From Desulfobacula sp. (GTDB lineage Bacteria > Desulfobacterota > Desulfobacteria > Desulfobacterales > Desulfobacteraceae), in NCBI GenBank assembly GCA_013792075.1, contig VMSR01000135.1, positions 1 to 38,989 of the forward strand: a stretch of DNA of 38,989 bases. The letters run 5' to 3'. This document shows, one piece after another, positions 1-38,989 of this stretch. The translations under genes were made by a program, and so were the position numbers. Every line of letters begins with the position of its first letter. Within the stretch, counting starts at the first letter, position 1. The notes beneath the pieces are model-generated. The model worked only from the letters and a program-made list of their open reading frames with translations. It was not told the DNA's origin and did not search any database.

Positions 1-2137
1 CAACAAGCTGCCGGCATTCCAGATTGGACAGGATCGGAAAGTGCAGACCTTCCGGGTAGCCCCTGGTTTTTAATGCGTAAAACCGGTTCTGGGTGTTGTT
101 TAAAAAATCCCTTGCCGTTGCCAGCTGGGGCGTAATCTGAGGATGTCTGGGGCAGACCCGGAAACTTTGTTCCCCCTCCACCACTGTTTTGCCCAGGCCC
201 AGGGCAAAATGAACCAACCCGTCTTCGGGCTTCATGTGGGAAAAGGGATAAAAATTATAGGACTGGGCCACGCCTGAGATGGTCGGATAAAAGTAGTCGT
301 TGTGCTGGGTGCCTGCCATTTCCTGGATAATCACAGCCATTGAGTCGTCAAAGGGCTGGGAGGAAGTATTCCGGTAAAAGGCCTTGGCATCCTCGTAATA
401 GGTGGATGCGTATACAAGCTTTATGGCCGTAACCAGGTGGTCCAGCCGGATCGACGGGTCTTGGTGATTGTTGGGGATCTTGTATGTCTTGTAGAGCCCG
501 GCATAGGGCTGGAAATGGGCATCCTCCTGCTGGCTTGAGGATCTTATGGCCAGGGGTACCTTTACCTGGTCAAGAAAAATTTTAAGTTTTTCCACAAGAT
601 GGCAGGGCAAGGGAGCATCCAGAAATTTCTGGACAATTTTTTTCACAGGATGCCCCTGCCCGGCAAACACCTCAAGATTGTTGTCCGTCACAAAGTCGTC
701 AAAGATATCCGTACAGATCACCAGGGTCTTTGGAATCTGGATCTTTATTTCAGGATACCGGGCCGGGATCTCGGGGTGGTCCCGAAGAAGTCCTGCCATG
801 AAGGTAAGACCCCTGGCCTTCCCTCCGATAGAGCCCTGGCCGATCTTAACAAATTCCATTGTCCCGGCATCAAAGAGGTCGGGGTTGAACTGGAGGATAA
901 TACCCTTGTAGCGCTGTACCCTGAGCTCATGGATATTGGAGACGATATAGTGGCGAAGTGTATCAATGGTTTTGAAATCAGCACTCTTGACTGCCCTGAA
1001 CTGAAGTGCCAGGCGGATTTCCGAGTTCGCCATGAGCCAGTTTGAAAAATGGTCTTGGTCTGCATGGTATTTGACAGACGCATCCGGGACCAGGGCAAGT
1101 TTTGTCTCAAGCTCCATTATGTTGGCGGCACGATCAATCTCACAGCCCTCTGGGGTGCAGAAAACAAAATCACCGAATCCCAGATTGTTCAGGAAAAAAT
1201 TGTGAATCTGTTGGTTCAGGTTACGGCAGTTTTTATCCAGGAACACCGCCGGGATTTGATGGGCCCTAATCTGATTTTCTTTTTCGCAACTCATCAGAAG
1301 CAAGGGTATTTCCGGGATCTTTTTCCGTATTTTGGACAAAATGGTGATGCCGGCTTTCGGGTCATTTTTACCTGCCCTGGGAAGCCTTGTGTCAGAAATG
1401 ACACAAAGAAGATAGGAACGGTATTGTTCTGAGAGGGCCATGGCCTCTTCGTAGCTGCTTGCCAGAAGAATCTTGGGTCTTGCCTTCATGGTCATGAGTT
1501 TGAGGCTGTCGCTGCATCCTATTTTCAGGAGGGCCTGGGTCTGGGAAACGATCTCTTTGTAGATGATGGGCAGGAACCAGGAGGCATACTCTGGTGAGTC
1601 TTCCACCAGAAGAACCACCCGGACATTTCCCTTTTCGGTGTCGTGGCGAACATTGAGGCAGTCTTCGGTGATTTTTACCATGGCAAGCAGCAGATCCGGG
1701 TTGCCCGACCAGATAAAGGTCCGGTCGATGCCCTCAATTTTTTGCTGCCTCAACTCAGGAAAGATTCCCCGGGTGTCGGAACACAGCAGGATGACCTGAA
1801 TATCGGGACAAATCCTCTTGATCATTTGACCCAGGGTAAGGGGTGCCATCCCATCCAGATGGGGTACCATAAAGACCAGGTCAAATTTCTTCTCCTTCAG
1901 GAGCAGGATCGCCTGTTCCACCGATGATACCCCGGTGATTCTCGGGGGGTGGGAGAGGTTCAGCCCCCTGTACTCGTTGACGATCTTTGAGGTAAGGCTT
2001 CCGTCCTCCTCCATGTTGTAGATATTGTAAGAACTGGAAATAAGAAGAATCTCCCGGATCTGCAGGGGGCTAAGCTCCCTGAAAATTTCAGGTTTCACAT
2101 GAAGTTGGGTATCTGTTGTTGACGCTATATTATCCAT
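1..2137 (-). CDS. Two-receiver PEP/pyruvate-binding domain protein (partial)
   Basis: I read this by translating the reverse complement. It is open from an ATG at 2137 to the window edge with no stop, about 712 codons, and the C-terminus lies outside. Residues about 30-150 and 175-330 look like two receiver-like domains: alternating hydrophobic strands, with DLVFMVPHLDG in the first and VVLLVEDSPEYASW in the second. After a helical linker, from about residue 430, comes a PEP synthase/PPDK-type ATP-binding domain. Its signs are GQGSIGGKARGL, the strand-loop AIRSSSQQEDA with nearby YAGLY, and IIQEMAG. In PEP synthase and PPDK this module binds ATP and phosphorylates a histidine domain; whether that follows here cannot be seen. 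Proteins combining receivers with a PEP-binding module occur in sulfate reducers, and their role is unknown to me. The RBS is weak (AAAGG very close to the ATG). A 238-bp leader separates it from the GAF-ANTAR gene on the same strand. Confidence 0.8.
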   Translation of the reverse strand, partial: MDNIASTTDTQLHVKPEIFRELSPLQIREILLISSSYNIYNMEEDGSLTSKIVNEYRGLNLSHPPRITGVSSVEQAILLLKEKKFDLVFMVPHLDGMAPLTLGQMIKRICPDIQVILLCSDTRGIFPELRQQKIEGIDRTFIWSGNPDLLLAMVKITEDCLNVRHDTEKGNVRVVLLVEDSPEYASWFLPIIYKEIVSQTQALLKIGCSDSLKLMTMKARPKILLASSYEEAMALSEQYRSYLLCVISDTRLPRAGKNDPKAGITILSKIRKKIPEIPLLLMSCEKENQIRAHQIPAVFLDKNCRNLNQQIHNFFLNNLGFGDFVFCTPEGCEIDRAANIMELETKLALVPDASVKYHADQDHFSNWLMANSEIRLALQFRAVKSADFKTIDTLRHYIVSNIHELRVQRYKGIILQFNPDLFDAGTMEFVKIGQGSIGGKARGLTFMAGLLRDHPEIPARYPEIKIQIPKTLVICTDIFDDFVTDNNLEVFAGQGHPVKKIVQKFLDAPLPCHLVEKLKIFLDQVKVPLAIRSSSQQEDAHFQPYAGLYKTYKIPNNHQDPSIRLDHLVTAIKLVYASTYYEDAKAFYRNTSSQPFDDSMAVIIQEMAGTQHNDYFYPTISGVAQSYNFYPFSHMKPEDGLVHFALGLGKTVVEGEQSFRVCPRHPQITPQLATARDFLNNTQNRFYALKTRGYPEGLHFPILSNLECRQLV

Positions 2138-2267
2138 AACCTTTAAGCCGATAAGGCCTTCTTATTTTTTGGACCACAATAAAAATGCGATATTCCTTTT
2201 ACACTTTTACGATAGGCAGTTCTATTTGAATTTGCAACTTTAAGCAACGCGATAAAAACGGTATAAA

Positions 2268-2290
2268 AATACGTAAAAAAACCACGTATT
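2268..2290 (-). promoter_or_regulatory. Hairpin, possible terminator or attenuator
   Basis: Seven-base perfect arms (AATACGT at 2268-2274, ACGTATT at 2284-2290) flank a 9-base spacer. In minus-strand RNA the stem is followed directly by a U-rich stretch (UUUUAU). It lies just after the end of the GAF-ANTAR gene and in the leader of the receiver/PEP-binding gene, so it could end the first transcript or attenuate the second. The stem is AT-rich and therefore weak. Confidence 0.4.
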
Positions 2291-2295
2291 GCGCT

Positions 2296-2322
2296 TTGTT
2301 TCATTTTTCAAAAATGAAACAA
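2296..2322. repeat. 27-bp near-perfect palindrome
   Basis: Thirteen-base perfect arms (2296-2308 and 2310-2322, TTGTTTCATTTTT and its complement) flank a single central base. It lies in the 238-bp region between the GAF-ANTAR gene and the receiver/PEP-binding gene. It could be a dimeric protein-binding site or an RNA hairpin; it has no T-run of its own. Apart from this palindrome and the hairpin at 2268-2290, nothing else is recognisable between 2138 and 2375. Confidence 0.6.
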
Positions 2323-2375
2323 CCACACAAAAACATGTTTACGGATTTAATTTTTTATTCAGAATTTTGACTGTG

Positions 2376-3119
2376 TCATGGGGTTACCAGAAGAATTGCT
2401 TGTGCAACCTGGCGAAGGGTTCTGCATGAGGTCTTGCTGCAGTGGTGAATCCAGTTGGAAGCCTCAGGAGCAGCAATTTTACGTTGCCCCATAAGCACAT
2501 TCCTTGCATGTATTAATAGGTACTGGGTATCCAGTTCCTCCTTTGCAAGGCCAGCTCTCACCATTAGCTCGGTGTTAAAAATTGCAATAGCTGCCTGATT
2601 GGCCACCCCATTCATCAGGGTCACCTCTGTCTCAGAAAATGTATGGGCTTGGGTTGTAAAACAATTCAGTACACCGGATAGGTTACCCTTTTTGCATACA
2701 ATCGGAACGCTTAACATGGAAACGATACCTAATTTTCGGGCCATATTTTTTTCTTTGAACTTGTGTTCTCTTAGTACATCAGCAATGATAAACGGCCTCT
2801 GGGTTGCGGCCACCATCCCCACCACCCCCTGGTTCAATGCCAAAGATGGGTGTTGAATCAAGTCGGCACTGATACCCTGGGATATTTTTAGACAAATTCT
2901 CCACGGTTTTTCTTTCTTGTCAATCAACCACAACGAACACATTTTTATGTGGGTAATGGCTGAAGCGACCAATACAATCAAATTAAGGACATCCACAATA
3001 TATTTTTCATCGGTAATCGCTTCGGAAATTTTTATAATGTCCTGAATCGGCTCAGCCTTTGAAAATCTTGCTTCGAATTCACTGATATTTTCCGATGCAA
3101 TTGAATTTTCTAAGATCAT
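2376..3119 (-). CDS. GAF domain-ANTAR antitermination regulator
   Basis: This is a 247-residue cytoplasmic signalling protein. Residues about 25-180 form a GAF sensor domain: helix-rich start, then CSLWLID, GVVGMVAATQRPFIIADV, MLSVPIVCKKGNLSGVLN and a VANQAAIAIFNTELM helix. The last 55 residues fit an ANTAR domain: a three-helix module starting at LIHARNVLMG and ending TLRQVAQAILLV, with the alanine/leucine spacing usual there. ANTAR domains bind paired hairpins in nascent RNA and suppress termination. Here the input would be a small ligand sensed by GAF rather than phosphorylation. The RBS GGGAG sits 4 bases before the ATG at 3119. The downstream same-strand gene has hairpins in its leader, which makes it a candidate target, but the hairpins do not show the usual hexaloops. 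The ligand is unknown. Confidence 0.85.
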   Translation of the reverse strand: MILENSIASENISEFEARFSKAEPIQDIIKISEAITDEKYIVDVLNLIVLVASAITHIKMCSLWLIDKKEKPWRICLKISQGISADLIQHPSLALNQGVVGMVAATQRPFIIADVLREHKFKEKNMARKLGIVSMLSVPIVCKKGNLSGVLNCFTTQAHTFSETEVTLMNGVANQAAIAIFNTELMVRAGLAKEELDTQYLLIHARNVLMGQRKIAAPEASNWIHHCSKTSCRTLRQVAQAILLVTP

Positions 3120-3178
3120 TCTACTCCCTTTGAATAATTAAACATTTTCAATATCCCAAACTTTTAAACTATTCTTAA

Positions 3179-3207
3179 TTAGTATGTGAAACCAGCCACC
3201 AGGACAA
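3179..3207 (-). promoter_or_regulatory. Putative sigma70 promoter of GAF-ANTAR gene
   Basis: On the minus strand TTGTCC (3202-3207) and TACTAA (3179-3184) are separated by 17 bases, about 60 bases ahead of the GAF-ANTAR start codon. Both boxes are imperfect. Confidence 0.35.
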
Positions 3208-3214
3208 TATGGTA

Positions 3215-3257
3215 AAAATGGGATATGAATGCGTTAATTATTTACGCATTCATATCC
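3215..3257 (-). terminator. Rho-independent terminator after the 3D-domain gene
   Basis: Fourteen-base perfect arms (3221-3234 and 3244-3257, beginning GGATATGAATG) have a 9-base loop. In minus-strand direction they are followed by CATTTTTACC. It lies about 80 bases after the stop of the 3D-domain gene and upstream of the putative GAF-ANTAR promoter, so it fits a terminator insulating the two genes. Confidence 0.6.
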
Positions 3258-3337
3258 GGGCATGGAACAGGAATCGCTTTTTTATCAAGAAAAGCATTCA
3301 AAATGCTGAAATATGGTGTTTATAGGGAATTACAAAT

Positions 3338-3877
3338 TTAGTTGAGATTAATGGCCAGAATATTTTTCTTTTTACCGAAATTTAAAGCCTTTTCCAATGA
3401 TCCCATGCACAAATCAATTCTTAAACCGTTTAAACTGCTGCTCATTCGATCTTCGGCCTTGAATACCCCTATACCCTCGATGTAGATTTTTTTCCCCAGC
3501 CAGCCTTTCTCTACGAGCTCGGAACTGATGGCGCATGTCCAGCCGGGAACCGGCATGGTCATGGTTGCGGTTTCCTGGGGATACCCATCTGAATTGATTC
3601 CGTTTGACCATGGATGATATCCGGTGAGTATCACATTCGCCTTTAGGAATGTATCCAATTTCTTTTCTTTGGATTTGATGATTGATCTCAAATGAAGTTC
3701 TTTATTTTCGTACAAAGACAGGCTTCTTTTCAACTCCTGAATTTCCTGATGCGCAGACAAAATTGTTTGGGCATTGCGTTTGTTGAGTACATGTTCATTA
3801 TTGAACTGCACGGCAAAAAATACGCTGGTAAGCGCTATTAAAGACAAAACAAGGATATAATAAAATCGAAATTTCAT
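3338..3877 (-). CDS. Membrane-anchored 3D-domain (double-psi barrel) protein
   Basis: This is a 179-residue protein. An N-terminal hydrophobic helix (residues about 6-24, after KFRFYY) anchors it in the inner membrane or acts as an uncleaved signal. Residues about 35-75 form a charged coiled coil. The C-terminal 90 residues match a 3D domain, the double-psi barrel found in MltA and YabE/YuiC proteins: an ILTGYHP start, SDGYPQETATMT, VPGWT, KIYIEGIGVFKAEDR, then NGLRIDLCMGS. The three aspartates that name the domain appear in SDG, AED and RID. In other proteins such domains cleave peptidoglycan, so a periplasmic cell-wall role is likely but unproven. The AISSEL stretch departs from the usual VAVD-type strand, so activity may differ. 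The RBS (AGAGG) is 11 bases from the ATG. It stands alone, with its own promoter and terminator. Confidence 0.75.
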   Translation of the reverse strand: MKFRFYYILVLSLIALTSVFFAVQFNNEHVLNKRNAQTILSAHQEIQELKRSLSLYENKELHLRSIIKSKEKKLDTFLKANVILTGYHPWSNGINSDGYPQETATMTMPVPGWTCAISSELVEKGWLGKKIYIEGIGVFKAEDRMSSSLNGLRIDLCMGSLEKALNFGKKKNILAINLN

Positions 3878-3946
3878 ACTTATCAGAACCTCTTCTTAAA
3901 AAAATGAAAATTTATAACAAAAAACCATAAGGCCCCTGAATGAAAA

Positions 3947-3975
3947 AGTATAATAAGTTAGCCCGATAAAAACAA
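3947..3975 (-). promoter_or_regulatory. Putative sigma70 promoter of 3D-domain gene
   Basis: On the minus strand TTGTTT (3970-3975) and TATACT (3947-3952) are 17 bases apart, about 70 bases before the ATG at 3877. The -10 box is nearly consensus. It shares the 323-bp divergent gap 3878-4200 with the plus-strand promoter at 4086. I see no gene in this gap. Confidence 0.55.
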
Positions 3976-4085
3976 CCTTTTTTAAAATCGCCTCCGGACA
4001 AAAAACCGAAAAAATACAATTTGTGCCTGGAAACAACAAATTCAAGCCGGCCTTTATATTTCCCTCGGCCAGAGCCGGTGCTGTA

Positions 4086-4114
4086 TTGACTATTTTTTTA
4101 AAAAAAACTATCTT
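4086..4114 (+). promoter_or_regulatory. Putative sigma70 promoter of pseudokinase-protease gene
   Basis: TTGACT (4086-4091) and TATCTT (4109-4114) are separated by exactly 17 bases of almost pure A/T. About 80 bases of leader follow before the ATG at 4201. The leader contains a short hairpin, CCCAGG-TT-CCTGGG at 4155-4168, which might influence expression. Confidence 0.55.
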
Positions 4115-4200
4115 CAAGCATGTATCCCATTTGCAAAAGATAAACCCAGGTTTGCCCAGGTTCCTGGGACAAGCAACTCGCTTCTTAACGAGGGTAATGT

Positions 4201-7200
4201 ATGAAACGGTGTACCTCCTGCGGCCAAATTGTCGCCCAGAGCATTACGACATGCCCGGCATGCGGCAGCCATCTTGTTGAGGGGATGAAGCACATTGATG
4301 AATATCGCATCTTAAATATCATCCATGAAGGCCGCTCCTCTCTTGTGTGCAAAGCGGTTAAAGAAGAGGGCGTCAGACCTGTGACCATCCGGCTGTTTAC
4401 CGATCAGTCCGGCGTCAATGACATTATCGCCCGGCGGCTTGAAGCCGAACTAAAAGAATTGGCAAAACTGCCCTCTGATTATTTCGTCCAGCATTATGCC
4501 ATTAAAAAAAGCGCCACCGGCCATTGGTACAGGGTCAGTGAATGGGTGGAGGCGGATAATTGGGGCCAAATTTTTATTTCCGGAATGCTGAATGGCCAGC
4601 GGCAAATGGTCACCCTTTTCCATAATATTGCATCTGCCCTGGCAGTTCTCCACTCCCATGACCATTTCATGCCCTATCTCATCCTTGAAGACATATTGAT
4701 TCCCAAGGATACCACACGGAACCTGGGCGTGAAAATCAATTACAAACTCTCCCGGTTTTTAGATGCCAGGGCCACCCACCACGGACCCATGCTCAAAAAA
4801 TTATTGAACTGCCATCCGGATATCCTCAATGAACGGGCCATTGATTTTAGAACCGGTATCTGGTCTTTGGGTAAAATTTTCATTGAACTATTGAGCGCCG
4901 ACCACAATCTTGTTGATTTTTCATCCAGGGTGAACCAGTTGAAAAAACTGGATCCGGAACTTAAGGTTTTGATCAAGGTCATGTTGTCCGATGACCCGGA
5001 TTTAAGGCCCCAGACCATGGCCCAGGTGGTATCTGCCCTGTCTCGGATTTTAAACCAGATGCCCCGCGGGACCATTTTCCCCCCCGGCACCCGAAAAAAG
5101 CCCAAACTGCTGAGGGAATTGACCTGGTCCAAAAGGGTCGTGATCCTGCTGCTGATTGTAATTGCGGTAATGGTGGCCGTAAACACAATCCCCCTGTTTC
5201 ATCGGGATGCCGGTCAGGACAAACCGGAGACTGCTTTTTCCAATTTTATTGACACTTATGCAGATTCCATCGGCTTTTTAATGGTGGAATACTGGCTCGC
5301 CGATGCAAACAAGGTGGTCTATAAGAACCGGGTGGAAGGAACCGCTTTTCTTGTGGACAAACAGGGTTATATTTTGACCAACCGCCATGTGGCCTGCCCC
5401 TGGCTTGAAGACACCACTCTTTTTCAGATTTATAACCAATACAAGCGTGTTGAAAAAAACCTGGAGTTTAACCATCGCATGTTTTTCTGGTTTGAAGGCA
5501 AGAAAGCCTTTAACCGTCTGCCGGGTCTGAAAAGCAGCCATGAACTGGCGGATTCATATTACCTGGCAACGGCCTTCCACTCGGATGGCAAACCCAATCT
5601 CCGGATTGCCGGGGTACCCCGGGCACCCCAAAAAACAGGCGAGAGAATCCATTCTCCTTTTAAGAACGATTTTGCCGTGTTGAAAATCGACGGCGTCCCT
5701 GAAAACCTCTCCCCCCTGCCCCTTGAGCCAGACCCGGATACAGCAGAGGTCCAGAGGCTTTCACCCGTTATTATTCTGGGATTTCCCCTGGGGAACAGCA
5801 CCCAGGGTGACCATATCAACGCCAGTATCACCCGGGGCCATGTCAGACGGAGTACCAAGGAACTCATCCAGGTGGATTCGTCCATTTATAAAGGAAACAG
5901 CGGGGGGCCTGCCGTTAATGCCAGGGGCCGGGTCATCGGGATTGCATCCGGGGTTGTGACGGATCAGCCGACCGGCTATGTGCCCATCCAGACCCCCCTG
6001 TCTGATTTCGGGCTGATCCTGCCCATTTCAAGGCCTGCACAATTTGTCCGGGACCTAAAGGCAGGTCAACCCAAATGGAACGGAATACTGGATTTCACCC
6101 TGGAGTCCAAGCTCAAGCAGATCATTGACCTTGCCCTGGCGCACAACTACTCCAAAGCAGCCGCCCTCACCGATACCCTGCTTGAGACCAGCAAAGATCC
6201 CCAAGTATTCTATACGGCTGCCATGCTCCATTTTTGCACCAACGATCTAAACACAAGCCGTCACCTTTTCTCCCAGCTGATTTCCATAGATCCGGAAAGC
6301 ACTACGGCAAAGCTCATGCTCCATATAATCGACTGGATCAGGGACCAGGACGAAAGCCGTGCCGTGACAAAAGAGCTGGCCACCATGAACTGGCAGCACC
6401 CGGACGAATTTTCAGGATATCTTGCAAGGATATTGACGACAGGGGCAAACAGTGTCCCGGGATTTGCCGATTTTGAAAACCAAGCAGAAAAAGCCTGGCG
6501 GCTCTTTATCCAGGGCCTGATGATGGAAAAAACCAACCAGCCGGACACAGCCATGACATATTACAAGGATGCTGTTTTAGTGGCCGCTGCCAACGACTAT
6601 CTGTATTTTCTTGCCTTTGCACGGTATGAGGACCTTATGGAAAAACAGACGGCTTTTGAAAAAGACACGCCGGAACATCCGTCAAACCATCAGGTCCAAA
6701 AAATTGCCTTCCGGAAAAAGGCAAAGGAGAATCGGGAACAGGTAACCGAAAAATATGCAGCCGCCGCAACCCTGATCAACCGGTTTGAATCCCGTGAAAC
6801 CAGCCATGAAGACAAAATAAAAGCCTATGAAGCACTTTTGGGGCTGATGCCGGACAATAGGACCATTATCGGACGGGTGGCATTTTTCCATGCCATGAAC
6901 GCTGAATGGGAAAAGGCCATGGCATTTATTGACCTATACGCATCAGCGCCTTGCCGGGAAACGGCCTTAAGCCTCAGCCTGGAACTCTTAAAAGGGGAAA
7001 TCCTCCAGATTACGACCGGCCCGGAAGCGGCAAAAGCATATCTTGCAGACTTCGGATCCCGGACCCAGGCACCCTGGTACGGGATTATCAGCAAACACCT
7101 TGCCCAGGACAACCCTGGGCAAGATCTGGTAAAACTGGCCGGTCACACTCCGGAAAAACTGATCACCCTTCATACGGCCCTGGGTCTCTGGGCCGAAGGG

Positions 7201-7320
7201 CGTAAGGACAAAGATGGTGCCGCCCACCATTACAGGGAAGCCTTGAGTACATATCTGGACGGATGGAATGAGTACGACCTGGCCCTTGCACGGATTATCC
7301 GGCTCCGAAACCAGCCCTGA
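4201..7320 (+). CDS. Zinc ribbon-pseudokinase-TM-trypsin-like protease-TPR protein
   Basis: This is a 1039-residue single-pass membrane protein. It begins with a zinc ribbon (C4, C7, C18, C21). Residues about 33-290 have a Ser/Thr kinase-like fold that looks dead: the ATP-binding lysine is R64 in VTIRLF, the HRD loop reads MPYLILED (about 158-165), and DFG is replaced around KLSRFLD (182-188). One membrane helix lies at about 313-334. Residues about 350-615 are a trypsin/DegP-like protease with an apparently complete triad: H396 (LTNRHVAC), D490 (NDFAVLKI) and S567 (GNSGGPA). The remainder, about 640-1035, is helical TPR-like repeat. If the N-terminus is cytoplasmic, the pseudokinase faces inward and the protease and TPRs face the periplasm. 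It may pass an internal signal to an envelope protease; the substrate is unknown. RBS ACGAGGG is 6 bases before the ATG. It has its own promoter and is convergent with rarA, 17 bases apart. Confidence 0.85.
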   Translation: MKRCTSCGQIVAQSITTCPACGSHLVEGMKHIDEYRILNIIHEGRSSLVCKAVKEEGVRPVTIRLFTDQSGVNDIIARRLEAELKELAKLPSDYFVQHYAIKKSATGHWYRVSEWVEADNWGQIFISGMLNGQRQMVTLFHNIASALAVLHSHDHFMPYLILEDILIPKDTTRNLGVKINYKLSRFLDARATHHGPMLKKLLNCHPDILNERAIDFRTGIWSLGKIFIELLSADHNLVDFSSRVNQLKKLDPELKVLIKVMLSDDPDLRPQTMAQVVSALSRILNQMPRGTIFPPGTRKKPKLLRELTWSKRVVILLLIVIAVMVAVNTIPLFHRDAGQDKPETAFSNFIDTYADSIGFLMVEYWLADANKVVYKNRVEGTAFLVDKQGYILTNRHVACPWLEDTTLFQIYNQYKRVEKNLEFNHRMFFWFEGKKAFNRLPGLKSSHELADSYYLATAFHSDGKPNLRIAGVPRAPQKTGERIHSPFKNDFAVLKIDGVPENLSPLPLEPDPDTAEVQRLSPVIILGFPLGNSTQGDHINASITRGHVRRSTKELIQVDSSIYKGNSGGPAVNARGRVIGIASGVVTDQPTGYVPIQTPLSDFGLILPISRPAQFVRDLKAGQPKWNGILDFTLESKLKQIIDLALAHNYSKAAALTDTLLETSKDPQVFYTAAMLHFCTNDLNTSRHLFSQLISIDPESTTAKLMLHIIDWIRDQDESRAVTKELATMNWQHPDEFSGYLARILTTGANSVPGFADFENQAEKAWRLFIQGLMMEKTNQPDTAMTYYKDAVLVAAANDYLYFLAFARYEDLMEKQTAFEKDTPEHPSNHQVQKIAFRKKAKENREQVTEKYAAAATLINRFESRETSHEDKIKAYEALLGLMPDNRTIIGRVAFFHAMNAEWEKAMAFIDLYASAPCRETALSLSLELLKGEILQITTGPEAAKAYLADFGSRTQAPWYGIISKHLAQDNPGQDLVKLAGHTPEKLITLHTALGLWAEGRKDKDGAAHHYREALSTYLDGWNEYDLALARIIRLRNQP

Positions 7321-7337
7321 CAAACATCCGCCTATTT

Positions 7338-8666
7338 TTATTTTTCCGGGTCTGTCTTTTTCAGATCCAACCAGGCCTCAAGCCGCTGCTTAACAATTTT
7401 TTCATATCCCCTCTGGGTGGGAAAATAAAAGCGGGCCGCTTCCATGGCGCTGGGAAGGTAGGACTGGGGGGCATACCCGTCCTTATAATCGTGGGCATAC
7501 TTATACCCCTTGCCGTATGACATCTCTTTCATCAGGCGCGTGGGGGCATTTCGGATATGAAGGGGTACAGGCTGGTACCCTGTGTCCAAAACAAGTTGTT
7601 TCACCGCTTTATGGGCCGCATACACGGCATTGCTCTTGGGAGCCGTGGCAAGATACACGGCTGCCTGGAACAGGGACCCGTCCCCTTCGGGACGGCCAAG
7701 GATACGAAAGGATTCGCCTGCATTCAAGGCCATGGTCAGGGCGCCGGGGTCCGCCAGACCAATATCCTCGGTTGCAAACCGGATCATCCGCCGGAGCATG
7801 TAATAGGGATCATCTCCTGCGGCCAACATCCGTTCAAGCCAATAAATGGCCGCATCGGGATCACTGCCCCGAAGACTTTTGATAAATGCCGAAATCAGAT
7901 TATAATGTTCATCCCCTGTCTTGTCGTATAAAAGGGATTTTTTTTCAATGGCCGCCTCAATATCTTCCACTGAAATACATTTTTCCGCACCAAAATGAAG
8001 GGCGGCTGTTTCAAGGTTGGTCAGGGCAATACGGGCATCCCCGTCGGAAAACTGTGCGATATGGACAAGCGCTTCCGGAGAAAATTGCTCCGGGTCCATG
8101 CCGAGTCCTTTTTTCGGGTCTGTGAGCCCCCGCTTTAAAATCTGCAGGATATGTCCGGGGTCAAGGGTTTTCAGGGTAAAAATCCGGCACCGGGAAACCA
8201 GGGCCGGATTCACCTCAAAGGACGGGTTCTCGGTGGTGGCGCCCACCAGGGTAATCAGACCGTTTTCAACATGGAAAAGAAAGGCGTCCTGCTGGGCTTT
8301 GTTGAACCGGTGGATTTCATCCACAAAAAGAATGGTCCGGCGTTTGTACAGGTTTCTTTTTTCCTTGGCCCTGTCAATGATTTCCCGGATATCCTTCACC
8401 CCGGACAGAACAGCGGAAATCCGGATAAATTCACTTTTGGTGACCCTGGCAATGATATTGGCAAGGGTTGTCTTGCCGCAACCGGGCGGTCCCCAGAGGA
8501 TCATGGAAAAAACCCGGTCATTTTCAATGGCTGCGTGCAACAGGCTGCCCCTGGCCGTGATATGTTCCTGGCCAATCAGATCGCCTAAGCTGTCCGGTCG
8601 CATCCTGTCGGCCAAAGGGGCAAAACGCCCCAATTCCCTCTGGGCATTTTCTTCAAATAAATCCAT
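7338..8666 (-). CDS. rarA: Replication-associated recombination protein A (RarA/MgsA AAA+ ATPase)
   Basis: This is a 442-residue AAA+ ATPase of the clamp-loader-like RarA/MgsA/WRNIP1 family. It acts at stalled replication forks with DNA ends and SSB, and is a homotetramer in E. coli. The start RMRPDSLGDLIGQEH (about 21-35) is typical. Walker A is GPPGCGKT (59-66), Walker B FVDEIHRF (114-121) and sensor 1 GATTENPSF (142-150). The C-terminal part carries the family's tetramerisation region with LERMLAAGDDPYYMLRR, ENIGLADP-like EDIGLADPGAL and a GYKYAHD-type end. Length is normal. The ATG at 8666 shares its A with the stop codon of der (TAATG), so translation is probably coupled. Nothing appears damaged. 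Confidence 0.97.
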   Translation of the reverse strand: MDLFEENAQRELGRFAPLADRMRPDSLGDLIGQEHITARGSLLHAAIENDRVFSMILWGPPGCGKTTLANIIARVTKSEFIRISAVLSGVKDIREIIDRAKEKRNLYKRRTILFVDEIHRFNKAQQDAFLFHVENGLITLVGATTENPSFEVNPALVSRCRIFTLKTLDPGHILQILKRGLTDPKKGLGMDPEQFSPEALVHIAQFSDGDARIALTNLETAALHFGAEKCISVEDIEAAIEKKSLLYDKTGDEHYNLISAFIKSLRGSDPDAAIYWLERMLAAGDDPYYMLRRMIRFATEDIGLADPGALTMALNAGESFRILGRPEGDGSLFQAAVYLATAPKSNAVYAAHKAVKQLVLDTGYQPVPLHIRNAPTRLMKEMSYGKGYKYAHDYKDGYAPQSYLPSAMEAARFYFPTQRGYEKIVKQRLEAWLDLKKTDPEK

Positions 8667-10117
8667 TACACTGAACTTTTCTGGTCCCGTTCTCTTTTTT
8701 TCCGGCTCTGTTCTTTTCGCTGTTTGTCCATTTTGGTGGTTATTTTTCTTTTTCTCTTCTGAATCCGTTCAAACTCCCTTGTATTGCCTGAAAAAACGAT
8801 TTTACCTGTTTTTTCCCGGAACAATAATTTTATGGGCGTGACGGTCAGGGGGATCATCTGGCGCAACTGGTTGATCAGATATCGCTTGTAAGAAAAATGG
8901 ACCGCCTCGGGATAGTTGACAAAACAGACAAAACAAGGGGGTTTGGATGCCACCTGGGTGGCATAAAAAAACCGCAGCCGTTTGCCCTTGTGCAGGGAAG
9001 GCTCTTCCCTGTAAACCGCATCTTCAATAATCCGGTTCAACACCCCGGTATTGATTCTGTGGCAATACTCTGCGTGAACTTTCACCACCTCATCTAAAAT
9101 TTTATGACACCGCTGACCGGTGAGGGCAGAGATGGTCATGGCAGGGGCATAGGCCAGAAATTTCGACATGCTGCGCAATTCCTTGAGAAATTCTTTTTGA
9201 CCCTTTTCTTCCTTGTCCACAAGATCCCATTTGTTGAGAAGAAAGATAGCACCGCACCCGCGCTTTTCTGCATACCCGGCAATGGCGATGTCCTGGTCTG
9301 TAACCCCTTCGGCCGTATCAATGAGAATAAGGGCCACATCACAGTCGTCCAGGCTGTCCAGGGCCTTGATGATGGAAAATTTCTCCAGTTTTTCCGTGAC
9401 CTTGCCCTTGCGCCGGATGCCGGCCGTATCCTTAAGGACAAACTGCTGCCCCTTGTGGGTAATGCTCAACTCAATGGCATCCCGGGTCGTACCGGCCTTT
9501 TCATCGACCACCACCCTTTTCTCCCCGAACAGCCGGTTGGCAAGGGATGATTTCCCCACATTGGGCCGGCCCACGATGGCAATCCGAATGGGACCTTCCT
9601 GTTCTTCTTCCGGTTCCCTCTCTTCGGGAAACCCCTGGACAAGGTCATCTAAAAATTCCCCAATCCCCACACCGTGTTCGGCCGAGATATAATAAAACGG
9701 TTCAACACCCAGGGAATAAAAATCCCCCAGTTCATCTTCTTGTTTTGGGTTCTCTATTTTGTTGATCAGGTAATAAACCGGTTTGTCCGCCCTGCGCAAT
9801 AAATCCGCCAGATCCCGGTCATAGGGGGAAAGCCCTGCACGGCCGTCCATGATGAACACCAATGCGTCGGCCTGGTCCACGGCAATCAGGAGTTGTTCTT
9901 TAATCTGGGCGGCAAAATAATCATCATCTGCGCTTAAAAATCCGCCGGTATCAATCACAATAAATGCTTTGTCATCCCACTTGGCATCTGCATAATGCCG
10001 GTCCCTTGTTACCCCGGGCATATCATCCACAAGGGCCTCCCGGGTCCGGGTAATTCTGTTAAAAAGGGTAGATTTACCCACATTTGGGCGGCCAAGAAGC
10101 GCCACAACCGGTTTCAT
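8666..10117 (-). CDS. der: Ribosome biogenesis GTPase Der (EngA)
   Basis: This is a 483-residue essential GTPase with two tandem G domains and a C-terminal KH-like domain, involved in 50S subunit maturation. G domain 1 starts GRPNVGKST (9-17), with PGVTRD as switch I and DTGG at 56-59. G domain 2 starts GRPNVGKSS (183-191), with AGTTRD, DTAGIRRK and NKWD. The domain 1 specificity motif reads NKIE instead of NKxD, a small departure. The KH-like end (after about 360) contains FVCFVNYPEAVHFSYKRYL, and the tail is strongly basic. The acidic linker EEREPEEEQEG (about 165-175) separates the G domains. RBS GGAGG lies 7 bases before the ATG at 10117. It is the first gene of the der-rarA pair. Confidence 0.97.
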   Translation of the reverse strand: MKPVVALLGRPNVGKSTLFNRITRTREALVDDMPGVTRDRHYADAKWDDKAFIVIDTGGFLSADDDYFAAQIKEQLLIAVDQADALVFIMDGRAGLSPYDRDLADLLRRADKPVYYLINKIENPKQEDELGDFYSLGVEPFYYISAEHGVGIGEFLDDLVQGFPEEREPEEEQEGPIRIAIVGRPNVGKSSLANRLFGEKRVVVDEKAGTTRDAIELSITHKGQQFVLKDTAGIRRKGKVTEKLEKFSIIKALDSLDDCDVALILIDTAEGVTDQDIAIAGYAEKRGCGAIFLLNKWDLVDKEEKGQKEFLKELRSMSKFLAYAPAMTISALTGQRCHKILDEVVKVHAEYCHRINTGVLNRIIEDAVYREEPSLHKGKRLRFFYATQVASKPPCFVCFVNYPEAVHFSYKRYLINQLRQMIPLTVTPIKLLFREKTGKIVFSGNTREFERIQKRKRKITTKMDKQRKEQSRKKRERDQKSSV

Positions 10118-10132
10118 ATATTAACCTCCGAA

Positions 10133-10185
10133 AATTCTAAATATAAAATTGGACGAGTATACAGCATATCGTTTTTTTTATAAAC
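10133..10185 (-). promoter_or_regulatory. Possible promoter of der-rarA
   Basis: On the minus strand a near-consensus -10, TATACT (10156-10161), is preceded 17 bases earlier by a poor -35, TTTATA. It lies about 40 bases before der in the 123-bp gap after the cyclase gene. Confidence 0.35.
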
Positions 10186-10240
10186 AGCTATAATCACTCA
10201 AAAAAAACTGCCCGACCTTTGAAAATGGAAAAACAAGCCG

Positions 10241-12142
10241 TTAGCGAAACCCCAGCGCTTTCAAACGGCCAACAATCTGGGCAGCCCGTTCAGGGTCTTT
10301 GTACGGCAATCTGTCTTCCCAGGAAAGAAGGGATTGATTTTTTGTGCTCTTCAGGGCTTCCTGGATCTCAAAGGCGGCTTTGTCCGGCTGCCCCATGGCA
10401 TCATAGGCAAGGGCTAAAAATGCATGGGAAGGCCAAAAATAAGGGTCCTTTACCAGGGCCCGCTGAAAAACATCCACAGCCGCATCATATTGCCCGGCCC
10501 AATAGTGGGCATGTCCCAGATTCCACAGATACCAGGCAGGGTACTGGGGGTCCAGAAGCATGGCCTGTTCAAAATAGTGAATTCCGTCCAGGGGGTTTCC
10601 GGCCCAGGTAAGCTGCTCGCCTAAAGCTGCAATCCATTCTGCAGTGTTGGGCCCCAGTGCGATGGCCTTTCGGATTTGGGCAATTCCCTTCTCATGCTGT
10701 TTGGTCCACAAATAGACATGGCCCCTCAATCCATACCCGGCACTTTCATTGGAATCCGCGGCAACCGCCTTTTGGGCAAGATCCAGGGCCTCATCTAAGG
10801 CAGTTTCCTCCCGGCTGAATCCAAAAATCCATTCCATGAGAACGGCATGGCCCAGGGCAGCATAGGCCCTGGCATACCCCGGATCAATGTCAATGGCCTT
10901 TTGAAACATGATTTTTGACTTGGCCAGACCCTCTTTCATCTTGGTGCCATGGAGCTCAAGCCCCCGCAAATAATAATCATAGGCCAAAAGATCCGAGGTG
11001 GACTTTTTCATCATCCGGTTCTCATCATCCAGGGTCAGCTCCACGGATAAGGCGGTAACTATTTTATTGCGGACCTCATCCTGAACTGAAAAAATATCTT
11101 CCAGATCCCGATCATACCGCTCGGCCCAGATATGTCCCTCTGATTTAACATCAATGAGCTGGGCCGTTATGCGGACCCGGTTGCCCACTTTTCTGACACT
11201 GCCCTCCAGCACATATTTTACCCCGAGCTCCCGGCCAATTTTGTCAATCTTTACGGATTTGTCCTTGTAGGCAAAGGCGGAGTTCCTGGCAATGACAAAA
11301 AGCCCTGACACTTTTGACAGGTCGGTAATCAGATCTTCGGTCAAACCGTCGGAAAAGTATTCCTGTTCCGGGTCTTCGCTCATGTTCATAAACGGCAATA
11401 CTGCAAGGGAAGGCTTATCCGGCAGATGCCATTGCATCAGTTTTTCTCGTATTTTAAATGGCCCACCAGGGTGAATGGGTACAGAAGACTTCATTCGAAA
11501 GACAAGGCCGGCAGCCAACAGGCAAAAAATCACCAGTCCAATGACCAAGCGTTTGTTGCGGCGAAAGCTTGGATTGTCATATTTGCAGGCATAAATAAGC
11601 TTCCCGGAATCTCTGGCATCGGTCAGGACACGGTACACCGGAACCTTGTCTGAAATATTTTTCAGGGATTTTTCCCCTAAAAACTCATACCCCAGGGGCA
11701 GTAGTTTTTTAACCTGTTCAAAGGCAGAACCCGAAATGCAGATACCACCTCCCGGTGCAATCGCCTCAATCCGGGCTGCGATATTAAGGCCGTCCCCATA
11801 AATCTGGTTCCCATCCTCAATCACATCCCCAAGGTTGATGCCGATCCGAAATTCCATTTTCCGTTCCAGAGAGAGGGACTGGTTCCACTCCTGCAGGGCT
11901 TTTTGAATATCCACTGCACATTGAACCGCATCTGCAACAGAAGAAAATTCCGACAACAAATTGTCCCCCGGAGCGTCAACCACCCTGCCCTGGTGGTCTT
12001 GGATTTTCCGGGCCATTAGTCTGCGGCAGGCCTTTAAAGACTTAACGGTTTCAACATCATCGTCGGACATGAGCCGACTATAGCCCTTGACGTCCGTTGA
12101 AACGATTGCAGCAAGTTTTCGCTTCACCTTCCGGTCATCCAT
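10241..12142 (-). CDS. Class III adenylate/guanylate cyclase with FlgO-like and TPR domains
   Basis: This is a 633-residue protein. Residues about 8-175 are a class III nucleotide cyclase domain. The metal aspartates are D17 (VSTDVKGYS) and D60 (APGDNLL), and the transition-state pair is N120 and R124 (GLNIAARIE), so it should be active, probably making cAMP. The usual substrate-selecting lysine position is not obvious (VDAPGD instead of KTIGD), so nucleotide specificity is open. A membrane helix follows (about 197-216). Next comes a FlgO/TolB-N-like domain (about 245-370: LAVLPFMNMS, YFSDGLTEDLI, GVKYVLEGSVRK, AERYDRDL) and then several TPRs to the end. If the cyclase is cytoplasmic, the sensor and TPR part is periplasmic. 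RBS GGAG is 10 bases from the ATG. Similar cyclases are abundant in Desulfobacterota and rhizobia; the ligand is unknown. Confidence 0.9.
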   Translation of the reverse strand: MDDRKVKRKLAAIVSTDVKGYSRLMSDDDVETVKSLKACRRLMARKIQDHQGRVVDAPGDNLLSEFSSVADAVQCAVDIQKALQEWNQSLSLERKMEFRIGINLGDVIEDGNQIYGDGLNIAARIEAIAPGGGICISGSAFEQVKKLLPLGYEFLGEKSLKNISDKVPVYRVLTDARDSGKLIYACKYDNPSFRRNKRLVIGLVIFCLLAAGLVFRMKSSVPIHPGGPFKIREKLMQWHLPDKPSLAVLPFMNMSEDPEQEYFSDGLTEDLITDLSKVSGLFVIARNSAFAYKDKSVKIDKIGRELGVKYVLEGSVRKVGNRVRITAQLIDVKSEGHIWAERYDRDLEDIFSVQDEVRNKIVTALSVELTLDDENRMMKKSTSDLLAYDYYLRGLELHGTKMKEGLAKSKIMFQKAIDIDPGYARAYAALGHAVLMEWIFGFSREETALDEALDLAQKAVAADSNESAGYGLRGHVYLWTKQHEKGIAQIRKAIALGPNTAEWIAALGEQLTWAGNPLDGIHYFEQAMLLDPQYPAWYLWNLGHAHYWAGQYDAAVDVFQRALVKDPYFWPSHAFLALAYDAMGQPDKAAFEIQEALKSTKNQSLLSWEDRLPYKDPERAAQIVGRLKALGFR

Positions 12143-12228
12143 ACTGCATCATCTCCAAATCATACGCCCGTAAAGACAGGGGCAAGGCCGATCCCCTCCA
12201 CTAAAAAATCCTAAAAATAATTCAAACA

Positions 12229-12256
12229 AACATAGGCCAGAAAACCCCAAAGTCAA
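12229..12256 (-). promoter_or_regulatory. Putative promoter of cyclase gene
   Basis: On the minus strand TTGACT (12251-12256) and TATGTT (12229-12234) are separated by 16 bases, about 85 bases ahead of the cyclase start. The rest of the 247-bp gap 12143-12389 shows no gene. Confidence 0.4.
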
Positions 12257-12389
12257 TCTAATAAATTGTTAAAAATCGTAAAAAGTCTCCTTGGAATCAG
12301 ATCCCATATATTCCTTAGGATACAAACTTTAAAATGACAGATAATGTGTCTGCAGAAAAATCGGGGGTGGCGGGGAGAACAAAACAAAA

Positions 12390-12698
12390 TCAAACATACA
12401 AATCAATTTCCAGTCTTTGTTTTTTTTGGGCGTGTTCTTTTTCAAGTACATTTTTGGCTTGGATAAATTCGTTTTCCAGCCGTTGGGTTTCATTGGAATA
12501 GTTTTGTTCTAGAACCGTTTCCTTTTTCTCATAGACTTGTTGCAATTCCCTTGATTTTTGGGAAAAACTTACTTTGTCCTTTTGGTTCTCGGAAGCCTCT
12601 TCTCCTTTTGCAATAGAATTATTGGCATCTTTGACTAAGACAATTCGTTGATCCTGGTATCCACTTGAAAACCCAATATTGGACGTTGCGGTCAACAT
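12390..12698 (-). CDS. Small coiled-coil protein of unknown function
   Basis: This 102-residue protein has no cysteine, membrane segment or signal peptide. Residues 1-35 are low-complexity polar. From about residue 40 onward it is almost entirely charged heptad-like helix, rich in E, K and Q (RELQQVYEKKETVLEQ and NVLEKEHAQKKQRLE), and it ends in IDLYV. A continuous coiled coil is therefore likely. It is accepted as a real gene because a very strong RBS (AGAGGGGGAG) sits just before the ATG and a near-consensus sigma70 promoter lies about 105 bases upstream. I do not recognise the family. A structural or partner-binding role is possible but is not shown by the sequence. Confidence 0.65.
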   Translation of the reverse strand: MLTATSNIGFSSGYQDQRIVLVKDANNSIAKGEEASENQKDKVSFSQKSRELQQVYEKKETVLEQNYSNETQRLENEFIQAKNVLEKEHAQKKQRLEIDLYV

Positions 12699-12809
12699 TG
12701 TTCTCCCCCTCTTTGCGCAAACTATTCTGGCCGAGACCTCGATAATGGTAAGGACACCTATTTTTTAATCTTTCAAAATCCTTGCCAAAAGACCGATCAC
12801 CTATCTCAA

Positions 12810-12838
12810 AGTATACTTGTGAAGTGAAATCGTGTCAA
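12810..12838 (-). promoter_or_regulatory. Near-consensus sigma70 promoter of small coiled-coil gene
   Basis: On the minus strand TTGACA (12833-12838) and TATACT (12810-12815) are exactly 17 bases apart, the strongest promoter match in the window with the tRNA one. An 8-base inverted repeat, CTTGTGAA (12816-12823) and TTCACAAG (12860-12867), has one arm inside the spacer. It could be an operator. Confidence 0.7.
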
Positions 12839-12885
12839 TTTATTTTGTCAAGGATTATATTCACAAGAAAAAACGGGGATTACCT

Positions 12886-14343
12886 TCACTGAATTTTTCT
12901 ATGTGCAAAGTCCATCACAGTGGCAATGGAATGCATCTTTTTTCGGTTTTCCGGTGGCCCAAGACGGGTTGCCTTGTTTTTTTCCTGAACGATCTCAAAT
13001 ATTTCAAGATAAAACGCCTTAAGCTGGGCGGAAGAAACATGCCTGGGATAATGGTAACGGGAAGCATAGAGATCGAAATATTCGTATTTGGGCGGATGCT
13101 CTTTTATGATTCCCAAAGCCATCACATCCCGGTAAAATTTTGTGCCCGGCAGGGGAATGAACTTTGAGATTGCCACACTGTTCGCCGGAAGCTTCACAAT
13201 CAGTTCCTTGGTTGCCTGCATGTCTTCCCAGGTTTCCTCGGGTAAACCAAACATGAAATTTGCCGAAACCTGAATCCCTTTGGCCAGAATCTGCTCACAC
13301 CCCTTAATTGCACTCTCGACGGTCAATTTCTTGTTCATATACTTCAAAATACGATTTGAACCGGATTCGATGCCCAGTTTAATATCCCAGCACCCTGATT
13401 CCTTGGCAATCTGCAGCTTTTCTTCACTCAGGCTATCCACACGAGATTGGCACCGCCACATGATATCCGGCGTCTGTGTTCGCATTCTTTCGCATATTTC
13501 CAAATATGTCTTGCCATTGGCCATAAAATTGTCATCCAGGAAATATATGGTTTTGCCGACATTGCAATAAATAGACAAAACCTCTTGAAAAATAGCGTCA
13601 GAAGAACGCATGCGGTATTTTTTCCAAATGTCATGGTTGGCGCAAAAATGACAATGATGGGGGCACCCCCGCCCGCCAAGCACATTGGTAAAGCAGCTTT
13701 CGGGATACCGCTCCTTGAACAGAAGCGAATCCATATCCGGACACGGTATACAATTTAAGTCAGGGACGAACTGCCGGTCAGGCGTATGCACCACTTTGCC
13801 GTTTTCAAGATAGGTAAGCCCGTTGACATCGGAGAAACCTGTTCCGTTTTCCATATGCCGGATGAACTCCTGGAGGGTTGCTTCGCCTTCCCCTCTGATG
13901 ACATAATCCACCAACCCGGTGCGGATAACCTCCCCGGGCAGCAGACTGGCATGCACCCCTCCCATGAGAATGACCGCATTTGAAATTTTCCTGGCTTTTT
14001 TAGCGACCACCAGGGCCGATGGATAACTGGATGTCATCGTCGAGATACCGATGATGTCGGGATTATAGTCCTGAATAACCGATTCAACCTCCCGCCAGAC
14101 AGGGTGGTCCATGTTTTCAAGTGCGTGTATATATTTAGAATGGGAAGAAACCAGTTTCTCGTAGTCTGAATGATGGTGGGCATTGTTAGACTGCTCTTCC
14201 AGGGAGCGCCCTTCGGCATCATAGAAAGCCACATCATGGTCTTTTTTCAACACAGCCGCCAGAAACAGGGGGCCGTATGGAAACATTTGTGCAGCGGCTT
14301 CACGGAAGCGAAAATTTGGAGGGGAAATAAATAAAATTCTCAT
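12886..14343 (-). CDS. B12-binding domain radical SAM protein
   Basis: This is a 485-residue protein. I chose the ATG at 14343 because TTGGAG lies 5 bases before it and ILFISPPN is the usual family start; an upstream ATG at 14382 adds 13 unlikely residues. Residues 1-150 form a cobalamin-binding-like Rossmann domain (GPLFLAAVL, PDIIGISTMTSSY, AVILMGGVHASLLPGE, VIRGEGE). It lacks the DxHxxG histidine, as in many BchE-type enzymes. The radical SAM domain follows, with the cluster ligands C227, C231 and C234 (GRGCPHHCHFC) and further motifs KLGIESGSNRILKYM and ANFMFGLPEET. Such enzymes often methylate or rearrange unactivated carbons in lipids, hopanoids, phosphonates or tetrapyrroles. The substrate here cannot be told, and neighbours do not help. 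Confidence 0.88.
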   Translation of the reverse strand: MRILFISPPNFRFREAAAQMFPYGPLFLAAVLKKDHDVAFYDAEGRSLEEQSNNAHHHSDYEKLVSSHSKYIHALENMDHPVWREVESVIQDYNPDIIGISTMTSSYPSALVVAKKARKISNAVILMGGVHASLLPGEVIRTGLVDYVIRGEGEATLQEFIRHMENGTGFSDVNGLTYLENGKVVHTPDRQFVPDLNCIPCPDMDSLLFKERYPESCFTNVLGGRGCPHHCHFCANHDIWKKYRMRSSDAIFQEVLSIYCNVGKTIYFLDDNFMANGKTYLEICERMRTQTPDIMWRCQSRVDSLSEEKLQIAKESGCWDIKLGIESGSNRILKYMNKKLTVESAIKGCEQILAKGIQVSANFMFGLPEETWEDMQATKELIVKLPANSVAISKFIPLPGTKFYRDVMALGIIKEHPPKYEYFDLYASRYHYPRHVSSAQLKAFYLEIFEIVQEKNKATRLGPPENRKKMHSIATVMDFAHRKIQ

Positions 14344-14430
14344 GCCGGCTCCAAGACCTTCATCAAAAAATACAATCGACACCCTGGAAAACCATAAGGC
14401 GTGTAAGGAGGATTACCCCCCCATTTAAAA

Positions 14431-14484
14431 CAAAAAAATCGAAATACCCTTGGCGTATTTTGGATACTCAAAGGCATTTCGATT
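14431..14484 (-). terminator. Rho-independent terminator of the tRNA operon
   Basis: In minus-strand RNA, AATCGAAAT pairs with AUUUCGAUU (9 bp). Further inner pairs are CCUU/AAGG and GUAU/AUAC. A run of seven U follows, from the A-run at 14432-14438. It lies 20 bases after tRNA-Glu and before the radical SAM gene. Confidence 0.75.
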
Positions 14485-14503
14485 CCTTTTACCGGGGTAA
14501 AAG

Positions 14504-14581
<78 letters not shown>

Positions 14582-14608
14582 GCAGTATTTTTTGGGTGTT
14601 TCCGTGGC

Positions 14609-14684
14609 TGGTGGGCCGTGCTGGGCTCGAACCAGCGACTCTCTGCTTAAAAGGCAGATACTCTACCAACTGAGTTAACGGCCC
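14609..14684 (-). tRNA. tRNA-Lys (anticodon TTT)
   Basis: The reverse complement gives a 76-base cloverleaf with encoded CCA. The acceptor is GGGCCGT/ACGGCCC with discriminator A. The anticodon stem is TCTGC/GCAGA with loop CTTTTAA (anticodon TTT). The T arm is GGTTCGAGCC. It is the first gene of the two-tRNA transcript. Confidence 0.97.
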
Positions 14685-14709
14685 GTAGGCAACTCCAAAA
14701 AACAGGGCG

Positions 14710-14738
14710 AATCTATATGTTTTAGCAGTCTTTGTCAA
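14710..14738 (-). promoter_or_regulatory. Sigma70 promoter of tRNA-Lys/tRNA-Glu operon
   Basis: On the minus strand TTGACA (14733-14738) and TAGATT (14710-14715) are 17 bases apart. This places the transcription start about 20 bases before the tRNA-Lys 5' end. The remaining gap up to 15114 shows only a weak plus-strand promoter candidate, TTGACT near 14935 with CATTAT 16 bases later, and no gene. Confidence 0.7.
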
Positions 14739-15114
14739 CTGTTTTCTTTTTGCTTTGTGTATTATTTAAATATTACCCGAAAAGACAAAGCACAAGTTGT
14801 ATAGATAACATGTTGTAACTTAAAAAGATACCCCCGGATCTTGCCTTTATCTCCTGCCCTTTAAATAGTTTCCCCCAATTGTTTTTTTATGGCGGATTCT
14901 CAGGTTTTAAACAAGCCCTCTGTATCATTGGTTTTGACTGCGTCTTTTAATCAATCATTATGGGAAAATTTCCTTTTCTTTGTCTAAATTCTGTGCAACC
15001 ATGCACTTCAGATTTAATAGCCTGTTGGGAGAATTGATTTGCCGAGGTCCAGACACCCCAAAAGAGGTATACCATAACCGGCACGACCGGCAAAACGTAC
15101 ATGGAAATCACAAA

Positions 15115-16278
15115 ATGAAAAAAATTCTCTGGCTCATTCAGTCAAACCAGATCACCCCCACGATCCATGACTTTCTTAAGCTGTTCCAAACCCGGATGGA
15201 AAGACTTGTTGATCTGTCATTTATCGTTCCTGAAACCTCTTCTGACATTCTGGAAAGGATAACAGCGCTTGAGCCTAGCTGTTTTAAACTAAAAAATCGT
15301 TCTGTAGCCAAGTCATACCAGGGATACCTGGCCAAAAAAGCCTGTCTCAATGATGTGGCCTTCACCCAGGGGCTGACGATTTCCGATGTATTGCTGCTGG
15401 ATGATCTGGGAGGCGGCAATGTCATCCAAACCGGCCTGGACATAAAAAAGACAGACAATACCTGCGGGCTGATCCTGCAAATCCCAACGCCTTTAGGATC
15501 TTCAGAGGCTGAAGAACGGGTGTTCCACGCTGCCATCGTCTGGGCAAGACAAAACCGAGTGCCGGTTATCGGGTATGAGCTATTGCCCCTTGACACCCGA
15601 TGGACTCTCTCGACATCCCTTCCGGACGGGGTGATCACAAGGTATTCGGAAAGTTATGACCATTTGAAACAAACATTGAGCCATAAAAACATCTGGCAGC
15701 TGCCCTTGTATGAAGCGTCCATATTTTCATCTGTGTCCGCAACATTTAATTTAAACGGTGTAAAAGCCTCTTACCATTATAGAACCACCCACACTATACC
15801 CGAGGGACGAACCATATTGTTCCTTCCCCACAATGTTGCAATGCTCTATGAGTACCAGGAGTTGCTGAGGATACTGGCACCCATGGGAAAAAAACTTCAC
15901 CTGATGTTCAATTACGGAGAAGACCAGGTAAGGGGCGCCCATACCCAGAAAGAAATGATTGAGATCATTTATAAAAACGAATTGGCCCAATTTGCATCAT
16001 ACTCTTTCCACAATATGGACTCTCCCTGGGAGATGTTAACGGCCGACAGCCTGGTTGCCTGCAGCGCCTGCTTTCAAGGCAGTATTGCCCAGGAAAAAAA
16101 CATTCCCTCCATTATCTTTGATCCCATGCTTCCAGCCATGGTCAATGGGTTCAAACAACGGATCAACACTGTCAAGCGCTTACAGGCTGCCATCAAGGAG
16201 GTCATTGCCCTTAAAACAAAAAAGACGGAGCTGGGAACAATTTTCATGCAATTGGCCGGGGGGGTGCCCAAAAAATGA
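15115..16278 (+). CDS. Putative glycosyltransferase-like protein
   Basis: This is a 387-residue cytoplasmic protein. The reading frame is open from a TTG at 14980, but the ATG at 15115 (KKILWLIQSN) is the better start: the extra N-terminus is unlike protein and a GGAA lies 9 bases before the ATG. No family is firmly recognised. The general layout is that of a two-domain GT-B or CDP-glycerol-transferase-like fold. There is an N-terminal alternating strand-helix region and, from about residue 240, a second Rossmann-like half beginning GRTILFLPHNVAMLYEYQELL, with ADSLVACSACFQGSIAQEKNIPS near the end, a layout seen in nucleotide-sugar binding halves. It overlaps the next gene by 4 bases (ATGA), so they are coupled. 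Context suggests it transfers or handles one of the exotic sugars made by the convergent cluster. Confidence 0.6.
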   Translation: MKKILWLIQSNQITPTIHDFLKLFQTRMERLVDLSFIVPETSSDILERITALEPSCFKLKNRSVAKSYQGYLAKKACLNDVAFTQGLTISDVLLLDDLGGGNVIQTGLDIKKTDNTCGLILQIPTPLGSSEAEERVFHAAIVWARQNRVPVIGYELLPLDTRWTLSTSLPDGVITRYSESYDHLKQTLSHKNIWQLPLYEASIFSSVSATFNLNGVKASYHYRTTHTIPEGRTILFLPHNVAMLYEYQELLRILAPMGKKLHLMFNYGEDQVRGAHTQKEMIEIIYKNELAQFASYSFHNMDSPWEMLTADSLVACSACFQGSIAQEKNIPSIIFDPMLPAMVNGFKQRINTVKRLQAAIKEVIALKTKKTELGTIFMQLAGGVPKK

Positions 16279-18353
16279 CGGATTTCTGGAAAAACAAAAA
16301 AATAATTGCCTACATTGCACTGGCCCACCACACCCGGTTTATTACCCCTGTCATGGCGGAACTGGAATCCAGGGGAGCCACCATAAAATACATTGTGGCC
16401 CAGGCTGAACGGTCCCAGGAGGTTACGGCCATTGAGCTGGGGCTTTCCTACTCCCATATCTTTGATTATGTCACCGCCAAAGACCAAAAAGAAATCCTGG
16501 AAAATTATCATCTTCTGGAAAAAACCATTGGAAATTCTTTAAAAAATGACTTTTTCCTGGGTATTTTGCCGGTGACCGTGACGGATAAGACCCTCTTTTC
16601 GACGGCCACTGAATATGTTGGATTTAAAAATCTGCTGAAAAAAGAGAAGCCAAACCTTTGCTTTGCCCTCCACGAACTCAACCGCTGGGGAAAAATGTTC
16701 GCTTTTTGGGCAAAAAAATCCAACATCCCTTTAATCACCCTCCAGGAGGGCTTAACCTATGGCCTGGACTTCGGTTATTCCGGACATGCACAATATTCCA
16801 CCCTCAATCTTGTGTGGGGAGAACGGGTAAAGAAAAAAATGGTCAGCTTTGAAGCGCCTGAATCAAAGATCCTCCCGGTTGGCAATACCCACCTTGCAAA
16901 GGAGATTGCATTTCAGAAAAACAATAAAATAAGAGAAACAAAAAGAAAAGAATATGGCATATCCGACCATTTTGTAAGCCTTTTAATTCTTTCATCCATT
17001 TTGCCCAAGCCTGAACTCTTTAAACCCATTTTTAGAACGGTGTCGAAAAATACCGGGAACACCTTGTTTGTCAAATTCCATCCCGCCTGCAAAAAGGGGC
17101 AATTGGAACAATGGATTCACTCAGTAACGGCTCTTTTCAAAAACAATATCCAGTTTATCCATACCCAGGAGGACACCTACAACCTGATTTCCATGGCAGA
17201 TGTGTGTATCCTGGGACAACCGAGCACAACGGGACTCGAATCCATTGCCCTTGGCAAACCCCTTGTAAAACTGGATTTTGCCTATACCCCAAACTCACCT
17301 TACTCTTTTGTGGATCAGGGAGTGGCCGTTAAAATGAGTGCCAAAAAACTGGCTACAGCCTTATCAGAAAAAACAGATTTTTCACAATTTATGGATGAAG
17401 AAAAAAAAGTGCAATTTCTTAAGAATGAACTGATAGCGCCGACCCATGCGATTGAAAGCGTATGCCGGGTCTTTGAAAAGACAATCCGGGCAAATACCAG
17501 CCCCCGCAGATCTCTGGAAAATCCCAAGCAAAAATCGGATAAAAAATGGTCTATCATCCTCCAAGTCCCGGACAATTCCGATGTTTTCCTCGCCCAATTG
17601 GAAGCTGTGGCCTTCAATTCCGAAGATGCGGGTGACTATGAAATTATTTTATTGGAACCGGAAAAAAAGTCAGCAGACATCATCCAAATTCTGGAGTCGT
17701 TAAAAGGGGATTTAAATCGACTGACCGTCCCTGAAGGCAACAACCCCATCACCATGATGAACACAGCAGCTCTTTTGGCCAGGGGGGAAAATCTGATTTT
17801 TCTTGAAAAAAACCTGGCCCCCCTTAGGGGATGGCTTGATTGCCTGAATACCGCTTTTTTAAAATATGGGAAAAATAAAATATTTGGGGCACGGATTTGC
17901 GATAAAAATGGAAAAATTGCCAATGCAGGAATGGTTGTTGATCACAACAACACACCTGTTTGCGCCTACCAGCACCTTAATCAGGATTTTTCAGGGGTGC
18001 TCACAGAAAGAAGTTTTCAGATGGTAGATCATTTTGTTGCCATGGAAAAAAATGGCTTCATTAAAACAGGAGGCTTTGCACCAAATGCAGGCAAATACGC
18101 CTTTTTGGATATCTGTCTGAAAGCCTGTCAATCCACGAAGGATCCGGATGCCATTGTGTATCTTCCAGACCTTAAAATGATACTTTTAGATTCCCTGCAC
18201 CCAAAAGAAAACCCGGATGATGCCATCTTTTTTTATGGCAAATGGACCGGTGCGCTCTGGGAATCGGAACAAAAATTGTACCAGACAGACGGGTTCTCTC
18301 CAAATGATCTGGCCCATGCCCGGATGGCAGCAGCCATGCAATCGGCTTTATAG
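16275..18353 (+). CDS. Two-domain glycosyltransferase (GT-B plus GT-A-like)
   Basis: This is a 692-residue protein. Residues about 1-400 resemble capsule or CDP-glycerol-type GT-B enzymes: a Rossmann start KIIAYIALAHHTRFITPVMAEL, then FVKFHPACKKGQ (His-Pro as in TagF-like enzymes), IQFIHTQEDTYNLISMADV and GQPSTTGLESIALGKPLV, the usual donor-binding glutamate region. Residues about 425-690 form a second domain like a degraded GT2 (GT-A): SIILQVPDNSD, YEIILLEPE, NTAALLARGENLIFLEKNLAP, and GGFAPNAGKYAFLDICLKA near the end. No clear DXD is seen, so the second domain may be non-catalytic. It could add sugars in polysaccharide or flagellin glycosylation. Translation is coupled to the preceding gene. 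Its last 6 bases overlap the convergent methyltransferase gene. Confidence 0.7.
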   Translation: MTDFWKNKKIIAYIALAHHTRFITPVMAELESRGATIKYIVAQAERSQEVTAIELGLSYSHIFDYVTAKDQKEILENYHLLEKTIGNSLKNDFFLGILPVTVTDKTLFSTATEYVGFKNLLKKEKPNLCFALHELNRWGKMFAFWAKKSNIPLITLQEGLTYGLDFGYSGHAQYSTLNLVWGERVKKKMVSFEAPESKILPVGNTHLAKEIAFQKNNKIRETKRKEYGISDHFVSLLILSSILPKPELFKPIFRTVSKNTGNTLFVKFHPACKKGQLEQWIHSVTALFKNNIQFIHTQEDTYNLISMADVCILGQPSTTGLESIALGKPLVKLDFAYTPNSPYSFVDQGVAVKMSAKKLATALSEKTDFSQFMDEEKKVQFLKNELIAPTHAIESVCRVFEKTIRANTSPRRSLENPKQKSDKKWSIILQVPDNSDVFLAQLEAVAFNSEDAGDYEIILLEPEKKSADIIQILESLKGDLNRLTVPEGNNPITMMNTAALLARGENLIFLEKNLAPLRGWLDCLNTAFLKYGKNKIFGARICDKNGKIANAGMVVDHNNTPVCAYQHLNQDFSGVLTERSFQMVDHFVAMEKNGFIKTGGFAPNAGKYAFLDICLKACQSTKDPDAIVYLPDLKMILLDSLHPKENPDDAIFFYGKWTGALWESEQKLYQTDGFSPNDLAHARMAAAMQSAL

Positions 18354-19502
18354 CGGGGAATAGGGGTTAAGGATATCCCCTTCCCAGCCGGCTTGCCCCA
18401 GGCGCTGCTGGATCTCTTCAAAATAGGTTGATGCCACCAGGATCAGCCAGGAGCGACTGTTTTTGAACTCTTGTTCAATCCAGACATCGGCGTTGGCTAT
18501 CTTTAACTGTGCATACCCGACAAATGTTTTCCCGGCCTTATCCGGATTGCTGTCAACAATAATATCCGGGCAGATATTAAAATAATTCATCACCTTCACC
18601 CCCCCGGAACCTGCTCCCCACAGGGCCAATTTTTTACCGTGCACAGCCTTTTCCAGGACATTTTTATTTTTTTCTATCCACAAAGACAATTGAAACAAAT
18701 TTCCAACCCCGGGAACCGATATCCTGCCGTTTACCCGGGTAAAAAGGCCGATCAAATGTCCATTGGAAGTCTCCACATACGCTTTTAAATACCAGTTGTG
18801 CTTTTCCAACAGCCGCTTTAACGACATGATGCTGAAAACATGGACATGCTCGATATGAAACGCAGCCATACTCTGGTGTTGTATGGACCAATTCAAACAG
18901 GGGGTTTCAACAATCAAAACGGTTTCGCCGTGACTCACATTCTGATGGGCTTGAAAAAAATCTTCAAAATCAAATACATGCTCAATCACATGGCGGTGGA
19001 AAATGAGATCAAATTTTCTTTTAATCGTTTGAGATGCCCGGTTTGTAAAAAATTGTCCATAGACCAGAAATCCGGATGCCGATGCCCTTTCAGCCGTTTG
19101 GGTATTGGGTTCAAACCCCGCCAGCACCGTGTCGGGAAAAAGTCGGTTGATTTTTGTCAGCATCTCCCCTGCCGAGCAGCCGACCTCCAGGATGCTTGCA
19201 GAAGGGGTCAATACCTTAAACCGCTCTAGCAATGTCTGTAGAAATTGATTCTGGAACTGAACACCGATATCCGGGGGGCGGGGGGTATAATAATGGTCTT
19301 GATATAGTTTCTCTAAAACTGAAATGGCCGGATTTTTCTGGAAACAATGTTCACAATTTTTACAAAAAAAATAGTTCAGGTCTTTGAAATAGGGTTCTTT
19401 GATGGCATCGGCAGATACAACCGGATGCTGATAGATTGGTTGATGGTCAAGGGATAAGATCTCTTGAAATTTTGGGCTGTCGCAGACGGGACATTTTTCC
19501 AT
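18348..19502 (-). CDS. Zinc-binding SAM-dependent C-methyltransferase-like protein
   Basis: This 384-residue protein is built like sugar C-methyltransferases (TylCIII/NovU type). An N-terminal zinc-binding module has C4 and C7 (CPVC) and C47, C50 and C53 (FCKNCEHC). A class I SAM domain has SILEVGCSAGEML (about 103-115), FHRHVIEHV and FEDFF. The C-terminal domain starts LALWGAGSGGVKVMNYF (about 302) and has IVDSNPDKAGKTFVG, as in the family's C-terminal Rossmann half. It may methylate a nucleotide sugar or a nonulosonate intermediate. It is the last gene of the long minus-strand series. RBS GGAG sits 5 bases before the ATG, and the upstream deacetylase stop overlaps the RBS. Confidence 0.85.
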   Translation of the reverse strand: MEKCPVCDSPKFQEILSLDHQPIYQHPVVSADAIKEPYFKDLNYFFCKNCEHCFQKNPAISVLEKLYQDHYYTPRPPDIGVQFQNQFLQTLLERFKVLTPSASILEVGCSAGEMLTKINRLFPDTVLAGFEPNTQTAERASASGFLVYGQFFTNRASQTIKRKFDLIFHRHVIEHVFDFEDFFQAHQNVSHGETVLIVETPCLNWSIQHQSMAAFHIEHVHVFSIMSLKRLLEKHNWYLKAYVETSNGHLIGLFTRVNGRISVPGVGNLFQLSLWIEKNKNVLEKAVHGKKLALWGAGSGGVKVMNYFNICPDIIVDSNPDKAGKTFVGYAQLKIANADVWIEQEFKNSRSWLILVASTYFEEIQQRLGQAGWEGDILNPYSPL

Positions 19503-19504
19503 AG

Positions 19505-20158
19505 TTACTCCAGTATTCTCAAGACCTCAAAGGCTTCTGCCTTTTCCATGCCTGCCTGGCACCCCCGAAATTGGGCCAGGGCCTTCAGGGCTTGTTTTGA
19601 TCTGGCATGGGGGAATTCTCTTAATTCCATGGCATATGCCTCCAGGGCCTGCATTTTTTTTTCCCACAATTTTTCCACATCAACAAACCGCCGGGGATTA
19701 AAAACAGCGTCCGGATCATACCAATGGGTGGCAGACATGATTTCAAAGGCATACATCTTTCGGACTATTTCCTCTGGCAAAGGCCTGAAAACGGTCAATG
19801 CAATATCATGCACCACCCTGTGATCAATATTCAGGTCTTTGTTGCTGTGGGTATACACCGTGTCAAATGGAATTTTTCGGGTCTGCTGTTCAACCGCCTT
19901 CACCAGCTCAAGCAGGGGATATTGATCCAATTGGTTGTCTTTAAAATCAAATTGATGCAACAGGTGAATGCCGAGGATATCACAGCTTTCGGCAAGGGCC
20001 TGATCCCGTTTTGTTTTGTCTTTTTTTTCCCGGGACGAAACGCCGTCGGCAACCACAATCAGATAAACCCTGTCGCCTTGCTGGACATGTTTTGCCAATG
20101 TCGCCCCGCACCCGATCACTTCATCATCCCCATGGGCTACCAGTGCCAGTACATTCAA
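19505..20158 (-). CDS. PIG-L/LmbE-family N-deacetylase
   Basis: A zinc-dependent deacetylase of the PIG-L (MshB/BshB) family, 217 residues from the TTG at 20158. I prefer TTG because GGGAG lies 8 bases before it and NVLALVAHGDDE is the usual family start. An ATG at 20173 would add five residues and has no RBS. Zinc ligands are H9 and D12 in AHGDDE (the usual proline is glycine) and H113 in NIDHRVV; H104 begins the conserved HSNKDLNIDH block. The family removes N-acetyl groups from amino sugars. Its place directly after pseI suggests it acts on a pseudaminic-type sugar or intermediate, exposing an amine for re-acylation. The start overlaps the pseI stop by 4 bases. Confidence 0.85.
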   Translation of the reverse strand: MNVLALVAHGDDEVIGCGATLAKHVQQGDRVYLIVVADGVSSREKKDKTKRDQALAESCDILGIHLLHQFDFKDNQLDQYPLLELVKAVEQQTRKIPFDTVYTHSNKDLNIDHRVVHDIALTVFRPLPEEIVRKMYAFEIMSATHWYDPDAVFNPRRFVDVEKLWEKKMQALEAYAMELREFPHARSKQALKALAQFRGCQAGMEKAEAFEVLRILE

Positions 20159-21186
20159 GATATATGCTCCCATTTTAATGCAGTGCCTGCATCCAGTTTT
20201 TGATTAAAGGTTTTGCCCATCACCTGCTCATAAAATACGGGTGAAAGCCCATATCCGGGTCGAATGCTGCGAATGTTTTTACCGCTTAACGGCTCCCCGC
20301 AAGCCACATCACAAATAACATATAAGGAACGGGCATGCTCACGGCCGGGTCTGTTTTTCGAGTTTAAAATTTCAGAAGACCCCAAACTGTCCCAGACGTT
20401 TTGACAATTGATTTTTAACGCCCTCATCTGGTCCTCTTCTAGGGAAAAGGCAGCATCAGGCCCCCCATCCGCACGGGACAGGGTAAAATGCTTTTCAACG
20501 GCACATCCGCCCATGGCAATGGCGGCCAAGGCCGCTGTATCCGCCAGGGAATGGTCAGACAATCCCACCAGGGGAGAAAACTGTTTTAAGATCGGTATAG
20601 CACGAAGGTTATAGTCCTCAATGGCAGCCGGATAGGCGCTGACACAATGAAACAGCAGAATATCTTCTGCCCGGTTGTCCGTAAATACCTTCATGGCCAT
20701 GTCAAGATCCTCAAGACTGCTGATACCAGTGGACATCAAAATGGGTTTGCCGGTTTGGGCGATACAGTTTAAAAATTGCGGGTCAACGGCTTCAAAGGAG
20801 GCGATTTTAAAGGCCGGGCACCCTGATTCCATGAGCAGATCAATTGCCCGTTCATCAAAGGGGGAGCTGAACAGGGTGATGCCGATTTCACGGGCATAAT
20901 CAAACAATTGCTTTGTATATTCAAGGGGCAGAGCGATCTGTCTATACAATTGATAATAGGTTCTGCCTTTCCACAAGGGGGTGCGAATCATAAAATCCGT
21001 CTTTGTGCAGTCTATGGTAAGGGCATCTGCATCATAGGTGGCAATCTTTACGGCATCCGCCCCTGCTCTCTGGGCGGACAGCATTATTTTTTTGGCCCTG
21101 TCCACACTCCCCATATGGTTGTTGGACATCTCGGCAATAATATAGGGTGGATACCCGGGACCGATTTTTCTGCCCTCAATTTCCAT
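20155..21186 (-). CDS. pseI: Pseudaminic acid synthase (NeuB family)
   Basis: This 343-residue enzyme condenses PEP with 2,4-diacetamido-2,4,6-trideoxy-L-altrose to give pseudaminic acid. The NeuB TIM barrel covers about 10-265: PPYIIAEMSNNHMGS, AGADAVKIATYDAD, TLFSSPFDERAIDLL, FKIASFEAVD, ILMSTGISSLEDLD, and the metal-site histidines H212 (SDHS) and H233 (VEKHFTL). The insertion RTPLWKGRTYYQLY and the ending GPDAAFSLE are characteristic of PseI rather than NeuB or LegI. A SAF (antifreeze-like) domain closes the protein (RSLYVICDVACGEPL, RPGYGLSP). The start overlaps the HAD gene end by 11 bases. RBS GGGGTGGG is about 5 bases before the ATG. A second NeuB-type synthase lies 3.6 kb upstream in the same operon. 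Confidence 0.93.
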   Translation of the reverse strand: MEIEGRKIGPGYPPYIIAEMSNNHMGSVDRAKKIMLSAQRAGADAVKIATYDADALTIDCTKTDFMIRTPLWKGRTYYQLYRQIALPLEYTKQLFDYAREIGITLFSSPFDERAIDLLMESGCPAFKIASFEAVDPQFLNCIAQTGKPILMSTGISSLEDLDMAMKVFTDNRAEDILLFHCVSAYPAAIEDYNLRAIPILKQFSPLVGLSDHSLADTAALAAIAMGGCAVEKHFTLSRADGGPDAAFSLEEDQMRALKINCQNVWDSLGSSEILNSKNRPGREHARSLYVICDVACGEPLSGKNIRSIRPGYGLSPVFYEQVMGKTFNQKLDAGTALKWEHIS

Positions 21187-21778
21187 AAAATCCCACCCCT
21201 ATAAAATCAATACCCGCATTTTTGGCAAACACACCATCAATATCAAACCGGTCTCCCACCATTATGATTTTTCCCGGGTTGAAGCGGTTGCACATCAAAT
21301 CAAAGGCCGCAGTATCCGGTTTTATGCAGGCCGTTGTTGACGGATCTAAGATGATGATCTCTTTCATATAGGGGGCAAGCCCCAGTTTTTCTATCTTTCT
21401 TGTTTGAAGCTGGTTTTGTCCATTGGTGATAATACACATGTTTTTATGGCAGGATTTCAAATAGGCCAGACAACCGGACTCTTCCGGGCCAAGCACAAGG
21501 TTTCTGCAATCATGATCCTGATAGAGGTGCAACAATTTTGTTTTTACGATACCCTCAATGCCCAGAAGCAATAGCGCATCATCTATCAGGTTGCCATAAT
21601 CATTGCCCCTGGCCTGCTTTAACCCCATGACACAATCGACCCATGGTTCCGGATTTTTTTGAAAACCGGCTTTCACAAGCCATTGGGCCATGTCCTCAAA
21701 AGCACCCCTATAAAATTGATCGCTGTCGTAAAGCGTGCCATCCAGATCAAAGAGAATGGTGTCATAATTGGATAACAT
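21176..21778 (-). CDS. HAD-family phosphatase-like hydrolase
   Basis: A HAD hydrolase of about 200 residues. From the ATG at 21778 the nucleophile motif DLDGT falls at residues 11-15. An ATG at 21805 adds nine residues and overlaps the upstream gene by 17 bases; it has a slightly better RBS (GGAA), so the start is uncertain. Other motifs are IITNG (motif II threonine), IKPD (motif III lysine) and IMVGDRFDID (motif IV aspartates). The helical cap between motifs I and II is of the small C1 type, as in phosphoglycolate- and sugar-phosphatases. Its place between the ATP-grasp gene and pseI suggests it removes a phosphate from an intermediate, such as a 9-phosphate or an acyl-phosphate by-product, but no substrate can be read from the sequence. 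Confidence 0.82.
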   Translation of the reverse strand: MLSNYDTILFDLDGTLYDSDQFYRGAFEDMAQWLVKAGFQKNPEPWVDCVMGLKQARGNDYGNLIDDALLLLGIEGIVKTKLLHLYQDHDCRNLVLGPEESGCLAYLKSCHKNMCIITNGQNQLQTRKIEKLGLAPYMKEIIILDPSTTACIKPDTAAFDLMCNRFNPGKIIMVGDRFDIDGVFAKNAGIDFIGVGFYGN

Positions 21779-21788
21779 TTTTTTATGC

Positions 21789-22697
21789 TCACAGATCCTG
21801 GACATATTCGTTCCAATAACGGATAATTCTTATTTTTTTTTGTGGAGTGGGAAAAGTTACCTTTTCCCCGGTATAGACATCAATGGCGCCCTTTAGAAAA
21901 TCAAGGCCGCTGTAAACGCTGAACATGACGCTGCCTGCAATCCTGGGATTTATTTCAATGATATGACAGACATTTTCACGGTCTTGTATCACCTGAATAT
22001 TGATAAGGTACCTAAATTTGAGCAGACGGCCAATTTTTTCAACCAAAGGAAAAAAAGAGGCCGGGTCCACGATGGTGCCGATGATGGAAACACCGCTGGC
22101 TGTATCCCGTCGCCGGACGGAAATTTTTAAAAGCCCCCCGTCCTTTGAAAACAGGGCGTCAATTGTGTATTCGTCTCCTGCAATAAAGTCCTGGATCACG
22201 CCGTCGGCCTTTGATTTTTCTGCCAGCTCGGACACAGTATGGAGAATTCGCACCCCTTTGCCCCCCCTGCCGAGGTTTGGTTTAAAAACAGCCGGAACCG
22301 TTTTTGAAAATCCTGCCACGGGCAGGCCGTTTTCCCGGCAAAAGATCTGGAATTGTTTTTTATAAAGGCATGTTTGGGTGGTATCGGGTCGGGGCAGCAG
22401 ACATTTCTCCCACAGGTCCATATCCGAATGTTCCATCAATCTTGCGATCTCTTCATCAATAAACGGAACAAACAGATCAACCCGATTGATCTGGTCTGTC
22501 ATAAAAGAAATATAATCTGCCCCGTTTGCCAGGGGAGCCTTTGTCACCCCATCGGCAATGGATCGGGCAAGGGGCAAGGCCTTTTCATTGGCATCAATTG
22601 CATGGACATGATGACCCAGCTCTTTCAGATGCCCAATGATATTATGGGCAGCAGGGGACGCGCCTGCGGAAATTAAAATTTTAAGGTGCGGCGTCAT
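21789..22697 (-). CDS. ATP-grasp ligase (carbamoyl-phosphate-synthase-like)
   Basis: This is about 302 residues from the ATG at 22697, which has GGAGAG 7 bases before it; an ATG at 22703 is nearly as good. The longer open frame to 22862 is only an overlap with the upstream gene. An N-terminal Rossmann-like preATP-grasp half (ILISAGASPAAHNIIGHL) precedes the ATP-grasp fold: AVFKPNLGRGGKGVRIL (glycine-rich loop), VIQDFIAGDEYTIDALF, and the metal-binding CHIIEINPRIAGSVM. Such enzymes join a carboxylate to an amine through an acyl-phosphate. In a pseudaminic operon with a deacetylase, it could attach an amino acid or another acid to an amino group of the sugar; this is inference. Start overlaps the pseG-pseH fusion by 17 bases. 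Confidence 0.82.
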   Translation of the reverse strand: MTPHLKILISAGASPAAHNIIGHLKELGHHVHAIDANEKALPLARSIADGVTKAPLANGADYISFMTDQINRVDLFVPFIDEEIARLMEHSDMDLWEKCLLPRPDTTQTCLYKKQFQIFCRENGLPVAGFSKTVPAVFKPNLGRGGKGVRILHTVSELAEKSKADGVIQDFIAGDEYTIDALFSKDGGLLKISVRRRDTASGVSIIGTIVDPASFFPLVEKIGRLLKFRYLINIQVIQDRENVCHIIEINPRIAGSVMFSVYSGLDFLKGAIDVYTGEKVTFPTPQKKIRIIRYWNEYVQDL

Positions 22698-24108
22698 ACA
22701 CATACTCTCCTTTTCCCGCAGATTGAAACCCAAGGGACGAGAACAGGCCAATGGACGCTTTATTTTCCGGATGAACAACTGCCGTATAGCATTGCTTCTG
22801 GGTTTGAATGATTTTTTCCAGGGCTTTTTTCGCAAAGCCCAGGCCCTGAAACTTTTGGGCAATTAAAACAGACACCTCATTTTTGCTGCCGTTGCAGTTC
22901 AGGCGGATATATCCGATGGCCCCATTGCACCATTCAATGATATGGATAGTCACGTAGTCGCATGACAACATCCTGTCAAACCAGAGCCGGTGTTCTTTTT
23001 TTGTGGGCAGGTCCGGTTTTCGAAAATACCGTCTTGCCCCTTTCTCATGCTGCCATTTGTACAATAGTTCCAGATCATTTTCGTTCACCAATCGAAGACT
23101 CACAGGAGATATCAGGTCAATGGTCTCTTTTATGACCCGGGCAGGTCCGTTCCCATCAACCAGCCCTATTGCCTGTTTTTGCAGATTTTTTCCAACGGCC
23201 GGCACCTCTATCATCTGTGTCAGTGTTCGGGTGAGAAGCAAAGGGTCAAGACTTGAAATCTCACCCAGGCAAAGGGCCGCACCTTGACGAGATATATTTT
23301 CACCAACTTGTCTTTGATTTGGCGCCACAACAATCACAATATTAATCAGGCCGCAATAAATACGCTCCAATAGGCTTGTGCCCGGTGCGCCGATGGCAAT
23401 GCCGCAGATCTCATATAAAGGGCAAAGGTCGGGCAGATCCCGGTACAACCGGATATCCAGCCGAAAGCTGTCCCTGCGTTTTTCAAGTTCTTCAACACAC
23501 GGAGACATAGAAGACAGAGGCAGGTGAAAAACAAGCCCCTTTGTTGCCATAAAAGGTTCCAGGATATCCAGAACCTTTAACGCCACTTGTTCAGGATCCG
23601 TCGCCCCGAAGCTGATCAATATATTGGTTTTGTCCCCATTGCTTTTAATCTTATCATAAACAGGGTCAATCAGGATAAAGTTACTTCCAGACAAAATTCG
23701 GGCAGAAGGATTAAACATTTTTTTTTCATAGGTATGGGCCTTGCAATTAGGCGTTTGATCCACCAGCAAATGACACCAATGAGACCGGCACAGATCATCC
23801 ATCACCACTACCGGAAAAATAGCAAAAATCTCCTGTTCAATGTCAGCGCCAATTTCATAGTGATCTATAATGACAAGCTTGATCCGATCTTTTTTTTCAA
23901 CCAGATACGGCCGACATTGGCCATGATCTGATATGACCGCAAATTCCATATCCCGGTCTTTCAAAAGCATTCGGACAACAGGGGTTGCTTCTCTCATTAA
24001 AAAAGTGACCAAAAGACCCAGTTTCCTGTAAAGGCCGGCCAATACCAGACATCTTTTCAAATGGCCATAGCCGATCTGCCGTGTTGCATCACATATAATG
24101 ACGATCAT
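22681..24108 (-). CDS. pseG: Fused PseG (UDP-sugar hydrolase) and PseH-like N-acetyltransferase
   Basis: This 475-residue bifunctional enzyme covers two steps of pseudaminic acid synthesis. Residues about 1-330 are PseG, a GT-B-like hydrolase that removes UDP from UDP-2,4-diacetamido-2,4,6-trideoxy-altrose. It shows IGYGHLKRCLVLA with H16 as the expected catalytic histidine, ILISFGATDPEQ, and IAIGAPGTSLLERIYCG followed by VAPNQ. Residues about 335-475 are a GNAT acetyltransferase like PseH, which acetylates the 4-amine: SLRLVNENDLELLYKWQ, EHRLWFDRML, GYIRLNCNG, the acetyl-CoA loop AQKFQGLGFAKKAL, and VHPENKASIGLFSSLGF. The two are normally separate genes. The start overlaps pseF by 4 bases. 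The C-terminal coding end contains the start of the ATP-grasp gene. Confidence 0.88.
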   Translation of the reverse strand: MIVIICDATRQIGYGHLKRCLVLAGLYRKLGLLVTFLMREATPVVRMLLKDRDMEFAVISDHGQCRPYLVEKKDRIKLVIIDHYEIGADIEQEIFAIFPVVVMDDLCRSHWCHLLVDQTPNCKAHTYEKKMFNPSARILSGSNFILIDPVYDKIKSNGDKTNILISFGATDPEQVALKVLDILEPFMATKGLVFHLPLSSMSPCVEELEKRRDSFRLDIRLYRDLPDLCPLYEICGIAIGAPGTSLLERIYCGLINIVIVVAPNQRQVGENISRQGAALCLGEISSLDPLLLTRTLTQMIEVPAVGKNLQKQAIGLVDGNGPARVIKETIDLISPVSLRLVNENDLELLYKWQHEKGARRYFRKPDLPTKKEHRLWFDRMLSCDYVTIHIIEWCNGAIGYIRLNCNGSKNEVSVLIAQKFQGLGFAKKALEKIIQTQKQCYTAVVHPENKASIGLFSSLGFQSAGKGEYVYDAAP

Positions 24109-24806
24109 GACGCCACCATGCCCAAAAACAACGGCGCCAAAAGCTGCGCATTCCTGTAATCTTCCGGTGTATCCATGTCAATGGCCCTGATCCAGGGGAT
24201 TTCATACCCCTTTAACCGGTCAGCGTAAAAACTTTTATTCTTTAAAAAAGCCAGGGTATCTGCCCAGTAAAAGGTGCCATTGCTTGCCACAAGTCTGGGA
24301 TGAAGCTGGGACTGCAATCGGTTATAATCCGGCCACTTTGGCCTTAACCACCCGTCTTCCTTATTTTCCAGTGCCTGGACCGGATGCAGGTTGAAAGCGG
24401 AAACCCCCATCACCACCTCTGGGCAGGAAGGTTCTTCCATCATCAAAAAAGATGCCTGCAGATCCTTGGGCGTTATAAAGACAGCCGTGGCATAAATGCA
24501 GCAAAACCGTGTCGGACGGATACCGTTGCTGTCAAGCCGTTCAAGGACATCCCGGCAGACCTGGCCGACGCCTGCCGTATCACGGGCCAAAGCCTCTGGC
24601 CTTTCCATAACCGTGGCCCCAAACCCTTCTGCCGTCTGTTTGATTTGTTCGTCTTCCGTGGAAACGATCACCTGGTCAAAAAGCCCAGACCCCAGGGCTG
24701 CCTGAACCGGATAATAAAGGGCAGGTTTTCCCAAAATAGGCAAAATATTTTTCCGGGGCAGTCTTTTGGAGCCCCCCCGGGCCGGAATGATGGCAATGCG
24801 TATCAT
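24105..24806 (-). CDS. pseF: Pseudaminic acid cytidylyltransferase
   Basis: This 233-residue enzyme activates a nonulosonic acid as CMP-sugar using CTP. It has a GT-A-like Rossmann fold with the nucleotide loop IIPARGGSKRLPRKN (about 6-20), GKPALYYPVQAAL, VIVSTEDEQI, CIYATAVFITPKDL (the YATA form of PseF rather than YPTSP of NeuA), NGTFYWADT and IDMDTPEDY. The length is normal. It is the only complete dedicated CMP-sugar synthetase in the window although there are two NeuB-type synthases. ATGA overlaps link it on both sides. Confidence 0.92.
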   Translation of the reverse strand: MIRIAIIPARGGSKRLPRKNILPILGKPALYYPVQAALGSGLFDQVIVSTEDEQIKQTAEGFGATVMERPEALARDTAGVGQVCRDVLERLDSNGIRPTRFCCIYATAVFITPKDLQASFLMMEEPSCPEVVMGVSAFNLHPVQALENKEDGWLRPKWPDYNRLQSQLHPRLVASNGTFYWADTLAFLKNKSFYADRLKGYEIPWIRAIDMDTPEDYRNAQLLAPLFLGMVAS

Positions 24807-25876
24807 TCGTAGACCACATCTTTAAAATCAAGCTGATGGCCCGGGGTAAGGTCGCGGGAAATCCGCATGCCCACCAGAGATTCGAATTGTTTGGGAGAAA
24901 TCCCGAACCCCGGCCGTCTGAATTCAACCTGGTCCAGACCAATCCTGTCTCCCTGTTTCATCTCCTGTTTTGTGAAGGTGCTTCGCCGGACATTTCGCCT
25001 CGTTTGTTTTTCTTCAAGATCCATAACCCGTCTCGGACTGCCCATGGCGATTTCAATCTCCCGGATGGTTTGAACAAAGGCCTTCATTTCAGCAGGTTCC
25101 AGGGAAAAAACATGTTCCGTGCTTCTGATGGCCCGGTCCAGGGTGATGGTCTTTTCCACAAGGTTTGCACCCAGGGCCACGGCAGCCACATCCATATCCC
25201 AGCCCGGCGTATGATCGGAATAGGCAATGGGATAAAGGGGAAACATCTGCTTTAGGGTGGTAATCATCTTTAAATTAATACTCTCAAGCCTTGCCGGATA
25301 GCCCGAAGGACAATTGTGGATGATGATATTGTGATTGCCTTCCAGGTTGCAGATTTCCACCGCCTGCTCAACCTCCCCGATACTGGCATTCCCTGTGTCC
25401 AGCTGGATGCACATGCCCGTCCTGGCAGCCATTCTGATCAGAGGCCAGTGATCTATATCGGCAGATGCAATCTTGATGGAATCACACTTCAAGGCCGTTA
25501 AAAGCGCAATATCCTCTTCAAACCCCACCGTGGCAAAAAAGGCAAGTCCCAGAGAATCACTGAATTCTTTGATAATTTTCCATTGGTCAGGCGCAAGGCA
25601 CCGTCTGCACAAAATATCATAGAGCGGTTCTGTTATGGTATGGGTTTGCCCTGTTTTTTTATCCCCGAGGATCTCATAGGTAAAGGGAAGTGTTTTATCC
25701 GCCACCAGTCTGTCCGGATCAAAGATCTGAAATTTAATGGCGTCGGCACCGGCTTCTGCCGCAAGACGGATCAGGGCCATGGCAGATTCAACCCCATCGT
25801 GGGTGGCACCTGCTTCAAAGGTGATGAAACAGGGATGACCATCCCCCAGTCTTCGATCGCCGAAACTAACCATCAT
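24803..25876 (-). CDS. Second NeuB-family nonulosonate synthase
   Basis: This 357-residue NeuB-type PEP-condensing enzyme has a TIM barrel followed by a C-terminal SAF domain (RSTFTKQEMKQGDRIG, RRPGFGISP). Barrel motifs include FEAGATHDG (about 20-28), AGADAIKFQIFDPD, FFATVGFEED, SIKIASADIDH, IQLDTGNASIGEVEQ and NCPSGYPA. The first metal-site histidine H222 is kept (YSDHTPGW), but the second, normally in EKHFTLD, is T243 (VEKTITLDR). A histidine at 255 (STEHVFSLEP) may stand in. This differs from the pseI product, so another substrate is likely. It may start at 25873, because GGAGG lies 7 bases before the second ATG. It overlaps pseB by 4 bases or less and pseF by 4. Confidence 0.87.
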   Translation of the reverse strand: MMVSFGDRRLGDGHPCFITFEAGATHDGVESAMALIRLAAEAGADAIKFQIFDPDRLVADKTLPFTYEILGDKKTGQTHTITEPLYDILCRRCLAPDQWKIIKEFSDSLGLAFFATVGFEEDIALLTALKCDSIKIASADIDHWPLIRMAARTGMCIQLDTGNASIGEVEQAVEICNLEGNHNIIIHNCPSGYPARLESINLKMITTLKQMFPLYPIAYSDHTPGWDMDVAAVALGANLVEKTITLDRAIRSTEHVFSLEPAEMKAFVQTIREIEIAMGSPRRVMDLEEKQTRRNVRRSTFTKQEMKQGDRIGLDQVEFRRPGFGISPKQFESLVGMRISRDLTPGHQLDFKDVVYE

Positions 25877-26871
25877 ACCCCCTCCAGGAACGGCGCTATC
25901 ATCTGTTCAACCTGGTCTTTGGTGACCCAGATTGGATTGGTGTCGGACGTGTATTCAAAATCCAAGGGAACCGGTTTATAAATATTTTCATCAATGCTGC
26001 ATTTAAAAAACTGATTATCCGATTTTATCAGATAATACGCTTCACTTTCTAAGGTGTTCCGGGCCTCATCCCGACTGATCAATGTTTCATGGATTTTCTC
26101 GCCCTGGCGGATACCGATGATTTTTGTGGGACAATCCGGGGCAATGAATCCGGCCAGGTCCATAATGCCCATGGAGGGTATCTTGGGGACAAAGGTTTCT
26201 CCCCCTGTCATCCTTTCAAGACTCTTGAGCACAAACTCCACCCCATGGTCAAGGGTGATCCAGAACCGTGTCATGTCCGGATGGGTTATGGGCAAAACCC
26301 CTTCCCGACTTTTCTTTAAAAAAAACGGAATAACAGAACCCCTGCTGCCCACCACATTGCCGTAGCGCACCACAGAGAACATGCATTTTTTGCGCCCCAC
26401 AAAGGCATTGGCCGCAATAAACAGCTTTTCCGCACACAGCTTGGTCGCCCCATACAGATTGATAGGATTCACCGCCTTGTCCGTGCTCAGGGCAATCACC
26501 TTTTGCACCCCACACTCGGCCGCCACACCCACCACATTCTCAGCGCCTGTAATATTTGTTTTGATGGATTCCGTTGGGTTGTATTCGCTGGCAGGCACCT
26601 GCTTCATGGCAGCGGCATGGATCACATAGTCCACACCCTGAAACGCCCATTTCAAACGCTCCTTATCCCTTACATCCCCTAAAAAAAACCGCACCGGATA
26701 TTTTTCCGTGGGAAAACCTTGCGCCATGTCAAACTGCTTGAGCTCGTCCCGGCTGAACACAATTATTTTTTTGGGACTGTGATGCCTTAAAATAATTTCA
26801 ACGCATTTTTTCCCAAACGACCCGGTCCCGCCGGTAATTAAAACAACCTTATCTTTCAGCATTGAATCCAT
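25873..26871 (-). CDS. pseB: UDP-GlcNAc 4,6-dehydratase (inverting), PseB
   Basis: This 332-residue SDR enzyme catalyses the first step of pseudaminic acid synthesis, 4,6-dehydration with C5 inversion of UDP-GlcNAc. The NAD(P) loop is TGGTGSFGKK (13-22). AAAMKQVPASEYNP (86-99) is the PseB/FlaA1 signature, and the catalytic set is D131, K132 and Y140, K144 (TDKAVNPINLYGATK). VVRYGNVVGSRGSV and FWITLDHGVEFV follow. AAGGGG is 4 bases before the ATG at 26871; an in-frame ATG three codons later is also possible. It starts the tightly overlapping pse block. The next gene should be pseC, but here it is a NeuB-type synthase. The 372-bp stretch upstream (26872-27243) is AT-rich with no gene seen. Confidence 0.93.
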   Translation of the reverse strand: MDSMLKDKVVLITGGTGSFGKKCVEIILRHHSPKKIIVFSRDELKQFDMAQGFPTEKYPVRFFLGDVRDKERLKWAFQGVDYVIHAAAMKQVPASEYNPTESIKTNITGAENVVGVAAECGVQKVIALSTDKAVNPINLYGATKLCAEKLFIAANAFVGRKKCMFSVVRYGNVVGSRGSVIPFFLKKSREGVLPITHPDMTRFWITLDHGVEFVLKSLERMTGGETFVPKIPSMGIMDLAGFIAPDCPTKIIGIRQGEKIHETLISRDEARNTLESEAYYLIKSDNQFFKCSIDENIYKPVPLDFEYTSDTNPIWVTKDQVEQMIAPFLEGV

Positions 26872-27243
26872 GGAACCCCTTCTAAAATTATAGGATTAAC
26901 AAACACTTGACCGGCTTTAAATCTATCAAAACTGCAATAACTATTCCCCTCTATCAATAATCTTATACTCCCTTTGAAACCCCATGCCTATTGCAGAATT
27001 CTCCCCAATTAAATATCAAACATTTTCAAAAAAGTAATGATAGTTTTTGAATGAATCCGGATAATTATTCCACAACCACAAAACTGCGGCAATATTTTCC
27101 ACACTCACCTAAGCTATTAAAAAATGAGCTTCCCCCATAGTCCTCTCAAAAACAAAAAAAGGAAGCGTTTCTGGACAGTAGAAACAATTCCCCTCAATTT
27201 ATCAATCAGATGTCTGTTATTTTTCCGGATGGAATTCCCGCTA

Positions 27244-28374
27244 TTAACGCTTCCCATAAAGGATACAATTTACTTCGTTTAATTCAGTTTTAGAAAATTT
27301 TCGAAAATATGGATGGAATGAATCATACATTGAATCATCAAATTTCATCTCCTCTTCAATTTTGTAGGTTCTAATATTCAATCCATGTTGAATAAAAGGC
27401 CTTTTTCCATTCAATGGGAAGCAACTGATTCTGATAAAATTTTTTTAAAGAAATCTCAGACCATTCTTTCTCCGCATATTGTCTGAATGAGAAAGCATGG
27501 CATCCTGAATGTTTTGAAAAGGATCGATGATCCTTAGTGATCACTTTATTTAATATAGTTCCCCCCTTCTTGAGGACACGCATAACCTCTGCCACAGAAG
27601 ACTCAGGATGCTTGGCGTGCTCCAAAACACCTGAAGAAAATACAAAATCAAATTGACTATCCTCAAAAGACAACTTGCAGATATCCATTGGATATAAAAA
27701 TTTAATCTTTTTTTCAGATAGAAAATACCGACCTTTTTTTTTGTATAAATATAGATTCAAAGCGTTTTAAAGCGCGCTGCCGAAGTTTTTCATCACCAAT
27801 TGAGTCAAAATAAATTCTAATGGAATCATAGGCATCAAATTAATTGGTAATATCTGGATAATTTATACCAAAGCGATATTTGTCAATTAAAAAAACCACA
27901 TCCGCGCCATAACAATAAAGCAACACCTCAAGCCCGAGGTTTCCCCCAGGTCCAATGGAAAGACAGGTAGACCCTTCAAAGGTCGCCTGGGAAGACAAAT
28001 AATACGTATCAATCAATTCCCATGAAGCATCTATTGAAAGGGGATACCGGCCAACGCTCAGATAGTGTGTATTGCGTTCATACCCCATGCGCTCAAGTTG
28101 AATGGAAATTGCATCCCGCCCGGATATGGTTGTCACAATAATTTTGTCGAAATCAAAACTATTCAGCTCAGCCGGGGGAATAATTTCATGACCGGAAAAA
28201 AATTTCCCATGCAGTGAAGCGTCATTATCAGTTACGTATAAAACCTGGACATCGGGGTTGATTCTTGCTCAGATAATCCAAGAACTCTTCAGAACCATTT
28301 CCTGACCCAAACAGCACGATTCGATCCTTATTCATAGCAGGGATTTCGAATATATTAATCCATCGATAATTCAT
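27244..28374 (-). pseudogene. Broken Rossmann/SAM methyltransferase gene
   Basis: The conserved frame can be followed through four lesions. It starts at an ATG at 28374 (NKDRIVLFGSGNGSEEFLDYL). A one-base insertion near 28270 moves the frame to VQVLYVTDNDASLHG and TTISGRDAISI. That continues through a methyltransferase motif, STCLSIGPGGNLGLEVL, to an in-frame TAA at 27840-27842 after NYPDITN. The same frame runs on (FDAYDSIRIYFDSIGDE) until an A9 run (27734-27742), where another extra base shifts to GRYFLSEKKIKF and FDFVFSSGVLEHAKHPE, typical SAM-methyltransferase motif II/III sequence. A third extra base near 27410 shifts to FIQHGLNIRTYKIEEE, ending at 27244. The intact protein would have been about 375 residues: an N-terminal nucleotide-sugar-like Rossmann half plus methyltransferase. 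It lies in the sugar cluster between pseB and the GT2 gene. Confidence 0.8.
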
Positions 28375-28444
28375 TATAATCCAAAAAACACTTTATCAAC
28401 GTCCATGGAATTGTTTGAAACAACTATGCATTGGCTCAAAAGTT

Positions 28445-29263
28445 TCAATTGAGTTGTTTTAATTTAGAGGCAGAAAGCCATTCTCTGGCTCTAAATGCAC
28501 ACTTTTTTGACTCCTCTAACAAATTTTTATAATTGGCCGTGGTATGTTGCCCTATTTTTCGATTGTCCCCATGATACCGGATTGAATATAACACCCTTGA
28601 AAGGTGTTTGAATACAGCCCCATCCATAGCAAACCTTAAGTAATGATCATAGTCATTTGCCGATTTATAGTTTTCCTCATCCATAAGACCTGAAATCTCG
28701 TGAAGTTTTGTTCGGTACAACTTGCTTACACCAAGGTGAAACCACTTCGCAAAACAAGTTCGAAAGTCATAATCCGGTAACTTCATTTGTCTTATAATCC
28801 TACCGTCATCATCCATTAAATTCATGTCAGAATACACAAAATCAGCACCCGTTGATTCAATCGTTTGGACAAGTTCCTCAATCATATGAGGATGAGGGAT
28901 ATCATCTCCCACAATGTAAGAGCAATAGTCGCCACTGGCTCTCTTAAAACCTTCATTGTATGTTCTGGTTGCACCTATATCATTATCAAAGGTGAGAATA
29001 ATCAACTCCCTGTTTTGAGGATACAAAATCTTCTTTTCACGAATAATATATCCAAACTCATCCATCCTATCAACAGGGGTAACAGTCGAATTGACAATTT
29101 GCTCTTCCAGCAAAGCAAGATACTTTTTTGTCCCATCCGTAGACCCCCCATCAACAATGATGAGCTCCAGGTTTTCATAAGTCTGGAACAGACAATGGTC
29201 CACACAAGCCGGAAGATACTTGATTTGGTTGAATGTGGGGATAACAATAGATACTTTTTGCAT
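28445..29263 (-). CDS. GT2-family glycosyltransferase
   Basis: This 272-residue protein has a GT-A fold. It opens with the classic SIVIPTFNQIKYLPACVDH, QTYENLELIIVDGGSTDGT (about 27-45), GATRTYNEGFKRASGDY and the metal-binding GDD (VGDDIPHPHM), followed by a DYDHYLRFAM acceptor-side region. No membrane helix is seen, so it is a soluble or peripheral inner-membrane enzyme transferring a sugar from a nucleotide donor to a glycan. The donor cannot be told. There is a strong RBS (GGAAGGAAAGG). The only odd point is a longer loop (NSTVTPVDRMDEFGY) between the second and third strands. It is followed 70 bases later by the broken methyltransferase. Confidence 0.9.
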   Translation of the reverse strand: MQKVSIVIPTFNQIKYLPACVDHCLFQTYENLELIIVDGGSTDGTKKYLALLEEQIVNSTVTPVDRMDEFGYIIREKKILYPQNRELIILTFDNDIGATRTYNEGFKRASGDYCSYIVGDDIPHPHMIEELVQTIESTGADFVYSDMNLMDDDGRIIRQMKLPDYDFRTCFAKWFHLGVSKLYRTKLHEISGLMDEENYKSANDYDHYLRFAMDGAVFKHLSRVLYSIRYHGDNRKIGQHTTANYKNLLEESKKCAFRAREWLSASKLKQLN

Positions 29264-29295
29264 CCTTTCCTTCCTTCTAAAATAAAATCGTTTTT

Positions 29296-30246
29296 TTAAT
29301 GATCGAAGATGATGGTATCTACCACAGAATTTATCGAGTAATCAGGAAACCTCTTTGAAGGGGAAGGAAAACCCGGAAGCCAGAAAATCAACTGATCTAT
29401 TCCATTTTTCCTGGCAAGATATTTTGCTTGTTCAATATGACTGTCCGTATCATTCCATTCAAACAACAGATATTTCCATATCAGGCAAGTATTTTTCCCA
29501 TACGCTTGTTTCAGCCGAGCACACTCGGCGATAATACCCATCATCTTTTCAAAATCAAATACAGACGTCATATATTTTTGTACACTTTGAGTATCTGACC
29601 CATGTATTGAAAAATAGATACAATGGACATTTGCGTCAATAAGTCGTTTCCGTTTTGCCCGGGTATCAAGGAGAAGTCCGTTTGTAGCAATTTCTATTTT
29701 TATATCTGGGGCTGATTTCCTTATAAGTTCAATGAATTCAAAAGATCTAGGATGTACAAATGTTTCCCCATAATTATAAAGCCGGAGATAATCAATGTTA
29801 TCTGCCTTATCAAGAATCCAGGTTGAGAGTGCATCAAAATCAATCAAAGGATGCGTTCTCGTGCTCGGAATATCCGCTCTTGATTGCATACACCCGTTGC
29901 AGTTCAGATTGCAAATAGAAGACATCTCAATCACAAGTTGCCGGGGTCTTTTTTTGTTATTTACAAAAGCTTTAATTTCTTTATTTGAAGGATTTGTTTT
30001 GTAAGTACCCGTCTCAGGAAAACCGGCTGCACTAATTTTTTCAAAACAGATCCGGCATCGCGGCATACTCAATGGATCTTCCACTATGCTTTCAAGCACG
30101 CATTCATGTTTTTTTAGTACGGTTTCAAAATCATCTTGACCGATATCTGCATACCGATTCAACCCGATAGGATCCATACAGCACGTGGTGATAGACCCAT
30201 CTGAAAGTATAACAATCTCATTTAAATAATCACATAAAAACTGCAT
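29296..30246 (-). CDS. Radical SAM protein with N-terminal SPASM-like cysteine cluster
   Basis: This 316-residue protein has radical SAM cluster ligands C112, C116 and C119 (ICNLNCNGCM), followed by RLYNYGETFVHP, KIEIATNGLLL and CIYFSIHG, the standard barrel motifs. Before the barrel sits a region with C22, C23, C64 and C67 (SDGSITTCCMDP, MPRCRICFE) and YADIGQ. This pattern is normally at the C-terminus of SPASM proteins, where it binds auxiliary iron-sulfur clusters; here it is N-terminal, as if permuted. In sugar clusters such enzymes may do dehydrogenation, epimerisation or deoxygenation. The RBS is weak. It follows wbpB with only two bases between stop and start. Confidence 0.85.
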   Translation of the reverse strand: MQFLCDYLNEIVILSDGSITTCCMDPIGLNRYADIGQDDFETVLKKHECVLESIVEDPLSMPRCRICFEKISAAGFPETGTYKTNPSNKEIKAFVNNKKRPRQLVIEMSSICNLNCNGCMQSRADIPSTRTHPLIDFDALSTWILDKADNIDYLRLYNYGETFVHPRSFEFIELIRKSAPDIKIEIATNGLLLDTRAKRKRLIDANVHCIYFSIHGSDTQSVQKYMTSVFDFEKMMGIIAECARLKQAYGKNTCLIWKYLLFEWNDTDSHIEQAKYLARKNGIDQLIFWLPGFPSPSKRFPDYSINSVVDTIIFDH

Positions 30247-30248
30247 TT

Positions 30249-31208
30249 TTAAATTTTCAAGCTCAACAGCCCCTGCTTTATAAACGGGTGTAGCTCGCCT
30301 TTTTTCAGATTGGGAATTTTATTGCGAATTGTATAAACAGTTTCAATACTTGGCCGGGCATCTTGCAACCCAAACCCATCTCCGGCAAGAATGCCTTCAT
30401 AGCTTAACGTGTGCAAATCTGTGAATCCGGTACTGAATTCTATCTCTTTCCCATTGATTGTCATAGATCGGTAAGTCCTCTGACCAGCAGCCCTTATATT
30501 TCCAGGTAACGTAGCTTCATCCACACTTAAAAACCATCGAACTCTTGCATTTTCAAGCTCAAGAAATCCGGCTGATTTATCCGCCTCAAACAAGTGCACC
30601 TCATTTTCCTGAACAGCACCAAAAATCCATATGAGCATATCATAAAAATGGATCCCGATATTTGTTGCAATCCCCCCTGATTTTTCACTATACCCCTTCC
30701 AGGACCGGGAATACCAATTTCCCCTGGATGTGATATAGGTTAAATCAATTTCATATTTCCTGTCTTTTTTTTGGGCATCCACCTGCCGCTTCAACTCAAT
30801 CAAAGAAGGGTGATGCCTGAGTTGAAGAATATTATAAACCCGTGCGCCGGTTTCCGACTCAATTTCCTCAAGACCGTCAATGTTCCATGGATTCAATACC
30901 AGCGGTTTCTCACAGATTGCACATGCATTGTTCCTCAGGGCAAATCTAATATGGGCATCGTGGAGATAATTTGGAGAGCAGATACTGATATAATCTATTT
31001 TTTCCCCCTTCCGTCTTTTTTTGTCTATGTATCTGTCAAACCGTTCAAACTCCGTAAAGAAGTCAGCACCGGGGAAATAATTATCAATGATTCCCACACT
31101 GTCGTTGGGGTCAAGTGCTGCAGTCAAAAGATTATGGGTTTCTTTAATCGCTTTCATATGTTTTGGCGCCACATACCCGGCGGCGCCAATCAAGGCAAAT
31201 CTTTCCAT
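30249..31208 (-). CDS. wbpB: UDP-N-acetylglucosaminuronate 3-dehydrogenase (WbpB-like)
   Basis: This 319-residue enzyme of the Gfo/Idh/MocA family is close in sequence style to WbpB, which oxidises C3 of UDP-GlcNAcA before transamination. The start ERFALIGAAGYVAPKHMKA and ALDPNDSVGIIDNYFP, FFTEFERFDR are strongly WbpB-like. CEKPLVLNP holds the conserved catalytic lysine, and GIATNIGIHFYDML contains the family histidine. I use the ATG at 31208 (CCGGAG 10 bases before) rather than the longer frame from a TTG at 31247. The 4-base gap to the fused acyltransferase-aminotransferase gene would then be 43 bases. Pathway partners WbpD and WbpE are fused next door; WbpA (UDP-GlcNAc 6-dehydrogenase) is not in the window. 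Confidence 0.9.
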   Translation of the reverse strand: MERFALIGAAGYVAPKHMKAIKETHNLLTAALDPNDSVGIIDNYFPGADFFTEFERFDRYIDKKRRKGEKIDYISICSPNYLHDAHIRFALRNNACAICEKPLVLNPWNIDGLEEIESETGARVYNILQLRHHPSLIELKRQVDAQKKDRKYEIDLTYITSRGNWYSRSWKGYSEKSGGIATNIGIHFYDMLIWIFGAVQENEVHLFEADKSAGFLELENARVRWFLSVDEATLPGNIRAAGQRTYRSMTINGKEIEFSTGFTDLHTLSYEGILAGDGFGLQDARPSIETVYTIRNKIPNLKKGELHPFIKQGLLSLKI

Positions 31209-31251
31209 AAAACAAATACTCCGGTTTCTTTTTAAATAATCACCCAAAAAA

Positions 31252-32943
31252 TCAACAAGGTTCTATACCTTTACAAACTTCAAGTTGATCCCTGTAAGTC
31301 AGGTAGGGATGCATGGGAATACTGAACACCCTTGAAGCATAATCTTCAGCGACCGGAAAATTCCCTCTTTGATACCCCAGATCAGCAAAAACTGTTTGCA
31401 GGTGCAAAGGCTCTGGATAATAGACCGCGGTTGGGATGCCTTGTTCTTTGAGCCGCTTTTGCATCACCGCTCGTTTTTCTTTATCCGGTGCAAGCAACGT
31501 ATATTGAGCCCAGGCACTTTCATATCCCGGAGAAACTTCCGGAAGCGTCAAAAACCCTTTTTCCTTTGATAGTATTTCGGTATATCTTTTGGCAATTTTT
31601 CTTCGGGATTCAAGTTCCCTGGGGAAAATTTCAAGTTTGGGAAGAAGGATTGCCGCCTGTAATGTGTCCAAACGGCCATTAATTCCCAAGCAAATATTAT
31701 GATATTTATCTTTTCCCTTTCCATGAACCCGTATGGATTTAAGCTTGCTTGCCGTTTCATCTGAATCTGTAAACACAGCCCCTCCATCCCCGTAACACCC
31801 AAGGGGTTTGGCCGGGAAAAAAGAGGTACATCCGGCATGTCCCAGTGACCCCGCCATTCTGCCCTTATATTCAGCGCCAAAAGACTGGGCCGCATCTTCA
31901 ATAACGATTAAATTTGATTTAGCTGCAATCTGATTTATTTGATCGAAATCACAGGGAAGCCCAAAAAGATCTACCGGAACAATTGCCTTGGGTTTGAGTC
32001 GACCAGCCTGGAGCACCAGCTCAATAGATGCTTCCAGCTTGTGAACAGAAAGATTAAAGGTGGCAGGATCAATATCAACAAAAACAGGGGTTGCCCCCAG
32101 AAGCCGGATGACTTCGGCGGTTGCAATAAAGGTAAAGGGTGTTGTAAAAACCGCATCTCCGGGACCGATACCGTAGGCCATGAGTACCATTAACAAAGCA
32201 TCGGTTCCTGAAGAACAGGAGACAGCATGGCGCACTTGGGCAAACTCTGCCAGCTTTTTTTCAAGCATTGTTACTTCAGGCCCCATTATGTATTGTCCAT
32301 GCGTTAAAACGATTTGAATATTTTTCTCTATTTGCGGCAGGATTTTTTGCTGCTGTGCTGCCAAATCCACCAAAGAGATAGGGCCTGATTTCTGTTGGAT
32401 GCTTTTGCTGCACACAGGACAGGTGAAATGGTCCAACTTTTCCCCGCATTCACACATCCAACCGGTTTGTCGTGCTGGATTTCCCATGACTAATGCATGA
32501 TCCGGCACATCTTTTGTCACAACCGCCCCGGCCCCGACAAACGCATACTTCCCAATGGTTATACCGCAGACAATCGTACTATTTGCACCAAGACTGGCAC
32601 CCGTTTTAACCAGAGTCGGCCGCAACTCATCCATCCGCTTGATAAAAGACCTGGGATTAAACACATTGGTAAAGACCATTGACGGACCACAAAAAACGTC
32701 TTCTTCCAGCGTAACCCCCTTGTATAAAGAGACGTTGTTTTGAATTTTACACCCATTTCCAATGCGAACATCCGGGCCTGCAGCCACATTCTGACCAAGA
32801 TTGCAATTTTCACCAATAATGGTATTTTTCATAATATGGGAGAAATGCCATATTTTTGTGTTTTTACCGATGGTAACATTTTCATCCACTTCCGTGGTTG
32901 GATGAACAAAAAAATCTTTTCCCCCGCATTCGTACTCAGGCAT
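31252..32943 (-). CDS. Fused WbpD-like N-acetyltransferase and WbpE-like aminotransferase
   Basis: This is a 563-residue protein from the ATG at 32943 (GGAAATTGTG precedes it). Residues about 10-160 form a left-handed beta-helix acyltransferase of the WbpD type (hexapeptide repeats such as [36 protein letters not shown]). A small zinc ribbon follows (C164, C166, C175, C178), then from about residue 188 a fold-type I PLP aminotransferase (DegT/DnrJ/EryC1, WbpE type), with [22 protein letters not shown], the PLP lysine K379 in FFPAKPLG, and [14 protein letters not shown]. Together they would convert the WbpB 3-keto product into UDP-GlcNAc(3NH2)A and then the 3-N-acetyl form. The two enzymes are separate genes in Pseudomonas. 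The aminotransferase could also serve other keto-sugars. Confidence 0.9.
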
Positions 32944-32969
32944 CACAATTTCCTTTTCATTGGCTTCAA

Positions 32970-34349
32970 TTAACGCTTTTTCAAAACAACGGATGCATTT
33001 GAAATTTTTAAATCTTCGCGGTCATATTTATCCCAATCTTTATGAATATTGTTTATCTCAAAACCATCTGTGCGAATACCCTTTGTGCAACTCAAATATT
33101 CAAACCCGAAAGATTTAAAAATACAATCAATTTCACTAAATCTTAATAAATTTATATACACCTGTTGGCATGAATTTCGCCAAAATTGTTTGGACACGGA
33201 AAGAAACCGCTGTCCAGAACCATCCGGATGGTGATCTCCAAAATCGATGGAATGAAACATAACCCCGTCCGGTTTGAGTACTCTGTTCATTTCATTACAG
33301 ACCTCTTCAGGATGACTCACATGCTCCATAACAGCGTCAGAAAAAATAACATCAAAACTGTCCTCTTTAAAAGGCAGTCTTGAAGCGTCCTGGGAACTTA
33401 AAATTCTCACCTTCTCTTCAAAAAAAGAATATCCGTATTCGCTTTTTTTAAAACCGAAATCCGGCTGAATGGTTGGATCAAACTTTCCTGATGATTTTAT
33501 TTTGTTTTTTAAATATTCAAAAAGACACAAAACATCAGAGTGAACAACATTGATGGCACTGATATCCGCGCCGGTATATTCAAATCCATTCATCAGGGAA
33601 AGAATGATACCCAACCCAAACCGCTTCCCACATCCGATTTCGAGGACTGAAATATTAGATTGCTCTTTATATTTTCTGATTTGTTTTTTTAAAGATTCCG
33701 CTCTGGTAAACCAGCTTTCAGGATTTTCCGGGTTTCCGGCCTGCGTTTCAAGAATCGCCTTAATTTTTTCACCTGCCGCAGCCAGTTGAAGGCCATTCAT
33801 TTTGTCCAGCATTTTAAATGTTAAAAAATTTGAGGGATACTGATAATAATTGGATCCCATTGGATCTGAATAAATGGTTTCATAATACGGCCACGCGATA
33901 GATTGATCATAAATCTTTTTCAAATACACTGTATCAATAATCTTCGGTAAGATATCAGGACGACAACCGGCCGCCTCAGTGAATCCCCCATTTTGGTCAC
34001 AGTGATATTCGATCATTTCATCTATTCTTTGGGCCGGTTCCAATTGCCCTCTGACCGACACATCCACTATTGTATCAAGATGATACAAATCTGCCAAACT
34101 TATCATTCTCTCGATCATATCAGAAGGGTTTCCATAAAAAATATGGACTTTTTTTTCTTGTATCTTCAGGTTTCTGTGAAAGACATTTTCCGGGAATGCC
34201 AGTATGATCAAAGAGATGTATTTTGACTGGCATAAAACGGGAACCAGTCCATCTAAAACGTCTTTTGGCTGAAAATCGGCATTCTCAAAATTTGCCCGAA
34301 TAATGGCACCGATTTTTATATTATTCAAATTCGCAGGATTTATAATCAT
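32970..34349 (-). CDS. SpsF-like domain fused to SAM-dependent methyltransferase
   Basis: This is a 459-residue protein. Residues about 10-160 resemble a degraded SpsF/NeuA-type nucleotidyltransferase: [10 protein letters not shown], then [21 protein letters not shown] and [22 protein letters not shown], parallel to the VFRGSEDDVLxRY and RxTADCPLIDPxxID blocks of SpsF proteins. The usual N-terminal RxPGKVL is not clear, so activity is doubtful. From about residue 230 there is a class I methyltransferase: [62 protein letters not shown]. It likely methylates a sugar or glycan in this cluster. The start is the only ATG, and the RBS is poor. An unknown sugar specificity could lie in the first domain. 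Confidence 0.75.
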
Positions 34350-34377
34350 AACATTTAATAATCACTTTAACTACAAA

Positions 34378-36033
34378 TTAAAGGAAAGCTGGCAAATAAG
34401 GGGTTTTCAGATTATTGCCAGACTGATACTGACAATCTGACAATTCAATCTTGCGCCATGGGCTACGGTTTATTCGATATTCAAATCCGACAAGTAATCC
34501 ATCATCAATAATGGACACCTCACAGGAAAACAGATCCATAAGAGGGAACTTGAACAGTATATATTGAGGGTTATCATCTCCAAACGTATAAGAAGATTCA
34601 AGGATCGAACTTTGTATAGACCCCTTGCCATTGATTACAACATTCAAAAAATCTGCATTTTTAGTGATAAGGCTGAGGCGTATTTCAATTGCTGTTTGTT
34701 CATCAACATTTAAAGGTGTTCGACGAAAACCAATCCTATATTCATCCAGCTTAAATAACTTTACGTCTTTGTAGAAACTTTTCGCTGCCGCATTCCATCT
34801 ATTCTCTAAACGAAACAAGGCATCTGCAAGAGATGGATTGATCTTAAAGGATAAAGCATTCAATGCCGTTTTCAATTCAATCAATTGGTTTAACACCCAT
34901 TTCGCATTGTCATACCAGTTGTCCATAAACGCTGCTCGTGGAATGTCTATTTTAAGCGCATCTTCAAGCAGGGCCTGTATTTCTTTGATTTTTTTATCAT
35001 CAAAATGTATCTCATCTCGATAAAATGCAACGTCGCTCAAAAAACATTCTGAATCATTCATACGATTAACCGACAGAATTTTCATCCCTTTGTTGAGGCT
35101 TACAAATTCCTTTCTATACCAGCGCCAGTTGTTTACCCCTTGATTTTGGGTTTCATGCCGCCAATACTCCATTATACGAATTTGTCTTTCTTGGTATGCT
35201 TGGGTAACAAGAGGTACCCACTCGTTTTCTATAAAGTTAAGAAGCGCCATATTGTCATTACTATCTCTGCGGTAAGAACACCAGGCACGGACTTCTTCGG
35301 TTTTCCATTCAGGAGAAACCCCTTGAGGACTTAAATCCGGCATCTTATTTTCGCTTCTCATCTCCTCTATTGGAAGATATCCCAGCTTGATAAGATGTCT
35401 GCAGATTTCTACTGCAGCCACCCGATGCAAATGGCTGCTTGGATGACCGTCAGCTTTACTGACGATTTGCCGGTGCCGGGGAATCCATAAAACTTTTTCC
35501 TGGAGATTTAAAAAAGGAGCTGTCCTTTTTTTACATATGTCAATCAACTGCTTGCAGGCCAGTTCAACAGCATTATCACTTTGAATCCCGTAGTATGCCA
35601 TTAGATAAGGACATGCTGAAAACGCATCCATGAGCCTGTTCACACTATCATAAAAAAAAGGCCATGAATCCGAATTTGGATTCCATATTGTTTGACAGTG
35701 GTTTATATATCCCTCTTCTACCCCGATTACCTCCGCATCATTCTCGCACAAAATGGGTATGACCAGATCAGGGTTTAGCTGCTCCCCCTTAACCTTGAAT
35801 TCCGACTCAAGATCCATGGCACTGTGCCCATTTTGGCTGATATTTATCACATGGTAAAAAACATTGCTGAATTTATGATTTAGAATCCGTTCCATCTGGG
35901 CCGGTATGGTTTCTTCCGGCAGCACCCCTGATCCAAAAATCATGGAATCGCCCAGAACAAGAATTCGAAAGACACCGGATGGCTTTTCAACCGGATACTC
36001 CCTTCCCCTATAACCCAATTCCAAAGTATTCAT
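34378..36033 (-). CDS. SGNH/GDSL hydrolase-like protein with long C-terminal domain
   Basis: This is a 551-residue protein. Residues about 1-215 form an SGNH fold: nucleophile S30 in LGDSMIFG, N68 in ISQNGHSAMD (block II region), N99 in LCENDAE (block III) and the D195-H197 pair in DGHPSS (block V). The start NTLELGYRGREYP with EKPSGVFRI is typical of secreted-glycan SGNH proteins, although those often have a longer leader; no signal peptide is seen here. Residues about 220-551 do not resemble a family I know: several helices and a C-terminal segment rich in beta strands that might bind sugar. Such proteins often esterify or de-esterify O-acetyl groups on glycans. The nearest upstream gene is a 56-residue ORF. 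RBS is weak (AAGG 11 bases away). Confidence 0.78.
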   Translation of the reverse strand: MNTLELGYRGREYPVEKPSGVFRILVLGDSMIFGSGVLPEETIPAQMERILNHKFSNVFYHVINISQNGHSAMDLESEFKVKGEQLNPDLVIPILCENDAEVIGVEEGYINHCQTIWNPNSDSWPFFYDSVNRLMDAFSACPYLMAYYGIQSDNAVELACKQLIDICKKRTAPFLNLQEKVLWIPRHRQIVSKADGHPSSHLHRVAAVEICRHLIKLGYLPIEEMRSENKMPDLSPQGVSPEWKTEEVRAWCSYRRDSNDNMALLNFIENEWVPLVTQAYQERQIRIMEYWRHETQNQGVNNWRWYRKEFVSLNKGMKILSVNRMNDSECFLSDVAFYRDEIHFDDKKIKEIQALLEDALKIDIPRAAFMDNWYDNAKWVLNQLIELKTALNALSFKINPSLADALFRLENRWNAAAKSFYKDVKLFKLDEYRIGFRRTPLNVDEQTAIEIRLSLITKNADFLNVVINGKGSIQSSILESSYTFGDDNPQYILFKFPLMDLFSCEVSIIDDGLLVGFEYRINRSPWRKIELSDCQYQSGNNLKTPYLPAFL

Positions 36034-36045
36034 GCTATAAACGCC

Positions 36046-36216
36046 TTAATGGGGGTATATAAATTCGTTGAAATTCTTATCAGATTCCGTTTCAGCAAAC
36101 CGTTCCTTATCATCCTCGCATTTTTCCATAAGAATCTCCACAAGTACCTTTTCAGGCGCATCTTCAGGCAGATCTTTGATCCAATTTTTCCACAATTCAA
36201 AATCGATAGTTACCAT
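36046..36216 (-). CDS. Small acidic 56-residue protein
   Basis: The ATG at 36216 directly abuts the stop of the carbamoyltransferase (TAA-ATG). AAGGAA lies about 6 bases before it. The protein has no membrane segment, is acidic, and begins VTIDFELWKNWIKDLPED with later EKVLVEILMEKCEDDKERF and an end in NEFIYPH. It stops 12 bases before the SGNH gene. Helical content is likely. I recognise no family. It could be a small partner of the carbamoyltransferase or the SGNH protein. The plus-strand frames here are its shadow. Confidence 0.6.
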   Translation of the reverse strand: MVTIDFELWKNWIKDLPEDAPEKVLVEILMEKCEDDKERFAETESDKNFNEFIYPH

Positions 36217-37912
36217 TTATATTTCCTTTCTTATCAAAAAATTGCCCATGACAAGATAATCGATATCAGTATAAAGAAAACATTTATAAGCATCCTTTGG
36301 ACTACAGACAATCGGTTCACCACGGATATTAAATGATGTGTTGATTAACACCGGAATACCGCTTTTTTTTCCAAATGCCTTAATTAATGAATGAAATTTA
36401 GGATTTACCGCCTTGGATACCGTCTGAACCCGTGCTGAATTATCAACATGTGTAACAGCAGGTATTTTTTGCGCCATACCATCACGGACTTTCGGGACAA
36501 AGAGCATATACGGACTGGGAAATTCCAGATCAAAATATTTATGGTATTCTTCTTCAATAACAGCGGGTGCAAAGGGTCTGAAATCCTCCCTGAATTTTAC
36601 CCGCCGGTTGATGATATCTTTCATTGCCGGATGACACGGATTGGCCAGAATACTCCTGTTTCCAAGAGCCCTAGGGCCAAACTCCATCCTTCCCTGAAAC
36701 CAACCGATAATCTTGTTTTCCAAGATTAAGTCCGTAACAGTATCATACAAATCCGAACCATCCAGATATGTATAGTCCGCCTGTTCATTATCCAGATAAC
36801 CCTGTATCTCATCATCGCAAAATGCCGGCCCTAACATCGTGTGATAGGGTGTTGTACCGTTTAACGTTTCATTACTAACCTGATGAGCTATCCATAAAGC
36901 CGCACCAATTGATGAACCGCCGTCACCGGCTGCAGGTTGGATAAATATGTGCTTAAACAGTGAGCGTTTGAAGCATTTCCAGTTTGCAACGCTGTTCAAT
37001 GCGACACCGCCAGCCATGCATAAATTTTCTTCTCCGGTCATATCGAATAAATTCGCAAGCATCTTGTCGATAATTTTTTCCGTCACCAATTGAAGAGATG
37101 CAGCAATATTTGCATGTCTGAGTTCAATGTTATCCATTTCCGGAACTCTTGGGGGCCCGAACAAGCCTGCCATCTTATCACTGAACATTTGATTTCCATT
37201 TCTATGGAACTCAAAATATGAAAGATCTAGTATTATGGCCCCGGACTCCGAAACAGCTACCAATTTCCCGAATGCTTCCTGATATTCCGGTTTGCCATAG
37301 GATGCCAGCCCCATGACCTTGTATTCGTCATTATTTACTTTAAATCCAAGAAAAGAAGTGATGGCAGAATATAAAAGCCCGACCGAATGTGGATATTGTA
37401 ATTCTTTGAGAATACTAATTTTGCCTTTTTTACCAACTCCCATGGTAGTGGTCGCTTTTTCGCCAACACCATCAATTGTTAAAATTGCCGCAGAATCAAA
37501 CCCTGACGGATAAAATGAACTTGCCGCATGGGATAGATGGTGTTCAAGGTAATAAAATTCGCCGGTATACCCATATTGAGTTCTGATCAGATTCTCAATA
37601 TTGGCCCCACTGTGCATACCCTGCATTATTTTTTTTTTCAAAACATTTTTCGTTGCCGCCCCCATACCGACAGAACATTTCCGCCTGGCGAAGCATTTTC
37701 CGGATGGGTTTTTCATAAAAAACAACCGATGAAATATCATTCCAACAAATTTTCCCCTGCGCCATACAATAATTGATCGCGTGTTCCGGGAAGGACGCGT
37801 CATGTTTTATTCTTGTAAAGCGTTCCTCTTCAGCAGCAGCAACAACCCCATTGCGGTTCACCAAGGCAGCCGCTGCATCATGATAAAAACAGGATATCCC
37901 TAAAACATTCAT
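36217..37912 (-). pseudogene. NodU/CmcH-type O-carbamoyltransferase, frame interrupted at A10
   Basis: The family transfers a carbamoyl group from carbamoyl phosphate to a sugar hydroxyl through a carbamoyl-adenylate. The N-terminal segment, starting at 37912 (NVLGISCFYHDAAAAL, EEERFTRIKHDASFP, VVFYEKP), reads to about 37640. The remainder, with EHHLSHAASSFYPSGFD, ILTIDGVGE, MGLASYGKP, GGVALNS and the C-terminal FQGRMEFGPRALGNRSILANP, continues in the +1 frame. The switch fits an extra A in the ten-A tract 37629-37638; nine As would restore one frame of 564 residues, about normal size. All other motifs are intact, so the gene may be functional through slippage, phase variation or because of a sequence error. 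ATG overlaps the upstream stop (TGATG). It probably decorates the sugar made by the cluster. Confidence 0.85.
37629..37638 (-). repeat. A10 homopolymer (minus strand) at carbamoyltransferase frameshift
   Basis: Ten consecutive T on the plus strand, read as ten A within the carbamoyltransferase coding sequence. The reading frame changes by +1 here. Such tracts can slip during transcription or replication. Confidence 0.8.
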
Positions 37913-38964
37913 CAGTAAGGCTTTCTCAGATCTTCTATTTTTTTGTTATTCAATTCTTTTTGAACCCAACCGTCATTCTCAACCGGATTGAGTACTGGAA
38001 ATAATTTGTGTTTGATACTTGTAATAAAATTCATATCTATAGAATTTAACGCTTGAGTTTTTCCACAACTGCTGTTTTCGCAAGAGTTCTTTTGGGCAAG
38101 CACTGAAAAGAATCCCGGATAATATTTCTTTTTAATACCATTCCACTGATAGGATAAAGATTCTTTATTTTTTTCATCCTCAAATAAGGCATCCCAAGAC
38201 TTAACAGGTCCAAAACCATTCATACTGGTCGAGATAACAGAGAAATCAAGATCCCAAAGCCACTCACACGCCTCTTTTAAGGTATGCTGGGTCTCATGCG
38301 GATGAAAAACCTGATCCCGGCACCATGACAAGAGCAGGGTTTCGTCTTTTATATGGGAATTGAGCTCCTTATATTTTTCAAGCGCTTTCTTCTCCGCCTC
38401 TTTTTGACTCTCCTCATCTCCAGAAAAGAATCGTTTCCGTTCTGCTGAAAAATAATCCAAAAAAGGTTTTCTACCATATGAATGATATAAAGCGATATGG
38501 ATATACCCCCCCGAGCGAACAAACTCCGATATTCTGACAAGCGCCGCCTGGCAGTCATGAGTGTGGTGCAGCACTCCGATGCTGTTCACTAAGAAAAAAG
38601 ATGACTCAAAGTCTTCAGTAAACAAATCACACACGTTGAAGGAAAGTTTATCTTCCACCTCTAAAGCTGCTGCTATTTCACGCGCTCTGCCAACTGCTGT
38701 CTCAGAAAAATCAACGGCAACGCATTGTAATTGATAATGACAGGCCAGTGTATTCGGGAACCACCCAGCCCCACACCCGATATCCAAAACCGTATCAGTT
38801 TCTTTCGTTTTTCTCAGAATTTCATGGAGGTTGGGATAGGCCTGGATAGCATTTTGCCTCAGAATCTTTTTTGATGCAGTTTTTACCGAATCCGTAAAAT
38901 TGAACGGCATTGCATTGTAAAAAGTTTGTACTTTTTCCATGGTCTGTGTTTTAAAATTATTCAT
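37912..38964 (-). CDS. Class I SAM-dependent methyltransferase
   Basis: This is a 350-residue complete gene. The SAM domain lies at about 45-175: TVLDIGCGAGWFPNTLA (motif I), CVAVDFSETAVGRARE, NSIGVLHHTHD and VRSGGYIHIALY (motif IV/post region). The first 40 residues (EKVQTFYNAMPFNF) are of the type seen in glycan and lipid methyltransferases. From about residue 190 on there is a helical cap with WCRDQVFHPHETQHTLKEA and a C-terminal tail. Substrate is unknown, but it precedes and overlaps the carbamoyltransferase (TGATG), so the two are co-translated and probably act on the same sugar. RBS AGGGG is 5 bases from the ATG. The promoter must lie to the right of the window. Confidence 0.85.
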   Translation of the reverse strand: MNNFKTQTMEKVQTFYNAMPFNFTDSVKTASKKILRQNAIQAYPNLHEILRKTKETDTVLDIGCGAGWFPNTLACHYQLQCVAVDFSETAVGRAREIAAALEVEDKLSFNVCDLFTEDFESSFFLVNSIGVLHHTHDCQAALVRISEFVRSGGYIHIALYHSYGRKPFLDYFSAERKRFFSGDEESQKEAEKKALEKYKELNSHIKDETLLLSWCRDQVFHPHETQHTLKEACEWLWDLDFSVISTSMNGFGPVKSWDALFEDEKNKESLSYQWNGIKKKYYPGFFSVLAQKNSCENSSCGKTQALNSIDMNFITSIKHKLFPVLNPVENDGWVQKELNNKKIEDLRKPY

Positions 38965-38989
38965 TTTTCCCCTGCGAATTAATTCCCAG

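Follow-up and report, generated by a model that had tools for sequence, protein, structure and literature searches.

The pse locus of a Desulfobacula sp. genome, read here in a window of 38,989 nucleotides (the whole stretch of DNA analysed, on contig VMSR01000135.1), probably directs the synthesis of a pseudaminic acid (Pse) with a different N-acyl group in the position of one of its N-acetyls, a reading to which we give a probability of about 0.6. The cluster consists of two layers, a core and an add-on, rather than a single unit, and the add-on is an exchangeable cassette, at whose site relatives have a formyl, an amidino or some other version.

The nine genes of the cluster occupy positions 18348-26871 on the minus strand. 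All of them are present in the list of open reading frames, and seven of the eight junctions overlap by 4 to 23 bases, the exception being a 2-base gap between the PIG-L and methyltransferase genes; the gene set and the mostly overlapping junctions described by the first-pass annotation thus stand. Judged from profile scores, the family assignments of the nine frames exceed chance. They are given below with two adjoining plus-strand genes.

25873..26871, minus: PseB, UDP-GlcNAc 4,6-dehydratase (inverting), core; TIGR03589 486 bits, cut-off 408
24803..25876, minus: NeuB-like protein "NeuB2", core companion with a rebuilt active site; PF03102 and SAF
24105..24806, minus: PseF-like CMP-transferase; best model TIGR03584, 182 bits, below the cut-off of 206
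22681..24108, minus: PseG-PseH fusion, hydrolase and GNAT N-acetyltransferase; TIGR03590 159 bits, cut-off 154; GNAT domain at 338-462
21789..22703, minus: ATP-grasp, probable carboxylate-amine ligase, add-on; ATPgrasp_Ter 62.9 bits
21176..21805, minus: HAD-IA phosphatase, partner of the ATP-grasp, add-on; HAD_2 61.5 bits
20155..21186, minus: PseI, pseudaminic acid synthase, core; TIGR03586 392 bits, cut-off 340; NeuB domain 249 bits
19505..20173, minus: PIG-L family N-deacetylase, add-on; PF02585 80.5 bits
18348..19502, minus: SAM methyltransferase, putatively of the sugar 3-C-methyltransferase type, add-on; Methyltransf_23 57 bits
16275..18353, plus: glycosyltransferase related to NF046086 (BFO_1060) and TIGR04396; NF046086 47.5 bits, below the cut-off of 200
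14980..16278, plus: uncharacterised protein paired with the glycosyltransferase; no Pfam match

The GNAT part of the PseG-PseH fusion matches Acetyltransf_3 at 42.8 bits, over the cut-off, and no PseH-specific model. PseC lies outside the cluster on another contig of the window's own genome (G000:C142:3365-4501, 438.6 bits, cut-off 423.5). When it is counted, the genome holds all six functions of the Campylobacter/Helicobacter CMP-Pse5Ac7Ac pathway (PseB, C, H, G, I, F), with PseF below its cut-off and PseG and PseH fused. The locus departs from that pathway in four additional genes placed among or after those of the core, in a further NeuB-like protein and in an unlinked PseC.

The two layers come apart in relatives. 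The core (pseB, the NeuB-like gene, pseF, pseG-pseH and pseI) recurs without the extras in the same-genus genome G001. The add-on comprises the ATP-grasp, HAD, PIG-L and methyltransferase genes, and same-genus genomes hold other N-acyl tailoring genes in the corresponding region: PseA/HisF/HisH in G001 and G005, a formyltransferase with PIG-L in G003 and G004, and an ATP-grasp alone in G002. The PseA/HisH/HisF (WbuX-type) acetamidino route changes the N-acyl part of Pse; the window's genome has three weak WbuX/PseA matches and none over the cut-off. The add-on genes are found separately from one another in other genomes. Because the core occurs without the extras in G001 and the extras occur apart elsewhere, the proposal that the set forms one functional unit is unsupported. 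Dispersal of the extra genes in relatives, which had been named as an observation against a modified pathway, is seen in part, the extras being separate elsewhere and the core standing alone in G001.

Except where PIG-L is also present, the ATP-grasp is linked to absence of the acetyltransferase. In the main comparison of 106 pseudaminic- or legionaminic-type loci, where a locus needs a PseG domain above 150 bits or NeuC above 250 bits, an N-acetyltransferase (PseH-type GNAT or LegH-type) occurs in 0/12 ATP-grasp loci without PIG-L versus 66/92 loci without ATP-grasp (p 1.6e-6, a value that overstates the case as the loci are related by descent, the test was conceived after the class set was seen and these loci also served to train the profiles). 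DegT, PseB and PseF show no significant depletion in these 12 versus 92 loci. The counted ATP-grasp loci that retain an N-acetyltransferase are the window and G143, the only two counted loci with ATP-grasp, PseH and PIG-L together. G143 carries a formyltransferase as well, so its PIG-L may serve formylation. A third such locus, L045 of G205, has an ATP-grasp, PIG-L and a GNAT frame matching the PseH part of the window at 54 bits, and lies outside the counted sets with its PseI under the cut-off.

The pattern was first noticed in the class set of 55 genomes, in which a GNAT above 80 bits is found in 0/7 ATP-grasp loci without PIG-L, and loci from other phyla afterwards gave the same pattern (0/5 versus 15/24; 0/4 versus 19/29). 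The counts of 0/8 and 0/4 were unchanged after halving the acetyltransferase thresholds. The PseG/NeuC requirement dropped the ATP-grasp loci of G338, G370, G386 and G042, none with a GNAT above 80 bits; two loci with both markers were entered as Pse-type only; G004 is not among the 55 genomes, its PseI being split over contig ends; and part of the candidate scoring took at most 5 candidates per genome. The counts refer to the fetched flanks, some shortened by contig ends, so that acetyltransferases or other genes further out would be missed. When PIG-L is disregarded, the class set alone has a GNAT in 2/5 ATP-grasp loci versus 33/41 others (p 0.08). Among its 46 loci with PseG, PseH is present in 13/13 PIG-L loci versus 22/33 without PIG-L, and the GTDB set gives no signal for PIG-L against GNAT (2/3 versus 13/26). 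From the exclusion between ATP-grasp and N-acetyltransferase unless PIG-L is present, it follows that the ATP-grasp probably installs a non-acetyl N-acyl group, and that in the window PIG-L probably first strips the acetyl added by PseH. Of the 14 class-set loci with PIG-L, 11 also have a formyltransferase. As in such formyltransferase cassettes of nonulosonic acid loci, which G003 and G004 carry in the corresponding region, PIG-L lies close to PseI in the window; in contrast to them, the window has an ATP-grasp and a HAD, with no formyltransferase found near the locus, and is the only one of the 14 with this combination.

The component enzymes fit such a role. For the ATP-grasp, the most likely start is the ATG at 22703, with AAAGGAGAG directly upstream, a longer frame from the TTG at 22862 being less likely. 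Profile, alignment and structural model indicate an ATP-grasp fold with its metal-binding Glu and Asn, and the ExN motif is invariant in 9/9 aligned sequences. The predicted model is closest to 2pn1 and the amide ligases PylC (4ffl) and RizA (4wd3), which makes the protein a probable carboxylate-amine ligase, with amide formation predicted. A PDB sequence search with it gave no match and no relatives were found in the viral collection. The family is divergent, given how few homologues there are (3/78 relatives at E 1e-10 and 5/389 class genomes at 1e-12, the window's own genome included in both). PF15632 alone was rejected as a marker, being too broad (347/389 genomes); many of the matches listed come from frames roughly 1,000 residues long, the size of carbamoyl-phosphate synthase. 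Of the 20 stretches opened around high-scoring places, L134 was left without an ATP-grasp frame after ORF selection. Several of the ATP-grasp loci seen there lack a NeuB in view, for example L141, L143, L145 and L147.

The HAD family is found in 9/19 loci with an ATP-grasp and in 0/116 without; a PDB search with the HAD gave a single weak match, 3qnm. PIG-L carries the motifs HGDDE (HPDDE in the 13 others compared) and DHRVVH, corresponding to the H-x-DDE and D-H-x-x-x-H motifs of the zinc site. The methyltransferase matches 5t6b (phmmer E 3.2e-10). Its SAM domain is over the cut-off, and the two end domains of the C-methyltransferase type, a zinc N-domain and a C-domain, score below the Pfam cut-offs (22.1 versus 31.3 and 21.1 versus 23.5 bits). 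Its best three profile matches among the fetched loci are all in ATP-grasp loci; the next, L150, scores one bit less, shows no labelled ATP-grasp in its vicinity and ranks second by pairwise BLAST. In L066 the methyltransferase family is fused to an ATP-grasp, a fusion seen once.

As we infer the catalytic steps, their order, the modified position and the acid, PseB, PseC (encoded elsewhere in the genome), PseH, PseG, PseI and PseF would carry out the usual assembly and activation of the sugar. PIG-L would take off an acetyl, probably that of PseH, and the ATP-grasp would convert a carboxylic acid to an acyl phosphate and couple it to the amine left by deacetylation. The HAD would act as a phosphatase, in the simplest case on a phosphorylated acid donor or on the ligated acyl group, with a 3-phosphoglycerate-like acid as one candidate donor. 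The methyltransferase would act on the new acyl group or on the sugar. Deacetylation followed by ATP-dependent re-acylation, as first suggested from the window, gains independent support from the exclusion rule, the tailoring genes of relatives and the ATP-grasp model; its extension to a single unit and to the second NeuB is not supported.

NeuB2 lies outside the add-on and forms a separate clade (support 100/100). It has a NeuB barrel and a SAF domain (NeuB domain 213 bits), scores below the curated synthase cut-offs (TIGR03569 249 versus 400 bits; TIGR03586 224 versus 340) and has a predicted model closest to PseI 8h2c (TM 0.85). The residue table covers 112 frames of 300-430 amino acids above 300 bits, in which 16/16 clade members share the changes N29T, S154D, H236T and D247E; the 96 other NeuB frames keep N29 in 96/96, S154 in 93/96, H236 in 96/96 and D247 in 96/96. 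L049, L058 and a fragment of G003 fall outside the table and were read by eye, and six further members were read in part. The conserved His236 serves as a metal ligand. A true PseI accompanies NeuB2 in 14/15 genomes, the scan of genome contigs taking the best 80 matches. A role for the second NeuB in the modification is not borne out, since conserved family residues are lost and there is no co-variation with the ATP-grasp. A link to N-acyl tailoring in general was likewise rejected (10/14 versus 26/41, p 0.75). NeuB2 loci are richer in the BFO_1060-type glycosyltransferase (9/14 versus 6/41) and its partner protein (8/14 versus 5/41), which may reflect descent. We know of no assigned role for the clade, and the literature matches listed, most subscription papers lying outside the search, contain nothing on point for an inactive NeuB paralogue.

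NeuB2 could instead make the acyl donor, joining PEP to an aldehyde (phosphate), after which the HAD would dephosphorylate, the methyltransferase cap and the ATP-grasp ligate the resulting 3-deoxy acid to the sugar. The sfm operon of Shewanella combines an ATP-grasp and a methyltransferase with a reductase and a protein bearing a NeuB domain (PMC3765264), and the 236-Da residue of that organism, C9H16O7 by subtraction of published ion formulas, would match a reduced dideoxy-nonulosonic acid. Besides its ATP-grasp and PIG-L, L045 contains a second NeuB-like gene, an SDR and a phosphatase read by eye as IMPase-like, and SDR-ATP-grasp fusions occur in L037 and L131. This route is nevertheless quite improbable: an ATP-grasp is present in 2/14 NeuB2 loci versus 7/41 without NeuB2 (p 1.0), NeuB2 is part of the genus core without an adjoining ATP-grasp in G001 and G004, and the window cluster has no reductase.

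That the cassette adds rather than exchanges is unlikely. The ATP-grasp would then acylate another position or an otherwise freed amine and PIG-L would act elsewhere, for instance as the deacetylase for a free-amine Pse or on a different sugar within that surface glycan (neighbouring genes at 30249-32946). PIG-L loci with no re-acylating partner seen (G196, G263) and ATP-grasp without PIG-L in 7/9 class-set loci would agree with this, but the four add-on genes lie within or at the end of a tightly packed pse operon, and the acetyltransferase/PIG-L pattern fits exchange. Ordinary Pse5Ac7Ac, with the extra genes silent or serving other pathways, could be made by the core once the PseC of contig C142 is counted; intact, closely packed reading frames and the catalytic motifs retained in the ATP-grasp, HAD and PIG-L leave this little likelihood.

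Exchange of an N-acyl group on Pse would have parallels. Flagellin of Shewanella bears Pse with a single acetyl and an O-methylated group of 236-264 Da, in a strain that depends on an operon encoding an ATP-grasp and a methyltransferase, according to the accessible part of the report (PMC3765264). This operon, sfmABCDE of Shewanella oneidensis, resembles the window in tying these two enzymes to modified Pse; in contrast to the cluster in the window, whose nine genes contain no TPP enzyme and no SDR except PseB, it includes a TPP enzyme along with a predicted reductase, and the five genes listed there include no PIG-L or HAD (PMC3765264); the likeness is drawn from gene descriptions. Its authors report, in the same part, no clear PseH, PseG, PseI or PseF there (PMC3765264). 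C. jejuni makes a Pse derivative with di-O-methylglyceric acid (PMC3958885). The type B flagellin genes of C. difficile, a locus for a flagellin glycan, likewise include an ATP-grasp of carboxylate-amine ligase type; the sugar genes differ, the product is a sulfonated peptidylamido-glycan, and the accessible text does not mention NeuB/PseI (PMC5207246). Searches of a literature in which most subscription papers were not covered gave nothing on the subject by title for Pse with deacetylase, formyltransferase and ATP-grasp, and none among the matches listed for nonulosonic acid and PIG-L together. Two of the papers listed for pseudaminic or legionaminic acid mention an ATP-grasp, and one paper came up for nonulosonic acid, ATP-grasp and flagellin combined. 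The flagellin glycan of Treponema denticola, a methoxy-trihydroxy-hexanoyl Pse, did not appear among the matches listed.

Differences in the N-acyl groups of pseudaminic and legionaminic acids determine in part how phages, antibodies and lectins perceive flagella and surface glycans. For the di-O-methylglyceric group of C. jejuni and the 236-264 Da groups of Shewanella, the enzymes are not each assigned in the available parts of the sources (PMC3958885, PMC3765264). The rule that an ATP-grasp replaces the N-acetyltransferase, or else comes with PIG-L, provides a simple predictor for reading nonulosonic acid loci, and the NeuB2-like clade represents a conserved protein within a well-studied pathway. 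We tentatively suggest that the locus brings together two undescribed elements of nonulosonic acid biosynthesis: an ATP-grasp, often with a HAD, that would replace PseH/LegH across several phyla and install a non-acetyl N-acyl group, PIG-L serving as adaptor where the acetyltransferase is kept, together with a NeuB2 that would perform a new step or exert control beside a normal PseI.

The glycosyltransferase at 16275..18353 is a candidate transferase for the sugar product. It adjoins pse genes in relatives too, and the partner protein at 14980..16278 sits beside it there. Further sugar genes are found in the neighbourhood at 30249-32946.

The minus strand at 18348-26871 is filled by nine genes that run, in the direction of transcription, PseB, a NeuB-family gene, PseF, a PseG-PseH fusion, ATP-grasp, HAD, PseI, PIG-L and a methyltransferase. 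All nine genes of the first-pass annotation were recovered, their names backed by Pfam and NCBIfam (PseF and the end domains of the methyltransferase fall below the curated cut-offs), and its remark that most junctions overlap holds for seven of eight, by 4 to 23 bases. The best start of the ATP-grasp gene is the ATG at 22703, with AAAGGAGAG just before it. G+C content over the nine genes is 0.44-0.52 and does not set the extra genes apart as foreign. PseC is absent from the cluster and has one copy over the cut-off on another contig of the genome, so the ordinary Pse pathway is complete if the PseF-like gene is accepted. No WbuX/PseA match over the cut-off was found in this genome. Its flagellin genes lie on contigs C100 and C279, away from the pse locus; on C100, three flagellin matches share the contig with another NeuB-family match that has one TAA inside.

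The first-pass annotation regarded the set as one functional unit. Genomes of the same genus divide it instead into two layers. The operon of G001 holds pseB, the NeuB-like gene, pseF, pseG-H and pseI and is followed by the convergent glycosyltransferase pair that the window has too; the four extra genes (ATP-grasp, HAD, PIG-L, methyltransferase) are all missing between core and pair. In G002 an ATP-grasp gene separates pseG from pseI and the NeuB-like gene is missing, NeuB-family searches of the genome matching PseI alone or nothing. In G003 and G004 pseI is adjoined by a formyltransferase and PIG-L, an order pieced from two contigs in each, since both assemblies break inside the region. G001 and, in the same genus, G005 have PseA, HisF and HisH past the glycosyltransferase pair. 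From such gene content the pse region is read as a locus where cassette exchange would vary the N-acyl group of pseudaminic acid.

The cassettes were compared in all 55 of the 389 sampled class genomes whose PseI exceeds the cut-off, using a stretch around PseI of about 20 kb at most (shorter at contig ends, minimum 3.2 kb; 10601-30600 in the window). The window's ATP-grasp family occurs at 9/55 loci, PIG-L at 14/55 (11 of which also carry a formyltransferase) and the HAD family of the window at 4/55, every one with ATP-grasp; the window alone combines ATP-grasp and PIG-L without a formyltransferase. A PseH-type N-acetyltransferase (GNAT) above 80 bits is found at none of the seven ATP-grasp loci without PIG-L (the match in genome G042 reaches 17 bits) and at both with PIG-L, the window and G143 (143 and 141 bits). 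The resulting rule, ATP-grasp instead of an N-acetyltransferase unless PIG-L is present, was conceived from this class set, and the profiles were built on the same loci as were tested. The second test set comprised many-phyla loci, the best 80 matches of the NeuB search (L049-L128). Among these best 80, GNAT occurs at 0/5 Pse-type loci with ATP-grasp vs 15/24 without, and its legionaminic counterpart, the PglD/LegH-type acetyltransferase, at 0/4 Leg-type loci vs 19/29.

With both sets combined (75 Pse-type and 31 Leg-type loci), an N-acetyltransferase is present within the fetched flanks, beyond which genes are unseen, in 0/12 loci with ATP-grasp and no PIG-L, in 66/92 without ATP-grasp and in 2/2 with ATP-grasp and PIG-L, few loci combining these two with PseH. 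The contrast between 0/12 and 66/92 has p 1.6e-6, which, like the other p values here, ignores kinship among loci that share ancestry, and it persists in loci of at least 12 kb (0/10 vs 57/80). DegT (7/12 vs 70/92), PseB (8/12 vs 71/92) and PseF (10/12 vs 79/92) are not significantly depleted in the same comparison; short loci therefore do not account for the missing acetyltransferase. When PIG-L is ignored, the class set alone gives GNAT in 2/5 ATP-grasp loci vs 33/41 (p 0.08). At the 46 class-set loci with PseG, GNAT is present in 13/13 with PIG-L vs 22/33 without (p 0.02); the Pse-type loci among the best 80 give no such signal (2/3 vs 13/26). In genome G205, ATP-grasp and PIG-L are accompanied by a GNAT ORF that matches the window's PseH part at 54 bits; this genome stays outside the counts because its PseI scores 322 bits against a cut-off of 340. 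The acyl swap by PIG-L and ATP-grasp proposed earlier fits this acetyltransferase/PIG-L pattern, without the single unit and the NeuB role attached to it.

The nearest structures to the predicted ATP-grasp model (pLDDT 86, pTM 0.84) are 2pn1 (whose title is carbamoylphosphate synthase large subunit), PylC and the amino-acid ligase RizA, and the metal-site Glu and Asn are invariant in 9/9 aligned sequences. The window's HAD family occurs in 9/19 loci with ATP-grasp vs 0/116 others, adjoining ATP-grasp in 13/14 rows and one gene off in the other. Judged by eye from N-termini, unrelated phosphatases apparently take its place in G143 and G247 (calcineurin-like) and G205 (IMPase-like). A phosphatase of whatever fold next to the ligase suggests that the acid or the acyl group is phosphorylated. 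The acid might be 3-phosphoglycerate, a guess made because a Pse derivative with di-O-methylglyceric acid is known in C. jejuni (PMC3958885). The best three profile matches of the methyltransferase in the fetched loci (L135, L039, L137) are all at ATP-grasp loci; L150, not an ATP-grasp locus, scores one bit lower and is second by BLAST. In locus L066 a 765-residue ORF (12986-15283) joins ATP-grasp (2-336) to the window's methyltransferase family (364-753). An SDR domain is fused to ATP-grasp twice (L037, 4929-6842; L131, 7557-9974).

The nearest experiment to this cassette, compared by its published description, is Shewanella oneidensis, whose flagellin Pse carries a single acetyl (274 Da) and a moiety of 236, 250 or 264 Da bearing O-methyl groups, and whose modification needs an operon holding ATP-grasp and a methyltransferase; the authors find no clear PseH, PseG, PseI or PseF in this species (PMC3765264). 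By analogy, the case fits the ATP-grasp rule. Each enzyme family and N-acyl Pse variants are already known, and ATP-grasp was suspected in Shewanella; a literature search of partial coverage found, among the papers listed, nothing stating that ATP-grasp replaces PseH or LegH, no pairing of PIG-L with ATP-grasp in a Pse locus and no description of the NeuB-like clade.

The NeuB-like protein is the stranger element of the locus. Such proteins form a single clade (support 100/100, long stem, 112-row tree) that includes, among the matches listed, the window's relatives, Alphaproteobacteria, Hahella, Polaromonas, and Desulfobacterales, delta-proteobacterial and Elusimicrobia bins. In N. meningitidis NeuB numbering, mapped through the PseI alignment, all 16 members in the table change N29 to T, S154 to D, H236 to T and D247 to E, positions kept in 96/96, 93/96, 96/96 and 96/96 sequences outside the clade. 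We take H236 to be a metal ligand, and N29, S154 and D247 presumably have roles of their own. E25, K53, Q55, K129, S132, Y186, H215 and R314 are unchanged. The gene, frequently between pseB or pseC and pseF, occurs in 15/389 class genomes; PseI over the cut-off is present in 14/15 of these vs 41/374 without it (p 3.6e-12), and in the fifteenth, G004, PseI is split into pieces at two contig ends. Acyl cassettes are found in 10/14 class-set genomes with the gene vs 26/41 without, no link, and the earlier assignment of a second NeuB to the modification is set aside. Because of the four residue changes, the co-occurrence and the missing cassette link, the protein is, as far as sequence can tell, a PseI companion, neither an ordinary second nonulosonic acid synthase nor part of the acyl add-on; it may perform new catalysis or support PseI or PseF. 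The window's PseI (20155-21186) has Ala at Q55 (KIATY for KIQTY), the sole exception to Gln among the 96 sequences outside the clade (95/96); PseI of G001 has Gln. This substitution could adapt the enzyme to another N-acyl substrate, or it could weaken it.

The glycosyltransferase pair at 14980-18353, an unknown protein and a BFO_1060-type enzyme, occurs together by pse genes in several genera and is a candidate pseudaminyl transferase pair. The BFO_1060-type gene is enriched with the NeuB-like gene (9/14 vs 6/41 genomes). Other neighbours are:

27371-28136, minus strand, two short ORFs that separate pseB from the next glycosyltransferase
30249-32946, a Gfo/Idh oxidoreductase, and a fusion of hexapeptide acyltransferase with DegT aminotransferase
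12886-14382 and 29296-30246, radical SAM proteins, two in all and one with a B12-binding domain, on either side of the sugar genes

One of the short ORFs matches only the latter half of a methyltransferase domain and the other has no match, so that the stretch looks like a broken gene. The genes at 30249-32946 resemble 2,3-diamino sugar enzymes; a DegT ORF of about the same length, with an ORF beside it, adjoins pseB in locus L179 and is near it in L176. Flagellin-like N-termini, by eye, lie near the PseF-PseG-ATP-grasp-HAD-PseI cluster of L132 (12920-16001) and the NeuB-like/PseI cluster of L051 (17525-19600), which suggests flagellin as the modification target in those species. In the nonulosonic acid loci L049, L106 and L200 (genome G204), PIG-L is accompanied by a WbqC-family gene, perhaps another re-acylation partner.
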